Shown piece after piece: positions 1 to 64,000 of a stretch of 64,000 nt of DNA. The DNA comes from Pyramidobacter sp. YE332. GTDB taxonomy: Bacteria; Synergistota; Synergistia; Synergistales; Dethiosulfovibrionaceae. Every line of letters starts with the position of its first letter. Positions within the stretch are counted from its first letter, which is position 1. The position numbers were made by a program, and so were the translations under genes. The DNA is taken from positions 868,001-932,000 of the forward strand of contig NZ_CP133038.1 in the NCBI RefSeq assembly GCF_033060595.1, written 5' to 3'. The notes beneath the pieces are model-generated. The model had not been told where the DNA came from. It did not search any database and saw only the letters and a program-made list of their open reading frames with translations.

Positions 1-188
1 TGAAGGCCAAAAAGGTCCTGTTCCTGCTTGACCAGAGAGATGAAAATGTTGTCAGATCCGCCAGCAACATCCCCGGCGCCAAGGTCCTTCATGTTGACAG
101 CATCAACGTGCTTGACCTGGTTCATCATGATCATGTCGTAGCCACGCCGGCGGTTCTCGAAAAGCTTGAGGAGGTGTACGCTCGATGA
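1..188 (+). CDS. rplD: Ribosomal protein L4, C-terminal end (partial)
   Basis: The reading frame is already open at the window start and runs about 61 codons to TGA at 186-188. The residues match the C-terminal third of bacterial L4, with the NIPGAKVLHVDSINVLDL region followed by a short helix ending VYAR. L4 is a large-subunit assembly protein whose extended loop, not visible here, lines the exit tunnel. The stop overlaps the start of rplW in an ATGA arrangement, as expected for the S10 operon order L3-L4-L23-L2. The 5' part lies outside the window. Confidence 0.9.
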   Translation, partial: KAKKVLFLLDQRDENVVRSASNIPGAKVLHVDSINVLDLVHHDHVVATPAVLEKLEEVYAR

Positions 189-481
189 ATCTTGTAGCTC
201 ATGACATCATCATCCGTCCTGTGGTTACCGAGAAGAGCAGCCGCTTGATGGAAATGAACAAGTACACCTTCGAAGTTCATCCTATGGCCAATAAGATTGA
301 GATTCGCAAGGCTGTCGAGGTTGTCTTCAAGGTTAAGGTCAAGAGCGTCCATACGGTGAAGGTCCATTCCAAGCCCAAGCGCATGGGAGCTTTTCTTGGC
401 AAGAGCCGCGCGTGGAAAAAGGCCATCATCACGTTAGCCGAGGGAGAGCGCATCCAGTTCTTCGAAGGCGCTGGCGCCTAG
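185..481 (+). CDS. rplW: Ribosomal protein L23
   Basis: This 98-residue protein has the usual L23 length. The N-terminus contains the conserved [10 protein letters not shown] segment. The Glu in it corresponds to the residue that, in the family, docks trigger factor and SRP at the exit-tunnel rim. The basic middle (KPKRMG) binds 23S rRNA. The start ATG overlaps the rplD stop by four bases, which implies translational coupling. rplB follows 20 bp later. Confidence 0.97.
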
Positions 482-501
482 CGATTGGAGGAAATCTGAA
501 A

Positions 502-1332
502 ATGGCAATCAAGGAATTCAATCCCTACACCGCCAGTAGACGTCATATGACGGTTCTAAGCCGTGAGGACATCACGAAGCAGAAGCCTGAGCGCTCTCTG
601 CTTGCCGGCAGAAAGAAAAGGACGGGCGGCCGCAACAATTACGGGCGCAGGACTATGCGTTTCATCGGTGGTGGTCACATCCGCCGCCTGCGCATCGTCG
701 ATTTCAAGCGCGATAAAATTGGCGTCCCCGGTCGCGTTGCGGCGATCGAATATGATCCCAACCGTTCTGCGCGTCTGGCGTTGATTTTCTACGTCGACGG
801 CGAAAAACGCTACATCCTCTGCCCCGACCAGCTTCATGTCGGCGATACGATCATGGCGGGGCCCGAGGCGGATATCCGCCCCGGCAACGCCAAGAAGTTC
901 AAAAACATTCCTGACGGCACGTTGGTTCACAACATCGAGCTCGAACCCGGTCGCGGCGCCAAGCTGGTCCGTTCCGCCGGCGTCAGCGCTCAGCTGATGG
1001 CCAGAGAAGGCAAGTTCGCATTTGTGCGCATGCCCAGCGGCGAACTTCGCAAGTTCCTGCTTGAGTGCACCGCTACTATTGGCGTGGTTGGCAACGGCGA
1101 ACACGAAAACGTCTCGTTGGGCAAGGCCGGCAAGACTCGCTGGCTGGGACGCAAGGGACGCATCCGCGCTATGATTCAGAACCCTGTCGACCACCCCATG
1201 GGCGGCGGAGAGGGCACCACGAAATCGCATCATCACCCCTGTTCGCCTTGGGGCACCCCTGCGAAGGGCTATCGTACTCGTGCGCGTAAGCCTTCTGACA
1301 AGTTCATTGTCAGACGTCGTTACGCCAAGTAG
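502..1332 (+). CDS. rplB: Ribosomal protein L2
   Basis: The 276-residue protein has full L2 length and lies near the peptidyl-transferase centre of the 50S subunit. The near-C-terminal segment [12 protein letters not shown], followed by [10 protein letters not shown], is diagnostic and carries the conserved His of the family. The frame is open upstream to about 412, but ATG 502 begins the canonical N-terminus [14 protein letters not shown] and has a purine-rich GGAGGAAA site just upstream, so the longer reading is rejected. It is the largest ribosomal protein of this operon segment. Confidence 0.97.
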
Positions 1333-1352
1333 TAGGGTAAGGAGGACAAAAT

Positions 1353-1655
1353 ATGGCACGTTCTGCTAAAAAAGGACCCTACGTCGAGGCGAGGCTCCTC
1401 AAGAGGGTCGAGGAACTGAACGGAAGCGGCACGAAAAAGGTTCTCAAGACCTGGTCGCGCGCTTCCATGATCGTTCCGCCTATGGTTGGTCATACAATCG
1501 CTGTTCATAATGGCCGTACCCATGTTCCGGTCTATATCAGCGAGAACATGATCGGTCATAAGTTGGGTGAATTCGCGCTGACCCGTCGTTTTACCGGCCA
1601 CAGCGGTCAGGAGCGTTCGATTCCGACCGCGGCGGCAGCGCCGAAGGCTAAGTAA
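1353..1655 (+). CDS. rpsS: Ribosomal protein S19
   Basis: The 100-residue protein begins [10 protein letters not shown], the typical S19 N-terminus, and contains [10 protein letters not shown] and the [10 protein letters not shown] segment. S19 pairs with S13 in the 30S head and contacts A-site tRNA. An AAGGAGG ribosome binding site precedes the ATG. The Ala/Pro/Lys-rich tail (TAAAAPKAK) is slightly longer than in many species. Confidence 0.97.
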
Positions 1656-1669
1656 AGGGGGACATTGAC

Positions 1670-1999
1670 GTGCAGGCTTATGCAGTTGCCAAGGCGGTTC
1701 GTATTTCGCCTTATAAAGTTCGTCAGGTACTGCCTTTGATTCGTGGCAAAAAAGTTGGAGATGCCATGATGGTTCTCCGTTATACCCCGAAGAAAGCTGC
1801 CCGACTTGTGGAAAAGGTGCTGAAGAGCGCCGTCGCTAATGCTGAGTTCAACTTTGGCATGGATGTTGAGAAGCTGAAGGTTGTCGAGGCCAAAGCCGAT
1901 CAGGGCCCCAGCATGAAACGTTTTCGTCCCGCGTCTATGGGGCGGGCTCATGCGTATGTGCATCGTACCAGTCACATCACTGTGACGGTCGCCGAGTAA
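1670..1999 (+). CDS. rplV: Ribosomal protein L22
   Basis: The 109-residue L22 starts at GTG 1670 after an AAGGGGG site. Conserved segments are SPYKVRQVLPLIRGKKV near the N-terminus and the C-terminal beta-hairpin region with RASMGRAHAYVHRTSHITV. In the family this hairpin forms part of the exit-tunnel constriction where macrolide-resistance changes arise. It lies 14 bp after rpsS and 13 bp before rpsC. Confidence 0.96.
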   Translation: MQAYAVAKAVRISPYKVRQVLPLIRGKKVGDAMMVLRYTPKKAARLVEKVLKSAVANAEFNFGMDVEKLKVVEAKADQGPSMKRFRPASMGRAHAYVHRTSHITVTVAE

Positions 2000-2012
2000 G
2001 GGGAAAGGACTT

Positions 2013-2702
2013 ATGGGTCAGAAAGTTCATCCGATCGGTTATCGTATCGGCGTGATCCGCGACTGGGAATCCAAGTGGTATGCGGTTGGTAAAAATTATG
2101 TGAAGAATCTTCACGAGGATATCAAGCTGCGCACCTGGATCAAGAATCGCTGGGAAGGCGCCGGCATTTCTCGCGTCGAGATTGAGCGCGTGGGCAAAGT
2201 AATTCGTTTCACGCTATGGACGGCTCGTCCTGGTGTGGTGATCGGCAAACAGGGCGCCGAGCTGACGAAAGTGAAAGACGAGCTCCAGGCTTTGACCGGC
2301 ACCCGCGTGATGCTGAACGTTCAGGAGATCAAAAATCCCGACGTCGACGCGCAGCTTGTGGCCGAAGGTATCGCCTCCGCGCTGGAGCGCCGCGTCAGCT
2401 TCCGCCGCGCCATGAAGCAGGCCATGTTCCGTACCATGAAGGCCGGCGGTCTGGGCATCAAGATTCAATGTTCGGGACGTCTTGGCGGAGCGGAAATTGC
2501 CCGCACGGAGTGGTATAACGATGGGCGCCTTCCTCTTTCCACGCTTCGTGCTGACGTGGACTACAGTTGCGTCAAGGCCGTGACCATGTATGGCGCTATT
2601 GGTGTGAAGTGCTGGATCTACCGTGATGAGAAAGCCTTGAACACGGCAGCTCCTCGTCCAGTCCGCAGCAGAGCGAACAAAAGGGAAGGAGGCCGGGCCT
2701 AA
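2013..2702 (+). CDS. rpsC: Ribosomal protein S3
   Basis: The 229-residue S3 begins MGQKVHPIGYRIGV. The KH domain shows the GxxG loop as VVIGKQGAEL around residues 75-85, and the C-terminal domain contains the GRLGGAEIAR motif. S3 binds the 30S head, forms part of the mRNA entry tunnel and helps unwind mRNA. The stop codon abuts the rplP start at 2703 with no gap. Confidence 0.97.
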   Translation: MGQKVHPIGYRIGVIRDWESKWYAVGKNYVKNLHEDIKLRTWIKNRWEGAGISRVEIERVGKVIRFTLWTARPGVVIGKQGAELTKVKDELQALTGTRVMLNVQEIKNPDVDAQLVAEGIASALERRVSFRRAMKQAMFRTMKAGGLGIKIQCSGRLGGAEIARTEWYNDGRLPLSTLRADVDYSCVKAVTMYGAIGVKCWIYRDEKALNTAAPRPVRSRANKREGGRA

Positions 2703-3125
2703 ATGTTGATGCCGAAAAGAACAAAGTTCCGTAAGCCTCATCGCGACTGCCTTGTGGGTGAAGCGAAAGGCGGGGCTTACGTGGCTTTTGGCGAGTTCGG
2801 CGTGCAGGCGATGGAATGCGCCTACATTACTGCCCGCCAGATCGAAGCGACCCGCGTTGCCATCAACCGTAAGATGCGCAAGGGCGGCAAGTTGTGGATC
2901 CGCATCTTCCCCGACGTGCCTTATACGAAGAAGCCTCTTGAAACCCGAATGGGAAAGGGAAAGGGCGCTCCGGAGTTCTGGGTATCCGCCGTTCGTAAAG
3001 GCCGCATCATGTTTGAGCTTGGCGGGATTCCCCGTGAAATCGCTGAGGAAGCGTTCCGCACGGCCTCTCACAAGCTTCCTATCAAGGTGCGGCTTGTGAC
3101 CCGCGACAGTTTGGATGGTGAATAG
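2703..3125 (+). CDS. rplP: Ribosomal protein L16
   Basis: The 140-residue protein begins [15 protein letters not shown], the standard L16 N-terminus, and contains the conserved [12 protein letters not shown] loop, which lies near the peptidyl-transferase centre and A-site tRNA. ATG 2703 directly follows the rpsC stop, and the GGAAGGAGG inside the end of rpsC (about 2686-2694) is its probable ribosome binding site. A second in-frame ATG at 2709 is possible. Confidence 0.97.
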
Positions 3126-3127
3126 TA

Positions 3128-3343
3128 ATGGACGCCAAAAGTCTGCGTGAAATGACCGTTGAAGAGCTTATGAACAAGCACGACCAGTTCAAGGAAGAGC
3201 TGTTTAACCTGCGCTTCCAGAATGCTGTTGGTCAGTTGAAGAACACCAGCAGGATCAAAGAGGTCAAAAAGACCATCGCGAGAGTCCTTACCATTGTTCA
3301 CGAAAAGGAACAGGGACTGAACGTGAACGCCGGAAGGAGGTAA
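3128..3343 (+). CDS. rpmC: Ribosomal protein L29
   Basis: This small helical-hairpin protein has 71 residues. The N-terminus KSLREMTVEEL and the central KEELFNLRFQNAVGQL are the family signature. It sits at the exit tunnel next to L23. Only two bases separate it from rplP, so coupled translation is likely. Confidence 0.95.
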   Translation: MDAKSLREMTVEELMNKHDQFKEELFNLRFQNAVGQLKNTSRIKEVKKTIARVLTIVHEKEQGLNVNAGRR

Positions 3344-3349
3344 GGCACA

Positions 3350-3640
3350 ATGGAAGCTAAAACCCCTCATCGTAAGATGAAGATCGGAATCGTTGTCAGC
3401 GACAAGATGGAGAAGACGATTTCCGTCCGTGTGACCCGGCATGCCATGCACCCCGTGTACGGCAAGCGCATCATCAAGTCCAAGAAGTTCCTTGTGCACG
3501 ATGCTGAGAACGCCTGCCGCATGGGCGACAGAGTCCAGTTTGCCGAAACTCGTCCTATGAGCAAGAACAAGCGCTGGACCCTCGTCAAGATCATTGAGAG
3601 AGCCCCCATCCTGGGCGGATCTGTCGAGGAGGATGTTTAA
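3350..3640 (+). CDS. rpsQ: Ribosomal protein S17
   Basis: The 96-residue OB-fold protein S17 is a primary 16S rRNA binder. Conserved stretches are GIVVSDKMEKTISV and the ETRPMSKNKRWTLVKI C-terminal strand. GGAAGGAGG, overlapping the rpmC stop region, supplies the ribosome binding site. The first nine or so residues (MEAKTPHRK) form a short basic extension. Confidence 0.96.
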   Translation: MEAKTPHRKMKIGIVVSDKMEKTISVRVTRHAMHPVYGKRIIKSKKFLVHDAENACRMGDRVQFAETRPMSKNKRWTLVKIIERAPILGGSVEEDV

Positions 3641-3643
3641 CCG

Positions 3644-4012
3644 ATGATTCAGTTAAATACAGTGCTTAACGTTGCTGACAACACGGGCGCGAAGCGCGTC
3701 AAGTGCATTCAAGTGCTCGGCGGCAGCCGACGCCGTTTCGGCTCGCTGGGCGATATCATTGTCTGCGCTGTAAAGGAAGCCATCCCCAACAGCAATGTTG
3801 CCAAGGGCAGCGTCGTCAAGGCTGTGATCGTTCGTACCAAAAAAGAGCGTCGTCGTGCGGATGGTTCCTACGTGCGCTTTGACGATAACGCCGCGGTTCT
3901 GATCGACGGCAACGGCGATCCGAGAGGAACTCGTATTTTTGGCCCAGTCGCCCGTGAGCTTCGCGCGAAGAAGTACATGCGCATCATCTCGCTGGCGCCC
4001 GAAGTTGTATAG
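3644..4012 (+). CDS. rplN: Ribosomal protein L14
   Basis: The 122-residue protein has exact family length. It starts [19 protein letters not shown] and carries [13 protein letters not shown] and the [15 protein letters not shown]-terminal motif. L14 sits at the subunit interface and is the family target of the silencing factor RsfS. It begins three bases after rpsQ ends. Confidence 0.97.
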
Positions 4013-4024
4013 GAGGCCTGCGTG

Positions 4025-4354
4025 ATGAGCAAAATGCGTTTGAAGAAGGGTGACCGCGTCAGAGTCATCTCCGGTAAGGACAAGGGCAAAGAAGGCAAGA
4101 TTCTTGTTTCCTTCCCCGCGGAAAACAAGGTTATCGTCGAAGGCGTAAGCGTTGCCTCGCGTCACAGCAAGCCCACTCAGGCCAATCCGCAGGGCGGCAT
4201 CGTCAAGAAGGAGACGCCGATCTATGCCTCCAAGGTCATGCTGATTTGCCCCAACACCGGTAAACCCACCCGCGTTGGTCACGCTTTCCTGGAAGACGGC
4301 CGCAAAGTGCGCGTGGCCAAGGTTTCCGGCGAAATTGTCGACCAGCTCAAGTAG
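4025..4354 (+). CDS. rplX: Ribosomal protein L24
   Basis: The protein is 109 residues from ATG 4025. An N-terminal KOW motif is visible in [21 protein letters not shown]24 initiates 50S assembly. A GTG at 4022 is also in frame, but AGGAGG at 4011-4016 is better spaced for ATG 4025 (8 bases) than for the GTG (5), so I prefer the ATG. Confidence 0.95.
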
Positions 4355-4369
4355 TGGAGGAGGCAAATC

Positions 4370-4918
4370 ATGACCGTACGCGTGCTGGAAAAGTACAAGA
4401 GCGAAGTCGTGCCTGCGCTTCAGGCTCAGTTCGCTTATAAAAATCCCATGATGATGCCTAAGATCGTCAAGGTCGTCATCAATATCGGCGTTGGCGACGC
4501 CAAGAGCGACAGCAAGTTTATCGATGTCGCCGCCGCCGAGCTTGCCACGATCAGCGGACAGCGTCCGATGATCAAGAAGTCGAAGAAGTCCATCGCGAAC
4601 TTCAAACTTCGCGAAGGTTCTCCCGTCGGCTGCAGCGTGACGCTTCGCGGCGTGCGCATGTGGGAGTTTCTCGACCGTCTGCTGAATCTCACTCTTGCTC
4701 GCATCAAGGACTTTCAGGGCGTGTCGAGAACGTCCTTCGACGGACGCGGCAACTACAACCTCGGCCTCAGGGACCAGCTGATTTTCCCCGAGATCGATTA
4801 CGACAAAGTTGTCAAGCTTCGCGGTATGAACGTTACCATCGTGACGACTGCGAACACCGACGAAGAGGCTTTTGTCATGCTCGAGAAGCTTGGCATGCCT
4901 TTTGCGCACGCTGAATAG
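4370..4918 (+). CDS. rplE: Ribosomal protein L5
   Basis: The 182-residue L5 has the conserved [17 protein letters not shown] segment, the [19 protein letters not shown] 5S-rRNA-binding region and the [18 protein letters not shown] stretch. It forms the central protuberance and contacts P-site tRNA. A GGAGGAGG site precedes ATG 4370. Confidence 0.97.
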
Positions 4919-4929
4919 GAGGGGTTGAG

Positions 4930-5115
4930 ATGGCGAGAAAAGCTCTGAAGAACAAAGCTGCGCTGACCCCGAAGTTTTCGACCCGCGGCTACAACAGATG
5001 CCCGATCTGTGGCCGTATGCACGGTTACATGAGAGATTTCGACATGTGCCGCTGCTGCTTCCGCAATCTTGCCCGCGAAGGCAAGATCCCTGGAATTGTC
5101 AAGTCGAGCTGGTAA
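4930..5115 (+). CDS. rpsZ: Ribosomal protein S14, zinc-binding type
   Basis: This short S14 has 61 residues and a CPIC...CRCC pair that makes a four-cysteine zinc ribbon (roughly residues 24-43). It ends with the conserved [11 protein letters not shown]. It is therefore the zinc-dependent C+ form rather than the approximately 100-residue zinc-free paralogue. It sits between L5 and S8, the usual place. Zinc-limited growth in other bacteria favours a C- paralogue, and none is visible in this window. Confidence 0.96.
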
Positions 5116-5143
5116 ATTACCGCTCTGAGAAAGGGGAACTTTC

Positions 5144-5548
5144 ATGTACGTTAACGATCCGATTGCGGATATGCTCACGAGAATTCGCAACGCGAACATG
5201 GTCTACCATGAGAGCGTCGATATCCCGATCAGCAAGATGAAGCTGGGGATTGCGAAGATCCTGAAAAGTGAAGGTTACATCCGCAACTACAAGGTCCTCA
5301 ACGACCCCAAAAAGCCCGCGGGCACCATTAAGGTCTTTATGAACTATGGTCCCAACCGCGAACGCGTCGTACAGGGCCTTCGCCGCATGAGTAAGCCCGG
5401 CCGCCGTGTCTATGTCGGCAAAGATAAACTGCCCAAAGTCATGGGAGGCTTGGGAATTGCCATTATTTCCACTTCCCAGGGTCTGAAGACTGACGCCGAG
5501 GCCAGGCTGCTTGGGCTCGGTGGAGAAGTCGTCTGCTATGTCTGGTAA
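5144..5548 (+). CDS. rpsH: Ribosomal protein S8
   Basis: The 134-residue protein begins [18 protein letters not shown] and ends with the hallmark [19 protein letters not shown] followed by [10 protein letters not shown]8 binds helix 21 of 16S rRNA and in enteric bacteria represses the spc operon; whether it does so here cannot be seen. Spacing to rpsZ is 28 bp and to rplF 14 bp. Confidence 0.97.
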
Positions 5549-5562
5549 GGCGAGGGATTAAC

Positions 5563-6102
5563 ATGTCAAGATTAGGACGTAAACCCGTCACGGTCCCGCA
5601 GGGTACCAGCGTAGAAGTCAAGGAAGACAGAATCGTTGTCAAGGGCAAGAACGGCCAGTTGTCCATGCCTCTTGTGGAGAACATCTCCGTCGAAGTCAAG
5701 GACGGCGCCGTTCACGTAGCCCGCGCCAACGAGGAGAAGCCCACCAAGGCCGCGCACGGCATGGTGCGCGCCATGATCAACAACATGGTTATCGGCGTCA
5801 CCGAAGGGTACACCAAGACTCTCGAAATCGAGGGCGTTGGCTATCGCGCCGCCATGAAAGGCAAGAACCTCGGTCTGAGCTTGGGTTTTTCCCATCCGCT
5901 TGAAGTGATTCCTCCCGAGGGAATCACCTTTGCCGTGGAAGGCGCGACCAAGATTTTCGTCAAAGGCATCGACAAACAAGTTGTTGGCCAGATCGCTGCG
6001 ATCATTCGCGGATACCGCGCTCCCGAACCCTACAAGGGCAAGGGCATTCACTATCTCGGCGAGCACATCCTGCGCAAGGCCGGCAAGACCGCTACTAAGT
6101 AA
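5563..6102 (+). CDS. rplF: Ribosomal protein L6
   Basis: The 179-residue L6 has two tandem L6 folds. The N-terminus SRLGRKPVTVPQGTSVEV and the C-terminal EPYKGKGIHYLGEHILRKAGK motif are diagnostic. It binds the sarcin-ricin loop region near the factor-binding site. No irregularity is seen. Confidence 0.97.
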   Translation: MSRLGRKPVTVPQGTSVEVKEDRIVVKGKNGQLSMPLVENISVEVKDGAVHVARANEEKPTKAAHGMVRAMINNMVIGVTEGYTKTLEIEGVGYRAAMKGKNLGLSLGFSHPLEVIPPEGITFAVEGATKIFVKGIDKQVVGQIAAIIRGYRAPEPYKGKGIHYLGEHILRKAGKTATK

Positions 6103-6118
6103 GACGAGGTGAGCCGAT

Positions 6119-6490
6119 ATGATTAAGACCAAGAGCAGAAATGAAATGCGTCTCCTTCGGCACAGCCGTCTTCGCAAGAGCGTTTCCGGCACCGCTGAGA
6201 GACCGAGACTGTCTGTTTTCCGCAGCCTGAAAGACATCTACGTTCAGGTGATCGACGACACCGTCGGTCATACGCTGATCTCCGTATCCACAAAGGAAAA
6301 GGTCGTGGCGCAGAGCCTTGAGTGCGGCCATTGCACGGTAGCCGCTGCCAAGGTTGTGGGCAAGCTTGTTGCGGAGCGTGCGAGGGAAAAAGGTATCACC
6401 GAGGTCGTCTTCGATCGCGGTGGCCACGTGTATCACGGCCGCGTTCAGGCGATCGCCGACGCCGCTCGTGAAGCCGGTTTGAAGCTCTAA
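6119..6490 (+). CDS. rplR: Ribosomal protein L18
   Basis: The 123-residue 5S rRNA-binding protein has [18 protein letters not shown] near residue 30 and the C-terminal [20 protein letters not shown] signature. It forms the central protuberance with L5 and 5S rRNA. The ATG is preceded by GACGAGGTGAG. Confidence 0.96.
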
Positions 6491-6502
6491 GGAGGAATTT
6501 CA

Positions 6503-7006
6503 ATGACCGAAAAACAGTCTGCGAGCGGTACCGAGCTGAACGAGCGCGTTGTCTTTATCAACCGTGTCAGCAAGACCGTCAAGGGCGGCAAGAGATTCCG
6601 TTTCAGCATCCTTCTTGCCGTCGGCGACGGTGAAGGCAACGTGGGCATCGGTATGGGCAAGGCTCGCGAAATTTCCGAAGCTGTCCGCAAGGGCATGGAA
6701 GACGCGAAGAAAGACATGATCCCTGTGAAGCGCAACGGCAAGACCATTCCTCATCCGGTGATGGGACGCTATGGCTCGGCGGCCGTTATGCTCCGCCCCG
6801 CCGCTGACGGTACCGGAGTTATCGCCGGCAGCGTCGTGCGCGCCATCATGGAGCTGGGTGGCATCAAGGACGTTATGACCAAGGTCGTCGGACACACCAG
6901 CAACCCCGTCAACGTCGCCCGCGCCACTCTGGCTGCCGTCGCTTCGCTGCGCACTCGTGACGAGATCATGGTTCTGCGCGGCAAGAAAAAGACGGAGAAC
7001 GCTTAG
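6503..7006 (+). CDS. rpsE: Ribosomal protein S5
   Basis: The 167-residue S5 contains the N-terminal double-stranded RNA-binding domain (ERVVFINRVSKTVKGGKRF and VGIGMGKAREISEAVRKG) and the C-terminal S5 domain. The loop around VSKTVKGGKRF is the classic spectinomycin-contact region. GGAGGAATTTC precedes ATG 6503. Confidence 0.97.
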   Translation: MTEKQSASGTELNERVVFINRVSKTVKGGKRFRFSILLAVGDGEGNVGIGMGKAREISEAVRKGMEDAKKDMIPVKRNGKTIPHPVMGRYGSAAVMLRPAADGTGVIAGSVVRAIMELGGIKDVMTKVVGHTSNPVNVARATLAAVASLRTRDEIMVLRGKKKTENA

Positions 7007-7019
7007 GAGGTAAGGGACC

Positions 7020-7232
7020 ATGGCTAAACTTCGTATTGTCTGGAAGAGGAGCGATATCGGCCGTCCTGAGCGTCAGTCGCGTACGATCAAGGCGCTGGGA
7101 TTCCATAAGCTGAACTCGGTCGTCATTCACGAGGATACGCCCCAGATCCGCGGCATGGTTCGCGCGGTGGCTCACCTTGTCGAGTGCTCTGAAGTGAACG
7201 AGGAAGGGGGCAAAGCTAATGAATCTGAGTGA
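7020..7232 (+). CDS. rpmD: Ribosomal protein L30
   Basis: The 70-residue L30 starts with [15 protein letters not shown], carries the [15 protein letters not shown] core and ends after the NTP-like [15 protein letters not shown] segment. Its last 14 bases overlap the start of rplO in a different frame, giving an extra acidic tail ([11 protein letters not shown]) compared with the roughly 60-residue norm. Confidence 0.94.
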
Positions 7233-7665
7233 TCTGCGTCCGGCCGAAGGTGCCAAGCACAAAGCGAAGCGCGTTGGCTGCGGCATCGGCAGCGGCAACG
7301 GCAAAACTGCCGGAAGAGGCACCAAGGGGTACGGCTCCCGTGCCGGCAGCGCTATCCGTCCCGGTTTTGAGGGCGGCCAGATGCCTTTGGTTCGCCGTAC
7401 GCCCAAGCGCGGTTTCAACAATTACAATTTTGCTAAGGTATATCAGATCGCCAATCTGGGCGACATTGCCGAGATCTTCAAAGAAGGCGCTGTCATCACG
7501 GTGAACGAGCTCTTTGCGTACGGCTTGGTCCGCAATATGGATACGCCCGTCAAGATCCTTGGTGATGGCGAGCTTGACAAACCGCTGACGATCAAGGCAG
7601 AAGCCTTCAGCAAGTCTGCTGCTCAGAAGATTGCAGCTGCAGGCGGAACTGCTGAGGTGATTTAA
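7219..7665 (+). CDS. rplO: Ribosomal protein L15
   Basis: The 148-residue L15 begins [20 protein letters not shown], followed by the Gly-rich [18 protein letters not shown] region and the [17 protein letters not shown] motif. The ribosome binding site GAGGAAGGGGG lies inside rpmD and the coding regions overlap by 14 bases, so translation is probably coupled. The family signature near the C-terminus ends in GGTAEVI. Confidence 0.96.
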
Positions 7666-7666
7666 A

Positions 7667-8953
7667 GTGGCTGATACCTTCCGCGACGTATTCAAACTTC
7701 CGGATCTCAAAAGGCGCATTCTCTTTACCTTGGGAATGCTGTTTGTTTTCCGCCTGGGAGCTCACATTCCTACGCCGGGCATCAACTCGGCGGCGATGTC
7801 GCAGCTCTTTGAAGGAAGTGGCGTTCTCGGTTTCCTTGACCTGTTTGCCGGTGGTGCGCTGAGAAGGTTCAGTCTTTTCTCGCTTGGTGTGGCGCCTTAC
7901 ATCAACGCGAGCATTGTTTTGCAGTTGGCCGCTGTCATTTTCCCCACGCTTGAGCGTCTTCAGAAAGAAGGTCCGCAGGGGCAGAAGAAAATGACGCAGT
8001 ATACGAGGTATGGAGCGATCTTCTTCGCGTTTGTGCAGGCGGTCGGCATGGCCATGTGGCTGCGCCGCGCCGGGGTTCTGGCTGCGTCGGGACTTGATTT
8101 CTTTGTCGCTGTCATTACGGCGGTGACGGGATCGGTAGCCGTGATGTGGCTTGGCGAAGAAATGACCGATCACGGCATCGGCAACGGCATTTCCCTGCTG
8201 ATCTTTGCCGGTATCGTTGCCCGTCTTCCCGAGGCTGTGATCCAGACGCTTTCGATGGTCAGCTCCGGTGAAATGAACGTCGTCACGCTGATTCTGGCGC
8301 TCGCCGTCATGGTCGCTGTTCTGGCGGGCGCTGTGCTCCTTGAACAGGGGCAGCGGCGTCTTCCCGTTCAGTACGCGAAGCGCGTCGTCGGCAACCGCGT
8401 CTACGGCGGACAGAGCAGTTTTATTCCGCTGCGTGTCAACATGGGCGGCGTCATGCCGATCATCTTTGCCTCGTCGCTGCTGATTTTCCCCTCGACGGTG
8501 CTTCGCCTTTTCCACGGCACAGAGCGGCTGGCGAATTACTTTGCGCCCGGCAGTTGGCTTTACACGGTCCTGTATGTAGTGCTGATCGTCTTCTTCAGTT
8601 TCTTCTACACGGCCATGGTCTTCAATCCGAGCGACATCGCGGACAACATGAAGAAAAACGGCGGCTTCATTCTCGGAATCCGTCCGGGCAAGCCTACGTC
8701 AGACTACATCGAAAAGATCGCCTCCCGCATCACGCTGGTGGGGTCGGTCTTTCTCGTCGTGGTCGCTCTTGTCCCCGATCTTCTGACCAACGTGTTCGGC
8801 ATCACGAGTTTTTACTTTGGCGGAACGTCCGTCCTGATCATCGTGGGTGTGGCGCTGGAGATCGTCGAGCAGGTCAACAGTCAGCTTTTGATGCGCAACT
8901 ATGAGGGCGTCCTCAAGCGTGCCAAGAGCGGCCGGGGATTGCTTCGCTTCTAG
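7667..8953 (+). CDS. secY: Preprotein translocase channel subunit SecY
   Basis: The 428-residue membrane protein has the ten-helix SecY pattern. It starts at GTG 7667, one base after the rplO stop. Recognisable motifs are FRLGAHIPTPGIN in TM1, the plug-region GGALRRFSLFSLGVAPYINAS, and the cytosolic loop ADNMKKNGGFILGIRPGKPT. SecY forms the protein-conducting channel with SecE and SecG, driven by SecA. Its place between rplO and adk is the standard spc-operon order. Confidence 0.97.
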   Translation: MADTFRDVFKLPDLKRRILFTLGMLFVFRLGAHIPTPGINSAAMSQLFEGSGVLGFLDLFAGGALRRFSLFSLGVAPYINASIVLQLAAVIFPTLERLQKEGPQGQKKMTQYTRYGAIFFAFVQAVGMAMWLRRAGVLAASGLDFFVAVITAVTGSVAVMWLGEEMTDHGIGNGISLLIFAGIVARLPEAVIQTLSMVSSGEMNVVTLILALAVMVAVLAGAVLLEQGQRRLPVQYAKRVVGNRVYGGQSSFIPLRVNMGGVMPIIFASSLLIFPSTVLRLFHGTERLANYFAPGSWLYTVLYVVLIVFFSFFYTAMVFNPSDIADNMKKNGGFILGIRPGKPTSDYIEKIASRITLVGSVFLVVVALVPDLLTNVFGITSFYFGGTSVLIIVGVALEIVEQVNSQLLMRNYEGVLKRAKSGRGLLRF

Positions 8954-8965
8954 GGAGGACGGGAG

Positions 8966-9616
8966 ATGAGGATTATTCTTGTCGGACCTCCCGGCGCAGG
9001 CAAAGGCACTCAGGCTGAGAAGATTGTCGCGAAGTACGGTGTCGCCCACATCTCCACGGGCGACATCCTTCGCGCCAACGTCACGGCTGGCACGGAGCTT
9101 GGCAGAAAAGCCAAGTCCTTCATGGACGCCGGCGCTCTTGTGCCTGACGACGTGATCGTCGGCATGATGCGCGGCCGACTCGCTGAAGACGACTGTCGGA
9201 AAGGGTTCATCCTCGACGGTTTCCCCCGCACCGTTCCTCAGGCCGAAGCGCTGACGGCGCTTCTGGCGGAGATGGGGATCGAGCTTGACGGTGTGATCCT
9301 TCTCGACGTGGACGACGAAACGGTCGTCGAACGTTTGTGCGGACGCCGCATGTGCAAGAAGTGCGGCCGGATCTTCCATGTCTCTTTCAAGCCTTCTGCG
9401 AAGGGAGACCGCTGCGATTCATGCGACGGCGAGCTCTACCAGAGGGACGACGACAGGGAAGAAGTGATCCGTCAGCGTCTGGCCGTGTATCATGATCAGA
9501 CGGCTCCTCTTGTCGATTATTACGGCAAGGCGGGGCTTCTGCTCAGAATCGACGCTGCCGAAGCCGGGGACCAGGTTTTAAGCCGTATCGAAGCCATGCT
9601 TGAGAGGCGTGCATGA
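8966..9616 (+). CDS. adk: Adenylate kinase, zinc-containing lid
   Basis: The protein has 216 residues and interconverts ATP + AMP with 2 ADP. The P-loop is GPPGAGKGTQ (residues 7-16), the AMP-binding TGDILR lies near 31-36, and FILDGFPRT spans 81-89. The LID domain has Cys130, Cys133, Cys150 and Cys153, a four-cysteine zinc site typical of Gram-positive-like and many anaerobe enzymes. The stop overlaps the map start by four bases (ATGA at 9613-9616). Confidence 0.97.
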   Translation: MRIILVGPPGAGKGTQAEKIVAKYGVAHISTGDILRANVTAGTELGRKAKSFMDAGALVPDDVIVGMMRGRLAEDDCRKGFILDGFPRTVPQAEALTALLAEMGIELDGVILLDVDDETVVERLCGRRMCKKCGRIFHVSFKPSAKGDRCDSCDGELYQRDDDREEVIRQRLAVYHDQTAPLVDYYGKAGLLLRIDAAEAGDQVLSRIEAMLERRA

Positions 9617-10383
9617 TCTCTCTCAAGTCCGTTGGCGATATTGAGAAGATGCGCCATGCCGGTGCGATTCTTGCCGATCTTCTGATGAACTTGAAGGGGA
9701 TCGTCAAACCCGGCATGACGACGGCCGATATTGATCGATATGCCGAAGACTTTATCAGGAAGAACGGCGCCGTTCCTTCCGAAAAGGGGTACGCGGTGCC
9801 GGGGATTTCTGAGCCTTATCCTGCTTCGGTCTGCACGTCGGTCAACGACGAAGTGGTCCATGGGATCCCCAGCGACAAACGGATCCTTGAGGACGGCGAC
9901 ATTGTCAGTGTCGATGTCATGGCCTCTTATCAAGGCCTCCACGCTGATGCGTGCTACACCTACGCGGTGGGCGACATTTCGCCGCAGAGGCAGGCGCTGC
10001 TTGACGTAACACGGGAAAGTCTGGATCGCGCGATCGCCAAGGTGAAAGCCGGAGCGACTCTCGGAGACATCGGAAACGCTGTGGAGTCTTTTGTGATTCC
10101 CAAAGGTTATGGCATAGTGCGGGAATATGCAGGACACGGAATTGGGCGTCATCCCCATGAGGCCCCGTCGGTCTTGAACTACGGTGAGCCCGGCACGGGA
10201 GTAACTCTTTTGAAGGGGATGACGATCGCCATCGAACCCATGATCATGTGCGGCGGCGAGACCCTGAAAGATGGAACGGACGGTTGGCTTGTTTCGACAG
10301 CCGACGGTTCTGATGCGGCCCATTTCGAAAAAACCGTCCTCGTCACGACGGACGGAGCAGAAATCCTGACTCCCTGGCACTAA
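9613..10383 (+). CDS. map: Methionine aminopeptidase, type I
   Basis: The 256-residue type I enzyme removes the N-terminal Met of new proteins. The five metal ligands are recognisable: Asp in VSVDVMAS, Asp in LHADACYT, His in GHGIGRHPHEAP, Glu in AIEPMIM and the C-terminal Glu in AHFEKTVLVT. There is no N-terminal zinc-finger extension. It is coupled to adk by the ATGA overlap and followed by infA. Confidence 0.97.
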   Translation: MISLKSVGDIEKMRHAGAILADLLMNLKGIVKPGMTTADIDRYAEDFIRKNGAVPSEKGYAVPGISEPYPASVCTSVNDEVVHGIPSDKRILEDGDIVSVDVMASYQGLHADACYTYAVGDISPQRQALLDVTRESLDRAIAKVKAGATLGDIGNAVESFVIPKGYGIVREYAGHGIGRHPHEAPSVLNYGEPGTGVTLLKGMTIAIEPMIMCGGETLKDGTDGWLVSTADGSDAAHFEKTVLVTTDGAEILTPWH

Positions 10384-10414
10384 CCGGGATCTTTGAGGAG
10401 GTTCGTAAGGTTCC

Positions 10415-10636
10415 ATGGCTAACAAGGACGATGTGATCGAGGTCCACGGCGAAGTTGAAGAGCCCTTGCCCAACGCCATGTTTCGCGTCAGGCTTGAGAC
10501 GGGCCAGGTGATTCTGGCTCATGTTTCGGGAAAAATGAGGATGCATTTCATCCGTATTCTTCCCGGCGACAAGGTGTTGTTGGAATTGTCGCCTTACGAC
10601 CTGACCAGAGGGCGGATCACTTACCGCTACAAGTAG
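10415..10636 (+). CDS. infA: Translation initiation factor IF-1
   Basis: The 73-residue OB-fold protein contains [20 protein letters not shown] and the C-terminal [16 protein letters not shown], which are almost invariant in IF-1. It blocks the ribosomal A site during initiation. GAGGAGG lies before the ATG. The order map-infA-rpmJ-rpsM matches many bacteria. Confidence 0.97.
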
Positions 10637-10701
10637 TCGATATGCTGCCTCTGCGGCTGTTTGCAGCCGGGAGCGGAATGTCCATGAGGAGTGTGCAAAC
10701 T

Positions 10702-10827
10702 ATGAAGGTTAGATCATCTGTTAAACCCATTTGTGAGTATTGCCGAGTGATCAAGCGCAATGGCGTCATCCGCGTCATCTGCAGCCGCGATCCTCGTCAT
10801 AAACAGCGTCAGGGAGCTAGGAGGTAA
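10702..10827 (+). CDS. rpmJ: Ribosomal protein L36
   Basis: The 41-residue L36 starts at ATG 10702 with [19 protein letters not shown]. The zinc ligands are Cys11, Cys14, Cys27 and a His at position 33 ([12 protein letters not shown]). The frame is open upstream to 10642, but that extension has no L36 similarity. The final ARR makes it three residues longer than the common 38. It ends six bases before rpsM. Confidence 0.95.
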
Positions 10828-10832
10828 CCGGT

Positions 10833-11213
10833 ATGGCTCGAATTGCAGGAGTTGATCTTCCCCGCGACAAGCGTGTTGAGATCGGCCTCACCTACATCTA
10901 TGGCATCGGTCTGAGCACGGCTCGTGAGATTCTCAAGAAGACTGGCGTGAACCCGGATACGCGCGTCAAGGATCTCACCGAAGAAGAAGCCCAGCTGCTT
11001 CGTTCCGAAATCGTCAACAATCACAAGGTGGAGGGCGACCTTCGCCGTGAGGTGTCCATGAACATCAAGCGGTTGATGGACATCGGCTGTTATCGTGGTA
11101 TCCGTCACCGCCTGGGGTTGCCCTGTCGCGGCCAGCGCACCAAGACGAATGCCCGCACGTGGAAGAACCGCAAAGGACGTTCACGTCCCGTTGCCGGTAA
11201 GAAGACCGCATAA
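10833..11213 (+). CDS. rpsM: Ribosomal protein S13
   Basis: The 126-residue protein begins [20 protein letters not shown] and carries the helix-hairpin-helix region and the C-terminal [19 protein letters not shown] signature, followed by a basic tail that contacts tRNA. The GCTAGGAGG site overlaps the end of rpmJ. It opens the alpha-operon block. Confidence 0.97.
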
Positions 11214-11231
11214 CCAAGGGAGGTAACGTTC

Positions 11232-11615
11232 GTGGCCAATCGCACACAGCGTAAGAAGGAAAAGAAGAATATCAGCTACGGAGTCGCTCATATCTTCTCG
11301 ACGTTCAACAACACCATCGTGAGCATCACCGACAAGGGCGGCGCTCTGCTGGCGTGGGCGTCGGGCGGCAACGTCGGTTTCAAGGGCGCCCGCAAGTCCA
11401 CTCCCTTCGCCGCGCAGGTCGCTTCTCAGCAGGCCGCCAAAACGGCTCAGGATCACGGCCTTCGCGAGATCGACGTGGTCGTCAAGGGCCCCGGTCCAGG
11501 CCGTGAGTCTGCCATCCGCGCGCTTCAGGCCGTCGGCCTGCAGGTCAACTCCATCAGGGACGAGACCCCCATCCCTCACAACGGATGCCGTCCTCCCAAA
11601 AGACGCCGCGTCTAA
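11232..11615 (+). CDS. rpsK: Ribosomal protein S11
   Basis: The 127-residue S11 uses GTG 11232 after AAGGGAGG. It contains [18 protein letters not shown], the [20 protein letters not shown] helix and the terminal [18 protein letters not shown], all conserved in the platform protein of the 30S subunit. In many genomes rpsD (S4) follows; here it does not. Confidence 0.97.
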
Positions 11616-11618
11616 TAC

Positions 11619-11648
11619 TTGTATTTTGTCGTTAAAGCTGCGTAGAAT
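11619..11648 (+). promoter_or_regulatory. Possible internal promoter before rpoA
   Basis: TTGTAT (11619-11624) and TAGAAT (11643-11648) are separated by 18 bases in the unusually long 91-base gap between rpsK and rpoA. This is where rpsD would normally lie. It could give rpoA-rplQ-ecf extra transcription. The -35 match is weak. Confidence 0.3.
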
Positions 11649-11707
11649 CCGTCGTAGCCTCAATCGGCTATGGAGTTATAGGAAGGGTGTGGGGATCTTT
11701 GGAGATT

Positions 11708-12715
11708 ATGCGGCCTGAGATTCAAGTTGAAGAGTGTTCCAGTACCGCCGCGCGGCTGGTTATTGGTCCGCTCGAACGCGGTTATGGTCAGACGATAGGT
11801 AACGCTCTCCGTCGTGTGCTGCTTTCTTCGATCAAAGGAGCGGCGATCAGTGCGGTTCGCGTTGAAGGCGCTCAGCACGAGTTTACGACGATCCCCGGCA
11901 TGAAGGAAGACGTTATCGAGCTGCTGCTGAATCTCAAGCACGTGCCTGTCCGCTCCCATAGCGCCGAATACCGTACACTGAAGCTGGATGTGGAAGGCGG
12001 AAAGAAGGTTACGGCAGCCGATTTTCAGGAGGACAGCGACATCGAGTTCATAGATCCCGACGCGTACATCTGCACGCTGGCGGAAGGGCATTCGCTTTCG
12101 CTCGAAGTTTACATCGAGCAGGGCGTCGGCTACGCCACGGTGGATCGTCCGCGCCTGAGCTATTTACCGGTAGACGCTCTCATGATCGACGCCATCTATT
12201 CCCCGATCCTTCGCGTCAAGTACGAAGTTCAGAACGAACGCGTCGGCCAAAAGACGGACTATGAAAAAATTGTGATGAACGTCACCACGAATGGCGTCGT
12301 CGCTCCCGATATCGCCGTCGCCGAAGCGGCGAAACTGCTTCGCGAGTATTTCGACATCGTCATTCAGGAGCTTCGCAAGCTTCATCCCGCCGAGCTCGGG
12401 CTGTTCGACGACGAAAGCGCGTCTCAGCCTTCCGGGAACAGTCAGGCCGGAGACGGCGCCGATAATCCGCCGGAGAATGCCCTGCTGAACAAACCGGTCA
12501 GGGAACTTGAACTTTCAATCAGAAGTGAAAACTGCCTGCTTCGCGGTGGCATTCATACCATTGGCGATCTTGTCAGCCGCAGTAAGGATGACTTGCTGAA
12601 GATCCGCAACCTGGGCAAGATCTCTCTTCGCGAGATCGAAGAGAAGATGACCAAGTACGGTATCGTCCTCAGTGACGACAAGGCAAGCGCAGAGAACTCA
12701 AGCAAGGAGGACTAA
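11708..12715 (+). CDS. rpoA: RNA polymerase alpha subunit
   Basis: The protein is about 335 residues from ATG 11708. The N-terminal domain has GYGQTIGNALRRVLLSS, the alpha dimerisation and assembly signature. After a flexible Ser/Asp/Pro linker (about residues 230-250) the C-terminal domain contains LRGGIHTIGDLVSRS and the LLKIRNLGKISLREIEEK helix pair that binds UP elements and activators. The start is uncertain. GTG 11687 and TTG 11699 are in frame, and AGGAAGGG at 11680-11687 is best spaced for the TTG. The reading would gain 7 or 3 residues. Confidence 0.95.
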   Translation: MRPEIQVEECSSTAARLVIGPLERGYGQTIGNALRRVLLSSIKGAAISAVRVEGAQHEFTTIPGMKEDVIELLLNLKHVPVRSHSAEYRTLKLDVEGGKKVTAADFQEDSDIEFIDPDAYICTLAEGHSLSLEVYIEQGVGYATVDRPRLSYLPVDALMIDAIYSPILRVKYEVQNERVGQKTDYEKIVMNVTTNGVVAPDIAVAEAAKLLREYFDIVIQELRKLHPAELGLFDDESASQPSGNSQAGDGADNPPENALLNKPVRELELSIRSENCLLRGGIHTIGDLVSRSKDDLLKIRNLGKISLREIEEKMTKYGIVLSDDKASAENSSKED

Positions 12716-12721
12716 GTCCCT

Positions 12722-13075
12722 ATGAGACATGGAGTTGCCCAGAGAAAGCTCGGCCGCAACGGCAGCCACAGACGCGCGATGCTGGCCAATATGGTCGCGA
12801 GCCTGATCCTTGAAGGCAGCATCGAGACCACGGTGACCCGCGCGAAGGAAGTTCGCCGCGTCGCCGAGCGTTTGATCACGCGCGCCAAGGGCGGCACGCT
12901 GCACGATCGCCGCATCGTCATTTCGCGCATGAACTACAAGGAAGCCGTCATCAAACTGTTTGACGACGTCGCTCCCCGTTTTGCGGATCGTCCCGGCGGA
13001 TACACCCGTATCGTCCGTACCCGTTTCCGCGTCGGCGACGCGTCGCCCATGGCGGTCATCTCGCTGGTTGACTAA
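12722..13075 (+). CDS. rplQ: Ribosomal protein L17
   Basis: The 117-residue L17 starts MRHGVAQRKLGRNGSHRRAM, the classic N-terminus, and contains IETTVTRAKEVRRVAERLI. It closes the ribosomal cluster. AGCAAGGAGG lies inside the end of rpoA, six bases before the start region. No terminator is seen between it and ecfA1, 12 bp on, so read-through into the transporter genes is likely. Confidence 0.97.
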   Translation: MRHGVAQRKLGRNGSHRRAMLANMVASLILEGSIETTVTRAKEVRRVAERLITRAKGGTLHDRRIVISRMNYKEAVIKLFDDVAPRFADRPGGYTRIVRTRFRVGDASPMAVISLVD

Positions 13076-13087
13076 AAACGCCGGAAA

Positions 13088-13930
13088 ATGGAACAACCCA
13101 ATATGATCTCCCTGAGGGGTGTTGGCTATTCTTACTCCGACACGGGGAGGCCCGCGCTTGAGAACGTCAGTTTCGAAGTGCGGCAGGGCGAGTGGATCGC
13201 CCTGGTCGGCAGCAATGGCTCTGGGAAGTCCACGCTGGCCAAACACCTTAACGCCCTGCTCGTTCCGATGCAGGGCGCTTGTTTTATCTTGGGACGGGAC
13301 TCCCGCGAGGAAGAAAATCTGTGGAAGATCCGCTCTTCCGTGTCGATGGTCTTTCAGAATCCCGAAAATCAGATCGTTTCCACGGTAGTGGAGGACGACG
13401 TTGCGTTCGGTCCGGAAAATCTCGGCCTGCCGGCGGCGGAGATCCGCCGCCGCGTGGACGAAGCCCTCAAAGTCTGCGGTCTTGCGGAGAAAGCCGACAA
13501 GGCGGTCTACACGCTGTCCGGCGGGCAAAAGCAGCGTTTGGCCATTGCCGGCGCTCTGGCCATGGGCACGCAGTGTCTGGTGCTCGACGAGCCGACGGCG
13601 ATGCTCGATCCCGAGGGGCGCCGGGAAGTGGGGACGCTGCTGCGCGAGCTGCATGGACGCGGCATCACGATCGTGCAGGTGACGCACCGCCTCGAAGAGG
13701 TGATTGGCGCCGATCGCGTGATCGTTCTCGATCAGGGGCGCTTCGCCTGGGAAGGCACGCCGGATCAGCTTTTCCGCCTGAAAGACATCGGCGCCCGCTG
13801 GGGACTGGAAGTGCCGCCCGTCGTGATTCTTCGGGAGCGGCTCGTCGCCGCCGGGCTGATAGCAAAAGATACTCCGCCGACGGCGGAGGGGATAGGAACG
13901 GCTTTATGTCTATCGTCGTCGAAAATTTAA
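13088..13930 (+). CDS. ecfA1: ECF transporter ATPase EcfA1
   Basis: The 280-residue ABC ATPase has Walker A GSNGSGKST (41-49), Q-loop MVFQNPENQIV, signature LSGGQKQRLAIAGAL and Walker B CLVLDEPTAMLD. The FQNPENQ sequence is typical of EcfA/CbiO ATPases. With EcfA2 and EcfT it energises interchangeable substrate-binding S components for vitamins or metals. No S component is encoded here, so it is a group II (shared) ECF module. Its end overlaps ecfA2 by 25 bases. Confidence 0.93.
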   Translation: MEQPNMISLRGVGYSYSDTGRPALENVSFEVRQGEWIALVGSNGSGKSTLAKHLNALLVPMQGACFILGRDSREEENLWKIRSSVSMVFQNPENQIVSTVVEDDVAFGPENLGLPAAEIRRRVDEALKVCGLAEKADKAVYTLSGGQKQRLAIAGALAMGTQCLVLDEPTAMLDPEGRREVGTLLRELHGRGITIVQVTHRLEEVIGADRVIVLDQGRFAWEGTPDQLFRLKDIGARWGLEVPPVVILRERLVAAGLIAKDTPPTAEGIGTALCLSSSKI

Positions 13931-14766
13931 GCCACATTTACCATGAAAACACTGCCCTCCAGACGGCAGCTCTGGAGGGCGTTTCGCTGTCGATCGAACG
14001 CGGTCACTGGACCTCGTTCATCGGCCATACGGGCAGCGGCAAGTCGACGCTGGCTCAGCACCTGAACGCGATCCTGCGCCCTACGTCGGGTTCGGTGACG
14101 GTGGACGGCGCGGCGATCCTGCCGGAGAAAAAACGGGAGAAGACCGATTTTCGCGAGATCCGCCGCAAGGTGGGGCTGATCTTCCAGTATCCCGAGCAGC
14201 AGCTTTTCGAGGAGACGGTGCGCGAGGAGCTGGCTTTTGCGCCGCGCAACTGGGGCGTGCCGGAGTCCCGGATCGGCGAGCTGACGGCGGGGGCGCTGCG
14301 CGCGGTGGAACTCGACGATTCTTATCTGGAGCGCAATCCTTTCGGCCTCTCCGGCGGCGAGAAGAGGCGCGTGGCGATCGCCTCGGTGCTGACCTGCGCG
14401 CCGGATTATCTGGTGCTCGACGAGCCGACGGCGGGACTGGACGAGCGCGGCCGGGCGGCGCTGCTGAAGCTGCTGGACCGTATCCACCGCGAGGGCACGG
14501 GGATCGTGCTGGTCACTCACGATCTGGAGATCGCCTTTTCGCGCAGCGACCGCATTCTCGTGCTCGACCACGGGCGCTGCGCCGGTCTGGGCACGGCGGA
14601 CGAGATCGCGGTGCAGCTGTACCGGCGGCCGGTTTCGGGGCTGGTGCTGCCTGAAGTGATGCTGACGGCGCTGAAGTTGCGCGAGCGCGGACTGCGCGCG
14701 CCGCTGACCTGCGATGCCGAAAGGCTGGCGCAGGCGCTGGTCCGCGAGAGGAGGCGGGGGCGTTGA
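13906..14766 (+). CDS. ecfA2: ECF transporter ATPase EcfA2
   Basis: The protein is 286 residues from ATG 13906, the first start with homology (MSIVVENLSHIY). The frame is open far upstream only because it shadows ecfA1. Motifs are Walker A GHTGSGKST, Q-loop LIFQYPEQQLFEETV, signature LSGGEKRRVAIASVL and Walker B YLVLDEPTAGLD. The FQYPEQQLFEE form is characteristic of EcfA2. GGGATAGGAA precedes the start. Its stop overlaps the TTG start of ecfT. Confidence 0.93.
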   Translation: MSIVVENLSHIYHENTALQTAALEGVSLSIERGHWTSFIGHTGSGKSTLAQHLNAILRPTSGSVTVDGAAILPEKKREKTDFREIRRKVGLIFQYPEQQLFEETVREELAFAPRNWGVPESRIGELTAGALRAVELDDSYLERNPFGLSGGEKRRVAIASVLTCAPDYLVLDEPTAGLDERGRAALLKLLDRIHREGTGIVLVTHDLEIAFSRSDRILVLDHGRCAGLGTADEIAVQLYRRPVSGLVLPEVMLTALKLRERGLRAPLTCDAERLAQALVRERRRGR

Positions 14767-15572
14767 AGTTTCTTGAGAACATGAGTTTCGGGCAGTACGT
14801 GCCCGCCCGTTCGTGGGTGCATCGCCTCGACCCGCGCGCCAAGGTGGGCGCGCTGGCGCTGCTGCTGACGGGGATATTCATGGCGGGGCGCCCCTACGAT
14901 TGGATCCTCTGGGCGGCGGTGCTGTGGCTCTGCGCGGCGCTGGCGCAGACGAACGTGGCGTTTTTGCTGCGTTCGATCCGCACGGTGCTGTTCCTGATCG
15001 TTTTCACGGCGCTGCTGAATCTGTTCTTCGCGTCGGGGGAGCCTCTGTGGCAGTGGGGGATCTTCCGCGTCAGCCGGGAAGGCGTCGAGCTGGCCTGGAC
15101 GATGGCGCTGCGGCTGACGCTGCTGGTGCTGTTCGCCAATCTGCTGACGCTGACGACCAGTCCGATGGCGCTGTCCGACGGGCTGGAGAGTCTCTTTTCG
15201 CCGTTCAAGCGCTTCGGTTTTCCGGCGCACGAACTGGCGATGATGATGACGATCGCGCTGCGCTTCATCCCCACGCTGCTGAGCGAGACGGACCGCATCC
15301 TCAAAGCGCAGCTGGCCCGCGGCGCGGACCTTGACCGCGGTTCGGTCGTCAGGCGCATGAAGGCGTTCATCCCCGTGCTGGTGCCGCTGTTCGTGATCGT
15401 CTTTCAGCGCGCCGACGATCTGGCGGTGGCGATGGAAGCCCGCTGTTACCGCGGCGGCGAGGGGCGGACGCGCATGAAGCCGTTTCGCTGGCGGGCGGCC
15501 GACACGGCGGCGCTGGTTTTCTGCGCGCTGCTGATCGCCGGCCAGAAGCTGCTGAACTGGGTGGTCGGCTGA
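14763..15572 (+). CDS. ecfT: ECF transporter transmembrane subunit EcfT
   Basis: The 269-residue membrane protein starts at TTG 14763, overlapping the ecfA2 stop as TTGA. The N-terminal SWVHRLDPRAKVGALALLL and the two coupling-helix motifs QLARGADL and EARCYRGG (the AxxRG signature pair) identify EcfT. Several hydrophobic helices precede the coupling domain. It anchors the two ATPases to a vitamin- or metal-specific S component encoded elsewhere. Confidence 0.93.
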   Translation: MKFLENMSFGQYVPARSWVHRLDPRAKVGALALLLTGIFMAGRPYDWILWAAVLWLCAALAQTNVAFLLRSIRTVLFLIVFTALLNLFFASGEPLWQWGIFRVSREGVELAWTMALRLTLLVLFANLLTLTTSPMALSDGLESLFSPFKRFGFPAHELAMMMTIALRFIPTLLSETDRILKAQLARGADLDRGSVVRRMKAFIPVLVPLFVIVFQRADDLAVAMEARCYRGGEGRTRMKPFRWRAADTAALVFCALLIAGQKLLNWVVG

Positions 15573-16315
15573 TGCCGCGCTATTCCTGCGTGATCAGCTA
15601 CGACGGCGGCAAGTTCTGCGGCTGGCAGACGCAGCCCAACGGCGCCACCGTTCAGGAGTCGCTGGAGCGGGTCCTGTCGCTGCTGAACGGTTCGCCGGTG
15701 AAGGCAACGGGCGCAGGGCGCACGGACGCCGGCGTGCACGCGCGCGGACAGACGGCTTCCTTCCTGATGGACCGAGCCTGGGAGCCGCGGCGGCTTCTGC
15801 TGGCGCTGAACGCGAATCTGCCCGAGGGCGCGGCGGTTGCGTCGGTACGGGAGCGCCCGCCGGAGTTCGACGCGCGGCGCGACGCGCTGTGGCGCGAATA
15901 CGCCTTTTTCGTGTGGCGCGGTTCATTCTGCTATCCAATGATGAAGCCCTACGTGTGGTGGAAAAAAAAGGACGACTGGGATCATGATCTGATCCGCCGC
16001 GGCTGCGCGCTGCTGGAGGGACGGCACGATTTCAGCGCGTTCTGCCGGGCCGGCGACCTGCCGGAAAACGCGGTGCGGCGCATGCACTTCGTGCGCTATA
16101 TTCGCCGCGGCCGGCTGTCGGTCTTCCGCATCCGCGGCGACGCTTTTTTGACCAACATGGTGCGGATCATGGTTGGCAATCTGGACGCCGTCGCTTCGGG
16201 ACGCCGGCCGCTCTCGTGGCTGGCCGCGCTGCTGGATGGCGCGAGCCGCAGCGACTCGGCGATGACGGTGCCGCCGGACGGGTTGTTTTTCTGGAAGGTT
16301 GGCTACAAGGACTAA
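15572..16315 (+). CDS. truA: tRNA pseudouridine(38-40) synthase TruA
   Basis: The 247-residue synthase isomerises uridines 38-40 in the anticodon arm. The catalytic Asp lies in the GAGRTDAGVHARGQ motif (about residues 47-60), and the second conserved region is FLTNMVRIMVGNL. The ATG shares its A with the ecfT stop (TGATG). The order ecfA1-ecfA2-ecfT-truA is common in Firmicutes and some other anaerobes. Confidence 0.95.
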   Translation: MPRYSCVISYDGGKFCGWQTQPNGATVQESLERVLSLLNGSPVKATGAGRTDAGVHARGQTASFLMDRAWEPRRLLLALNANLPEGAAVASVRERPPEFDARRDALWREYAFFVWRGSFCYPMMKPYVWWKKKDDWDHDLIRRGCALLEGRHDFSAFCRAGDLPENAVRRMHFVRYIRRGRLSVFRIRGDAFLTNMVRIMVGNLDAVASGRRPLSWLAALLDGASRSDSAMTVPPDGLFFWKVGYKD

Positions 16316-16407
16316 AATAGGGTACAATAGAACAGTTTTGGAGAATGTGTTCTGACTCCCGTACGATTCAAAAGCTGACCAACTTCAGAAGGGAGGCTCT
16401 TCCTAAA

Positions 16408-17451
16408 ATGTTTTCCCTGGGCAACGACATCGGCATCGATCTCGGCACCGCCACGGTGCTTATCTATATGAAAGGCAAGGGCATCGTGCTGCGCGAGCCT
16501 TCGTGCGTGGCGGTCGATCAGGATACGGGGCGTATCCTGGCCGTCGGCTACGAGGCGAAAAACATGGTGGGGCGCACGCCGGGCAACGTAGTGTCGGTAC
16601 GCCCGCTGCGCGACGGCGTGATCGCCGATTATTCGATGACGGAAGCGATGATGCGCTACTTCATGAGGAAGATCAACCGCGGCCTGCACCGCTATTTCCG
16701 CAGCCGCGTGATGATCTGCGTGCCGTCGGGCGCGACCGACGTGGAGCGCCGCGCCGTGCTCGAGGCGGCGGTGGAGGTGGGCGCCCGCGATGCCTATCTG
16801 ATCGAGGAACCGATGGCTGCGGCCATCGGCGCCGATCTGCACGTGGAGGAATCGCGCGGCAAGATGGTGGTCGACATCGGCGGCGGCACCACGGACATCG
16901 CCGTGATCTCGCTGGGCGGCTGCGTCATCTCCAAATCGCTGCGCATCGGCGGCGACAAGCTCGACGAGTGCATCATGCGCTACCTGCGCAAGCAGTACAA
17001 TCTGGCCATCGGCGAGCAGATGGCGGAGAACCTGAAGATCATGATCGGTTCCTGCCTGCCCGACGGCGAGGAGAACAACATGACGCTGAAAGGCCGCGAC
17101 CTGGTTCAGGGGCTGCCCCGCCAGATCGAGATCAACAGCCGCAGCGTGTGCTCGGCCATCATCGAGCGCATCCAGGCCATCGTCGACGGCGTCAAGAACG
17201 TGCTGGAGATGACGCCGCCCGAACTTTCCGCCGACATTATCGACCAGGGCATCGTGCTCACCGGCGGCGGCGCGTTGCTGCGCGGCCTGCCCGAGCTGAT
17301 CGGCCGCAGCACCGGCATCAAGTGCGTCGTGGCCGATCGCCCCGCCGAGTGCGTGGCGCTGGGCACCGGATTGGCGCTGGCCAACATCGGCAAGCTTTCG
17401 GAGAAGGGGCAGGGCAGTTTTCTGTTCTCGGCCCGCCGTCAGCGAAAATGA
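16408..17451 (+). CDS. mreB: Rod-shape-determining actin homologue MreB
   Basis: The 347-residue actin-fold protein contains GIDLGTATVLIY (phosphate 1), VRPLRDGVIADYSMTEAM, the MVVDIGGGTTDIAVISLGG phosphate-2 loop and IVLTGGGALLRGLP. ATG 16408 follows AGAAGGGAGG and gives the typical MreB N-terminus MFSLGNDIGID. The frame is open to 16345 but that extension is not MreB-like. It polymerises under the inner membrane to guide cell-wall synthesis. mreC and mreD are not adjacent, so this may be a stand-alone copy or an Mbl-type paralogue. Confidence 0.92.
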   Translation: MFSLGNDIGIDLGTATVLIYMKGKGIVLREPSCVAVDQDTGRILAVGYEAKNMVGRTPGNVVSVRPLRDGVIADYSMTEAMMRYFMRKINRGLHRYFRSRVMICVPSGATDVERRAVLEAAVEVGARDAYLIEEPMAAAIGADLHVEESRGKMVVDIGGGTTDIAVISLGGCVISKSLRIGGDKLDECIMRYLRKQYNLAIGEQMAENLKIMIGSCLPDGEENNMTLKGRDLVQGLPRQIEINSRSVCSAIIERIQAIVDGVKNVLEMTPPELSADIIDQGIVLTGGGALLRGLPELIGRSTGIKCVVADRPAECVALGTGLALANIGKLSEKGQGSFLFSARRQRK

Positions 17452-17963
17452 TCGAGACGACCTTGCCGGACGTTGAAGGGATCTCTTCAGGCCCCCGCAG
17501 AACCGCTCGGGAACTTCCCTGGTGGGCCTGCGGGGGCCTTCGTTTTGAATGTCTGGGGTGCGGCCGTTGCTGCCGAGGCGCTTCCGGCGGGATCTTCATG
17601 CGCCCCGTCGAGGAGCGGCGCATCGCCGCCGCGCTGAATCTGACGGCGGAACAGCTGCGTTCGCGCTTCGAGACGACGCGCTGGCGCTTTCCCAGCCTGA
17701 GAGAGACGGGCTGCGGCCGCTGCGTCATGAACGGCGACGACGGACGCTGCCGCGTTTACGCTTGCCGTCCCGTCGAGTGCCGCACCTGGCCGTTCTGGCC
17801 GGAGCTGCTCGAATCGCCGCAGACCTGGCAGGCGGCGGCTCACCGCTGCCCCGGCATGGATTCCGGGCCGCTATGGAGCCCGCGACGCATCGCCGCCGTG
17901 CTGGCGGCTCATGAAAATTACGCGGAGAAACTCTCCCGCGAATGGAGAAAGGAGGCTCGCTGA
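17448..17963 (+). CDS. YkgJ-like cysteine-cluster protein
   Basis: The 171-residue protein has cysteine clusters in FECLGCGRCCRGASGG (about residues 33-48), CGRCVMNGDDGRCRVYACR and VECRTWPFW. This is the pattern of the YkgJ/UPF0153 putative zinc- or iron-chelating family, whose function is unknown. The start overlaps the mreB stop (ATGA) and its own stop overlaps the next gene, so it is made in step with MreB and the DUF3084 protein. There is no signal peptide; it is probably cytoplasmic. Confidence 0.8.
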   Translation: MIETTLPDVEGISSGPRRTARELPWWACGGLRFECLGCGRCCRGASGGIFMRPVEERRIAAALNLTAEQLRSRFETTRWRFPSLRETGCGRCVMNGDDGRCRVYACRPVECRTWPFWPELLESPQTWQAAAHRCPGMDSGPLWSPRRIAAVLAAHENYAEKLSREWRKEAR

Positions 17964-19195
17964 TGGAAGAAAGCCTGTGGGAGCTGCTCACTGAAGTCAA
18001 CTGGAAAATGATCGCGCTGACGCTCCTGGCCGGCGGCGTGTTGTCGATCATCGGCGACCGCGTCGGCATGAAATTCGCCAAACGCCGCGTGACGCTGTTC
18101 AACCTGCGTCCGAAGTACACCTCGTCGATCCTGACCGCCTGCACGGGCATGCTGATCTCGCTGTGCGTCATCGCCATTCTGGCCGTCGTTTCCGAATCGG
18201 TGCGCACCAGCCTGTTCTCCATGCAGTTCATCCAACGCCAGATCGTCGATCTGACGCGGCAGCTGCAGGACAGCCGCAACGAACAGCAGATCTCTTCGCT
18301 GTTGATCGTCGAGGCGCAGCAGCAGCTCACCAGCAAGGAAAAAGAGCTGGACGACCTGCAGACCCGGGCCGACGCGCTGCGCAAGACCACGGAAGAAATG
18401 CAGGCCGAACGCGACCGTCTCACCCAAGAACGCGCCAGGCTCGAAGAGGACGTGAACCGGATCCGCACGACGCTGGGCAAACTTCAGGAAGGGCGTATCG
18501 TCGCCTTCTCCGACGAGCGCCTCGGGCAGGAAGTGATCCCCGAAGGCGTCGCCAGCGAGGCGGAAGCCCGCAGGTACCTGGACCGTCTCAACGAGCGCGT
18601 GCGCTTTGAAGTGGCCCGCCGTTCCGACGCCGTGCCTGCCTCGATCTCCCTCGAAGAGGATCCCGAGTCGCTGCAGAACGCCATGCAGCGCATCCTCGCC
18701 TATGACAGCCGCAAAGTCGTGCGCGCCATGGTGCCGCAGAACATCGCCGCCGGCGAGACGGTGCGCGTCGTCTACCGCGTTTACGAGAGTTCGCTGGTTT
18801 TTCGCAAGGAGGAAGCGCTGATCACCCGCGTGCTGCGTTTCAAACCCAGCGCCGAGCAGGCCGAGACCATGCTCAGCTACATGCTGCGCGAGCTGAACCG
18901 CATGGCGACATCCAGCGGCATCCTCAACGATCCGCTGACCGGCATGGTCGGCGGCATCCCCGCCAACGACTTTTACGACGGCGTCGAGCGCCTCGCCGCC
19001 GCGAAAGCGCCGCTGCGCGTCACCCTGCTGGCCGCCCGCGACATCTACAGCGAAGGTCCTGTGAGCGTGAAAATCGTCGTGGAACAGAACGTGAGCCTCG
19101 ACAACCTCGATTCACTGGACGAAGAGCTGCCCGATCTTACCGCCGCGGAGCGGGGGAATTCTTCCGTACTGGCGAAGACGACGGGCCGAAAATGA
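17963..19195 (+). CDS. DUF3084 family membrane protein with coiled coil
   Basis: The 410-residue protein starts at ATG 17963, chosen because AAAGGAGG (17947-17954) precedes it; ATG 17942 is in frame but leaves the site inside the gene. Two hydrophobic segments lie at about residues 12-30 and 55-75. A Gln/Glu/Lys-rich coiled coil follows at about 85-165, then a mixed alpha/beta region. The architecture and the FAKRRVTLFNLRPKYTSSI segment match DUF3084 proteins of unknown function. A scaffold role near MreB is possible but unproven. comF begins inside its last four bases. Confidence 0.75.
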   Translation: MEESLWELLTEVNWKMIALTLLAGGVLSIIGDRVGMKFAKRRVTLFNLRPKYTSSILTACTGMLISLCVIAILAVVSESVRTSLFSMQFIQRQIVDLTRQLQDSRNEQQISSLLIVEAQQQLTSKEKELDDLQTRADALRKTTEEMQAERDRLTQERARLEEDVNRIRTTLGKLQEGRIVAFSDERLGQEVIPEGVASEAEARRYLDRLNERVRFEVARRSDAVPASISLEEDPESLQNAMQRILAYDSRKVVRAMVPQNIAAGETVRVVYRVYESSLVFRKEEALITRVLRFKPSAEQAETMLSYMLRELNRMATSSGILNDPLTGMVGGIPANDFYDGVERLAAAKAPLRVTLLAARDIYSEGPVSVKIVVEQNVSLDNLDSLDEELPDLTAAERGNSSVLAKTTGRK

Positions 19196-19872
19196 ACTGG
19201 CCGCCTGTCGCCGAACTGCTGGGCCATCTGCTGATGCCGGAAAGCTGCCCCGTCTGCGGAAAACTGGCCTCCCCGCTCTGCCCCGAATGCCTGGAAAAAA
19301 TTTCCGCTCCCGAGCCGCCCCTGCCGCACTGCCTGTGCTGCGACGGAGCTTCGCCCTGCAAACGCCACGGCCGGCGCTATGAAGCGCGCGCCCTGACGCT
19401 GCACAAAGGCGAGGCGCGCGAGCTGCTGCTGACGGTCAAGTACGGCGGCTCCGGCGTGGCGGCGCGGAAAATGGGCGTTGCGTTGACCCGGCTGGTCGGC
19501 GAAAATGAGCGTCGGGGCGGATGGACCATCGTCCCCATTCCGCCGCATCCGCGCGTATGCTTTTTTCCTCGCGGCGACAGCCACCTGCAGTGGATGGCCC
19601 GCGGCCTTGCCGGCGCCCTCGGCGTGCCCGTGCGGGAATGCCTGCGCTGGAAGGAAAAACGCACGCCGCAGAAGCAGCAGCCCGATTCGCAGTCACGCCG
19701 CGCCATGCCCGAAGACAGCTTCGTCTGCGCCGGCGCGGCGCCCGAACGAGTCTTCCTGCTCGACGACGTCAGCACCACCGGCACCACACTGCTGCGCGCC
19801 GCCCAGTGCCTCTACGGCGTCGGAGCGCAGCAGGTGATCAGTCTGTGCTGGAGCGTCGCCTGGCGGACGTGA
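19192..19872 (+). CDS. comF: ComF-family phosphoribosyltransferase-like protein
   Basis: The 226-residue protein has an N-terminal zinc-finger-like pair CPVC...CPEC (about residues 19-34), a second cluster CLCCDG, and the C-terminal PRPP-binding loop VFLLDDVSTTGTTLL. In naturally competent bacteria ComF supports DNA uptake. In others, including many anaerobes, the role is uncertain. The start overlaps the previous stop (ATGA at 19192-19195). It ends a long co-directional block and is followed by a strong terminator. Confidence 0.88.
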   Translation: MNWPPVAELLGHLLMPESCPVCGKLASPLCPECLEKISAPEPPLPHCLCCDGASPCKRHGRRYEARALTLHKGEARELLLTVKYGGSGVAARKMGVALTRLVGENERRGGWTIVPIPPHPRVCFFPRGDSHLQWMARGLAGALGVPVRECLRWKEKRTPQKQQPDSQSRRAMPEDSFVCAGAAPERVFLLDDVSTTGTTLLRAAQCLYGVGAQQVISLCWSVAWRT

Positions 19873-19885
19873 GGCACAAAACAAA

Positions 19886-19966
19886 CGGCTCCGCGCTCAA
19901 AGCGGCGAGACCAACGAACGCATGCTCGTTGGTCTCGCCGCTTTGAGCGCGGAGCCGCTGTTTTTT
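19886..19966 (+). terminator. Very long perfect hairpin terminator after comF
   Basis: The arms 19886-19917 and 19926-19957 are perfect reverse complements (32 bp) around an 8-base loop ACGCATGC, and TTTTTT lies at 19961-19966. It sits between the convergent ends of comF and the IclR gene. The stem is about three times longer than an ordinary intrinsic terminator. Confidence 0.9.
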
Positions 19967-20019
19967 CAAAAAATTCTGCGTGCCGCGAAGTATGGAAGGT
20001 CACAACGTTTTTGTACGTA

Positions 20020-20799
20020 CTACAGAGAATCACTGTACAACTCCGTCAGAGCTTTTGCTGTTTCCACGAGGGCCGGACAGTTTTTGAGGGCAGACGTCTG
20101 ACTTTCGGAAGATGGGTAAATGTATTGTATGGCGCCGATGGCCGCTCTCCCGTGAGGGACAATAACGGCCGCGACGTTGGATATTCCCATTTGGTATTCG
20201 TCCTGGGACACGTCATATCCCCTTTCTCTCGTCGTTTCGACACGGAGGTAAAGATGTTCCAGCGTCTTTATCGTGCAAGGAGTAAAGGGCGTGATTTTTG
20301 AGAGATCCCAAAGTTTTTTGATCCGGTCGTTGTCATAGGTAGAGAGGATGGCGATGCCGGCGGAGCAGGCGTACATCGGCACACGGAATGCGGGAAGATC
20401 GACCGTCGCCTTTTCTCTCCAGTTCCTCGTTCGTGCGACGGAGATTACGTCGAACATCTCGGGTACGCACAAAGAGACGGTACGGAAGGTGCTTGATGAT
20501 AATTTTTCCAGAAACGGAAACGCCGCTCGTATAAATGTTTGTCCTGCGAGATATTTTGTGCCAAGTTCGTAAAGTTTGTAGCTGAGTTTGTACCTTCCGC
20601 TATTTTCTTTGCGATTCAGAACATAGCCGAGAGAAATCAACGAGCGCAGCAAACGGTGGACGGTGCTGCTGCTTAGGCCGGACTCCTCTGAGATCTCGGT
20701 GAGATACAATCCCTGCGAATTTTTTGCGAGCAGCTCAAGAATCGCAACGGTTCTCTCTACTGACTGCAATGCTTCATGATAATTATATTCGTTGGACAA
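20020..20799 (-). CDS. IclR-family transcriptional regulator
   Basis: The 259-residue protein has an N-terminal winged helix (SVERTVAILELLAKNSQGLY, then ISEESGLSSSTVHRLLRSLI, about residues 14-55) and a C-terminal IclR effector domain containing ACSAGIAILS and RERGYDVSQDEYQMGISNVA. IclR proteins bind small organic acids or aromatic compounds and usually control neighbouring catabolic genes. The divergent NhaC-antiporter/amidohydrolase operon beginning at 21390 is the obvious candidate target. Codon use is more AT-rich than in the ribosomal block. Confidence 0.9.
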   Translation of the reverse strand: MSNEYNYHEALQSVERTVAILELLAKNSQGLYLTEISEESGLSSSTVHRLLRSLISLGYVLNRKENSGRYKLSYKLYELGTKYLAGQTFIRAAFPFLEKLSSSTFRTVSLCVPEMFDVISVARTRNWREKATVDLPAFRVPMYACSAGIAILSTYDNDRIKKLWDLSKITPFTPCTIKTLEHLYLRVETTRERGYDVSQDEYQMGISNVAAVIVPHGRAAIGAIQYIYPSSESQTSALKNCPALVETAKALTELYSDSL

Positions 20800-20832
20800 C
20801 GCAAGATCTCCTTTGCAAAAAATCTTTTAGGC

Positions 20833-20861
20833 AGTATATACCAAATTGACGGCCAGGGCAA
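20833..20861 (-). promoter_or_regulatory. Promoter of the IclR gene
   Basis: Read on the minus strand, TTGCCC (20861-20856) and TATACT (20838-20833) are 17 bases apart, 34 bases before the start codon of the regulator. Confidence 0.5.
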
Positions 20862-21070
20862 TGTCTGTCAGTAATTTTCTTACCCCTTATCCAAAACAGG
20901 ACGGTGTTTTTTGCGTTGTTTGGCAGGAAGTAAAAGTTATACACTTTTTGAGAGCAGCAATCGCCGGCATTTGTGTTCATAGTGTCGAATCAGTTTTTAT
21001 TTTGCGCGTATAGTGATTTAGCACAATATCATTTCGGTTGTTATATTTTACAGAATTTTATTTTTAGATA

Positions 21071-21098
21071 TTGACATAAAATGTTCATTATGTATAAA
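21071..21098 (+). promoter_or_regulatory. Sigma-70-type promoter for the NhaC operon
   Basis: A perfect TTGACA (21071-21076) is followed after 16 bases by TATAAA (21093-21098). Transcription would begin near 21105, giving a leader of about 285 bases before GTG 21390. Confidence 0.65.
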
Positions 21099-21389
21099 AT
21101 TCTGCTTAGCGGAAAATTAATCCCATAAAGGGGAATTTTTTAGTCATGAATCGGACGGATGATTGTATAATTTGCGATGTCTTACGGAGGATGAACTCAT
21201 TTGCGCCGGCCGGCATCTGGTGGCATTTTGCAAAAAACGACAAGCGCTTTGCGGGGATCATTCGCGCGGGGCCACGTCGGCGGCCGGATTCTCGATGTGA
21301 GGTTTTGCGCGCGACGCTGCGGAATACTTGCCCGTAAGCGCGCCGGGCCGGCATTTTTGTGACAGCGTAACGAAAGGAGATCGTTTTAC

Positions 21390-22709
21390 GTGGAAACTTA
21401 CGGCGCTTTATCCCTTATCCCCATATTTGTTCTGTTCGCCATGGCGTTCTCGACGAAAAGATCGCTTGAGCCCTTATTCGTGGCGGCGATCGTCGGCCAT
21501 ATCATCATATACAAAGCGAACTTCGCAACGGCCTGGATTGACTCTCTCTACAAGGTAATGTGCAGCAAGCATATGGTATGGTTGATTCTCGTGGTAACTC
21601 TTTTCGGCAGTCTGATCGCGCTGCTGGAAAAGTCGGGCGGCCTCGGCAGCTTCGCGGCGCTGGCCCGAAAATACGCCACGAGCCGCAAGAAGTCCCTCAT
21701 GATCACGTGGCTGCTGGGAAGCATCTTCTTTTTGGACGATTACCTGCATAACCTGACGACTGCTTCCACGATGAAGTACATCACCGATTCCCGCGGCGTC
21801 AAACGGACGGAGCTTGCCTACGTCGTCAACTCCAACGCCGGCAACCTCTGCTGCCTCATGCCGATCTCTTCGTGGGTCGTGTTCTTCGCCGGGTTGCTGG
21901 AGACGTCGGGATTCGTCGTCGGGTCGGCGACAAGCACTTATCTGCGCTGCATCCCTTATCTGTTCTACTGCTGGATCGCGATCATCATCTCGTTCCTCTT
22001 CGCGCTGGGCGTTGTTCCCGCGATCGGTCCGATGAAAACCATCGATCCCGAGCTGCTCAACAGCGAGGACGAACCCGCGGCCGAAAACGGCAGACATAAC
22101 GTCTGGAACTTCTTGCTGCCGGTCGTGACGCTTGTGGGCGTGACCATTGCCTGCGACAACGAAATCCTCTACGGCGTGATGACCGCTCTAGCCGTCTGTG
22201 CGGTCACGTTCCTCCTTACCAAGACGATGCCTTACGACGAATTCTTCAAGGTCTTCATGCAGGGCATGAAAAACATGGTGTTCATCGACGTGCTGCTGAT
22301 CGTGGCTTTCACGCTCAAAGAGGCCAACGACACGCTGAAGCTGGCCCCGTACATCATCGGCGTCGTCAAACCGATCATGAAGGGCGGATTGCTTCCGGCG
22401 GTCACTTTTGTAGTCTGCATCATTTATGCGTACTTTACCAGCTGTTTCTGGAGTATGGCGGCCGTGATGCTTCCCATCGTCATCCCGCTGGCGCAAGGGA
22501 TCGGCGTCAACGTGTATCTCGTGCTCGGCGCGGTTTTCTCCGCCGCGGCCTTCGGCAGCCAGAGCTGCCTGTTCTCCGACGCGCTGATCATGTGCTCCGC
22601 CGCCACGAACATCTCGACGGCCGATCATGGCGTCACGACGCTTCCCTACGCGCTGATCGGCGCGGCCCTTTCTTTCGTTCTCTTCCTGGTCGGAGGGTTC
22701 GTGTTATGA
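21390..22709 (+). CDS. NhaC-family Na+/H+ antiporter-like transporter
   Basis: The 439-residue membrane protein has about ten to twelve hydrophobic helices. It starts at GTG 21390 after AAAGGAG. The stretches FFLDDYLHNLTTASTMKYI and AYVVNSNAGNLCCLMPISSW resemble the conserved core of the NhaC and ion-transporter superfamily. NhaC members exchange Na+ and H+ or Na+ with malate or lactate. The tight coupling to an amidohydrolase suggests that this one may move the substrate or product of that enzyme. The stop overlaps the next start (ATGA). Confidence 0.85.
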   Translation: METYGALSLIPIFVLFAMAFSTKRSLEPLFVAAIVGHIIIYKANFATAWIDSLYKVMCSKHMVWLILVVTLFGSLIALLEKSGGLGSFAALARKYATSRKKSLMITWLLGSIFFLDDYLHNLTTASTMKYITDSRGVKRTELAYVVNSNAGNLCCLMPISSWVVFFAGLLETSGFVVGSATSTYLRCIPYLFYCWIAIIISFLFALGVVPAIGPMKTIDPELLNSEDEPAAENGRHNVWNFLLPVVTLVGVTIACDNEILYGVMTALAVCAVTFLLTKTMPYDEFFKVFMQGMKNMVFIDVLLIVAFTLKEANDTLKLAPYIIGVVKPIMKGGLLPAVTFVVCIIYAYFTSCFWSMAAVMLPIVIPLAQGIGVNVYLVLGAVFSAAAFGSQSCLFSDALIMCSAATNISTADHGVTTLPYALIGAALSFVLFLVGGFVL

Positions 22710-24325
22710 TCATGGATCTGGTGTTGAAAAGCGACGCCGTCTTCACGGGGCTCAAAGACGGCCCCGAGCGTCTGGCAGTCGGCGTCAGAGGCAACCGGAT
22801 CGAAAAGGTCTGTCCGCCCGAAGAGATGGCCTCGTATATAGGCTCCGGAACGGACGTGAGGGATTACGGCAGTCAGCTGATCATGCCGGGTTTTTTCGAC
22901 GGGCACGAGCACGCATTTCTGGGCGGCATTTTCGGCCGGGCCGTCGATCTGAGCGATTGCGCTTCCGAGCAGGAAGCGGCGCGACGCGTCAAGGATTTTG
23001 CGGACGCGCACCCCGAGCTGTCCTGGATTATCGGCACGGACTGGTCGAACATCGCTTGGGAGCAGGCGCGGCATCCCCGCAAGGAAACTCTGGACGCGCT
23101 TCTGCCCGATACGCCGGTTTACCTGATCGACACGGAAGGGCATTCCGCCTGGCTCAATTCCGCCGCCATCAAGCTCAGCGGCGTTGCGGACGTCGAAGAG
23201 TTCGGTGGCGACCTCGTCGCCCGCGATCCCGACGGATCGCCCACCGGTTATATCGCCGAGACGCCGATGCTCATGGTCGCTCGACTGGCCTTCGACATGC
23301 CCATGCCGGTCCAGGAGGTCATTTTCGACGAGTTCCAGCGCCGCACGGCCTCCCTGGGCATCACCTCGGTCAGTAACATCCAGTGCTACCAGGGGTCGGA
23401 CATCGACGTGGGCAACGTCGCCGTGGTGAAGCAGTTCGAGCGGGAAGGGCGTCTCAACGTCCGCTTTTTCTTCGCCGCCGGCCTGACCGGGGATCTGGAG
23501 CGCCCGCGTCGCCTACGGCAGGAATACGACAGCGACAAGGTGCGTTTTTCCGGTCTGAAGCACATCGTCGACGGAACGGCGACGGGCTGGACGGCACTGC
23601 TGCTCGAACCTTACGCGGACAAACCCGATTCCGTCGGCTCCAGCCGGATCCCGGTGGAAGAACTGGCCCGCAGAGTGGTGGATGCCGACCGCGAAGGCTT
23701 CCGGGTGAGGATGCACGCCTGCGGCGACGGCTCCGTCCGAAGGGCGCTGGACTGCTGCGAGCTGGCCCAAAAGCACAACGGCAAGCGCGATTCCCGGCAC
23801 ACGATCGAGCACATCGAGATCATCGCCAAAGAAGACATCGGCCGCTTCGCTCAACTGGGCGTGGTGGCGTCGATGCAGCCGGATCATCTCAGCATCTGCG
23901 AAAAGTTTGCGGACAATCCCTATTTCGCCCGGCTGGGCGAACGCCGCGCCGCGGAGACGTGGCCGATCCGTTCGATTTTGGAAACCGGCGCGCACATGCA
24001 GTTCGGCACGGATTTCCCAATTTACGACAACAACCCCATGCTGGCCCTTTATCGGGGCACGACCCGCCTGTTCAACGACGGTCAGCCGGAAGGCGGCTGG
24101 AATCCGGGCGAGAAGGTCACGATGGCGCAGCTTCTGAAAGGCTACACGGCCGGTTCCGCCTACGGCGCTTTCATGGAAGACCGGGTCGGCACTCTGGAAG
24201 AAGGAAAGTACGCGGACATCGTCGTGCTGGATCATGATCTGTTTTCGCTGGACGATCCGCATGAAATTCTGGAGACCGCGCCGATCCTGACCCTTATGGA
24301 CGGACGTATCGTATACGAGAGATAA
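22706..24325 (+). CDS. Amidohydrolase family 3 metalloenzyme (YtcJ-like)
   Basis: The 539-residue protein of the amidohydrolase-3 group starts at ATG 22706, overlapping the antiporter stop. Metal-site motifs are GFFDGHEHAF (about residue 60), RMHACGDGSVRRALD, RHTIEHIEIIAKED and FGTDFPIYDNNPM, and the C-terminal composite domain returns with GTLEEGKYADIVVLDHD. Relatives hydrolyse N-substituted formamides or other amide and cyclic C-N bonds, mostly with unknown substrates. No signal peptide is seen, so it is cytoplasmic. Context suggests import followed by hydrolysis of an acid or amide sensed by the IclR protein. Confidence 0.87.
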   Translation: MIMDLVLKSDAVFTGLKDGPERLAVGVRGNRIEKVCPPEEMASYIGSGTDVRDYGSQLIMPGFFDGHEHAFLGGIFGRAVDLSDCASEQEAARRVKDFADAHPELSWIIGTDWSNIAWEQARHPRKETLDALLPDTPVYLIDTEGHSAWLNSAAIKLSGVADVEEFGGDLVARDPDGSPTGYIAETPMLMVARLAFDMPMPVQEVIFDEFQRRTASLGITSVSNIQCYQGSDIDVGNVAVVKQFEREGRLNVRFFFAAGLTGDLERPRRLRQEYDSDKVRFSGLKHIVDGTATGWTALLLEPYADKPDSVGSSRIPVEELARRVVDADREGFRVRMHACGDGSVRRALDCCELAQKHNGKRDSRHTIEHIEIIAKEDIGRFAQLGVVASMQPDHLSICEKFADNPYFARLGERRAAETWPIRSILETGAHMQFGTDFPIYDNNPMLALYRGTTRLFNDGQPEGGWNPGEKVTMAQLLKGYTAGSAYGAFMEDRVGTLEEGKYADIVVLDHDLFSLDDPHEILETAPILTLMDGRIVYER

Positions 24326-24341
24326 AATCACGTTGTGAAGA

Positions 24342-24384
24342 AAGCTACCTCAAACTCACGCAGCAAAGTTGAGGTAGCTTTTTT
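24342..24384 (+). terminator. Terminator after the amidohydrolase gene
   Basis: The arms AAGCTACCTCAA (24342-24353) and TTGAGGTAGCTT (24369-24380) pair perfectly over 12 bp with a 15-base loop, followed by a T run to 24384. Confidence 0.85.
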
Positions 24385-24598
24385 ATGATGTCGACTTCTC
24401 GCTAGATTGTGGAAAAATGATGTGTGGCGTTTCTGAACGTCGAAGGCATCGGCGACGGCGTCCATGTCAAGAAAAGCGAAACGCCTTGCCCAAGAGCGAT
24501 ATCCTTGTCCGTTATCGGAAACATGGCGAGATTTATATGCTCGAGGGGGGCGTCTTGGGACGGCTCCGGCGGCGAAACTTGATTGTCGAAAAAAATTA

Positions 24599-24626
24599 TT
24601 GACATTTTTCTAACATACAGTAGAAT
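24599..24626 (+). promoter_or_regulatory. Promoter of the M20 hydrolase-binding protein operon
   Basis: TTGACA (24599-24604), a 16-base spacer and TAGAAT (24621-24626) lie 61 bases before the start codon at 24687. The rest of the gap 24385-24598 holds nothing I recognise. Confidence 0.6.
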
Positions 24627-24686
24627 GTTTTATAAAGAATTATTATCTTGGTAATATTTCGCATTTTTATTCCAGGAGGTCCCGCG

Positions 24687-25897
24687 ATGTTGTGCAGCTA
24701 CCGCCGCGACAGACTCGCGCAACGGCTGAAGGAGATTGCACCGCAGCTGATCGAGTGGCGTCATCAGATCCATCGGAATCCGGAATTGAGCTTTCGCGAG
24801 GTGAAGACCTCCGCGCTGGTGGAAGAGCAACTCAGGAAAATGGATATGGACTCGATCCGGCGGGTCGGGAGGTCACAGACAGGCATTCTCGCCGTGCTGC
24901 GGGGAACGGGTACGGGACCAGATGTTTGCATCGCCGTCAGAGCCGATATGGACGCGCTGCCGATCCAGGAGCAGTCAGGCGTGCCGTTCGTTTCCCAAAA
25001 TGACGGCGTCTTCCATGGCTGCGGGCATGACACCCACACTGCGGCGCTGTTGGGCACGGCTTGGCTGCTCAGCGAATTTCGCAGTTACTTCGCGGGGACA
25101 GTCAAGTTTTTTTTCCAACATGCCGAGGAAGAGCTTGGCGGCGCGGTGGAATTCATCGAAGCTGGTGTGATGGAAGATCCTGCCGTGGACGCTGTGTTGG
25201 CGCTTCACGCGCTGCCTGACATCTATGTCGGTGAGATCGGCGTGAGAGATGACTTCATGACGGCCGGCGTCGATATCCTCAAGATCACCGTCGAAGGCAA
25301 AAGGGCGCATGGGGGTATCCTCATTACGGCGTCGACACGATCCTGACCGCTTCGACAATCGTCACCGCGCTCATGAGTCTGGGGTCGCGTGAGCTGGCTC
25401 CTACTGACTGTGCGCTGGTGACTTTTGGCAGTATTCATGGTGGCATTTCCAATTCTTATATCGGTGCCCCGGTGGTATTGGAAGGCTGCATCCGCTACCT
25501 TCGCGACGAGACGCACGACCGTTTTCGGCGCCGTGTGCGCGAGATCGCCGAAAGTATCGGCGCGGGACTGCGCGCGAAAGTGACCGTGGAGATCACGCCG
25601 GAAAGCATCCCCTCTGTGGTCGCCAGAAGCTGGGTCGACCGGGTACGCCGTGCCTGCGCGCAGGTAAAGTCGGTGACGAACGTTGTCGATCTCCCTTCCC
25701 CCGCCATGGGCGGCGAAGATTTTGCGCTTTTCCTGAAAAAAGCGCCGGGGACGCTCTTCCGCTTGGGGTGCCGCTCGCCGGGCGGCCTCCACTGTCCCAC
25801 CCATTCGGTCAACTTTTATGCCGACGACCGCTCGATCCCTATTGGGACGGAAGTCATGACCACTACGGTGCTTAACGCGCTCACGGGTTCAGAGTAA
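24687..25897 (+). pseudogene. M20-family amidohydrolase, frameshifted
   Basis: The gene would encode about 403 residues of an M20D metal-dependent aminoacylase or amidohydrolase. ATG 24687 follows AGGAGG. The first frame shows IHRNPELSFRE, CGHDTHTAALLGTA, FFQHAEEELGGA and HALPD, then derails after KRAHGG at the G5 run 25311-25315. Homology resumes one frame away as YPHYGVDTILTASTIV and continues through FGSIHGG, MGGEDFALFLKKAPGTLF and THSVNFYADD to 25897. A single missing base restores a full-length enzyme, so this is a recent inactivation or a sequencing undercall. It precedes a peptide-type binding protein by 28 bases. Confidence 0.85.
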
Positions 25898-25925
25898 TAT
25901 TTTTAAGGGGAGGCATTGAACGAAG

Positions 25926-27443
25926 ATGAACGTGAAAAAGACCCTGTTGTTTTTGACGTCGCTTTTGGTTTTTGCTGCGTCCTGCGTGGCGGCGGATTTG
26001 CAGACGCTCAACGTGGGAGTCCCCAACGACGCCAAGAGCATGGATCCGCTCAAGGCTGTCGATACGGTCTCCTTTGCCATGATCAAGCATATTAATGAAA
26101 CGCTGGTGACGGTGGACGGCAGAACCAAGCAGTTGGTGCCCGTGCTGGCGGAACGTTGGAAAGTGCTTGATCCGCTGACCTATAAGTTTTATCTGAAAAA
26201 AGGCGTTAAGTTCCATAATGGTGAAGAGTTTACCGCAGACGATGTGGTGTTCTCGTTTCAGCGAGCTCTTTCAAATGAATCCGTTTATGCCAAATCCAAG
26301 GCTAAGTACATTGATCCGCAGGGATTCCAGGTGATCGACCGGCATACGCTGATCGTGAAGACGCTGACGCCTTTCGGCGGTTTTCTGGAATCGATGAAGC
26401 ATCCCTATGCCAGTATTTTCAACCGCAAAGCCGTTGCGGACGCCGGCGGCGATTACTTCAGGATGCCGGTCGGCACGGGGCCTTACAAGTTCAAGCGGTG
26501 GCTCAAGGGCGACCGCGTAGAACTGGAAGCGTTTGGCGACTATCATGGCGATAAGCCCCATTCCCAACGCTTGAATTTTCTTACAATGGCCGACGACAGC
26601 AGCCGCGTCATCGCCCTTGAAACCGGCAAGGCCGACTTGATTTACAACGTGCCTGTGAACGATTTCGATCGTCTTGCCGAAGAAGGCCGAGTGAAGGTCA
26701 TCAAGGGGACCGGGCATAACCTCATTTATCTCGGTATGAACACTCAAAAAGGTGCTCTCAAGGATCCGCGCGTCCGCATGGCCATCGAGTATGCCATTGA
26801 TAAGGATGCTTTTGTCCAAGTGGTGTATCAGGGAAAAGCGGTGGTCCCCGACGGGCCGCTGGTTTCCTCCAGCAGCTTCACTCCTGCCGACATTCGACGC
26901 CATCCCCGCGATCCCGTCAAAGCTAGACAACTTCTGAAAGAGGCCGGCTATGCCGACGGCCTGACGTTCGATCTGTGGATCACGACGCGCCAGGATTACG
27001 TGAACGGCGCGACCGTGCTTCAATCCATGCTTCAGGATATCGGCATCAAAGTCAACATCATCGTCATGGAGTCCGGCGTCTTCGACGACCGCGTCACGAG
27101 CAATACGCAGAGCTTGTTCATCAGTACATGGGGTATGCAGACGAACCGCGATGCGGGACAGTTCTGGCTGTCGCTGTTCCATTCCAGCAGTATCGGGACT
27201 ACGAATTGGGCGGTGCTGGACGACAAGATCGTTGATGAGAACATTGAACTGGGCAATCGAAGCGTCGAACCGGCGGAACGCCAGGCGGCTTTCCAAAAAG
27301 TCTGGGCGCGGCTCGACGAGATCCATCCTTTTGTTTCTTTGGCTGTTCCCAACGAACTTTACGGCGGCCGCAAAGATCTTCGGGGCATGGAGGATTTTTG
27401 CGACGGACGCCTGAACTACCTTGGGCGCGTGACGGTGGAATGA
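25926..27443 (+). CDS. Dipeptide/oligopeptide-type ABC binding protein (family 5), copy 1
   Basis: The 505-residue periplasmic binding protein has a signal sequence (MNVKKTLLFLTSLLVFAASC, cleaved near residue 23). Family 5 motifs are LKKGVKFHNGEEFTADDVVFS and VGTGPYKFKRW, with the C-terminal ISTWGMQTNRDAGQFW region. It captures peptides or similar solutes for an ABC importer, but no permease or ATPase genes adjoin it. The closest complete set begins at 36799. Its operon partner is the frameshifted M20 hydrolase, which suggests N-acyl amino acids or small peptides as ligand. Confidence 0.92.
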   Translation: MNVKKTLLFLTSLLVFAASCVAADLQTLNVGVPNDAKSMDPLKAVDTVSFAMIKHINETLVTVDGRTKQLVPVLAERWKVLDPLTYKFYLKKGVKFHNGEEFTADDVVFSFQRALSNESVYAKSKAKYIDPQGFQVIDRHTLIVKTLTPFGGFLESMKHPYASIFNRKAVADAGGDYFRMPVGTGPYKFKRWLKGDRVELEAFGDYHGDKPHSQRLNFLTMADDSSRVIALETGKADLIYNVPVNDFDRLAEEGRVKVIKGTGHNLIYLGMNTQKGALKDPRVRMAIEYAIDKDAFVQVVYQGKAVVPDGPLVSSSSFTPADIRRHPRDPVKARQLLKEAGYADGLTFDLWITTRQDYVNGATVLQSMLQDIGIKVNIIVMESGVFDDRVTSNTQSLFISTWGMQTNRDAGQFWLSLFHSSSIGTTNWAVLDDKIVDENIELGNRSVEPAERQAAFQKVWARLDEIHPFVSLAVPNELYGGRKDLRGMEDFCDGRLNYLGRVTVE

Positions 27444-27484
27444 ATTTTAACTGAGTTTTTTATTTTAGAAAAAATACTCACTGA

Positions 27485-27530
27485 TAAAATTGTGCAAGGC
27501 AACGTTATTTGTCGGCCTTGCACAATTTTA
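27485..27530 (+). terminator. Terminator-like hairpin after binding protein copy 1
   Basis: A perfect 16-bp stem, TAAAATTGTGCAAGGC (27485-27500) with GCCTTGCACAATTTTA (27515-27530), encloses a 14-base loop. The A/T-rich base of the stem supplies the T tract in either direction. Confidence 0.75.
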
Positions 27531-27693
27531 TTGGGCTTGCCTAAAAAACGTGAAATTGCTCAAATCGATTTAGCCATTTATACTATTTTTTAATTAAAAA
27601 GCCGAACATAAGGGCGCCGCGGGGAAGTTCGGTCGCTCGAACATACTCGCAGTGCCCAGAGAATTATGTTAATACTTTTCCGGAGGAACGCTT

Positions 27694-27978
27694 TTATGAA
27701 ATAAAAAAGTTCCGTACCCGCTTTAAAGCCCTCTCGTCGTCAAGCTTTCGCCTGGGGCGGCAGGCCTTTCCGCGAGCATAGCGAGCGCCTTGCACCGGGG
27801 AAGAAGAATACGGCTCGGAAAAAGCATTCCGCTTTCGCTCTCCGGAGATCGTCGATTTATGACGTCCAAGATGCTGTGCGATCTCGGAGAGCCCTTTTCC
27901 GCTATTGGAAAGCGACATGAGCTTTTCGCGTTCGAATGGTGTAAGATGGGTACAGGGGCTCAGTTCTCCTCGTGATAA
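27694..27978 (-). pseudogene. IS30-family transposase remnant (N-terminal part)
   Basis: On the minus strand, THLTPFEREKLMSLSNSGKG is followed by LSEIAQHLGRHKSTIS and ERKRN. This matches the N-terminal helix-turn-helix of IS30 transposases. It continues through ARYARGKACRPRRKLDDERA, then stops at TAA after NFFIS (27694). No start codon, no DDE catalytic domain and no terminal inverted repeats are visible. The rest of 27531-28190 shows nothing else recognisable. It is an old, truncated insertion. Confidence 0.7.
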
Positions 27979-28190
27979 ACGTCATTTTACTGGGATCTAT
28001 GAGGTCTGCTTGTTTCTCGCGACGGTTGCTCTGATTTTGTAGTCTAAGTGACATTGCCAGTCAGGTATGAGATGAATGAACCCTGATCTGAGAACGGGCT
28101 CTCTTTATAAAGTCAGAGATTCCTTAAATGCTTTTGGCGCGGAAGTTTCATGCCTACGGTAAAATTTCTGTAGAAATTGGAGATGGCGTT

Positions 28191-28916
28191 ATGGACTGGA
28201 TGCTCACTGCCATGATGATGGGGACAACGGTGGCCGGCGGAATCGTGGCCAGTGTGTGCGGCTTCGGCTTTGGCGCCGTGGCGATGGCCACATGGCCGTA
28301 TTTTCTCTCCTATCCCCAGGCTGTAGCCGTTTCGGCGCTCTGCGGCGCCAGCACGGCCGTGATGATTGCCGTTCCTCACTGGCACAGGATCAACTTCAGA
28401 ATTCTGCTGCCCTGTGCACTTTCGGGGCTGTTTTTTTCGGCGGCTTCGGTCGTACTGTCCCTCGGTGCGGCGGAAAGGATGATGGTGCATGCGCTTGGCG
28501 CGATGCTGATTGCCGTCAGCTTCTATTCCATTTTTCTCGGCGGCAGGATCCGCATCAAAGGGACACCTTTGACCGGTATGGTCGCCGGTGCCATCGGCGG
28601 CGCGTGCGCCGGACTTTTCGCTGTCGGTGGACCTCCCGTCGCTATCTATCTGCTCTCGTCGACCCGCGACAATCAGGAGTACCGCGCCACGCTGAACGCT
28701 CATTTCTGCTTCACTTCCGGCGTCGCCACGTTCATGAGATGGCGCAGCGGCGTCATCACTCCCATGACGGTTCAGCTGTGGCTGCTGGTCGTCGCGGCGC
28801 TGGCTTTTGGCATCTTTCTCGGCAACAAAATCTTCAAACGCCTCGACGCCCGTCGCCTGCGCCTCGCTGTGTACGGCTACCTGGCCGTCTCCGGCGTGAC
28901 CATGCTGTTTAAGTAG
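28191..28916 (+). CDS. TauE/SafE-family membrane exporter
   Basis: The 241-residue membrane protein starts at ATG 28191 (GGAG at 28178-28181). An upstream in-frame ATG at 28128 lacks a site and adds a hydrophilic tail. About seven or eight hydrophobic helices arranged as two repeats include VASVCGFGFGAVAMATWPYF and GGACAGLFAVGGPPVAIYLL, the paired motifs of the TauE/SafE family. Members are proposed to export sulfite, sulfoacetate or other organosulfur anions. The substrate here is unknown. It is followed 63 bp later by the S10 peptidase gene. Confidence 0.82.
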   Translation: MDWMLTAMMMGTTVAGGIVASVCGFGFGAVAMATWPYFLSYPQAVAVSALCGASTAVMIAVPHWHRINFRILLPCALSGLFFSAASVVLSLGAAERMMVHALGAMLIAVSFYSIFLGGRIRIKGTPLTGMVAGAIGGACAGLFAVGGPPVAIYLLSSTRDNQEYRATLNAHFCFTSGVATFMRWRSGVITPMTVQLWLLVVAALAFGIFLGNKIFKRLDARRLRLAVYGYLAVSGVTMLFK

Positions 28917-28979
28917 CTCATGTCTGCGGGGGACATGAAAAAATTTCATCGAAGAGTGTGCCAGAGAAGGAGAATATCA

Positions 28980-30491
28980 ATGATCGCGAACGAACAGTTT
29001 TTGCCGACGGAACCTTTTCTTGAGCCGCAGCGCGCTGAGGATGCGATCGCGCTGGAAGGACAGCGGCTGAAGTACGGCATTACGGCAGAGTCCATCCCTG
29101 TTTACGACGATGAGGGCGCCGAACAGGCGCGCAGTTTCTGCGTCAGCTACGCTCTGACGGACGGCGGCGCGCAGCGGCCGGTGACTTTCGCCTTCAACGG
29201 GAAACCGGGGACTTCGACGCTTTATCTGCACATGGCGGCGCTGGCGCCGAAGACGTTCAGCCTGACGGGGCAGGGTGAGGAGGCGCCGCGGCGGCCTTAT
29301 ATCGTTGGCGACAATCCCGGTACGATCCTCGATTTTTCCGATCTGGTCTTCATCGATCCTGTGGGGACGGGATTCAGCTGCACTGTGAACCGCGAGAAGG
29401 AACGCCAGTATTACGGCGTGCGGCAGGACGTGGACGCGATCGCACGTATCATCCGCGCGTGGATGGCGCGTCACGGGCGTTTCGCCTCGCCCGTGTTCAT
29501 CGTTGGCGAGAGCTACGGCGGACTGCGCGGCAGCGGACTTGTGCTGCGGCTGCAGCAGATGCACATCATGTCGAGCGGTTTTGTGGCGGTGTCCCCGGCG
29601 TTGTCGTACGGCGAGCTGCACACGTCGATGCTGTACGAACACCATCTGGTGCACACGGTGCCGGCGCTGTGCGCGGCGGCGTGGTTCCACAAAAAGCTGG
29701 ACGCCGATCTGCTGGCGCGCCCTCTTGAAGACGTGCGTGCCGAAGCGGCGGCGTGGGCGCAGAGCGAGTATCTGCTGTTTCTGTGGAAGGGCTGCGAGGC
29801 TTCGGCGGAGGAACGCAACGCTGTTCTGGAAAAGCTGCGCCGCTACACGGCGCTGAAAGCGCCGGATCTCGAAGCGCTGAATCTGCGCGTCGGCGACAAG
29901 CAGTTCGCGGGGCTGCTGCTCGCGGATCAAGGCCTTGTGACGAGCTACTTCGACGCGCGGCTGACCTATCCGGGGCGCGGCTTTAACGCTGCGGCTGACC
30001 CACAGACATTCAACATGTCGGCGGCCTGTTACGCGGCGTTTTACGAGTATTTCGGGCGCATCATGAAGCTGCCGGAACACCGGGATTATCTCGCCTTCAA
30101 TCCCCGCGTGGACGGCGGCAGATGGGATTTTGCCAGCGGCTATCTGCCGACGGCCTCGGGCGCCGCGCCGCGCGCCGGCGGTTTCGCGTCCATGCTGGCG
30201 GACCTGTGCACGGCCATGAAGATGGATTCTCGTTTTAAGTTCTTCGCCTGCGCCGGGCAGTTCGACCTGCACTGCTCGATCGATACGACGCGCTACTGTC
30301 TGAACCATATGGACATTCCCGCTCGTCTACGTGCGAATGTCACTTTCAAAACCTACTGGGGCGGGCACATGTTCTATTCCAATCCCGAAGCGCGCCTCCA
30401 GTTCCGCCGCGACCTGAAAGAGTTTTATACTGCCGCGCTGGAGGCGAATGTCGGGAAAGAAGCGCGCGCAGAGGCGTTAGTCATACAGTGA
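28980..30491 (+). CDS. Serine carboxypeptidase, peptidase family S10
   Basis: The 503-residue protein starts at ATG 28980 after AAGGAG. The catalytic serine is Ser178 in VFIVGESYGGLRGS. The oxyanion-region equivalent is FNGKPGTSTLYLHM (about residues 73-86), and the Asp and His of the triad fit GQFDLHCSID and WGGHMFYSNP. S10 enzymes release C-terminal amino acids at acidic pH. They are common in eukaryotes and scattered in bacteria. No signal peptide is visible, so it would act on imported peptides in the cytoplasm, which fits the surrounding importers. Confidence 0.88.
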   Translation: MIANEQFLPTEPFLEPQRAEDAIALEGQRLKYGITAESIPVYDDEGAEQARSFCVSYALTDGGAQRPVTFAFNGKPGTSTLYLHMAALAPKTFSLTGQGEEAPRRPYIVGDNPGTILDFSDLVFIDPVGTGFSCTVNREKERQYYGVRQDVDAIARIIRAWMARHGRFASPVFIVGESYGGLRGSGLVLRLQQMHIMSSGFVAVSPALSYGELHTSMLYEHHLVHTVPALCAAAWFHKKLDADLLARPLEDVRAEAAAWAQSEYLLFLWKGCEASAEERNAVLEKLRRYTALKAPDLEALNLRVGDKQFAGLLLADQGLVTSYFDARLTYPGRGFNAAADPQTFNMSAACYAAFYEYFGRIMKLPEHRDYLAFNPRVDGGRWDFASGYLPTASGAAPRAGGFASMLADLCTAMKMDSRFKFFACAGQFDLHCSIDTTRYCLNHMDIPARLRANVTFKTYWGGHMFYSNPEARLQFRRDLKEFYTAALEANVGKEARAEALVIQ

Positions 30492-30606
30492 AAGAGCGGG
30501 GAAAAAATCTTTAGGACTCCGGGCAAAATCTTTATATAGAGATCGTAATTCTATAAAGGCAGTACTATGGAAACTCTTTTGAGGACTTAAGGAAGTGTAA
30601 TATTTT

Positions 30607-31584
30607 ATGGAAAATATTTCCGTAAGGGAACTGGGAAATTTTTACGTGGGCGGTCATGAGGTAATTCTGCGAGGCCTCCCTCACAAAGCTTTTATTTGTC
30701 AGGACGGAACGACGCAGGATTTTGACCCCAACGGCCAGTACGAAGCGGGACAGATGTATGTTGAATATGTTAAGCTAGCTCAGCCGAAAGCCAAATATCC
30801 GCTGTTGATGTGGCACGGCGGCGGTTTGACCGGCGCCACCTGGGGGGCTACGCCCGACGGCCGTGAAGGCTGGAGAAGTCTGTTTCTTCGCTATGGGCAT
30901 GACGTTTACGTGAGCGATTCGGTGGAGCGGGGGCGATCTTCCTGGGCCATGTACCCGGAGATCTATCGTACGCCTCCGGAATTTACCACCAAAGCGGCCT
31001 GCTGGAGCAACTTTCGCATGGGGCCCGTTTTTGCTGAAAATCACGCGGAGCGCGTTCCCTATGCGGGCACGCAGTTCCCAATGAAATATTACGACGAGTT
31101 CTGCAAACAGATTGTGCCTCGCTGGCGCAGTATGGATGATTGGGCGCAGGACGCCTATAATAATCTGGTAGATCGGTTCGATGGTGGGTGCGTGATCATG
31201 GCTCACAGCCAGGGTGCCAATTTCGCTCTTCCGGCAGCCCTCGCTCATCCTGACAAGGTAAGGGGGCTGATCCTGTTGGAGCCGGCCCGTACTCCCGATC
31301 CTCAAACGACGGAATTTTCCGCGCTGAAAGAGATTCCTCAGCTCGTTCTCTGGGGCGATTTCATCAGGGTGCCGGAGCTCTGCGCGTGGACAAAAGCCGC
31401 TTATTTTAAAATTTATCCTGAATATTTTCGTATCATGAAAGAGCTCGGCGCGCCGATCACCTGGATCGATTTGCCGAAACGCGGTATTTTCGGCAATACG
31501 CATTTGCTGATGATGGACCGTAATTCGGTCCAGGTAGCTGAAATGGTTCAAAGTTGGATGACGGAGAAGGGGCTGATGAAGTAG
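30607..31584 (+). CDS. Alpha/beta-hydrolase, esterase-like
   Basis: The 325-residue alpha/beta-hydrolase shows an oxyanion-loop LLMWHGGGLTGATW (about residues 66-79) and the nucleophile elbow MAHSQGAN with Ser201. A His in GNTHLLMMDRNS near residue 303 is the probable triad histidine. There is no secretion signal. Relatives are annotated as esterases or hydrolases of unknown substrate. It lies 115 bases after the S10 gene and about 90 bases before binding protein copy 2, and may process what that protein delivers. Confidence 0.8.
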   Translation: MENISVRELGNFYVGGHEVILRGLPHKAFICQDGTTQDFDPNGQYEAGQMYVEYVKLAQPKAKYPLLMWHGGGLTGATWGATPDGREGWRSLFLRYGHDVYVSDSVERGRSSWAMYPEIYRTPPEFTTKAACWSNFRMGPVFAENHAERVPYAGTQFPMKYYDEFCKQIVPRWRSMDDWAQDAYNNLVDRFDGGCVIMAHSQGANFALPAALAHPDKVRGLILLEPARTPDPQTTEFSALKEIPQLVLWGDFIRVPELCAWTKAAYFKIYPEYFRIMKELGAPITWIDLPKRGIFGNTHLLMMDRNSVQVAEMVQSWMTEKGLMK

Positions 31585-31674
31585 AAATCCTATGGAGAGC
31601 GTCGACGAGGCAGTGTTGCGCGGGATGATGTTTTCAGCAAATTTGGAACTTAATAGGTGAAAGAGGTGTCTTTT

Positions 31675-33183
31675 TTGAAGCTGAAATCATTGTTTTATAG
31701 TTTAGCAGTGAGTGCGTTTCTGGCGTCATGTGCCTTTGCCCGCGGAGACGAGATGGCCGTCGGCGTCGCCATCGACGCCAAGAATCTCGATCCGCAGAAT
31801 TCGGTCGATACGTATTCTTTTTGTCTGACGAACCAAATTTACGAGACTTTATACACTGTCGACGGCAAGACCCGCAAACTGGTCCCTGTCCTTGCGGAAA
31901 GCGTGGACATCCTTGACGATAAGACGTATCGCTTTCATTTGAAAAAAGGCGTTAAATTCCACAACGGCGAAGAACTTACTGCCGACGACGTCGTTTTTTC
32001 ACTCAAACGCGCCACTTCTCCCCAGTCGGTTTTCGCCGGTTCAAAGGGACGCTATATTGACCCCGACGGCTTTAAAATCGAAGACAAATACACGGTTGTC
32101 GTGAAGACGCGGACACCTTTTGGGGGATTCCTTGAGTCAATGAAGCATCCTTATGCCTCGATCCTCAATAAAAAAGCTGTGGAGGAGGCCGGCAGTAACT
32201 ATTCCATGCACCCCGTAGGCACCGGCGCTTTCAAGCTGATTAAATGGACAAAGGGAGAGAAGCTGGAGCTGGAGCGCTTCGAGGATTATCACGGAACAAA
32301 ACCTGTCTACAAGAAGCTGACTTTCCTGATTATCCCCGATGACAGTAACCGCGTTATCGCTCTTGAGACCGGCAAGGTCGATCTTATCTATGCTGTTCCC
32401 ACAACGGAGTTTAATCGTCTTTCCCAAAGCGATAAAGTGCAGCTCGTTCGCGCTCCCGGGCTTGTGCTTCATTATCTTGGTCTGAACACGCAGTCGCCTC
32501 GGCTGGCTGATCCTCGCGTGAGGCTTGCGATCGAGTACGCCGTCAACAAGGAAGCCTTGAATCAGGTGGTCTACGAGGGAAACTCCGCACCGGCCGTCGG
32601 ACCGCTTCTGCCGGTGTGCAGTTTCTATCCCGAAGATGCTCGTCCGTTCGGTTATGATCCCGAGAGATCGAAAGCGCTGCTGAAAGATGCCGGCGTCAAG
32701 GATCTGAAACTCAGTTTATGGGTGCTGAACCTTCAGGATCTGATTAACACCGCCACGGTGCTTCAGGCTATGCTGGCACAGGTCGGCATTACGCTTGACA
32801 TTCAGGTACTTGAAAACGGCGTCTTCAACGATCGGATGAAAACCGGCGGCTATGACATGTTCATCTACATGTGGGGCATGATGACCAACCGTGACGCGGC
32901 CGTCTACTGGCAGTCGTTGTTCACCAAAGAGGCCATTGGTACGACCAATTTCACCCGTTTTGACGATCCTCAGACCAACGCATGGATCAAAGAAGCCGCT
33001 GAAACCGTCGATACTGCGAAGCGGAATGGAATTTTTCAGAAGATCTGGGATCGCATCAACGAATTGCATCCCTGGGTTTATCTGTCGATCCCCAGCGAAC
33101 TGTACGGCGCCCAAAAAGATCTGAAGGGCGTCAAAGACCTATGTGACGGTAAAATCAGTTTCCTTGGCAATCTGCATTATTAA
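31675..33183 (+). CDS. Dipeptide/oligopeptide-type ABC binding protein (family 5), copy 2
   Basis: The protein has about 502 residues. I favour TTG 31675, which gives signal peptide MKLKSLFYSLAVSAFLASCA and has AAAGAGGTG upstream; GTG 31657 is an alternative. LASC could be a lipobox, or cleavage may follow the AFA. The mature part begins with AVGVAIDAKNLDPQNSVDTY, closely parallel to copy 3, and carries HLKKGVKFHNGEELTADDVV and YMWGMMTNRDAAVYW. No transporter subunits adjoin it. It faces the M20 gene at 33378-34565 across a bidirectional terminator. Confidence 0.9.
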   Translation: MKLKSLFYSLAVSAFLASCAFARGDEMAVGVAIDAKNLDPQNSVDTYSFCLTNQIYETLYTVDGKTRKLVPVLAESVDILDDKTYRFHLKKGVKFHNGEELTADDVVFSLKRATSPQSVFAGSKGRYIDPDGFKIEDKYTVVVKTRTPFGGFLESMKHPYASILNKKAVEEAGSNYSMHPVGTGAFKLIKWTKGEKLELERFEDYHGTKPVYKKLTFLIIPDDSNRVIALETGKVDLIYAVPTTEFNRLSQSDKVQLVRAPGLVLHYLGLNTQSPRLADPRVRLAIEYAVNKEALNQVVYEGNSAPAVGPLLPVCSFYPEDARPFGYDPERSKALLKDAGVKDLKLSLWVLNLQDLINTATVLQAMLAQVGITLDIQVLENGVFNDRMKTGGYDMFIYMWGMMTNRDAAVYWQSLFTKEAIGTTNFTRFDDPQTNAWIKEAAETVDTAKRNGIFQKIWDRINELHPWVYLSIPSELYGAQKDLKGVKDLCDGKISFLGNLHY

Positions 33184-33304
33184 CAGTGAATAGGGAACAG
33201 GTCGGGTTGGCGTCGAGGATCACCTGATGGCAGGGCTGCCCCCCGGTAATCTGCACTATCTATCCCGAGCTGTAGTACCCTGAGTAACGTTTTTTCTGAC
33301 AGAA

Positions 33305-33360
33305 ATAACGCCGGCGCCCGCTTTGGAATCGTATGATTCCAAAGCGGGCGCCGGCGTTAT
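33305..33360. terminator. Long perfect bidirectional hairpin
   Basis: The 26-base arms 33305-33330 and 33335-33360 pair perfectly around a GTAT loop, between the convergent ends of binding protein copy 2 and the M20 gene. TTTTTT at 33291-33296 serves the minus direction. The plus-direction T tract is absent. Confidence 0.8.
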
Positions 33361-33377
33361 GAAAAGCATTCGAAAAA

Positions 33378-34565
33378 CTATCCGTTGATCTCCAGCACGG
33401 CTTGCACGAAGAATCCTGCTCCGACGGGCAGCGCGTTTTCGTCGAAGACAAAGGCGGGATTATGGAATTTGGGCTGCGCCCGGCCGTCTTTCCAGATTCC
33501 CAGGCGGGCGAAACAGGAGGCGGGGATCTTTTCGGAGTAGCAGGCATAATCTTCCGAACCCATGCGGGGCTGTTCCATGGTTTTGACGTGTTCCTCCCCT
33601 AGCAGCTTGGCTGCGGCGGAGCGCATCGCTCTCACCACGGCGGCGTCGTTGACCAGCGGCGGGACGCCGTAGGTGTAGTCGAGCTCGTGGGTGCAGTTGT
33701 AACCGGCGACGATGGAACCGATCATACGGTCCAGCGCGCTTCTGATCCTGCCGCGGCTTTCGGGAGACTGACAGCGTATGGAGCCGCCGAAGGCGACTTC
33801 TTCGGGGATGATGTTCTTGGCCGTACCGCCGTGGAACGTGCAGATCGAGAGGACGACGGGATCGACGGCGTTGAACTGACGAGTGATCAGGCCCTGCAGG
33901 GACGTGACGCAGTTGGCCGCGGCGAGCAGCGCGTCGGCGCCGGAATTGTGCGGATAGGCTCCGTGCCCGCCGACGCCTTTGACAGTGACGGAGAAGGTGT
34001 CGGACGAGGCCATGCTGGGACCTTCGCGAAAGGCGATGTCGCCCGTGGCGAATTCGCCGATGCCGTGCTGTCCGAGCATAATGTCTACTTTGGGGTTTTC
34101 GAGGCAGCCGAGCCGGATCATCAGCTCCGAGCCGCCCAGCGTCTCCTCGGCGGGCTGAAAGATCAACTTCACGACGCCGCTGAAGCGTTCCCGCATGCTC
34201 ATCAGAAGTTGGGCGGCCCCCAGCAGCATGGCGGTGTGCGCGTCGTGTCCGCAGGCGTGCATGACGCCGGCTACCTCGGACTGATCGGGCTGGCCGGCGG
34301 CTTCCTGAATGGGCAGCGCGTCCATGTCGGCGCGCAGGGCGATCACTTTTCCCGCGCCGGCTTTTGTGCCGCGGATAAGCCCCAGCACGCCGACTTTGGT
34401 GTCGAGCGGCTGAATTTCCACGCCCATTTTCTTCAGTTCGGCTCTCACGAAGGCCGCTGTTTGGAGCTCTTGCATCCCCAGCTCGGGGTTACGGTGGATC
34501 CTGCGCTTGCAATCTACGAGGTAGCTGCATATAGATTGGGTTTTTTCGAGTACTTCTGAAGGCAT
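33378..34565 (-). CDS. M20D-family amidohydrolase / aminoacylase
   Basis: The 395-residue M20 metalloenzyme is intact. It shows IHRNPELGMQELQTA, ALRADMDALPIQE, the metal-site CGHDAHTAMLLGAAQLL, IFQPAEETLGG, GVGGHGAYPH in the dimerisation domain and GSEDYACYSEKIP near the C-terminus. Relatives (HipO, IAA-amino-acid hydrolase, AbgB type) cleave N-acyl amino acids or hydrolyse amide-linked amino acids. An AGGAGGAGG-type site, read as CCTCCTCC on +, precedes the start. It may be the working counterpart of the frameshifted paralogue at 24687. Confidence 0.92.
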   Translation of the reverse strand: MPSEVLEKTQSICSYLVDCKRRIHRNPELGMQELQTAAFVRAELKKMGVEIQPLDTKVGVLGLIRGTKAGAGKVIALRADMDALPIQEAAGQPDQSEVAGVMHACGHDAHTAMLLGAAQLLMSMRERFSGVVKLIFQPAEETLGGSELMIRLGCLENPKVDIMLGQHGIGEFATGDIAFREGPSMASSDTFSVTVKGVGGHGAYPHNSGADALLAAANCVTSLQGLITRQFNAVDPVVLSICTFHGGTAKNIIPEEVAFGGSIRCQSPESRGRIRSALDRMIGSIVAGYNCTHELDYTYGVPPLVNDAAVVRAMRSAAAKLLGEEHVKTMEQPRMGSEDYACYSEKIPASCFARLGIWKDGRAQPKFHNPAFVFDENALPVGAGFFVQAVLEING

Positions 34566-34678
34566 CCTTTTTCCTCCTCCTGGATGGGATCTTTAGTTTA
34601 CATGGAGCGGTCGCTTTGAAAATATAAAAAATTTGAAATTGGGCAAGAAGCGAGCTGTTTCAGTCGCGTGACTAGAAT

Positions 34679-34706
34679 AATATACACTCCTGCCTGATTT
34701 TTTCAA
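34679..34706 (-). promoter_or_regulatory. Promoter of the minus-strand M20 gene
   Basis: Read on the minus strand, TTGAAA (34706-34701) and TATATT (34684-34679) are separated by 16 bases, about 114 bases upstream of the start. Confidence 0.5.
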
Positions 34707-34920
34707 CCATGAAGAATAATATATCAGATATGTATACAATATATTAAAGGACAATGGAGAGGCCGCATGAAATGTTTTTGGCTTATGTGGTGAATTTATT
34801 CGTATTTAACGACAATATATTATGATTATTTGCTGTAATAGTTGTGATATGTGTCCTTTAACTGAAAGCGACATTCGTTTTGAATTTTATTCAATAGGCA
34901 AAGTCAAAATTTGAGACTCC

Positions 34921-34948
34921 TTGCTTTTTGTATATTATTTGCTAGAAT
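34921..34948 (+). promoter_or_regulatory. Promoter of binding protein copy 3 and dpp genes
   Basis: TTGCTT (34921-34926), a 16-base spacer and TAGAAT (34943-34948) stand in the AT-rich divergent region 34566-35122. The remaining bases there hold several AATATAT-rich stretches and no gene. Confidence 0.45.
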
Positions 34949-35122
34949 CTGACTTAGTCGTGGATATTCTTTTTCCCGAGAAAAGAGCATCCTTATTTGA
35001 AAAACGGGTTGGGAATTTCAGGTTGTCCTTTTAACGGGCCGCGACGTCATGTTGCCATATTGGGGGAAGTGGAGTAAAGGCTGCAGGTTCCGCAATCTCA
35101 TTTTAGGAAGGGGTTCTTTGTT

Positions 35123-36667
35123 ATGAAGAGGACATTCGCTTTGTGTCTCGTCTGTGCCATGCTGTGCGCCGGAACGGCTTTCGCCGCGCCGCGGGGCGAG
35201 GAACTTCGTGTCGGCGTCTCCATCGACGCGAAGAACTTTGATCCGCAGAACTCTGTCGATACCTATTCGTTCTCCATGCAGAAACAGATCTACGAGCCGC
35301 TGTTCACGGTGGACGGCAAGACCCGCAAGCTGACGCCGGTGCTCGCCGAAAGCGTCGAGATCCTTGACGACCACACTTACAAGTTCCATCTGCGCAAGGG
35401 CGTCAAGTTCCACAACGGCGAGGAGTTTACCGCGGATGACGTGGTTTTCTCTCTGACCCGCGTCACCGATCCTTCCAAGTCCGTCTTCGCCAAGTCGAAG
35501 GGCGTGTGGATCGATCCGAAGGGCTTCGAAGTGATCGACAAGCATACCGTGATCGTCCGCACCAACGGCCCCGTCGGCGGTTGGCTGGGCTCTATGAAGC
35601 ACCCTTACGCTATGATCCTGAACCGTAAGGCCGTTGAAGAAGCCGGCGCCGATTACTTCCGTCAGCCCGTGGGGACGGGCCCGTACAAGTTCGTGAGCTG
35701 GACCAAGGGCGAACGAGTCGAGATGGAAGCTTTCGCCGACTACTGGGGAACCAAGCCCTACGCGAAAAAGCTGACGTTCGTGGTCCTGCCCGACGACAGT
35801 ACGCGCATCATCGCTCTTGAGACGGGCAAGGTCGACATGATCTACGCCGTGCCGCCCTCCGATTTCGAGCGCTTGCAGAGCAGCGACAAGGTCAAGGCTG
35901 TCAAGGCTCCCGGTCTGGTACTGCTGCATCTGGCCATGAACACGGACAGCCCCAAACTGAAGGATCCCCGCGTGCGCAAAGCGATCGACGCCGCGATCAA
36001 CAAGGACGCCTACGTTCAGGTCGTCTACAACGGTAACGGCATCCCCGGCCAGGGGCCCCTGCCCACGGCGAGCTCATGGTTCCCCGAGAATCCCGAGAAA
36101 TGGGATTACAATCCCGAGCTCGCCAAAAAACTTCTTGCCGAGGCCGGCGTCAAGGATCTGGAACTGAACCTCTGGGTTATGAACGCCGCCGACCGCGTCA
36201 ACGGCGCGACGGTGCTGCAGAGTATGCTGGGAGCTGTCGGCATCAAGGTCAACGTGTCGGTGTTCGAGAATGCCGTCATCAATGACAAGGTCCGTAAGGA
36301 GCCTGAAAAGTACGATATGTACGCCGCCACCTGGGGCATGCAGACCAACCGTGACGCCGGCGTTTACTGGCAGTCGGTCATCACCACGACCTCCATCGTC
36401 AGTACCAACTCGGCCCGTTTGTCTGACCCCGAGATCGACACGCTGATGGACGAGGCCAATCACTGCATCGACGAGGGCGAGCGCGGCAAAGTCTTCCAGA
36501 AGATCTGGGATCGTGTCAACGATCTGCACCCCTGGGTCTATCTGTGCCAGGCCGATGAGCTTCACGGTGCCCAGAAGGATCTGATCGGTGTGGACGAGCT
36601 CTACGATGGCAAGATCAATCTGCTTTCCAACATTCACTATCCCGAGCAGACTGAACGCGTAAAATAA
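35123..36667 (+). CDS. dppA: Dipeptide-type ABC binding protein (family 5), copy 3
   Basis: The 514-residue protein has a clear signal peptide (MKRTFALCLVCAMLCAGTAF, cleavage after AFA). Family motifs are LRKGVKFHNGEEFTADDVVF, VGTGPYKFVSWTKGE and ATWGMQTNRDAGVYW. It is the copy directly upstream of the permease and ATPase genes, so it is the cognate binding subunit. A hairpin at 36683-36715 separates it from dppB, which would leave the binding protein in excess over the membrane subunits, as is usual for such systems. Ligand specificity among dipeptides, oligopeptides or other solutes is not decided. Confidence 0.93.
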   Translation: MKRTFALCLVCAMLCAGTAFAAPRGEELRVGVSIDAKNFDPQNSVDTYSFSMQKQIYEPLFTVDGKTRKLTPVLAESVEILDDHTYKFHLRKGVKFHNGEEFTADDVVFSLTRVTDPSKSVFAKSKGVWIDPKGFEVIDKHTVIVRTNGPVGGWLGSMKHPYAMILNRKAVEEAGADYFRQPVGTGPYKFVSWTKGERVEMEAFADYWGTKPYAKKLTFVVLPDDSTRIIALETGKVDMIYAVPPSDFERLQSSDKVKAVKAPGLVLLHLAMNTDSPKLKDPRVRKAIDAAINKDAYVQVVYNGNGIPGQGPLPTASSWFPENPEKWDYNPELAKKLLAEAGVKDLELNLWVMNAADRVNGATVLQSMLGAVGIKVNVSVFENAVINDKVRKEPEKYDMYAATWGMQTNRDAGVYWQSVITTTSIVSTNSARLSDPEIDTLMDEANHCIDEGERGKVFQKIWDRVNDLHPWVYLCQADELHGAQKDLIGVDELYDGKINLLSNIHYPEQTERVK

Positions 36668-36682
36668 GTCGCTTTTTCATGG

Positions 36683-36715
36683 GGCGCCGGACGCCTCCGC
36701 TGCGTCCGGCGCTTT
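36683..36715 (+). terminator. Intercistronic terminator between dppA and dppB
   Basis: GCGCCGGACGC (36683-36693) pairs perfectly with GCGTCCGGCGC (36701-36711) across a 7-base loop, followed by only TTTT. A leaky terminator fits the need for a high binding-protein to permease ratio. Confidence 0.7.
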
Positions 36716-36798
36716 TGTGAAAGTTGTTTTTAATCCACCCCCTATGGATTTTTTAGATTTTTCGCGATCACAGATCACAGAGAAAAGGTGATGCTCCC

Positions 36799-37722
36799 GT
36801 GCTGAAGTACGCTATCCGCCGAATTTTTATTCTGATCCCTGTTATTCTCAGCGTTATGTTCATCCTCTTCACCATCCTCTACTTTACGCCCGGAGATCCG
36901 GCGCGCATCGCCCTCGGCGAAGAGGCGACGCCCGAAGCGATCGAGTCGTTCCGCGACGAACACGGGCTGAACGATCCGTTTTTCGTCCAGTTTGGACACT
37001 ACGTTTACAATGCGGTGACCAAGTTTGATCTGGGGTATTCCTACAACATGAAGAGCCCCGTCGCGCAGGAGCTGGCGATCCGCATCCCCACCACCATGAG
37101 GCTGGCGTTTGCGGCCGTGCTCTTCAGCACGCTGCTGGGGCTACCGCTGGGGATCCTCAGCGCGATCAAGCAGTATTCGCTGCTTGACAGCGTCGTGACG
37201 GTCTTCATCCTGCTGGGCGTTTCCATGCCGACATTCTGGACGGGGCTATTGCTTATTCTGGCTTTTTCGGTCAAGCTGGGCTGGCTGCCTTCCATGGGCT
37301 TTGACACGCTGAGCGAGATGGTGCTGCCGGTGGTGACGCTGTCGGGTTCGTCGACGGCTCTGTTCGCCAAGATGACCCGTTCCAGCATGCTGGAAGTCAT
37401 CAAGTCGGACTACATCAGAACGGCCCGCGCCAAGGGACAGAAGGAAAGCGTCGTGATTTGGCGTCACGCGCTGCCGAACGCGCTGATCCCCATCATGACC
37501 ATTATCAGCATGCAGTTCGGAGCTCTGTTGGGCGGTTCCATCGTCACGGAGGCCATTTTCTCCATCTCCGGCGTCGGCCGTCTGATGCTTGAGGCCATAA
37601 ACTTACGCGACTATCCCATCATTCAAGGTGGCGTTTTGTTTATCTCCGTGGCGTACTGCTTCATCAACCTTGCGGTCGATCTGCTGTACGCGGTGGTCGA
37701 TCCGCGTATCCACGTCAAGTAA
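36799..37722 (+). CDS. dppB: Dipeptide ABC permease DppB
   Basis: The 307-residue inner-membrane permease starts at GTG 36799 after AAGGTG; the nearby ATG 36791 runs into a stop. It has six predicted helices, the conserved FTPGDPARIALGEEAT periplasmic loop and the EAA cytosolic loop TARAKGQKESVVIWRHALPN, which contacts the ATPases. It pairs with DppC 14 bp downstream. Confidence 0.94.
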   Translation: MLKYAIRRIFILIPVILSVMFILFTILYFTPGDPARIALGEEATPEAIESFRDEHGLNDPFFVQFGHYVYNAVTKFDLGYSYNMKSPVAQELAIRIPTTMRLAFAAVLFSTLLGLPLGILSAIKQYSLLDSVVTVFILLGVSMPTFWTGLLLILAFSVKLGWLPSMGFDTLSEMVLPVVTLSGSSTALFAKMTRSSMLEVIKSDYIRTARAKGQKESVVIWRHALPNALIPIMTIISMQFGALLGGSIVTEAIFSISGVGRLMLEAINLRDYPIIQGGVLFISVAYCFINLAVDLLYAVVDPRIHVK

Positions 37723-37736
37723 GGGAAGGTACTGCC

Positions 37737-38585
37737 ATGAAGAACAATTCCATGCTCAAGTACACGATGATCCGCCTGCGCCGCAACTATCTGGCGCTTT
37801 TCGGGTTGTTCATCCTCGTAGTGCTGATCGTCTGCGCCATTTTTGCCGACCAGCTGGCTCCCTTCGGCTATGCCCAGCAGGATTACATGATGATCCGCAA
37901 GGCGCCTTCCGCGATGCACTGGCTGGGCACCGACGAATTCGGCCGCGACATTCTCAGCCGCCTGATCTACGGTTCGCGCATCTCGCTGCAGGTCGGCCTG
38001 ATCGCCGTCTCTATCTCGCTGGTGGTCGGAGGGCTGATCGGCGCGGTTTCCGGATACTTCGGCGGCAAACTGGACAACGTGTTGATGCGTCTGATGGACA
38101 TTCAGATGGCCATCCCCACGATTCTGATGGCCATCGTCATCTCTTCCGTGCTCGGCCCCGGGCTGTTCAACCTGATGGTCGCCGTGGGCATCACCTACAT
38201 TCCCAAATTTGCCCGCTTGACGCGCGCTTCAGTGCTTTCTATCAAAGATCAGGAATTCATTGAGGCGGCTCGCGCTATGGGCGCCTCGCACACGCGCATC
38301 ATCTGCCTGTACATCCTGCCCAACTGCGCCGCACCGCTGATCGTTCAGTCCACGCTGAGCGTGGCCAACGCGATCCTGTTCGCCGCGACGCTGAGCTTTC
38401 TTGGGCTGGGCATTCAGCCCCCCTATCCCGAGTGGGGCGGCATGCTCTCGGCGGCCCGCCCGTATCTGCGCAACAGCGCCTATATGAGCATTTTCCCCGG
38501 GCTGGCCATCATGTTCACGATCCTGTCTCTGAATTTTCTCGGCGACGGTCTTCGCGACGCCCTTGACCCCAAGCAGAAACGATAG
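37737..38585 (+). CDS. dppC: Dipeptide ABC permease DppC
   Basis: The 282-residue permease has an N-terminal OppC-type helix (NYLALFGLFILVVLIVCAIF), the HWLGTDEFGRDILSRLIYGS signature and the EAA loop EAARAMGASHTRIICLYILP. It forms a heterodimer with DppB. Its stop is followed almost immediately by the GTG/ATG start region of dppD. Confidence 0.94.
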   Translation: MKNNSMLKYTMIRLRRNYLALFGLFILVVLIVCAIFADQLAPFGYAQQDYMMIRKAPSAMHWLGTDEFGRDILSRLIYGSRISLQVGLIAVSISLVVGGLIGAVSGYFGGKLDNVLMRLMDIQMAIPTILMAIVISSVLGPGLFNLMVAVGITYIPKFARLTRASVLSIKDQEFIEAARAMGASHTRIICLYILPNCAAPLIVQSTLSVANAILFAATLSFLGLGIQPPYPEWGGMLSAARPYLRNSAYMSIFPGLAIMFTILSLNFLGDGLRDALDPKQKR

Positions 38586-38594
38586 GTGGACGTT

Positions 38595-39620
38595 ATGAGC
38601 GAAAATAAAGACATTCTTCTCGACATAAAGGATCTTTCCGTTCAGTTCAACACGGATTCCGGCGTGGTCAAGGCAGTCAATCACCTGAACCTGCGGCTTG
38701 AGCGCGGCAAGTCTCTGGGATTTGTCGGCGAAACGGGCGCCGGCAAGACGACGACGGCCCTTTCCATTCTGCAGCTGGTACAGACGCCTCCCGGCGAGAT
38801 CACCAGCGGTGAGATCCTGTTCAACGGGGTGGACGTGCGGCGGATGACAGAGGCGGAGAAGCGCCATCTGCGCGGCGGCGACATCTCCATGATCTTCCAG
38901 GATCCGATGACATCGCTCAATCCGATCATGACGGTCGAAGAGCAGATCATGGAGATGGTCTCGCTGCACCTTAACCTGAAAGGCGAAGCGGCCCGCGAGC
39001 GCGCCATCGAGATGCTGCGTCTCGTCGGCATCCGGCCCGAGCGCGCCAAGGACTTTCCCCATCAGTTTTCCGGCGGGATGAGGCAGCGCGTGGTGATTGC
39101 CATCGCCTTGGCCTGCCGTCCGCAGCTGATCATCGCCGACGAGCCGACCACGGCGCTGGACGTGACGATTCAGGCGCAGGTGCTGGAACTGATCAAAAAG
39201 CTGCAGCAGAGTGAAAAAACGTCGATGCTGCTGATCACGCACGATCTGGGGATCGTCGCCGAGACCTGCGACAGCGTGGCGATCATGTACGGCGGTCATC
39301 TGGTGGAGTACGCCGGCATCAAAGAGCTGTATACCAATCCCAAGCATCCCTACACTCAGGGGCTGTTCAACGCCGTTCCCACGCTCGAGAGCCCTCTTGG
39401 CAGCCGGCTGGCCGTGATTCCCGGTCTGCCGCCCGATCCGACGAATCTGCCCAAGGGCTGTTCTTTCTCGCCGCGCTGCCCCTACGCCAGGGATGTCTGC
39501 CATGAGCGCGCCTGCGGCATGCGCGAGGCGGGGCCGGGACATTTCGTGGACTGCCACTTCCCGCTGACGCCCGAATCCGGCAACGCGTTTCTTGAGCGTC
39601 CTTGCAAGGAGGCCGAATAG
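38595..39620 (+). CDS. dppD: Dipeptide ABC ATPase DppD
   Basis: The protein is 341 residues from ATG 38595 (AGGTGG at 38584-38589); GTG 38586 is a less likely start. Walker A is GETGAGKTT, the signature FSGGMRQRVVIAIAL and Walker B LIIADEPTTALDVT. The C-terminal oligopeptide-type extension has a four-cysteine cluster (CSFSPRCPYARDVC and a later CHFP) seen in DppD/OppD-type ATPases. It dimerises with DppF. Confidence 0.93.
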   Translation: MSENKDILLDIKDLSVQFNTDSGVVKAVNHLNLRLERGKSLGFVGETGAGKTTTALSILQLVQTPPGEITSGEILFNGVDVRRMTEAEKRHLRGGDISMIFQDPMTSLNPIMTVEEQIMEMVSLHLNLKGEAARERAIEMLRLVGIRPERAKDFPHQFSGGMRQRVVIAIALACRPQLIIADEPTTALDVTIQAQVLELIKKLQQSEKTSMLLITHDLGIVAETCDSVAIMYGGHLVEYAGIKELYTNPKHPYTQGLFNAVPTLESPLGSRLAVIPGLPPDPTNLPKGCSFSPRCPYARDVCHERACGMREAGPGHFVDCHFPLTPESGNAFLERPCKEAE

Positions 39621-39622
39621 CC

Positions 39623-40594
39623 ATGAGCGATAATCTGATCGAGATCAAACACCTGAAAAAATACTTTCACGTCTCCAGCGGTCTGCTTCACGCCGTCGAC
39701 GACGTTTCCCTGGACATCCCCCGCGGCAAGACGCTAGGGCTGGTCGGCGAGTCGGGATGCGGCAAGTCCACTCTGGGGCGCGTCATTATCGGTCTGCTCA
39801 AGGCGAGCGGCGGCGAGGTGTTCTTCAACGGCGAGGATTCGCTTAAATTCGACGGCGCCAAGCGGAGCGAGTTCCGCCGCCACGCCCAGATCGTCTTTCA
39901 GGATCCGTTTTCTTCGCTGAATCCTCGTATGTCCGTGTCGCAGCTCATCTCCGAGCCGTTGATCATCAACGGCATCTGCCGTTCCAGAAAAGAGCTGGAC
40001 GAGAAGGTCGGCGAGCTGATGGATCTGGTCGGCCTGGCTTCGCGCCTGACGACTTCGTTCCCTCACGAACTTGACGGCGGCCGCCGCCAGCGCATCGGCA
40101 TCGCCCGCGCGCTGGCGCTCGACCCCGAGTTCATCGTCCTCGACGAGCCGGTTTCGGCGCTGGACGTGTGCATTCAGGCGCAGGTGCTCAACCTGCTGGC
40201 CGACCTGCGCGAACAGCGTGGCTACACCTATCTTTTCATCTCCCACAATCTTTCCGTCGTCCGTTACGTTTCCGACGAAGTCGCGGTCATGTACCTCGGC
40301 AACGTGGTGGAGAAGGCCGACAATAGCACGCTGTTCAAATCGCCGCTGCACCCCTACACGCAGGCGCTGCTTTCGGCCGTGCCGATCGCCAGCGTGGGGC
40401 CGAAGAAGCAGCGCATCATCCTCGAAGGCGACGTGCCCAGCCCGGTCAATCCTCCCGAAGGCTGCCGCTTCGCCGGACGCTGCTGGCAGCACGAGGAGAT
40501 CTGCACGTGCCAGACGCCGCCTCTGGTTGAAGTGGAACCGGGACATTTTGTGGCGTGCCATCGGCTGAAAGATCAGCTTGTCTGCCATGTCTGA
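39623..40594 (+). CDS. dppF: Dipeptide ABC ATPase DppF
   Basis: The protein is 323 residues from ATG 39623, after AAGGAGG (39606-39612) lying within the dppD end. Walker A is GESGCGKST and Walker B is EFIVLDEPVSALDVC. The ABC signature reads LDGGRRQRIGIARAL in place of LSGGQ. I believe this variant recurs in some Dpp/Opp-family F subunits, but it is notable beside the canonical motif in DppD. The C-terminus has the Cys-rich tail RFAGRCWQHEEICTC. It overlaps the next gene by 8 bases. Confidence 0.92.
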   Translation: MSDNLIEIKHLKKYFHVSSGLLHAVDDVSLDIPRGKTLGLVGESGCGKSTLGRVIIGLLKASGGEVFFNGEDSLKFDGAKRSEFRRHAQIVFQDPFSSLNPRMSVSQLISEPLIINGICRSRKELDEKVGELMDLVGLASRLTTSFPHELDGGRRQRIGIARALALDPEFIVLDEPVSALDVCIQAQVLNLLADLREQRGYTYLFISHNLSVVRYVSDEVAVMYLGNVVEKADNSTLFKSPLHPYTQALLSAVPIASVGPKKQRIILEGDVPSPVNPPEGCRFAGRCWQHEEICTCQTPPLVEVEPGHFVACHRLKDQLVCHV

Positions 40595-41174
40595 GCGCGA
40601 CGGTCAGGCTGCTGCGCCGCAGAAGACGCTGCGCTGGTTTTGCGGCGTTCCCGTGCTCACCAATCCGCTGATTCTGATCGACCTGTTGACGGGGACCGCG
40701 GCGCTGTGGTTCGTCACGGTGCTGATCATGGCGCTCGCGCAGCTGATGTTCGGTACGGGGGCTCTACAGGGTTCCCATATCGCGGCGGCTTCGATCTACG
40801 CGAGTTATCTGACGGCGCTGGTGCTGTTCCTGTTCGCCGCCGTGTGCGTGATTTTTTACCGCCGTGGCTATGTGATGTTTTACCGTTTCGAACAGAACGG
40901 CGTCTTCATGGAAACGATCCGCGCCCGAAAAGTTCCCGGCGCGGAGGGGGTTCACGTCCGCCCCTTTGCCGTCGAAGAGCCGGCGGAGATCGTCCGCAGC
41001 GTGACGAAAAACGTGAGCTGGGACGATGTGAAAGGCGTCAGGGAGCTGCGGGGAATGAATTCGTTCCAGCTCCGGGGAAAGCGGGGGCGGCTCGCGCAGA
41101 TTTACTGCCCCGACGACGAGACGTATCGAAAAGCCCTTGACTTTGCGGGAGAGAAGGTTGGTCATCATGCTTAA
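40587..41174 (+). CDS. Uncharacterised two-helix membrane protein
   Basis: The 195-residue protein starts at ATG 40587 inside the end of dppF. Two hydrophobic segments lie at about residues 35-57 and 70-93 (SYLTALVLFLFAAVCVIFYR), with a cytosolic C-terminal domain of about 100 residues containing NVSWDDVKGVRELRGMNSFQ. I recognise no family. The coupling to dppF and the following GntR gene suggests a link to the transport system, perhaps an accessory factor, but this is only context. Confidence 0.65.
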   Translation: MSERDGQAAAPQKTLRWFCGVPVLTNPLILIDLLTGTAALWFVTVLIMALAQLMFGTGALQGSHIAAASIYASYLTALVLFLFAAVCVIFYRRGYVMFYRFEQNGVFMETIRARKVPGAEGVHVRPFAVEEPAEIVRSVTKNVSWDDVKGVRELRGMNSFQLRGKRGRLAQIYCPDDETYRKALDFAGEKVGHHA

Positions 41175-41910
41175 AAGCGGCAAACATACCATGAACGAAC
41201 AGGTGTACCTGAGCCTGCGCAACGACATTCTCTCAGGGCGTTACCACGACGGGCAGCAGCTGCTGCAGGCCGATCTGGCCGAAGAATATCACGTCAGCCG
41301 CATCCCCGTGAGGGAAGCTCTGATGCAGCTTTCGAGCGAAGGGCTGGTCGAGATTATCCCCTACAAGGGCGCGGTCGTTGCCTCGTTCTCCCTCGACGAG
41401 CTGCACGAGATCTTCGAGATCCGCTATTCGCTGGAATCCCTGATCCTCCGCTACGTGGTGCAGAACATCACCGAGGAAGCGGCCGGGAGTGTTCATGCCC
41501 TGCTGCTCGCTTCGACGCGGACGCCGCCCGAAGAACGCAGCCGCAAGACGAACTGGGAATTTCACCGCGCCCTCTACGAGATCGCAAACAAGCCGCGCTT
41601 GTTGGAGCTGATCGAATCCCAGTACAACAAGATCGACCGTTATGTGCAGATGGACATCACCAAGCCCAGCGCGCAGGAGTACGCTTTCAAATCCCATGAC
41701 GCGATCCTCCAGGCCTGCCGCGCTGGCGACACGGTCGAAGCGACGGTGCTGCTGCACGAGCACATGATGACCGCGCTGCGCCGGCTCGACCTTTTCCTGC
41801 AGGAAAAGATCAGCGCGCCTGCGCCCGACGAGTTCTTTACGCTGTTCCCTCCGCTGATCAACCGCCGCGCCTCGGAACAGATCCTCATGTCGAAGCAGGC
41901 GTCGGTTTGA
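41167..41910 (+). CDS. GntR/FCD-family transcriptional regulator
   Basis: The protein is 247 residues from ATG 41167 (GAGAAGG upstream). It has an N-terminal winged helix (MNEQVYLSLRNDILSGRY, then LAEEYHVSRIPVREALMQLS) and a C-terminal FCD effector domain with FEIRYSLESLILRY and NWEFHRALYEIANKPRLLEL, whose His and Asp residues bind a metal and carboxylate ligand. It overlaps the preceding gene by 8 bases. It probably controls the dpp operon behind it or the UroD-like/CyuA-like pair ahead of it. Confidence 0.9.
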   Translation: MLKSGKHTMNEQVYLSLRNDILSGRYHDGQQLLQADLAEEYHVSRIPVREALMQLSSEGLVEIIPYKGAVVASFSLDELHEIFEIRYSLESLILRYVVQNITEEAAGSVHALLLASTRTPPEERSRKTNWEFHRALYEIANKPRLLELIESQYNKIDRYVQMDITKPSAQEYAFKSHDAILQACRAGDTVEATVLLHEHMMTALRRLDLFLQEKISAPAPDEFFTLFPPLINRRASEQILMSKQASV

Positions 41911-41990
41911 ACGCAGGATTTCAGACGGCTCAGCCGTCAAATTTATAAGCTGTTTTTTGCAGCATGAAAGAATTTTAGGAGGTTTTATGA

Positions 41991-42992
41991 ATGTTCACGC
42001 ACAAACAGAGAATCGAAAACGCCCTCGCCCTGAAGGAAAACGACCGCACGCCGTACAGTATGTGGATGCACTTTCCCAACCGAGACCGCCATCCCCGCCG
42101 CCTGGCCGAACTGGCGCTCGCCAATCAGAAGAAGTACGACCTCGACTTCATCAAGTACATGCCCTTCGGCCTGTACACCACTATCGACATGGGTGTCGAT
42201 CTCGACGTGTATCCTGGCTTCGAAAAAGCTCCCACGCTGCACGAGCCCGTCGTCAAGGACGTGAAGGACTGGGATCGGATCCGCCCCGTCAGCGGCGTCC
42301 GCGGCGAGTACGCCGTAGTGCTCGAATCGCAGCGCATTCTCATGGAGATGATGGACGAACATGTGCCGTTCCTGCAGACGCTCTTCAGTCCCGCCACCAC
42401 GCTGGCCAAGATGTGCTCGCCCACCGCGCTGGTCAAGCACATGCGCGAGGATCCCGCCCGAGTCCACCGCGTGCTGGAGATGGTCACCGACACCACCATC
42501 CAGTTTGCCCGAGCTTCCGCAGCGCTCGGCGCCGACGGCTTCTTCTACGCCACTCAGCTTTCCGGCCGCAAGACGATGGAGAAGGCGGAGCATGAGGAGT
42601 TCGTCATGAAGTACGACCTCGAAGTGCTGAACGCCGTCAAGGATCTCACGTGGTTCAACGTGCTGCACATGCACGGCGCCGCAGTGCGCATCGACGAAGT
42701 GCAGCATTATCCCGTGCAGGGGCTGAGCTGGCACGACCGCGACGACGGCCCTTCCATGGAGGAAGTGCGCACGTACAGTTCCAAGGCGTTCGTCGGCGGC
42801 CTGAGCTGGGGCGAGAACTGGCTGACCAAGACGGAAGAACAGGTCGCCGCCGAAGTCCGCGAGATGTGTGGCCACAAGGGAGTCATCCTTGGCCCCGGCT
42901 GCGTCATCGAGCCCCACACACCTGAAAAGTTCCTCGAACTGGTCCATCGGACGATTCTCGAGTGCGCCGGCAAAGGCCGTTGTTGTAAATAA
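41991..42992 (+). CDS. UroD/MtaA-superfamily protein (methyltransferase-like)
   Basis: The 333-residue TIM-barrel protein of the uroporphyrinogen-decarboxylase superfamily starts at ATG 41991 after TAGGAGG. It begins FTHKQRIENALALKENDRTP, as MtaA/MtbA-like corrinoid methyltransferases do, and ends with VILGPGCVIEPHTPEKFLEL. In that group zinc is held by H-x-C and a distal Cys. Here the first pair reads LHMHG, giving H-x-H, while the GPGC cysteine is kept. It lacks the features of true HemE and probably transfers a methyl group or acts on a small acid. It sits with a CyuA-like enzyme. Confidence 0.8.
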   Translation: MFTHKQRIENALALKENDRTPYSMWMHFPNRDRHPRRLAELALANQKKYDLDFIKYMPFGLYTTIDMGVDLDVYPGFEKAPTLHEPVVKDVKDWDRIRPVSGVRGEYAVVLESQRILMEMMDEHVPFLQTLFSPATTLAKMCSPTALVKHMREDPARVHRVLEMVTDTTIQFARASAALGADGFFYATQLSGRKTMEKAEHEEFVMKYDLEVLNAVKDLTWFNVLHMHGAAVRIDEVQHYPVQGLSWHDRDDGPSMEEVRTYSSKAFVGGLSWGENWLTKTEEQVAAEVREMCGHKGVILGPGCVIEPHTPEKFLELVHRTILECAGKGRCCK

Positions 42993-43028
42993 AATCTGCG
43001 AACATCAGAGAGAGGTTTAAGATCATCC

Positions 43029-44324
43029 ATGTTTACCATTACCGAATTTCTTCATCAGGAAGTCAAGCCGGCCCTTGGCTGCACGGAGCCGGGGGCTGTG
43101 GCTCTGGCCGTCGCCAAAGCGTGCGAGCAGCTGAGCGGTCTGGCCGAGCGCGTGGCAGTGGTCGTCAGCGACAACATTTTCAAGAACGGCATCGCCGTCG
43201 GCGTGCCCGGCACCAACGGCGCCCGCGGCAACGAGATCGCCGCGGCGCTGGCCGTGTTCTGCGGCCACAGCGCTTACAGCCTCGAAGTGCTCAAGGACGC
43301 CACCCCCGAAGATCTGTTCCACGCCAAGGAGTTCATTGCCGCAGGCCGTCTGAAGCTGACAACCAACGGCAAGGGTGGCGTCTACGTGGAAGCTGCGGCA
43401 TATCGCGGCGACGAAACCGGCGTCGCCGTGATCGAGCAGACGCACGGCAACATCACGCTGGTGAAGAAAAACGGCGAAGTCGTCTTTCAGGCCGTGCCGC
43501 ACTGCGATAGCGCCGTATCGGCCGCTCCCGCGAAAACGCTCTCCGTTCCCGACCAGGTGAAAGAGATGGATTTCGAGGAACTCGTCGCGCTCGCCGGCCG
43601 GCTCTCTCCCGAAGACATCGACTACGTGTGGCAGGGCATCGACATGAACATGAGGATCTCCGATTACGGCTTCGAGAACGACGTCGGCCTTGGACTGGGG
43701 CGGACCGTCAGAGCCGCGGCCGGAGCGAACTACGAAAACGATCTGGCCGCCCAGGTGAAAGCCGTTTCCGCGGCGGCCTCCGACGCGCGCATGGCCGGCG
43801 TAGCGCTGCCTGTGATGAGCAGCGCCGGCAGCGGCAATCACGGTATCACCGCCATCCTGCCCGTCTACGTCGTCGGCAAAGCCAAGAATAAGACCCGCGA
43901 ACAGATCGCCCGCGCCGTGGCGTACAGCCATCTGGCGACGAGTTTTGTCAAGAGCCGCATGGGCCGTCTCAGCCCCGTGTGCGGCTGCGCCGTGGCGGCC
44001 GGAGCCGGAGCGGCCGCGGGCATCGTCAACGTCATGGGCGGCACGGACGGCCAGGCCAAGAAAGCCATGGAACTCGTGCTCGGCAACATCACCGGCATGC
44101 TCTGCGACGGCGCCAAGGAATCCTGCGCGCTCAAAGTGGGCACCGGCGCGACCGAAGCGTTTTACGCCGCGCAGATCGCCCTGGCTGGCGGCGGCATGGC
44201 CGTGTCGCAGGGCGTCGTCGACGTGAACAGTTTCACCCGTACCGCCGAGAACGCGGCCAGACTGAATCGCGAAGGCATGAAGGACGTCGATCATACCATC
44301 ATCGACATCATCACGCACCGCTGA
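43029..44324 (+). CDS. CyuA/UPF0597-type Fe-S L-cysteine desulfidase or L-serine dehydratase
   Basis: The 431-residue protein belongs to the UPF0597 group related to the alpha chain of iron-sulfur L-serine dehydratase. Conserved cysteines for a 4Fe-4S cluster occur in KPALGCTEPGAVALAVAKA (Cys about 19), RLSPVCGCAVAAGAGAA and MLCDGAKESCALKVG. Characterised relatives (CyuA/YhaM) release sulfide, ammonia and pyruvate from cysteine; others deaminate serine or threonine. It is oxygen-sensitive by family. Its neighbours (a UroD-like protein and a GntR regulator) suggest a catabolic operon for a sulfur or hydroxy amino acid. Confidence 0.85.
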   Translation: MFTITEFLHQEVKPALGCTEPGAVALAVAKACEQLSGLAERVAVVVSDNIFKNGIAVGVPGTNGARGNEIAAALAVFCGHSAYSLEVLKDATPEDLFHAKEFIAAGRLKLTTNGKGGVYVEAAAYRGDETGVAVIEQTHGNITLVKKNGEVVFQAVPHCDSAVSAAPAKTLSVPDQVKEMDFEELVALAGRLSPEDIDYVWQGIDMNMRISDYGFENDVGLGLGRTVRAAAGANYENDLAAQVKAVSAAASDARMAGVALPVMSSAGSGNHGITAILPVYVVGKAKNKTREQIARAVAYSHLATSFVKSRMGRLSPVCGCAVAAGAGAAAGIVNVMGGTDGQAKKAMELVLGNITGMLCDGAKESCALKVGTGATEAFYAAQIALAGGGMAVSQGVVDVNSFTRTAENAARLNREGMKDVDHTIIDIITHR

Positions 44325-44340
44325 AAAAAATCGCAAGAGA

Positions 44341-44388
44341 AAAGCTGACCTCCGAACCGTAAACGACGGCGCGGAGGTCAGCTTTTTT
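44341..44388. terminator. Bidirectional terminator, CyuA-like/M32 junction
   Basis: AAAGCTGACCTCCG (44341-44354) pairs with CGGAGGTCAGCTTT (44372-44385) over 14 bp, with TTTTTT on the plus strand. It lies between convergent genes. Confidence 0.85.
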
Positions 44389-44397
44389 GCGGCAGGG

Positions 44398-45909
44398 CTA
44401 AATTTTGAATCCGTACAGCCGCGAGTATTTTTCATTTAGGTAATCCAGATAGGGGCTGGCGTCGAGTTCGCTTCCGGCGACGCGCTTCATCAGTTCGGGC
44501 GAAGTGAAGCAGCAGCCCCAGCGGAACAGATGTTCCTGCATCCAGCCGTCGATGGCGCCGATGTCGCCTGCGGCAAGGTGCGCAAAGGCGTCGGGACGTT
44601 TTTTCAGCAGCGCGGCGCGCCACTGGCCGCCGTAGATGTTGCCGAGCGCGTAGCTCTGGAAGTAGCCGATGTAGTCGCCGGCCCAGTGGATATCCTGCAG
44701 GATCCCTTCCAGGTCGTCGGCGGGGCGGACGCCGAGCGTGCGTTCGTAAGCGTCATCCCATGCGTCGGCAAGGTCTTCCGCTGTGAGAAGCCCGGCGAAA
44801 TAATCGCGTTCCAGCTCGAAGCGGACGATGATGTGCAGGCTGTACGTCACTTCGTCGGCGGCCGTGCGCTTGAGGTTGGGCGAAACGGCGTTGACGCCGG
44901 CGTAGAAATCTTCCGGCGGCAGATCTTTGAATTCGGGCAGCGCGGCTTGCAGCGCTCCGTAATGGCACTGCCAGAATTCGCGGCTGCGCCCGACGATGTT
45001 TTCGTAAAAGCGCGCTGCGCCTTCCTGCAGCGCGCCGGTCGTGCCGCCCCACAGTCCCTCGCCGCGCAGCGCGGGATCGGTGCGGCTGGAGTACATGGCG
45101 TGCCCGCCCTCGTGCAGGAGCGTGAAGATCATGTCGATCCGCCCGAGGCGGGCCGTGGAAATGCGCGAATCGAGAGGCCCCGGGCGGTTGGTCATGCCGT
45201 GGATGGCGCGGTCGTTGAAGGTTACCGTCTCCGGATCGAGCCCGTTCCAGCAGGCCAGGCGGCGTCCCAGCGCCATCAGCGCGCCGGCGTCGTACTCGCG
45301 GTTTATGAAATCGCGGGAAATCGTTTTGCCGGAAGAGCGGATACGTTCGATCAAGGCGATGATGCCGGCGCGTAGCCGCGCGAACTCGCGGCTGATATCG
45401 CCGGTTTTGACGTCTTCGTCGGTCAGCCCCACGAGCGTGTCGAAAACGGGCTGGCCGGGGGCGAGAGCTCGGGCGATCTCGGCTTTCAGCGCGAAGGCCC
45501 GTTTCAGCCACGGCATGAAGATCCGATAATCGCGCTTTTCGCGGGCTTCTTTCCAGGCGTTCAGCACGTTGGCCTTGATCAGCGTGAACTCGCGTAGCGT
45601 GTCGGAGGGAATGAGAACGGAGTTGCGGTAGTCGCGCCGGAAGATGCGCGCCTGGGCGCGGTCGGCGTCGCTTTCGATCTCCGCAAGGGGCACTCCGTTA
45701 AGGTACGCGGCGGCTCGGCGGGCGTCGTCGGAGGCGTAAAGCTTCGCTTTCTGCGCCCCGAAAAAGGCGCTCATCTCCTGACGGTATGCGCCGCCGCGGC
45801 GGGGCAGCGAAGTCCATTGGTCGTACTGAAGCAGCCCGTTCAGCGAACGGTAATAAACGGCCGTTTGATTGACCGCACGGGCGGTCCGCAATGCTTCGTC
45901 AAAGTCCAT
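44398..45909 (-). CDS. Metallocarboxypeptidase, peptidase family M32
   Basis: The 503-residue carboxypeptidase Taq-type enzyme has the zinc motif HEGGHAMYSS (HExxH), preceded by the family stretches FNDRAIHGMTNRPGPLDSRI and RLGRIDMIFTLLHEGG. M32 enzymes remove C-terminal residues from peptides in the cytoplasm. No signal sequence is visible. It is transcribed after the dehydrogenase gene at 45923-46789, 13 bases apart, and adds to the peptide-degrading set of this region. Confidence 0.93.
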   Translation of the reverse strand: MDFDEALRTARAVNQTAVYYRSLNGLLQYDQWTSLPRRGGAYRQEMSAFFGAQKAKLYASDDARRAAAYLNGVPLAEIESDADRAQARIFRRDYRNSVLIPSDTLREFTLIKANVLNAWKEAREKRDYRIFMPWLKRAFALKAEIARALAPGQPVFDTLVGLTDEDVKTGDISREFARLRAGIIALIERIRSSGKTISRDFINREYDAGALMALGRRLACWNGLDPETVTFNDRAIHGMTNRPGPLDSRISTARLGRIDMIFTLLHEGGHAMYSSRTDPALRGEGLWGGTTGALQEGAARFYENIVGRSREFWQCHYGALQAALPEFKDLPPEDFYAGVNAVSPNLKRTAADEVTYSLHIIVRFELERDYFAGLLTAEDLADAWDDAYERTLGVRPADDLEGILQDIHWAGDYIGYFQSYALGNIYGGQWRAALLKKRPDAFAHLAAGDIGAIDGWMQEHLFRWGCCFTSPELMKRVAGSELDASPYLDYLNEKYSRLYGFKI

Positions 45910-45922
45910 GCTCGGCCTCCGC

Positions 45923-46789
45923 TCACTTTTCGTAATGATGGATCAGCGCCTGCGTGCCGAGGTCGCCCATGCCGCGCGCTGTCACGTCGAGACAATTGCG
46001 CAGCGCGGCCTCGAGCACGTCGAGAGAGAGTCCGGCGCTTCGGGCTTCCTCAGCGGCGATGCGCAGATCTTTGGCCAGATATTTGACGAAAAAAGTGGGC
46101 GAGTCGTCGCCGGAAATGATCTTCGGTCCCAGCGTGTCCAGTTGCCGGCTGGCGGCGGAACCGCTGCTGACGAGCCCGAAAAGGCGGTTCAGGTCAAGGC
46201 CGGCCCGGCGGGCGTACGCGAACGACTCGCAAATGCCCGAAAGCGTTCCGGCCACGAGGATCTGGTTGGCCGCCTTGGCGTGCTGGCCTTTCCCCGCCGG
46301 CCCCATAAAGTCCGCTTTTGCCCCCATAGCCGAAAAAAGAGGCCGGCATCTTTCGAAATCCGCCGCCGCACCGCCGACGAGGAACGACAGCGTCCCTTCC
46401 GCCGCTCCCTTCGCGCCGCCCGTGACGGGCGCGTCGAGCGCGCGCAGCCCGCGCTTTTGCCCCTCGGCGAAGATCCGTTCCGCCAGCGCCGGGCTGGAGG
46501 TGGTCATGTCGATCAGGAACGTCCCCGGACGCGCCGAATCCATCAATCCTCCTCGGCCGAAATAGACCTGTTCCACGTCGGCGGGCGCGCCGAGCATGGT
46601 GAGCGCGACCGCGGCGGAGCGGACGCAGTCGGCGATGGAATTGTGAAGGCGCGCGCCGGCGTTGATCAGATCCCGCGCCTTTTCCGGATGCCGGGCGTAA
46701 ACGTGCAGTTCGTATCCGGCGTTCATGAGATTGCGGCCCATGGGCTTTCCCATGATGCCCAGGCCGATGAAGGCGAGCGCTTGGTTCAT
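45923..46789 (-). CDS. NAD(P)-dependent beta-hydroxyacid dehydrogenase
   Basis: The 288-residue protein is of the 3-hydroxyisobutyrate/tartronate-semialdehyde reductase family. The Rossmann motif is FIGLGIMGKPMGRNLMNAG (residues 7-25), the substrate loop DAPVTGGAKGAAEGTLSF, and the catalytic Lys lies in GKGQHAKAANQIL. The exact 3-hydroxyacid is not determined. It is the first gene of a two-gene minus-strand operon with the M32 peptidase. Confidence 0.9.
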   Translation of the reverse strand: MNQALAFIGLGIMGKPMGRNLMNAGYELHVYARHPEKARDLINAGARLHNSIADCVRSAAVALTMLGAPADVEQVYFGRGGLMDSARPGTFLIDMTTSSPALAERIFAEGQKRGLRALDAPVTGGAKGAAEGTLSFLVGGAAADFERCRPLFSAMGAKADFMGPAGKGQHAKAANQILVAGTLSGICESFAYARRAGLDLNRLFGLVSSGSAASRQLDTLGPKIISGDDSPTFFVKYLAKDLRIAAEEARSAGLSLDVLEAALRNCLDVTARGMGDLGTQALIHHYEK

Positions 46790-47127
46790 TTTGTTTTCTC
46801 CTTTTCCCGACGGCGAGATTTTTCCCGCGTGGTCCTCGTGAGATATGGTTCTGTCCGCACCGCGAACGCGGCTTACGCCGGATCTTCATGCCAAAACGGC
46901 TCCCGCCGCTATTATGCCATAAGATCTCGAGCGAAGCCATTGCGGTTCGAGAAAGAGAACGCTTTCTCCGGACAAATCTCAGTTTATCAAAACTTCAGTT
47001 TTGTGAAAGTCATTAAATAATATAGAAGTTCATCTTGACAGCGTCCCAAGGCAATGATAATATCGCTTCAGTTTTCATCGAGTGATGAATAATAGTTTAT
47101 TCGTGCATCGTATTGAGGTGAAAAAAT
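46790..47127. other. Divergent intergenic region before argH-like gene
   Basis: The 338-base gap turns AT-rich in 46975-47110 and carries the rightward promoter at 47035. I see no gene, RNA or repeat in the rest. A clear leftward promoter for the dehydrogenase gene is not evident. Confidence 0.4.
47035..47063 (+). promoter_or_regulatory. Promoter of the argH-like/ABC/deacetylase operon
   Basis: A perfect TTGACA (47035-47040), a 17-base spacer and TAATAT (47058-47063, within ATGATAATAT) lie 65 bases before the first start codon. Confidence 0.65.
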
Positions 47128-48450
47128 ATGAATTTATGGGGAGGGCGCTTTCAAGGCGCCGAAGACGAGCTGATGAAGGCCTTCGACAATTCGCTGCCGC
47201 TGGGCAAGCGTTACTGGAAGGAAGACATCGAAGGCAGCCTCGCGCACGCGGCTATGCTCGGCGCCTGCGGGATCATCACGAAGGAAGACGCCGAGGCGAT
47301 CCGGAAGGGGCTGCAGGGGATCATGGGCGACATCGAAAGCGGCGCGCTCGTGATCGGCGACGAGGGGTACGAGGACATTCACAGCTTTGTGGAGCTGAAT
47401 TTGACGAAGCGCATCGGCGAGGCGGGCAAAAAGCTCCACACGGCGCGCAGCCGCAACGACCAGGTGGCCGTGGATTCGAAGCTCTTCGCCAAAAACGCCG
47501 CCGCGCGGGTGGAGGAGAAGCTGGACAAACTGTGCGGCGCGCTCAAAGCTACGGCCGACGCCAATCCCTGGCTGATGCCGGGCTACACGCACCTGCAGCG
47601 CGCGCAGGCCGTCACCTTCAAACACACGCTGGCGGCCTTCGAGCGCATGTTCCAGCGCGACCGCAAGCGCCTGCGCAACGCCGTGGAGATCATGATGGAA
47701 GACTGTCCGCTGGGCTGCGGCGCGCTGGCGGGGACCACGCATCCCATCGACCGCGGCATGACCGCCGCGGCGCTGGGGTTCCAAAAGCCCTGCGACAATT
47801 TCCTCGACGGCGTCAGCGACCGCGATTATTTCTGCGAGCTGCTCGGCGTCTTCGCGATCGTCCTCATGCACCTCAGCCGCCTGAGCGAATCGATCATCCT
47901 CTGGTGTTCGCAGGAGTTCCGCTTCGTCACGCTCAGCGACGCCTATTCCACGGGCAGCAGCATCATGCCCCAGAAGAAGAACCCCGACAGCGCCGAACTG
48001 ATCCGCGGCAGCGCGGGGCTGGTCTACGGCTCGCTGATGGCGATGCTGACGGAGATGAAGGGGCTGCCGCTGGCCTACAACAAGGACATGCAGCTCGACA
48101 AGCGGGCCTTTCTGCCGGCGCTGGACGACACGCTGATGTGCCTCGAGATCATGAGCGGCCTCGTCGCCACGATGACCGTCCACCCCGAGGCCATGAAAAA
48201 AGCGCTTCACGACGGTTTTCTCAACGCCACCGAGCTGGCCGACTACCTCGTCAAACGCGGCGTGCCCTTCCGCGACGCGCATGCCGTCGTCGGCGCGGCG
48301 GTGCTGCTGTGCGAGAAAAAAGGCTGCGCGATCGAGGACCTGCCGCTGGAGGAGCTGCAAAAACTCAGCCCCGCGATCGGCGCGGACGTGTACGGCCAGC
48401 TGGATTACGAAAACACGATCAAACTGGGCGTCAAGAGTCAAATGCTATGA
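47128..48450 (+). CDS. argH: Argininosuccinate lyase or related fumarate-releasing lyase
   Basis: The 440-residue member of the fumarase/aspartase superfamily begins MNLWGGRFQGAEDELM. Motifs are LHTARSRNDQVAVD, MPGYTHLQRAQAVTF (catalytic His) and the mobile signature loop GSSIMPQKKNPDSAELIRG. Argininosuccinate lyase cleaves argininosuccinate to arginine and fumarate. Close relatives such as EDDS lyase cleave other N-substituted aspartates. No argG or other arginine gene is nearby. Instead it leads an operon with a racemase-like protein, an amino-acid ABC importer and two deacetylase-fold enzymes, so a catabolic substrate is plausible. It is slightly shorter than the common 455-465 residues. 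Confidence 0.85.
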   Translation: MNLWGGRFQGAEDELMKAFDNSLPLGKRYWKEDIEGSLAHAAMLGACGIITKEDAEAIRKGLQGIMGDIESGALVIGDEGYEDIHSFVELNLTKRIGEAGKKLHTARSRNDQVAVDSKLFAKNAAARVEEKLDKLCGALKATADANPWLMPGYTHLQRAQAVTFKHTLAAFERMFQRDRKRLRNAVEIMMEDCPLGCGALAGTTHPIDRGMTAAALGFQKPCDNFLDGVSDRDYFCELLGVFAIVLMHLSRLSESIILWCSQEFRFVTLSDAYSTGSSIMPQKKNPDSAELIRGSAGLVYGSLMAMLTEMKGLPLAYNKDMQLDKRAFLPALDDTLMCLEIMSGLVATMTVHPEAMKKALHDGFLNATELADYLVKRGVPFRDAHAVVGAAVLLCEKKGCAIEDLPLEELQKLSPAIGADVYGQLDYENTIKLGVKSQML

Positions 48451-49181
48451 AGATCTGCGTCGTCAATCCCGACAGCGGCCTCGACGCGGCGGGTCTGAAA
48501 CTGAGGGTCGAGCTGCTGCGCGCCTTTGCGCGCCCCGATACGGAAATCGTCATGGTCTGCCCGCGCAAGAACAATCTCTGCGTCGATTCGTGCCTCGACG
48601 CGGCGCTGGACGCGCCGGAGATCGCGGAGATGGCGCTGCGGGCGCAAGCCGGCGGCGCCGACGCGGTGTGCCTGTACTGTTTCAGCGATCCCGGCTTCGA
48701 CGCCTGCCGGGAACTGCTCCGCGTCCCCGTCGTCGGCGGCGCGCAGGCCGCGGTGCTGCTGGCCAGCCAGCTGGCCCTCAGCTTTTCGGTGCTGACCACG
48801 TCGGCGCGGCGGATCCCGCAGAAAAAAGCCTTTCTCCGCGCGCTGGGCGCCGATCCCGTCAGGATCGCGAGCGTGCGCGGCGTCGAACTGCCGCCGGGCG
48901 CCTCGCGGGAACGGAGCGAAATCATTGAAATTCTCGAGGCGGGCGGACGGCTGTGCGTCGAAGAAGACGGCGCCGGCGCCGTGATCCTCGGCTGTCTCAG
49001 CTTCGCCGGCATGGGCGCGGAGCTGACGGAGCGGCTCGGCGTGCCGGTGATCGACCCCGCCGCCGCGCTGATCGCCACGGCCGAATCTTTGGTCGTTCAG
49101 GGACTCAGCCACAGCAAGCGGAGCTGGCCCGAGCCGCCGGCGGCGCGACGCTTCTGGGGCGCGGGGACCATCGAAAACTGA
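48447..49181 (+). CDS. Asp/Glu/hydantoin racemase-family protein
   Basis: The protein is 244 residues from ATG 48447, overlapping the argH-like stop (ATGA). It begins MKICVVNPDSG, as hydantoin-racemase-type proteins do. The two catalytic cysteines of the superfamily are suggested by VCLYCFSDPGFDACREL (about residue 89) and AVILGCLSFAGMG (about residue 183). The family racemises aspartate, glutamate or hydantoins through a two-cysteine mechanism, and some members are maleate isomerases. Its place next to a lyase that would release fumarate and an amine is consistent with handling D/L amino acids. Confidence 0.85.
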   Translation: MKICVVNPDSGLDAAGLKLRVELLRAFARPDTEIVMVCPRKNNLCVDSCLDAALDAPEIAEMALRAQAGGADAVCLYCFSDPGFDACRELLRVPVVGGAQAAVLLASQLALSFSVLTTSARRIPQKKAFLRALGADPVRIASVRGVELPPGASRERSEIIEILEAGGRLCVEEDGAGAVILGCLSFAGMGAELTERLGVPVIDPAAALIATAESLVVQGLSHSKRSWPEPPAARRFWGAGTIEN

Positions 49182-49230
49182 ACGTGGCGCTGCGCCATGC
49201 GACATTTATATTTATGAGGAGGAACACACG

Positions 49231-50739
49231 ATGAATTTCAACGTCAAAAAAATTGCCGCCGGCGTTGCGGCGGTCATGCTGTGCGCCGTATCGGCCTGTG
49301 CGGCCAAGCCGCTCGAAGGGCAAAAGCTGAAGATGGCCGTCAGCCCCACGTTCCCGCCTTTCGAGTTCGAGCAGCTCGACGAGCAGGGCAATGCCCGCAT
49401 CGTCGGCTACGACATCGACATGGTGGACGCGATCGCCGCGGAGCTCGGCTTCACCTACGAGCTGGTGCACACCAACTTCAAGGGATTGATGGGGGAGCTG
49501 GCCAGTCACCGCGTCGACTTCGTCGTCTCCGGCATGTCGCCCACCGAGGAGCGCAAAAAGACCGTCGATTTCTCCGTGCCCTACTATTATTGCCAGACTT
49601 CAATCATCCAGCACAAGGGAACCAACATCAAGACCGTGGCGGACCTGAAGGGCAAAAAGATCGCCGCCTCCTTCGGCACTCAGTACGCCGACTTCGCCGA
49701 AGCGGCGGGCGCCGTCGTCGCCGCGATGGACAGCAGCACATACAGCATGCAGGAACTCCTGGCCGGCCGCGCCGACGGCGTGGTACAGGACGCCGCCTCC
49801 GCTTCCATCCGCGTCAAGCAGCATCCCGAGCTCGAGTACTTCGTGCTGCCGCAGGACGAACTCGACAAGGTGCAGGGCGGCAACGTCTCCGACTGTTTCG
49901 CCGCCGTGTTCCCCAAGGGCTCGGAACTGGAACCGCTGTTCACCGAACAGATCGAAAAGATGCAGGCCGACGGCACCATGAAGGCCATTTACGAGAAGTG
50001 GATCGGCCCCTGGCCCTACGACGCCAAGCCGCTCCGGGGCAAGCACTACAAGCTGGCGATCAACGCCACCTTCGCGCCGTTCGAGTTCGCCCAGGTGAAC
50101 GACACGGGCGAGAGCGTCATCACCGGTTTCGACATCGACGTGCTCGACGCGATCGCCGCGGCGCTCGGCTTCACCTACGAGATCAAGGACATGAACTTCT
50201 CCGGCCTGATCGGCGAGCTGCACAGCGGCCGCGCCGACTTCGTCATCTCCGGCCTGTCGGACACGGAGGAGCGCCGCAAGAGCGTCGATTTCTCCGTTCC
50301 CTATTATTTCTGCAAGACCGCCATCATCTCGCCGGCCGCCGCGCCGGTGAAGACCATGGCGGAGATGAAGGGCAAAAAGATCGCCACCGTGTTCGGCACC
50401 GAGTACGCCAAGGTGGTCGAGGCCTCCGGTTCCGTTCCCACGCTGCTCGACAACAGCACCATGGTCACTCAGGAGCTGCTGAACGGCCGCGTCGACGGCG
50501 CCGTCATGGACGCCTCGCAGGCCAAGACCAAGTGCGAGCAGAACGAGGGTTACGTGTACCACGTCATCCCCAACGAAGAGCTCGAAAGCGCCCATTACGT
50601 TTCCGGCGCGTATTCCATCGCCTTCCAGAAAGGTTCCGGGCTGATCCCCCTGTTCAACGAACAGATCGGGAAGATGTTCGCCAGCGGCCGGATGAACGAG
50701 CTGATCGTCAAATGGATGGGCGAGGAGTTCGTCAAGTAA
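49231..50739 (+). CDS. Amino-acid ABC binding protein with two tandem family 3 domains
   Basis: The 502-residue protein is about twice the usual 250-270. After a signal (MNFNVKKIAAGVAAVMLCAV, with a possible lipobox VSAC) two homologous binding domains follow. Domain 1 (about 25-265) has FPPFEFEQLDEQG, GYDIDMVDAIAAELGFTYEL and MSPTEERKKTVDFSVPYYY. Domain 2 (about 270-500) repeats these as FAPFEFAQVNDTG, GFDIDVLDAIAAALGFTYEI and LSDTEERRKSVDFSVPYYF. The duplication is internal and in frame, with no stop between. It presumably delivers polar amino acids or derivatives to the permease at 50864. Confidence 0.93.
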   Translation: MNFNVKKIAAGVAAVMLCAVSACAAKPLEGQKLKMAVSPTFPPFEFEQLDEQGNARIVGYDIDMVDAIAAELGFTYELVHTNFKGLMGELASHRVDFVVSGMSPTEERKKTVDFSVPYYYCQTSIIQHKGTNIKTVADLKGKKIAASFGTQYADFAEAAGAVVAAMDSSTYSMQELLAGRADGVVQDAASASIRVKQHPELEYFVLPQDELDKVQGGNVSDCFAAVFPKGSELEPLFTEQIEKMQADGTMKAIYEKWIGPWPYDAKPLRGKHYKLAINATFAPFEFAQVNDTGESVITGFDIDVLDAIAAALGFTYEIKDMNFSGLIGELHSGRADFVISGLSDTEERRKSVDFSVPYYFCKTAIISPAAAPVKTMAEMKGKKIATVFGTEYAKVVEASGSVPTLLDNSTMVTQELLNGRVDGAVMDASQAKTKCEQNEGYVYHVIPNEELESAHYVSGAYSIAFQKGSGLIPLFNEQIGKMFASGRMNELIVKWMGEEFVK

Positions 50740-50863
50740 CTTTTTTCGAAAAAAGAGCGGCCGAAGGGCTCGCCGCCGCGCGCGGAGATCCCTTCGGCCC
50801 TGTGCGACGGGCGCGCCGCGCGTCGCCGCGGCGGCTTTGCGAAACGCCGCAGGAAGGAAGAAC

Positions 50864-51637
50864 ATGAGAAAATCGCTTTTCGGCCGCAAAAAAGCGCCGC
50901 CGCTGCTGGCCCTCGCGGCCGTGCTGGCTCTGGCGGGGCTGGCCTGGGCCGCGCCGGCCCCGGCGCGGCGGTTTGCGCTGCATTTCGAACGCATCTGGCC
51001 CTATTACAAAGTCTTTTACCGCGGCATGATCAATTCGCTCGAGGTGACCTTCATGTCCGTGATCATGGGCTCGGTCTGCGGCACCGTGCTGGCGCTGCTC
51101 AAAGTCTCGCGCCTCGGGCCGCTGTCGTGGTTCGCCACGGCCTACACCTCGGTGTTCCGCGGCACGCCGCTGATGGTGCAGTTGTTCCTCGTTTATTTCG
51201 CCACGCCGCAGCTCTTCGATTATCAGATCCCGGCCTTCAACGCCGTGGTGCTGACCTTCGGGCTCAACTCCGCCGCCTACGTGTCCGAGATCCTGCGCGG
51301 CGGCATCCAGTCCATCGACGTCGGCCAGCGCGAGGCCGCCATGGCCCTGGGCGTGCCCTACCGCGCCATGATGTTCGACATCGTCATCCCTCAGGCGCTG
51401 CGCACCGTGCTGCCGTCGCTGGTCAACGAGCTCATCGCCCTGCTCAAGGACACCTCCATCGTCGCCACCATCGGCATGCTCGACATGATGCGCGCCGCCC
51501 AGACCGCCATGAACTCCACCTATCTGGCCTTCGAGCCGTTCATCGTCGTCGCCGGCATGTACTACGTGCTCGTGATGATCTTCACGGCCGTCGCCTCGCG
51601 CCTGGAGAGGAGGCTGCACAAAAGTGATCGAAATTAA
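50864..51637 (+). CDS. Polar amino-acid ABC permease (HisM/GlnP type)
   Basis: The protein is 257 residues from ATG 50864 (AGGAAGGAAG upstream); the frame is open to TTG 50837. An N-terminal hydrophobic, signal-like segment precedes the HisM-type domain. Motifs are [37 protein letters not shown] and the EAA loop [20 protein letters not shown]. It is the only permease gene, so it probably works as a homodimer. Its end overlaps the ATPase gene by 14 bases. Confidence 0.93.
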
Positions 51638-52346
51638 GGATCTGAAAAAACAATTCGGCTCCCTCGAGGTGCTTCGGGGCGTCAACCTGAAGATCGACGA
51701 CGGCGAAGTGGTGTCCGTCATCGGCCCCTCCGGCTCGGGCAAGTCGACGCTGCTGCGCTGCATCAACCTGCTCGAAACGCCCACGTCGGGACAGGTCGTG
51801 ATCGACGGGGTGGACATCACCCAAAGAGGCGTGGACATCCAGAAAGTGCGCGAGAACGTGGGCATGGTGTTTCAGCACTTCAACCTGTTCCAGAACAAGA
51901 ACGTGCTCCAGAACATGATCTACGCGCCCATGAAAGTGCGCGGCCTTCCCGAGGCGCAGGCCGTCGAAAAGGCCATGCGGCTGCTCGAGCGCGTCGGTCT
52001 GGCCGACAAGGCCCGCGCCTATCCTTCCATGCTCTCCGGCGGCCAGCAGCAGCGCGTCGCCATCGCCCGCGCCCTGGCCATGGAGCCGAAGACGCTGCTT
52101 TTCGACGAGCCCACCTCGGCGCTCGATCCGGAGATGGTCAAGGAAGTGCTCGACGTGATCCGCAGCCTGGTTTCCACGGGCATCACCATGGCGATCGTCA
52201 CCCACGAGATGGGCTTCGCCCGCGAGGCTTCCGACCGCGTCTGCTTCGTCGACGAGGGCGTGATCGCCGAAGACGCCGCGCCGTCTGAGTTCTTCTCGTC
52301 GCCGAAGTCGGCGCGCGCCCGGCAGTTTTTGGAAAAAGTGCTTTAG
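51624..52346 (+). CDS. Polar amino-acid ABC ATPase (GlnQ type)
   Basis: The 240-residue ATPase starts at GTG 51624 after GGAGAGGAGG inside the permease gene. Walker A is [10 protein letters not shown]-loop [19 protein letters not shown], signature [15 protein letters not shown], Walker [15 protein letters not shown] and the H-loop His in [10 protein letters not shown]. These are the hallmarks of the GlnQ/HisP family. It energises the importer formed with the preceding permease and double-domain binding protein. Confidence 0.95.
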
Positions 52347-52370
52347 ACGCAGAGAAACGGAGACTGAAAA

Positions 52371-53240
52371 ATGGAAGACCGGCTGCATTGGAAAAACGGC
52401 GCCCGCTGCGCCGTGATGCTGACGTTCGATCTCGACGGGGACACCACGTGGAAGAACGGCAACGCCCACTACGAAGGCGGCGACAAGTTCCTGAAAGCCC
52501 GCTCGGTAGGGCTTTACGGCCCCAACCGCGGCGCTCACGCCATCCTCGACCTGCTGAAGAAATACGGCGTCCCCGGCACCTTCTTCGTGCCCGGCAAGGT
52601 CGCCGAGGACAACCCCGGGCTGATCCGCCGCATCGACGCCGAAGGGCACGAGATCGGCCAGCACGGCTACACGCACGAAATGTTCTTCAACTACGGCCGC
52701 GAGCGGCAGATCGAGATCGTCGAAAAGTGCCAGAACATCTTCTGCGACCTGATCGGCAAGCCCGCCCGCGGCTTTCGCACCCCGTCCGGCGACTGGTCGC
52801 TGGACACGCCGCGCCTGCTGTACGAGCGCGGCGTCGACTACAGCAGCTCGATGCGCGGCAACGACCGCCCCTATCACACCGCGATCGACGGCGAAAAGAC
52901 CGACTTCATCGAGATCCCTACGCGCTGGGAACTGGACGATTACGTGGCCACCGCCTACAATTATTTCCCCGCCGAACCCGACGGGCAGGACCGCATCTCC
53001 GGCTACGACCTGGTCTACGACAATTTCTCGCGCGAGTTCGACGGCTATTACGAATACGGCCTGTGCTTCGTCAGCATGATCCATCCGCAGGTCACCGGCA
53101 CTCCCGGCCGCCTGCGCATCCTCGAAAAGCTGATCCGGCATATCAAGGAGCGAGGCGACGTCTGGTTCGCGCGCGGCGGCGAAGTGGCGCGGTGGTACCG
53201 CGAGCATTACGACCGCGAGGAGGTCCTGAAAAATGCCTGA
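52371..53240 (+). CDS. Polysaccharide-deacetylase-fold hydrolase, intact metal site
   Basis: The 289-residue NodB-like/PuuE-type protein has the metal-site Asp in AVMLTFDLDGDTTW (about residues 15-28). The His pair is in GHEIGQHGYTHEMFF, giving H-x3-H, and the arm motif is RGFRTPSGDWS. There is no signal peptide, so it is cytoplasmic rather than a cell-wall enzyme. Cytoplasmic members of this group hydrolyse C-N bonds of ureides, formamides or N-acyl compounds. In an operon with an amino-acid importer, an N-acylated or cyclic amino-acid derivative is the likely substrate. It overlaps the paralogue by 8 bases. Confidence 0.87.
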   Translation: MEDRLHWKNGARCAVMLTFDLDGDTTWKNGNAHYEGGDKFLKARSVGLYGPNRGAHAILDLLKKYGVPGTFFVPGKVAEDNPGLIRRIDAEGHEIGQHGYTHEMFFNYGRERQIEIVEKCQNIFCDLIGKPARGFRTPSGDWSLDTPRLLYERGVDYSSSMRGNDRPYHTAIDGEKTDFIEIPTRWELDDYVATAYNYFPAEPDGQDRISGYDLVYDNFSREFDGYYEYGLCFVSMIHPQVTGTPGRLRILEKLIRHIKERGDVWFARGGEVARWYREHYDREEVLKNA

Positions 53241-54069
53241 AATCGAGTGGAAGGACGGCGCCCGCTGCGCCGCCATGATCACCGTCAACCTCGACGCCGA
53301 AAACTTCTGGCTGGCCGTCGACCCCGACGTCTCGAAACGCCCGAAGACTCTGTCCATGGGGCAGTACGGCATGGACCGCGGCCTGCCGCGCCTGCTGGAG
53401 CTTCTTGACGATTTGGATATCAAGGCCACGTTTTTCGTGCCCGGTTCGACCGCCGCGGCCTACGCCGAAAAAGTGAAAGACGTCGCCGCCCGCGGCCACG
53501 AGATCGCCCTGCGCGGCTACGAACTGCTCAACTGGGGCCTGCTGCCCGCCGAACAGGCCGCGGCCGACATGGAAAAAGGCGCCGCTGTCCTCAAAAACGT
53601 CGTCGGCGCGCAACCCAGAGGCTACCGCGCTCCCATCGCCGAGTTCACCCTCGACACCCTGCGCGCCGCCCATGCCAACGGCGCCGTGTATTCCAGCAGC
53701 CTCAGCAGCGACGACCGCCCCTTCTGGTTCGACCTGGGAAACGGCGAAAAACTGCTGGAGATCCCCGTTCACTGGGCGCTTTACGACCTGCCGTACTTCG
53801 CCTTCAACTACCACCCGCCCATGCCGAAGGGACAGGGGCGGATCGCCAACTCCGCTCAGGTCTTCAATAACTTCCGCGAGGAGTTCCTCGGCTGCGCCGA
53901 GCGCGGCCTCTGTTACGTGCTCCAGCTCGACCCGCAGACCGCCTGCACTCCCGGCCGCATGCCGCTGCTGCGCGGACTGCTGACCGAGATCAAGGAGAGC
54001 GGCGCGGCCTGGCTCGCCACCGGCGGCGAGATGTACGATTACTGGTCCGCCGTTTATCCCGCGAAGTAG
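53233..54069 (+). CDS. Polysaccharide-deacetylase-fold paralogue without metal-binding histidines
   Basis: This 278-residue protein is clearly related to its upstream neighbour (WKDGARCAAMITVNLDAE against WKNGARCAVMLTFDLDGD). The H-x3-H pair is replaced: GHEIALRGYELLNW has Arg and Leu where the neighbour has GQHGYTHE. The first Asp of the metal motif is Asn (VNLDAE). RGYRAPIAEFTLDT retains the arm motif. It is probably a non-catalytic or differently active partner, perhaps forming a mixed oligomer with the preceding enzyme. It is the last gene of the operon. Confidence 0.85.
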   Translation: MPEIEWKDGARCAAMITVNLDAENFWLAVDPDVSKRPKTLSMGQYGMDRGLPRLLELLDDLDIKATFFVPGSTAAAYAEKVKDVAARGHEIALRGYELLNWGLLPAEQAAADMEKGAAVLKNVVGAQPRGYRAPIAEFTLDTLRAAHANGAVYSSSLSSDDRPFWFDLGNGEKLLEIPVHWALYDLPYFAFNYHPPMPKGQGRIANSAQVFNNFREEFLGCAERGLCYVLQLDPQTACTPGRMPLLRGLLTEIKESGAAWLATGGEMYDYWSAVYPAK

Positions 54070-54179
54070 CTCTTTGTTGCGGAACGGGAAACGAATGTAC
54101 CGCGAGGGAGCGAATGTTCGCCCCCTCTCCCCGCCGCCGTCTTCAAGCGGCACGTTTCCGTCGAAGCCGCGGCCGCAAC

Positions 54180-54209
54180 TTGTCAAAAAACGCCCGCCTG
54201 TGTTATAAT
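54180..54209 (+). promoter_or_regulatory. Promoter of tRNA-Ser
   Basis: TTGTCA (54180-54185) and a perfect TATAAT (54204-54209) are 18 bases apart, 13 bases before the mature tRNA end. Confidence 0.75.
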
Positions 54210-54222
54210 GCCCTTTGTCCGC

Positions 54223-54310
54223 GGAGGGGTGTCCGAGTGGTCGATGGTGCTTGCTTGGAAGGCATGTGTACCTTAGGGTACCGGAGGTTCGAATCCTCTC
54301 CCCTCCGCCA
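54223..54310 (+). tRNA. tRNA-Ser (anticodon GGA)
   Basis: This 88-base class II tRNA has acceptor arms GGAGGGG (54223-54229) and CCCCTCC, discriminator G and an encoded CCA end. The anticodon loop TTGGAAG places GGA at positions 34-36, reading UCC and UCU. The long variable arm GTACC-TTAG-GGTAC is typical of tRNA-Ser, and the T loop is TTCGAAT. The anticodon stem has one T-T mismatch (CTTGC with GCATG). It stands alone, with a terminator at 54355. Confidence 0.95.
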
Positions 54311-54354
54311 TTTTTAACGGTCAAACATGGACAATCTTGGACAAAAAACGGACA

Positions 54355-54378
54355 AAGCCGCCTGCGGGCGGCTTTTTT
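54355..54378 (+). terminator. Terminator after tRNA-Ser
   Basis: AAGCCGCC (54355-54362) and GGCGGCTT (54367-54374) pair around TGCG, followed by TTTT. Confidence 0.85.
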
Positions 54379-54391
54379 GCTGTAAAACGAA

Positions 54392-54414
54392 AACCACCGG
54401 CCATGCCGGTGGTT
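54392..54414 (-). terminator. Terminator of the two small minus-strand genes
   Basis: AACCACCGGC (54392-54401) and GCCGGTGGTT (54405-54414) form a 10-bp stem with a 3-base loop. Read on the minus strand it is followed by TTCGTTTTAC, 30 bases after the stop of the gene at 54444. Confidence 0.7.
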
Positions 54415-54443
54415 ATGATACAAACGAAAAACGTAACATCAGC

Positions 54444-54839
54444 TCAATTTTTCTTTTTCCCGTATTGGAATCCGCTCACGGCGCCAGCTGCAAAAGCCAG
54501 CAGAACTTTTACCAGGTCTTTGACGAATTCTCCGAAGCCCGCGTGGAGTGCCCATCCGACAAAAAGGACGATGAGAAATAACACCAATCCGCAGAAAATA
54601 TACAGCTCGCGTTTCTTTTTGATATCGTACTGACGGCTTTTTTCGTTATCCTGCATTTGCGCTTTCAAAGCCGTCTGAGCATATTCGTAGCTGTATTTGT
54701 CTTCTGTTTGCCGAGTAAGAAGTTCCTTTTCCCGTAAATCTATCTCCCGTGCCTGATTGGCGATGAGCGCGTTCAATGCCTCCGGCGGAAGCTGGGGAGC
54801 AGCGGGCTGTGCAGACGGCGCTGGATGGTTGTCGTTCAT
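54444..54839 (-). CDS. Small coiled-coil membrane protein, phage-like
   Basis: The 131-residue protein has a Pro/Ala-rich N-terminus (HPAPSAQPAAPQLPPEAL), a charged helical stretch (about residues 28-75, NQAREIDLREKELLTRQ) and two hydrophobic segments near the C-terminus (YIFCGLVLFLIVLFVGWAL and VKVLLAFAAGAVSGF). I recognise no family. Such proteins are frequent in prophage or integrated-element cargo. The start overlaps the stop of the upstream small gene (54836-54839). Confidence 0.65.
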   Translation of the reverse strand: MNDNHPAPSAQPAAPQLPPEALNALIANQAREIDLREKELLTRQTEDKYSYEYAQTALKAQMQDNEKSRQYDIKKKRELYIFCGLVLFLIVLFVGWALHAGFGEFVKDLVKVLLAFAAGAVSGFQYGKKKN

Positions 54840-55036
54840 TTAGCCTCTCCGAGCGGGGCGTAAATAGGATGCGTATAAGTTACGCGGATTTTTCCGCCGA
54901 CTGTTGGATCGCCAAGGCGAGGCGGGATGATTCTCGTTTCTTTTATTTTCGCCTTGTCCTTTTCGCGCAGGCTCAGGTATTGTTCAATGGTCAGGTCTTC
55001 GGAATCGATGCGCAGCATGTTGATAATCTGTGCCAT
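54836..55036 (-). CDS. Small protein, phage-like, unknown function
   Basis: The protein is 66 residues from ATG 55036, preferred because AAGGAGG lies 8 bases upstream; ATG 55042 is too close to it. The sequence begins MAQIINMLRIDSEDLTIEQY and is mostly polar with a basic middle (LREKDKAKIKETRIIPPR). There is no recognised domain. It is translationally coupled with the membrane protein gene that follows on the minus strand. Confidence 0.55.
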   Translation of the reverse strand: MAQIINMLRIDSEDLTIEQYLSLREKDKAKIKETRIIPPRLGDPTVGGKIRVTYTHPIYAPLGEAK

Positions 55037-55128
55037 CCCCATCCCCTCCTTTTGATCTATTGTATCATACCCGTCAATCGTGACCTCTCCACCGCCATGC
55101 GCGGCTCTTTTTGTGAATCTGCCCCGCA

Positions 55129-55170
55129 GCGCCCTTGCGTTCGGCTTTTTAGTTAAGAAATAGTATCATG
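55129..55170 (+). repeat. Intergenic repeat, copy A
   Basis: The core GTTCGGCTTTTTAGTTAAG, then AAATAGTAT, recurs at 58537-58579 and 63259-63300. It lies about 110 bases before the MarR gene. Immediately after it 55171-55196 forms a 13-bp palindrome with one G-T pair (GGCGGCGGGGAGC and GCTCCTCGCCGCC). Confidence 0.7.
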
Positions 55171-55205
55171 GGCGGCGGGGAGCGCTCCTCGCCGCCTGTC
55201 TTGTC

Positions 55206-55233
55206 TTGAAAAAATCCGAGAACGGACTATAAT
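55206..55233 (+). promoter_or_regulatory. Promoter of the MarR gene, with -10 box in a hairpin loop
   Basis: TTGAAA (55206-55211), 16 bases, TATAAT (55228-55233). The -10 hexamer occupies the first half of the loop of the inverted repeat at 55209-55258. Confidence 0.55.
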
Positions 55234-55258
55234 TTAAGCGTCCGTTTTCGGATTTTTT
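55209..55258. terminator. Inverted repeat upstream of the MarR gene (terminator or operator)
   Basis: The arms 55209-55227 and 55240-55258 pair over 19 bp with one G-T pair and leave a 12-base loop TATAATTTAAGC. A and T runs at the ends make it look like a bidirectional intrinsic terminator. The overlap with a promoter also suits a MarR-type operator. Confidence 0.6.
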
Positions 55259-55280
55259 TGTCTTATGGGGACACTATACA

Positions 55281-55739
55281 ATGGGTTCGAATACGAAAGA
55301 TTACTTGACGCGGATTGCCATGCAGGAAAAACAATTCGATGCTCTGTATCGGGAAACAAGCGCGAAATTTGATCTGCCGGATTGTGCGATGTGGGTGTTG
55401 TATTTTCTCGTTTCTTCCGATGGGCCGATAACACAGCAGGATCTGATCGAGAAGATGATGTTTCCCAAGCAGACCATCAATTCTGCTGTGATGAAGCTTT
55501 CCAAAGAGGGGCTTGTCCAACTTCAGATCGTCCCCGGCACCCGTAATCGGAAGACGATCTTTTTGACGGACACCGGAGCGAAGCTGGCACAAGCGACCGT
55601 AGAGCGGATGCGGCATGCGGAACTCCGGGCCGTTGAGGCCATGGGAGCCGAGCGCATGGAACAGTTTGTCTCGCTCCACAACAGTTTTTATTCTCACTTG
55701 CAACGAGCGTTTCAAGACGAAGGTTTGACGGATGCCTGA
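55281..55739 (+). CDS. MarR-family transcriptional regulator
   Basis: The 152-residue winged-helix regulator contains TQQDLIEKMMFPKQTINSAV (recognition helix region, about residues 50-70) and the wing LQIVPGTRNRKTIFLTDTGA. MarR proteins repress their own promoter and that of linked efflux or resistance genes until a small molecule binds. The linked genes here are a decayed DUF5131 gene and a UvrA-like ABC protein. GGGGA lies 10 bases before the start. The stop overlaps ATG 55732 of the DUF5131 remnant. Confidence 0.9.
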   Translation: MGSNTKDYLTRIAMQEKQFDALYRETSAKFDLPDCAMWVLYFLVSSDGPITQQDLIEKMMFPKQTINSAVMKLSKEGLVQLQIVPGTRNRKTIFLTDTGAKLAQATVERMRHAELRAVEAMGAERMEQFVSLHNSFYSHLQRAFQDEGLTDA

Positions 55740-56012
55740 CTTGAGATCATGGAATCTTTGGCGCGGCTGCCAAAAATACAGCGAGGACTGGGAAAACCGT
55801 TATATGCATTATCCGGATAAGGTCAGAGGCGTCCCGGAGCGTGCGGCTGTCATTCAAGGGATAATCCGCCCAAGAGGAACCGGCGGGGGCAGTATAAGAT
55901 CCCATCCGGCTCTTGCCTGCGTGTCAATATGACTTCTGGTGCATTTCTTGAAGAGGCGGACGAGTGGCGCGTCGAAATGTGGAACGTGATGGGAACGGGA
56001 AAGCGTTTATGA
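55732..56012 (+). pseudogene. DUF5131 (phage Gp37/Gp68-like) gene remnant
   Basis: The first frame (from ATG 55732) reads SWNLWRGCQKYSEDWENRYM, resembling the WNPWRGCxKxSxGCxxCY opening of DUF5131 proteins but with two cysteines lost. After a frame change near the G5 run at 55885-55889 the similarity resumes as YKIPSGSCLRVNMTSGAFLEEADEWR, then ends at TGA 56010-56012. Only about the first third of a typical protein of roughly 250 residues remains. Combined point mutations, frameshift and truncation mark it as decayed. The UvrA-like gene starts 20 bases later. Confidence 0.55.
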
Positions 56013-56032
56013 GCGACGAAGGAGATCGTGCG

Positions 56033-58295
56033 ATGAACGACAATATTGAAATCCGCGGCGCGTCCGAGAACAACTTGAAGCACATCGACGTGACCATACC
56101 GAAGGGGAAGCTGGTCGTCTTTGCCGGCGTCTCCGGCTCGGGCAAGAGTTCGCTGGCTTTTGATACGGTGGCTGTGGAATCCGAACGCGAATGGCAGCAG
56201 AGCTATCCGCTGTTTCTGCGCAACAAGATGCCGCACTATGACCGCCCAAAGGTGGACGAGATCCGCAATCTGACGCCCGCCATCGTAGTGGATCAGCGCG
56301 CCATCGGCGCGAACACCCGTTCCACGGTCGGCACGGCGGTGGACGTCGCGCCGCTTTTGCGTCTGCTGTTTTCCCGCGTGGGCGAGCCGAGTGCCGGCGG
56401 CAGTATGGCGTACTCCTTCAATCATCCCGCCGGGATGTGCCCGGACTGCACCGGCGTCGGAGAACGGTTGGAGCTGATCGAGGAATCCATGTTCGACCCG
56501 GATAAGACTCTTGCGGAAGGAGCCATTCTGTTCAGCCAGTTTTCCGCCGGATGGCAGACGCACCTGTATCAGAACAATCCTCTGCTCGATCCCGATAAAA
56601 AGCTCCGGGATTTTACATCCGAGGAATGGGACACGCTGAAATACGGATCGAAAGAACCGGTCAAAGTGGGAATCAAGTCCAACAATACCGGACGTGTGGA
56701 TATGGTGGAATATGAGGGCGTTTTCCCCCGTTTTGAGCGTGTCTACATGAAGCGGGACATCACCAAGCTGAAAAAAGGCTTGCAGGACGAGATCATGTCT
56801 CATGTGAGGCGCGGGGCATGTCGCACCTGCGGGGGACGGGACTGAATCCGAAGGCTCTGGCCTCAAGGATCAACGGCAAAACATCGTGGAGTGCATGGAC
56901 ATGACCGCCGCCGATCTGCTGCCGTTCCTCGAAACGATCGGCGACCCGCGCGGCGGCTCGCTTGCCAAGCAGATCGCCGAATATCTGGAACGTATGATCG
57001 GCGTCGGTATCGGCTATTTGTCCCTTTCGCGCAAGACCGAAACTCTCTCCGGCGGCGAGGCCCAGCGGTTAAAAATGGTTCGCAATCTCGGCGGATATCT
57101 CAACAATATCACTTACATTTTCGACGAACCCACGGCCGGCCTGCATCCGGCGGATGCGGAGCGGATCGGCAGGATGCTCTGCGACCTGCGGGACAAGCAC
57201 AACAACGTGCTTGTGGTGGAACACAGCCGTCAAATGCTTGCGCTTGCGGACCACATCATCGAAATGGGGCCGGGGGCCGGAATCGGAGGCGGCAGTCTCG
57301 TCTTTTCGGGCAGCCTTGAAGAACTGCAAAAAGCGGGGACGCTCACGGCGCAGGCGATCCGTCAGAAGGTCGCAGTCAACAGAGAGCCGCTGCCGTGGAC
57401 GGAAGGCTACGAGATCAGAGACGCCCATTGCCACAATTTGAAGCACGTGAACGTGACCGTTCCGAAGGGCGTTCTCACCGCCGTCACCGGCGTGGCGGGA
57501 AGCGGCAAAAGCTCGCTGATGCGCCGTGAGTTCCCTAAAGCATACCCGGATGCCGTCATCATCGACCAAAAGCCCATCGGCACATCCATCCGCTCGACGC
57601 CCGCCACTTATACCGGCGTGATGGACGAGATCAGAAAGGTCTTCGCCAAGGAGAACGGCGTCGGCGCGGGCTGGTTCTCCTTCAATTCCGAGGGCGGCTG
57701 CCCTATCTGCAAGGGCACCGGGCAGATCACCTACGATATGGCCTTCGCCGAGCCGTTGGCCGTCCCCTGCGAGGAATGCGGCGGACATCGCTACAATCCC
57801 ACGGCGCTGTCTTACTGTTACAAAGGAATGAACATCGAAGAAGCGATGAGGCTGACTATCGGGCAGGCGTATGATTTCTTCGACAATGCCAAGATCCGCA
57901 AGCTCCTGCGGAGCATGATCGACGTGGGGCTGGATTATCTCACGCTGGGACAGCTCACGAGCACGCTGTCCGGCGGAGAAGTGCAGCGGGTCAAGCTGGC
58001 CAGCGAGCTGCACAGGCAGGGACAGATCTATGTGCTGGACGAACCAAGCACCGGCTTACACGCTAGCGACATTGAAAAGCTGCTGGCGCTGCTCCGCGGG
58101 CTGGTGGGGAGCGGGAACACCGTGGTCATGGTCGAGCATCGCATGGAACTGATCGCACAGGCGGACTGGGTCATCGACATGGGGCCGGACGGCGGCTCCG
58201 GCGGGGGAACAGTGGTATTCGAGGGGGTCCCCGAACAGCTGTTGAAATGTTCGGGCTCCAAAACCGCAAAGTATATGCTTGAAGCGCTCCGATAG
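56033..58295 (+). pseudogene. UvrA-like ABC ATPase with two frameshifts
   Basis: It would encode about 755 residues, the length of UvrA-like (UvrA2/DrrC type) drug-resistance or repair ATPases rather than the 940 of canonical UvrA. ATG 56033 follows AAGGAG. Part 1 has Walker A GVSGSGKSSLAFDT and the CPDC zinc pair. After CRTCGG the frame slips at the G5 run 56831-56835, then again at AAAA 56878-56881. Part 2 (from 56886) has ETLSGGEAQRLKMV, YIFDEPTAGLHPAD, a second Walker A GVAGSGKSSLMRRE, CPICKGTGQI and LSGGEVQRVKLASEL. Two one-base insertions would restore the gene. Confidence 0.85.
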
Positions 58296-58441
58296 CGAAA
58301 ACGCCTCCGGCCCGGCGGCTTTTATCGCATGCGGCGCCTGCGGCTCAATCGAGAAATGGAGATCGGGAGGGATACGGACGTCCGTCGGAACGCCGTCGGA
58401 GTTTCTGTCGTCGCACGGAATGAAACGGAGAAAACGGCAGG

Positions 58442-58474
58442 GAGGCCGCCTCAATCGACTTTTGAGACGGCCTC
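58442..58474 (+). terminator. Hairpin after the UvrA-like gene
   Basis: GAGGCCGCCTCAA (58442-58454) pairs with TTGAGACGGCCTC (58462-58474) with one C-A mismatch. The T tract is poor. It lies 147 bases after the stop. Confidence 0.4.
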
Positions 58475-58536
58475 TTGTGTCGTGTTTAAAGCCGACGTTC
58501 CTCAGGCTGCGCCGCTCGCTTCGCGGATCTCCCTCG

Positions 58537-58579
58537 GCGCCTTTGTGTTCGGTTTTTTAACTAAGAAATAGTATGAATT
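58537..58579 (+). repeat. Intergenic repeat, copy B
   Basis: The sequence GTTCGGTTTTTTAACTAAG, then AAATAGTAT, matches copies A and C with a few substitutions. Weaker similarity to copy A extends about 25 bases upstream. Confidence 0.7.
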
Positions 58580-58761
58580 TCGATTACGGGGCGGCATTGA
58601 AAATGCCGCGCATCCGCGCGCCGCGCCGCAAAAAAACGTGCGGCGCGGGATTGAAAAAAAAGCGCCGCCGACGATTTCTCGAAAAGCGCTGGGATCCGGT
58701 TCCCATATGGCTGCGGAAGCTATTGCGAAAATTTAGGCTTTTGATCGACGCAGTTTTACGG

Positions 58762-58791
58762 TTAAATCGATATGCTCGTTCATGATATAAT
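58762..58791 (+). promoter_or_regulatory. Extended -10 promoter of the acd-etfBA operon
   Basis: TGATATAAT (58783-58791) is an extended -10 element. A weak -35 (TTAAAT, 58762-58767) is 18 bases upstream. The first gene starts at 58882. Confidence 0.5.
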
Positions 58792-58881
58792 AAAATCAGT
58801 CTAAAAAAGTAACGATCCTTTTATTATGGCAAAGTCGCGTCTTTTGCACTCGGATATTCGTTTGAAAATGGAGGGATGCAG

Positions 58882-60015
58882 ATGATTCAGTTCAGCGAGG
58901 CTCAGGTGATGATCTGCGACATGGTCCGCGAGTTCACGAAGAACGAAGTCGCCCCGCGCGATCGCTGGATGGACGAGAACGGATTCGATCATGAGCTGCG
59001 CAAAAAGCTGACGGAAGCCGGCTTGATGGCCATTCATATGCCGGAGGAGTACGGCGGAGGCGGCGGCGACGCGGTCACCAGCGAGATCGTGATCAACGAA
59101 ATCGCCAAGGGCAGCGCTTCCGTCGCGTTGTTTCTCGACGCCCATTGGCTGGCGGCCGACTTGATCCTCCTGCACGGCAGCGAGGCGCAGAAGAAAAAAT
59201 ATCTCCCGCAGTGCGCCGAGGGCAAGGTTTTCGCTTTCGGCCTGACGGAATCCAGCGCGGGTTCCGATGCGGCGGCGATCAAGTCGGCGGCGGAGAAACA
59301 GCCTGACGGCAGCTATATCCTCAACGGAAGCAAGGCGTGGATCACGAACTCAGGCGTCGCGGATTACTACCTGATCATGGCCAAAACGGATCCCGCCGCC
59401 GGCAGCCACGGCATTTCCGTGTTCGTCGTCCCCAAGGACGCCGAAGGGCTGACCGTCGGCAAATTCGAGAAGAAAATGGGCATGAGGGGCACCGCCACCT
59501 GCGAGCTCTCTTTCGACAACATCGAGCTTCCCGCCGACTCTCTGGTCGGCGACGAAGGCAAGGGCTTCATGATGGCCATGCAGGCTCTGGACGGGGCGCG
59601 CATCTCCATCGGCGCGATCGCTTCGGGACTGATGCAGCACGCCATGGACAAGGCCGCCGCGTATGCCAGAGAACGCACGACGTTCGGCAAGCCCATCGCC
59701 GGGCACCAGGCGGTCGGGTTCAAGTTCGCCGATATGGCGGCCAAAATCCGCGCCACCGACCTGATGGTCTGGGATACCTGCGAGCTCAAGCGGCAGGGGA
59801 AAAGATTTTCCGTCGAAGCGGCGGAGCTGAAGCTCCTTGCCTCCCGATGGGCATGCGAAGTGTGCGACGACTGCATTCAGATCTTCGGCGGCAACGGCTA
59901 CAGCGAGGAATTCGACGTCGAGAGATTCTATCGCGACGCCAAGCTTTTGGAAATCGGCGAAGGCACGAGCGAGATCCTGCGTCTGATCATCAGCAGCTCC
60001 GTCCTCGGCCGATAG
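58882..60015 (+). CDS. Acyl-CoA dehydrogenase / enoyl-CoA reductase
   Basis: The protein is 377 residues from ATG 58882. GGAGGG (58870-58875) is well spaced for it but abuts the alternative ATG 58876. Motifs are FGLTESSAGSDAAAI, YILNGSKAWITNSG, ARERTTFGKPIAGHQAV and FYRDAKLLEIGEGTSEI, in which Glu360 aligns with the catalytic base of short-chain enzymes. With the linked EtfB and EtfA it probably works as an enoyl-CoA reductase accepting electrons through ETF. It belongs to the group including Bcd, AcdA and CarC. The CoA substrate is not evident. Confidence 0.92.
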   Translation: MIQFSEAQVMICDMVREFTKNEVAPRDRWMDENGFDHELRKKLTEAGLMAIHMPEEYGGGGGDAVTSEIVINEIAKGSASVALFLDAHWLAADLILLHGSEAQKKKYLPQCAEGKVFAFGLTESSAGSDAAAIKSAAEKQPDGSYILNGSKAWITNSGVADYYLIMAKTDPAAGSHGISVFVVPKDAEGLTVGKFEKKMGMRGTATCELSFDNIELPADSLVGDEGKGFMMAMQALDGARISIGAIASGLMQHAMDKAAAYARERTTFGKPIAGHQAVGFKFADMAAKIRATDLMVWDTCELKRQGKRFSVEAAELKLLASRWACEVCDDCIQIFGGNGYSEEFDVERFYRDAKLLEIGEGTSEILRLIISSSVLGR

Positions 60016-60043
60016 GCCCGCGTCCATCGAGGCATGGAATCCG

Positions 60044-60829
60044 ATGAAAATCCTCGTTTTTGTCAAGCAGGTTCCGGATACTGACGACGTCGCGCTCGAC
60101 CCGAAAACGGGGCGGCTCGTGCGGGAAGGCGTGGAGAGCAAACTCAACCCGGTCGATGCGAACGCCGTTGAAGCGGCTGTGCAGCTCAAAGAAAAGCACG
60201 GCGGCACGGTCGGCGTTGTCAGCATGGGGCCGCCTCAGGCGGAAGACGTTCTGAAAAAGGCGCTGGCGCTTGGCTGCGACGAGTCGTATCTGTTGTCGGA
60301 CCGTCCGCTGGGCGGCGCGGACACGCTGGCCACGGCGTATACGCTGTCCCTGGCGGCACGCCGGATCGGCGGCTATGATCTGCTCCTGTTCGGGCGCAAC
60401 GCCGTCGACGGCGATACGGCCCAGACGGGGCCCGCCACGGCGGCCTTCCTCGGCATCCCGCAGGTCACGCTGGCCTCCTCCATAGACGTCGAGGACGGCT
60501 GGGTCATCTGCGAGCGCCGTCTGGAAGACCGCACGCAAAAAGTCAGGGCCAGGATGCCCGCGCTCGTGACCGTCACGGCGGAGATGAACAAACCGCGCTA
60601 TCCCAAGCCCGTCGATATCGTGAAGGCGCTGAAGAAACCGCGGCACGCGTGGACCGCTCAGGACCTGGGGGCGGATCCTTCCCGGATCGGGATGAACGGC
60701 TCGCCGACGTCGACGCGCGGACTGATGGAGCCGCGGAAACGCAAGGCCGACACGAAGTATTTTCAGGGACAGCCGCGGGAAATCGCGGCGCAGATCGCCG
60801 ATCTGCTGCATGACGAGCGCCTGATTTAA
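60044..60829 (+). CDS. etfB: Electron transfer flavoprotein, beta subunit
   Basis: The 261-residue EtfB contains MKILVFVKQVPDTDDVALDP, SMGPPQAEDVLKKALALG, LGGADTLATAYTL and AVDGDTAQTGPATAAFLGIP. The GGADTLAT and DGDTAQTGP segments resemble those of electron-bifurcating EtfB proteins, which bind an extra FAD in this subunit, rather than AMP-binding mitochondrial-type ETF. It follows the dehydrogenase by 28 bases and precedes etfA by 13. Confidence 0.93.
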   Translation: MKILVFVKQVPDTDDVALDPKTGRLVREGVESKLNPVDANAVEAAVQLKEKHGGTVGVVSMGPPQAEDVLKKALALGCDESYLLSDRPLGGADTLATAYTLSLAARRIGGYDLLLFGRNAVDGDTAQTGPATAAFLGIPQVTLASSIDVEDGWVICERRLEDRTQKVRARMPALVTVTAEMNKPRYPKPVDIVKALKKPRHAWTAQDLGADPSRIGMNGSPTSTRGLMEPRKRKADTKYFQGQPREIAAQIADLLHDERLI

Positions 60830-60842
60830 GGGGGCGGACCTC

Positions 60843-61841
60843 ATGGCACAGGAAGACTGCAAAGGAATATGGGTGTTTGCCGAACAGCAGGACGGAAAAT
60901 TGAACGACACGGTTTTCGAAATTCTGGCGCGGGCCCTCGATCTGAAAAACCACAGCGGAGAAGAAATCACGGCGGTGCTGCTGGGCAAGGGCGTGACCGC
61001 GTTGGCCCCGGCCCTTTTCGAGTACGGCGCCGAAGCCGTGATCGTCGCCGAGAACGACGCCCTGGCGCAGTACAGCGCTCGTCCTTACGAAAAGGCCCTG
61101 ACGCAGCTGGTCCAAAAGCATCGGCCTTCCATCCTGCTCTACGGGGCCACCTCTCTCGGGAGAGACCTGGCTCCGCGCGTGATGGTCTCTTTGCGCACGG
61201 GACTGACCGCCGACGCGGTAGACCTGGGGTTCGACGAGGACGGGGTGTTCTGCCAGACGACGCCGGCATACGGCGGCAGCGTTCTTGCCCGCATTGCGAT
61301 CCTCGAAAAGCGGCCGCAGATGGTAACTGTCCGTCCGAAGATGTTCGATCCCGTCGAGCCGCGGTCCGGCGCTTCGGGCCGGATGATTGCCGAAACGGTA
61401 GACATCGCGGCGGACGGAGATTACGAAGTTCTTGAAACAATGGCGCGGCAGGATCACGGCGGATCCATAGAGGATGCGGACATTCTGGTTTCGGGCGGGC
61501 GAGGGATCAAGAGCGAGGAAGACCTGAAGCGTTTGGACGAGCTCGCCGCCCTGCTGGGCGGACGTCTTGCGGCGTCTCGCCCGCTGGTTGACAGCGGATG
61601 GCTTCCGCACGACCGGCAGATCGGCCAGAGCGGAACGACCGTAAAGCCCAAATACATCTTCAACGTCGCGATTTCGGGCTCGGTCCAGTATCAGGTCGGC
61701 ATGCAGAAAGCCGGCTGCATCATCAGCGTCAACCATACCAAGGGCGCCCCGATCTTCGACATTTCCCACTACGGCGCGGTTGCCGACTACAGGGCGCTGA
61801 TACCGGCCCTGATCGAGGAGATCAGAAGGCGAAAAGCCTGA
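60843..61841 (+). CDS. etfA: Electron transfer flavoprotein, alpha subunit
   Basis: The 332-residue EtfA has an N-terminal domain (GIWVFAEQQDGKLNDTVFEI) and the C-terminal FAD-binding domain with LVSGGRGIKSEEDL, RPLVDSGWLPHDRQIGQSG, AISGSVQYQVGMQ and VNHTKGAPIFDISHYGAVAD. There is no N-terminal ferredoxin domain. With EtfB it carries electrons to the acyl-CoA dehydrogenase and may bifurcate NADH electrons to ferredoxin. An AAGGGGGCGG site precedes the ATG. Confidence 0.94.
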   Translation: MAQEDCKGIWVFAEQQDGKLNDTVFEILARALDLKNHSGEEITAVLLGKGVTALAPALFEYGAEAVIVAENDALAQYSARPYEKALTQLVQKHRPSILLYGATSLGRDLAPRVMVSLRTGLTADAVDLGFDEDGVFCQTTPAYGGSVLARIAILEKRPQMVTVRPKMFDPVEPRSGASGRMIAETVDIAADGDYEVLETMARQDHGGSIEDADILVSGGRGIKSEEDLKRLDELAALLGGRLAASRPLVDSGWLPHDRQIGQSGTTVKPKYIFNVAISGSVQYQVGMQKAGCIISVNHTKGAPIFDISHYGAVADYRALIPALIEEIRRRKA

Positions 61842-61899
61842 GGATCAGGGTTCGGGCTTTGTGCGGAGATTCATATCATTTTGAAGGAGGACCTTGTCC

Positions 61900-63156
61900 A
61901 TGCGCGATCGTACGTTTATCATCCCGGAATTCGGCCCCCTTGCGGGGATGAGGATCATCGACAGCGGCTCTCTCATTGCGATGCCCTTTGCCGCCACGAT
62001 GTTGGCCGATTTCGGAGCCGAAGTCATTCACATCGAACGTCCTGGCGTCGGCGACACGCTGCGTTTGATGGCGCCGTTCGCCACCGTCAACGGCAAGAAA
62101 GTTTCCACGGCCTGGGCGCAGGATGCGAGAAACAAGCTGTCGATGACGCTCGAGCTCAACCTCCGGCATGAGGAAGTCAAAGAGATATTTTATGGGCTCA
62201 TCAAGGAAGCCGACGTCTTCATGGAGAACATGGTCTGGCTGGAGAAGCTCGGCATCTACGACGAGGAACTGCTGAAGGTCAATCCGAAGCTCGTCATCGT
62301 CCACGTCAGCGGGCTTGGGCACAAGGAGTTCGGCGGCGTCCCCTCGGTCTGCAACAGGGCTTCGTACGACATGATCGGGCAGGCGTTTTCCGGATGGCTG
62401 TACCTGCAGGGCGACCCCGACCGCGATCCGTCGGTGTCCAAACCTTATACGAACGACTTCGTTTCGGCGTTCGCCGTTCTCTTCGGCACGTTGGGCGCGT
62501 ATATCAACGTTCAGAAGACGGGCAGGGGGCAGGTCGTCGACGTCGCGCAGTTCGAAGCGATGGCGCAGTATATGTGCGGCACCTACACCTCATACACCAT
62601 GGCCGGGGAAATTTCCGAAAGAAGCGGCAACGCCTCGCCGGCGTTCCAGCCGTACAATATTTTCAAGTCGAAAGACGGGTTCCTCGTGGCGCTCGGCGCC
62701 TTTGGCCCGGGAGTGTACAAGAGATTCATTCAGGGCGCCGGATTCGACCTCGACTATTTCAACTACGAGGATTGCTCGTCCGGCATAGAAGCCGTCGCCT
62801 CGCCCAAGGGACGCGAACTGGATCGGAAAGTCATCGAATGGTGCGCCTCTCTGACCGCCGCGGAAATCGAGCGGAAGATGGAGGAGGCGCGGGTTCCCTG
62901 CGCTGTGCTGAACACGGCCAAATCCGCCTTCGAGAACGAGCATTTCAAAAGCCGCAACGACTGGATCACGTACGAGGATCAGACCGTCGAAACCGAAATC
63001 ACCGCCTTCGGCATCGCCCCGAAGATGTCCGAGACGCCTGGCAAAGTCTGGCGCGGGGCGCCGAAGCTCGGACAGGACACCGAAAACATCCTCAAGACCA
63101 TCCTTGGATACGATGACGCCAAGATTTCGTCGCTGCGAGAGAAGGGGCTTATCTGA
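61900..63156 (+). CDS. Class III CoA-transferase (CaiB/BaiF/FldA family)
   Basis: The protein is 418 residues from ATG 61900 (AAGGAGG at 61884-61890); TTG 61894 is in frame but too close to the site. Motifs are PEFGPLAGMRIIDSG, ADFGAEVIHIERPG and IGQAFSGWLYLQGDPDRDP, in which Asp172 aligns with the catalytic Asp of CaiB/FldA. Overall similarity is close to CaiB (IPEFGPLAG opening, KVWRGAPKLGQDTENIL near the end). It would move CoA between an acyl-CoA and a free hydroxy- or unsaturated acid, feeding the dehydrogenase encoded upstream. Confidence 0.92.
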   Translation: MRDRTFIIPEFGPLAGMRIIDSGSLIAMPFAATMLADFGAEVIHIERPGVGDTLRLMAPFATVNGKKVSTAWAQDARNKLSMTLELNLRHEEVKEIFYGLIKEADVFMENMVWLEKLGIYDEELLKVNPKLVIVHVSGLGHKEFGGVPSVCNRASYDMIGQAFSGWLYLQGDPDRDPSVSKPYTNDFVSAFAVLFGTLGAYINVQKTGRGQVVDVAQFEAMAQYMCGTYTSYTMAGEISERSGNASPAFQPYNIFKSKDGFLVALGAFGPGVYKRFIQGAGFDLDYFNYEDCSSGIEAVASPKGRELDRKVIEWCASLTAAEIERKMEEARVPCAVLNTAKSAFENEHFKSRNDWITYEDQTVETEITAFGIAPKMSETPGKVWRGAPKLGQDTENILKTILGYDDAKISSLREKGLI

Positions 63157-63200
63157 TCAGGCTCGGGGCGTGCCTCGGGGAAGAACTATGCCGTAGAACC

Positions 63201-63245
63201 GCAAAAAAGCCGGAAAGAGCGCCATGCTCTTTCCGGCTTTTTTGC
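63201..63245 (+). terminator. Terminator of the acd-etfBA-CoA-transferase operon
   Basis: A perfect 20-bp stem (63201-63220 with 63226-63245) and a 5-base loop GCCAT, with A6 and T6 runs inside the arms, lies 45 bases after the stop. Confidence 0.9.
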
Positions 63246-63258
63246 GGCGGCGACGGTC

Positions 63259-63300
63259 CCGCCCTCGTGTTCGGCTTTTTGATCAAGAAATAGTATGATT
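63259..63300 (+). repeat. Intergenic repeat, copy C
   Basis: GTGTTCGGCTTTTTGATCAAG, then AAATAGTATGAT, is the third copy of the element found at 55129 and 58537, in the same orientation, about 90 bases before the FTR1 promoter. Confidence 0.7.
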
Positions 63301-63390
63301 TGTCGTTCCCGATCGAGTATCAGAATGATGCGCCATGGCCGGGAGAGAATGTTTTTAATTGCTCTAAGGGGATTTTTTTTGAAAAAACGC

Positions 63391-63418
63391 TTGACAGGAT
63401 GGTTAGAGATGTTAAACT
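63391..63418 (+). promoter_or_regulatory. Promoter of the FTR1-type permease gene
   Basis: TTGACA (63391-63396) is perfect and TAAACT (63413-63418) follows after 16 bases. The leader to 63643 is about 220 bases. It contains a perfect 9-bp hairpin CGCGCGGAG-T6-CTCCGCGCG (63559-63582) and no other gene. Confidence 0.6.
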
Positions 63419-63427
63419 AACGGCGTA

Positions 63428-63445
63428 TTAGTTAGCAACAACTAA
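63428..63445. promoter_or_regulatory. Candidate operator before the FTR1 gene
   Basis: The palindrome TTAGTT-AGCAAC-AACTAA lies just downstream of the -10 box, where a repressor would block transcription. Its half-sites resemble DtxR/IdeR-type iron boxes (TTAGG...CCTAA) only loosely. Confidence 0.4.
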
Positions 63446-63643
63446 GAAAAGTCGGGAAACACACGGTCCGAGACTTACAGGGAGTCCAGTCCGCAGCGCA
63501 TATTTTCACGGGCAAGATCTTTGGCGGAAACGCAACGGATCTTGATGAGCAGAGTCGGCGCGCGGAGTTTTTTCTCCGCGCGGGGAGTTGCGTCCTCGGC
63601 AAGGGCCGAAGGCTGGAAATTTAAATTCTAAGGAGACGGCACG

Positions 63644-64000
63644 ATGCAGACAAAGAACACGTTGCGGCGCGGGCGGGCCTTGGGACTGCTTGCGGTCGCT
63701 GTTCTCTTCTTTCTTTTCTCTTCGGCGCAGGACGCTTCCGCGGCCAAGAAGAAGAAATACGACACGTGGAAAGCCGTGGCGGCGGACATGGCGGTCGAGT
63801 TCTCGCGCGCGCGGGAGAACGTCGAGAAAGGCGAGTACAAGGCCGCCCACAAGAACATGAACGACGCCTATTTCGGCTATTACGAGATCCAGGGCTTCGA
63901 GAAGAACGTCATGGTCGCCATCTCTTCGGCCCGCGTCGGCCACATCGAAGGCAAGTTCTCGGCCATCAAGCACGTGCTGCTCGGCAACAACGACTCGATG
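63644..64000 (+). CDS. FTR1-family iron permease, N-terminal part (partial)
   Basis: The frame begins at ATG 63644 after AAGGAGACGG and is open to the window end (119 codons). A signal peptide (ALGLLAVAVLFFLFSSA, cleavage near ASA) is followed by a helical periplasmic domain: KAVAADMAVEFSRARENVEK, then NMNDAYFGYYEIQGFEKNVM and ISSARVGHIEGKFSAIKHVL. The AYFGYYEIQGFEKNVM stretch matches the periplasmic region that precedes the membrane part in bacterial FTR1 ferrous/ferric permeases. The REXXE iron-binding helices would lie beyond the window. Confidence 0.8.
   Translation, partial: MQTKNTLRRGRALGLLAVAVLFFLFSSAQDASAAKKKKYDTWKAVAADMAVEFSRARENVEKGEYKAAHKNMNDAYFGYYEIQGFEKNVMVAISSARVGHIEGKFSAIKHVLLGNNDSM

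Follow-up and report, generated by a model that had tools for sequence, protein, structure and literature searches.

The window analysed here, a stretch of 64,000 nucleotides from Pyramidobacter sp. YE332, contains a run of seven co-directional plus-strand ORFs that extends from an argH gene to the second of two genes for CE4-fold proteins (47128-54069). The host, a member of the Synergistota, is a gut bacterium. The features of the locus are as follows:

47035..47063, + strand: promoter-like site TTGACA-17-TAATAT upstream of argH (10/12 matches)
47128..48450, + strand: ArgH-family lyase, 440 aa (TIGR00838, tree, motifs)
48447..49181, + strand: Asp/Glu/hydantoin-racemase family protein, 244 aa (PF01177)
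49231..50739, + strand: binding protein (SBP) with two SBP_bac_3 domains (Pfam domain found twice)
50740..50863, + strand: GC-rich stem-loop region between the SBP and permease genes (predicted fold)
50864..51637, + strand: polar amino-acid ABC permease (PF00528 and TIGR01726 above cut-off)
51624..52346, + strand: polar amino-acid ABC ATPase, GTG start (PF00005)
52371..53240, + strand: Dac1, CE4/NodB-fold hydrolase (PF01522, PDB relatives, residues)
53233..54069, + strand: Dac2, CE4/NodB-fold paralogue of Dac1 (PF01522, fold model)

From argH onward, successive genes are joined by a 4-base overlap, a 49-base gap, a 124-base gap, a 14-base overlap, a 24-base gap and an 8-base overlap. The first-pass annotation had described a packed seven-gene operon behind one promoter. 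All the ORFs, their common direction and the overlaps agree with this, but the 124-base gap exceeds the "short gaps" it reported, and its promoter corresponds to a promoter-like site predicted from sequence only. Its family assignments, including those of the two-domain SBP and the two deacetylase-fold proteins, are upheld by Pfam and NCBIfam scores, the models recovered being argH, Asp_Glu_race, SBP_bac_3 (twice), BPD_transp_1, ABC_tran and Polysacc_deac_1 (twice). The entire operon recurs in L035 with 99-100% identity, and in L048 (G001) and L049 (G003) with proteins 93-98% identical. The scanned region holds five promoter-like sites against 0.9 expected; the TTGACA-17-TAATAT site, compared by eye, is almost identical in these three loci and diverged in L101, and is best described as a predicted, conserved promoter-like site. 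Sequence resembling the 124-nt SBP-permease gap is also found in L048 and L049, and in the window copy, for which the fold was computed, this gap is predicted to form a strong GC-rich stem-loop (-67.3 kcal/mol).

The window ArgH scores 513 bits against TIGR00838, above the equivalog cut-off of 279.5, which is a weak test given that divergent lyases pass it too (388, 414 and 423 bits for those of G001, G007 and G019). Among PDB entries it aligns with 391 bits to 1tj7, which we take to be the E. coli argininosuccinate lyase (ASL), and with 165 bits to 6g3d, presumably EDDS lyase, although the entry's own file names it argininosuccinate lyase. The closest relatives found are clostridial lyases encoded near argG, with which it clusters in the tree (100/100), and it lies outside the group of divergent ArgH-like lyases that includes L102, L103, L108 and L111 (branch 100/99 in a tree that holds no proven EDDS lyase). 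Aligned with ASL and delta-crystallin chains, it retains GYTHLQ, GSSIMPQKKNP and YNKDMQxDK; the His/Ser loop and the Tyr, Lys, Gln, Asp and Lys of YNKDxQxDK, which we assume to be the catalytic and arginine-end residues of ASL, are present. It resembles ASL in score, motifs and argG-adjacent relatives, whereas it differs in the replacement of the DMQEDK Glu by Leu, in a short C-terminus like that of the clostridial argG-linked type, and in its location in an import/hydrolysis operon. Since the genome also contains argG, has no other ArgH above the cut-off, and the nearest relatives found are argG-linked, this protein is most likely a true argininosuccinate lyase of the clostridial type. The same observations, together with the score (165 versus 391 bits) and tree position, lead us to reject the EDDS-type lyase that had been proposed for this gene.

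The racemase family protein scores 114 bits against PF01177 (cut-off 31) and matches the putative hydantoin racemase 3qvj and the allantoin racemase 5lfd. Cys78 and Cys183 correspond to positions occupied by Cys in 3qvj and by Ser in 3qvk, of which the first is Gly in 5lfd, and both cysteines are retained in all six module racemases aligned; the family score and the two catalytic cysteines place it among the Asp/Glu/hydantoin racemases. The SBP combines a signal-like N-terminus, judged by eye, with two domains that are 52% identical to each other, and is a single-domain protein in G004 (L101), L036, L052, L143 and L144. The ATPase finds its best NCBIfam model in GlnQ, below the cut-off of that model. 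The family 3 SBP, HEQRo-type permease and GlnQ-type ATPase together identify a polar amino-acid ABC importer.

Dac1 retains D20, H98 and H102, which we take to be an Asp-His-His metal site, and H238, presumably the catalytic His; no signal peptide was seen by eye. Its PDB relatives by sequence and fold are 3rxz, 3qbu and PuuE (3cl6). Dac2 is 38% identical to Dac1 and has N, R, L and D at the four positions; its fold model, nearest to 3rxz in the PDB, has a pLDDT of 84.8, the Dac models being built from 8 and 9 sequences only. Across 21 module pairs compared, every first CE4 protein keeps all four residues and every second one is without at least one of them (0/21 complete), which suggests an enzyme/pseudoenzyme pair. 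The fold of this pair and the racemase family recall ureide breakdown as represented by PuuE and 5lfd. However, Dac1 retains metal-site residues where PuuE is described, in the excerpted source, as metal-independent; the window racemase has Cys78 where 5lfd has Gly; and the CE4 genes form a tandem pair accompanied by a fumarate-releasing lyase. Allantoin breakdown was considered and rejected, as the CE4 proteins score 75.6 and 63.9 bits against the PuuE model TIGR03212 (cut-off 424.6) and such a lyase has no place in that pathway. Another PuuE-like cytoplasmic CE4-fold protein, HP0310, was inactive on the tested compounds, allantoin among them, according to the excerpted part of the report on it, whose authors suggest a small molecule as its ligand (PMC3084791).

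Searches for the gene set elsewhere, in which modules were counted with tblastn, recovered the six genes other than argH in the same order in G100 and G364. Among 11 proteobacterial plasmid records with a CE4 pair, all have an amino-acid ABC importer and an MmgE/PrpD gene, the latter replacing the racemase, and 10 have argH; a rough estimate puts the probability of meeting an ArgH by chance within 12 kb at 2.7e-4 per locus. The closest solved structure to these MmgE/PrpD proteins is IDS-epimerase 2hp0 (E 4e-35), with cis-aconitate decarboxylase near (E 4e-31). Outside Pyramidobacter and the plasmids, none of the seven modules has argH within the stretch examined, and one (L144 of G362) shows neither racemase nor MmgE there. 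The co-occurrence of the families in distant phyla, which the first-pass annotation had proposed as a check, is borne out, and it supports the conservation of the catabolic route of import, opening, epimerization and splitting proposed there. As the argH genes beside CE4 pairs, those of the plasmids and the window, fall into three lineages in the ArgH tree, a role of the lyase in the pathway is more probable than a chance adjacency. One of the ArgH clades, that of Burkholderia and S. meliloti, has a long branch and altered motifs (RAGRSRNDQ and DLAEDK), and these changes suggest that its substrate may differ. Similar gene sets in unrelated bacteria suggest that these share an undescribed degradation pathway. 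In the open-licence literature no paper joins three or more of polysaccharide deacetylase, argininosuccinate lyase, hydantoin racemase and MmgE, nor does any contain both argininosuccinate lyase and MmgE. The three papers there that name at least two of hydantoin racemase, polysaccharide deacetylase and argininosuccinate look unrelated.

The earlier statement that arginine biosynthesis genes are absent from the vicinity agrees with the stretch examined around the operon, yet the genome encodes one ArgG, about 243 kb away (C1:671398). The first-pass annotation would have abandoned its catabolic reading had argG and the rest of arginine biosynthesis been present with this as the only argH and its enzyme strictly specific for argininosuccinate, or had relatives lacked the operon. 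The outcome is mixed: argG and OTC are present, but the operon is conserved and de novo arginine synthesis, assessed by ArgJ and ArgC, is not indicated, ArgJ having no match in the genome and ArgC at best 28.8 bits against a cut-off of 233.6. An arginine deiminase route was rejected for this genome, where PF02274 has no match. The Pyramidobacter ArgG is 73% identical to that of a Subdoligranulum argH locus, in which an SBP-permease-ATPase set lies between argG and argH. In L148, argG and argH occur together with a comparable importer, Dac and racemase matches being absent, and this locus fits plain citrulline-to-arginine conversion. Among the genomes with argH-less modules, four of the five searched have ArgH elsewhere above the cut-off, the fifth giving a partial match; G025 and its near copy G033 each have one. 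The module of these two adjoins an arginine-deiminase-family gene, identically in both, and that of Paracoccus adjoins arginase and ornithine cyclodeaminase genes.

The reading we favor, though at slightly less than an even chance, is that the operon is a salvage or catabolic module for an argininosuccinate-type amino acid, likeliest the lactam formed by its cyclization (the "anhydride") or one of its epimers, or else a guanidino compound closely analogous to it. Argininosuccinate loses water to form a five-membered ring, according to the excerpted text of PMC6918381. By family, the two-domain SBP and ABC importer would take up the compound via its free alpha-amino-acid end. The two-cysteine racemase, or MmgE/PrpD in Proteobacteria, would then invert the acidic succinyl carbon, and the fold and residues of the PuuE-like Dac1 suggest that it opens the lactam, aided by the pseudoenzyme-like Dac2. 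Strong orthology predicts that ArgH would cleave argininosuccinate to arginine and fumarate, the arginine then entering protein synthesis or arginine catabolism. In favor of this reading are the related proteobacterial module with its other epimerase family and ArgH lineages, the argG-linked kin of the window ArgH, the presence of ArgH elsewhere in genomes with argH-less modules, and the arginine-linked genes beside some of these modules. Against it count the seven modules without argH (L144 among them), the loci of G004 and L148, the altered motifs of the Burkholderia/S. meliloti ArgH, the permissive argH cut-off, the low PuuE scores of both CE4 proteins and the inactivity of HP0310. We know of no report of a cyclic or epimeric argininosuccinate-type compound as a bacterial nutrient. 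It is possible, though on balance doubtful, that this amounts to a previously undescribed cross-phylum route yielding arginine and fumarate from cyclic or epimerized argininosuccinate or a natural guanidino analogue, with interchangeable racemase/epimerase families, a repeatedly recruited ArgH and an obligate lactam-opening CE4 enzyme/pseudoenzyme heteromer.

Rather unlikely, but the main rival, is the reading in which ArgH is the ordinary ASL of the cell, a partner of the distant argG that is only co-transcribed, while the remaining six genes act on their own to import and hydrolyze another cyclic amide or a hydantoin-like amino acid. This would accommodate the argG and sole ArgH above cut-off of the genome, the argG/argH/importer locus L148, and the six-gene modules without argH (in the same order in L052 and L143, slightly altered in L036). 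It also agrees with G004, where ArgH directly adjoins an SBP of one domain, no racemase intervening, and where the 83% complete genome yields no match to Dac1; the ArgH-importer linkage can therefore exist without the rest of the module. However, it leaves unexplained the argH genes of other lineages beside Dac pairs in Proteobacteria, and the arginine-catabolism genes adjoining the argH-less modules of Paracoccus and of G025 and G033 also speak against it.

A salvage of argininosuccinate-type compounds has also to be distinguished from the degradation of iminodisuccinate (IDS), which uses an epimerase and a C-N lyase. The likeness lies in the combination of an epimerase with a lyase of the aspartase/fumarase superfamily, the proteobacterial clusters even using the MmgE/PrpD family of IDS-epimerase, whereas the window has a cysteine racemase, an amino-acid importer, a CE4 pair and an ASL-like lyase. 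An aminopolycarboxylate route like IDS or EDDS breakdown, in which the lyase would release fumarate from an N-succinyl amine other than argininosuccinate and the CE4 pair would open a ketopiperazine-type lactam, might draw on the proximity to 2hp0 and the divergent Burkholderia/S. meliloti ArgH. It appears improbable, as the window ArgH lies outside the divergent lyase group and keeps ASL motifs, and a separate IDS/EDDS-like locus of lyase, MmgE/PrpD and ABC ATPases stands apart in Pyramidobacter G002. CE4 enzymes usually deacetylate, and racemases are known to be paired with amidases, but a route in which the CE4 proteins strip an acyl group from N-acyl or N-carbamoyl amino acids, the racemase turns the D into the L form and ArgH plays no part is more improbable still, as it leaves the argH recurrence unexplained and the nearest structures are 3rxz and HP0310-like and PuuE-like proteins, with a small cyclic substrate for PuuE and a small molecule suggested for HP0310 in the excerpted accounts.

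If the salvage reading is true, part of the genes now assigned to arginine biosynthesis, probably including S. meliloti argH2, serve scavenging, certain cytoplasmic proteins labelled "polysaccharide deacetylases" open lactams, and the recurrent pairing of intact and degenerate CE4 proteins would exemplify an enzyme/pseudoenzyme partnership. In S. meliloti strains, pSymB-sized records carry the order argH-permease-ATPase-SBP-MmgE/PrpD-CE4, which differs from the window in MmgE/PrpD taking the place of the racemase and in a single divergent CE4 protein outside the Dac-pair clade. We infer that this cluster is pSymB argH2 (SMb21094) with the ABC genes SMb21095-97, tags that the records do not carry. 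The excerpted text of PMC2912261 gives the function of the SMb21095-97 transporter as unknown and names SMb21096 as a permease, whereas the records analyzed have the ATPase at that place.

Seven co-directional genes occupy positions 47128-54069, encoding in order ArgH, a racemase, a substrate-binding protein (SBP), a permease, an ATPase and the paired CE4/NodB-fold proteins Dac1 and Dac2, as the first-pass annotation had observed. Three of their junctions are overlaps (4, 14 and 8 bases) and three are gaps (49, 124 and 24 bases), and the racemase, the importer subunits and both CE4 (polysaccharide-deacetylase-family) proteins score above their Pfam cut-offs. The host genome comprises 2.8 Mb in 2 contigs, and Pyramidobacter sp. 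C12-8 (locus L035) possesses the same operon with protein identities of 99-100%. The associated signals are:

5' of argH, promoter-like site TTGACA-17-TAATAT, near-identical in L035, L048 (genome G001) and L049 (G003), diverged in L101 (G004)
50740-50863, very stable predicted stem-loop in the 124-base SBP/permease gap, the L048 and L049 sequences being similar
54223-54310, tRNA-Ser, 3' of the operon

The stem-loop may raise the dose of the SBP. Further downstream, a UvrA-like ABC protein is encoded by two ORFs of 293 and 469 aa (55964-58295), against a single ORF of 777 aa at the matching place in L035; the split may reflect either a true break or a sequence error.

The ArgH protein scores 513 bits against the argH equivalog (cut-off 279.5), retains the argininosuccinate lyase motifs, and is the sole ArgH above cut-off in its own genome and in G003. 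Its closest relatives in the plasmid collection are from Subdoligranulum, Paraclostridium and Acetoanaerobium (53-56% identity), and in all three argG lies no more than about 5 kb away from argH. Passing the cut-off is by itself no proof of activity, since a second ArgH of G001, placed in a divergent lyase group, also passes it (388 bits). Taken together with the motifs, these argG-linked clostridial kin suggest that the EDDS-type lyase proposed earlier was probably the wrong kind of enzyme, even though the outline of import, ring opening or deacylation, racemization and fumarate release was right; from its sequence, we take the protein to be a real argininosuccinate lyase. The Pyramidobacter ArgG is 73% identical to that of Subdoligranulum versus 43-47% to those of 23 other Synergistota loci, which suggests that argG and argH are probably both of clostridial source. 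The ArgH proteins of G002 and G004 group with those of other Synergistota, with G004 possessing an operon-type ArgH besides.

Searches of the host genome recovered no match to ArgJ or arginine deiminase and only a below-cut-off ArgC; a carbamate-kinase-like AA_kinase protein and ArgZ-like proteins are encoded no more than about 9 kb from an ornithine carbamoyltransferase. Judged by ArgJ, ArgC, arginine deiminase and the carbamoyltransferase, the organism looks like a citrulline user whose arginine need is met by ArgG and ArgH rather than full synthesis. Positions 1-10661 of locus L109 (C1:122000-141000 of this genome) hold the carbamoyltransferase and kinase-like genes, together with a gene whose product shares 34% identity with the AgcS symporter of locus L050 and two whose products have an ArgZ C-terminal Rossmann domain but gave no match to the dihydrolase. 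On a Subdoligranulum plasmid (L148, 2823-9314), argG, ATPase, permease and SBP genes share one strand with argH divergent, in what looks like a citrulline-to-arginine unit. Divergent ArgH-like lyases of other Pyramidobacter occur at L102 5629-7942 (G002) and L103 9402-10574 (G001). That of G002 lies directly 3' of an MmgE/PrpD gene, and nearby are an acetamidase/formamidase-family gene and two ABC ATPases judged by eye to be of oligopeptide type, a setting that resembles iminodisuccinate/EDDS-type loci.

The last six genes of the operon also occur as a module without argH. Dac1 is rare, being detected in 6 of 101 genomes (the host and its relatives) at E < 1e-40, namely G000 (the host), G001, G003, G025, G033 and G100, and in 3 of 391 genomes from the class of Blautia. 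Beyond Pyramidobacter and the plasmid set, the Dac pair was found at seven loci (L036, L037, L050, L051, L052, L143 and L144), of which L050-L052 belong to the window's taxonomic order and L050 and L051 are near copies. No match to ArgH or MmgE was found in the 6.4 to 20.8 kb read at each. An amino-acid ABC importer is present in four (L036, L052, L143, L144) and is replaced by an AgcS symporter in L050 and L037 (both assigned by family) and in L051 (100% identical to L050); the racemase is present in all but L144, where none was found. As L052 and L143 share the window's order, racemase-SBP-permease-ATPase-Dac1-Dac2, the Pyramidobacter argH stands before a complete module. In G025, and identically in G033, the genes after the module encode a regulator that looks GntR-like by eye and, on the same strand, a protein of the arginine-deiminase family.

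In 72,556 plasmid records, the two Burkholderia queries, Dac1 with an E limit of 1e-60 and Dac2 with one of 1e-35, recovered the same 11 records; weaker pairs would escape these limits. All 11 stretches encode a polar amino-acid permease, ATPase, SBP and MmgE/PrpD, and 10 also carry argH; in the remaining one, from Paracoccus seriniphilus, divergent arginase and ornithine cyclodeaminase genes adjoin, with an Lrp-family regulator between. With 165 ArgH places per 7.3 billion bases, the chance of an ArgH within 12 kb is about 2.7e-4 per locus, a rough figure that ignores kinship, 7 of the 11 records being Burkholderia, Caballeronia or Paraburkholderia. Among the best 60 of 95 MmgE records and the best 60 of 94 Burkholderia-ArgH records, 41 are common, and in 39 of these the listed places lie no more than 7 kb apart; the other two, both Caballeronia, come within that distance via their second ArgH place. 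Related clusters without the Dac pair are found in Sinorhizobium meliloti (LysR-argH-permease-ATPase-SBP-MmgE/PrpD plus a single divergent CE4 gene, whose frame is interrupted in S. medicae L138) and in Chelatococcus, where a CE4 gene lies upstream past the LysR gene and an Asp/Glu-racemase-family gene is nearby.

In a tree of 51 ArgH rows, including 7 of the 10 plasmid Dac-pair argH genes (L124, L141 and L142 being left out as near copies), three groupings were recovered: Pyramidobacter operon with clostridial ArgH (100/100), Ensifer/Rhizobium/Ochrobactrum cluster ArgH with the ordinary rhizobial L150 (99/88), and the cluster ArgH of Burkholderia, Caballeronia, Paraburkholderia, Sinorhizobium and Chelatococcus (100/100). 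If the tree is read as drawn, ArgH from three sources fills a single slot of the gene set, which is the strongest argument for counting its reaction among the pathway's steps. The tree contains only one ordinary proteobacterial ArgH, it was flagged for long branches joining, its deep forks are weak (83/64, 90/86), and with the 34 ungrouped rows ignored the proteobacterial cluster rows fall on one side of one branch.

Dac1 and Dac2 share 38% identity. Their fold models (mean pLDDT 81.8 and 84.8) point to 3rxz, HP0310, PuuE allantoinase and kin as the nearest solved structures, and for Dac1 these are also the closest by sequence. One report describes HP0310 as PuuE-like, lacking a signal peptide, with an obstructed active site suited to a small molecule, without activity on a set of compounds that includes allantoin, and with homologs near polyamine-importer and D-Ala-D-Ala-peptidase genes (PMC3084791). 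Across 21 Dac pairs (the window, L048, L049, the seven other loci and 11 plasmids; L035 excluded, near copies included), Dac1 invariably retains Asp20, His98, His102 and His238, while no Dac2 retains all four, the missing residues differing by lineage; Dac2 preserves Arg136 and Asp190 across lineages. This conservation suggests an enzyme paired with a pseudoenzyme. Dac2 might still be catalytic by other means, as PuuE is reported to be metal-independent in a 2024 survey, which also makes the case that certain NodB-fold proteins fall outside the CE4 deacetylases (PMC10967932). Dac1 of both module types forms a single clade (98/96), whereas Dac2 forms two (each 100/99) joined by no supported branch (all-Dac2 split 66/24); hence a single origin of the pair is likely, though unproven.

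The racemase matches solved structures of a putative hydantoin racemase and an allantoin racemase. Its Cys78 and Cys183 align with two positions occupied by Cys in 3qvj and by Ser in 3qvk, and 5lfd has Gly at the first of them; both cysteines are present in all 6 aligned module racemases. The SBP consists of two tandem domains with 52% mutual identity, an arrangement found in the host, G001 and G003; that of G004 is a single domain, 80% identical to domain 1.

Provided that arginine is the product of the window's ArgH, argininosuccinate is what the module supplies. Argininosuccinate is described as dehydrating to a five-membered ring (PMC6918381); by fit to the families, the racemase would invert the acidic carbon of this ring and the PuuE-like hydrolase would open its amide. 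Amino acids are the cargo of both transporter families found in the modules, which fits a substrate with a free alpha-amino-acid end. ArgH above cut-off occurs elsewhere in 4 of 5 argH-less module genomes searched, with a partial match in the fifth, G362 (the genome of L144), and once each in G025 and G033 as well, which is consistent with such delivery, though as a test it is weak because ArgH is common. The component parts are already known; no description of the pathway as a whole was found in the literature searched.

The Burkholderia/S. meliloti ArgH clade has altered motifs, a caution that its substrate may be related to argininosuccinate rather than argininosuccinate itself. In a study of an S. 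meliloti 1021 tolC mutant, argH2 (SMb21094) and the ABC genes SMb21095-97 were down 10- to 21-fold by microarray, and argH2 4.5-fold by RT-PCR; other named urea-cycle genes were up, arcA2 excepted, and the authors invoke lower NtrC for nitrogen-compound transporters (PMC2912261). We infer that SMb21094-97 is the cluster of L140/L146, whose records bear no such tags: the gene order is broadly the same, but SMb21096 is given as the permease in that study.
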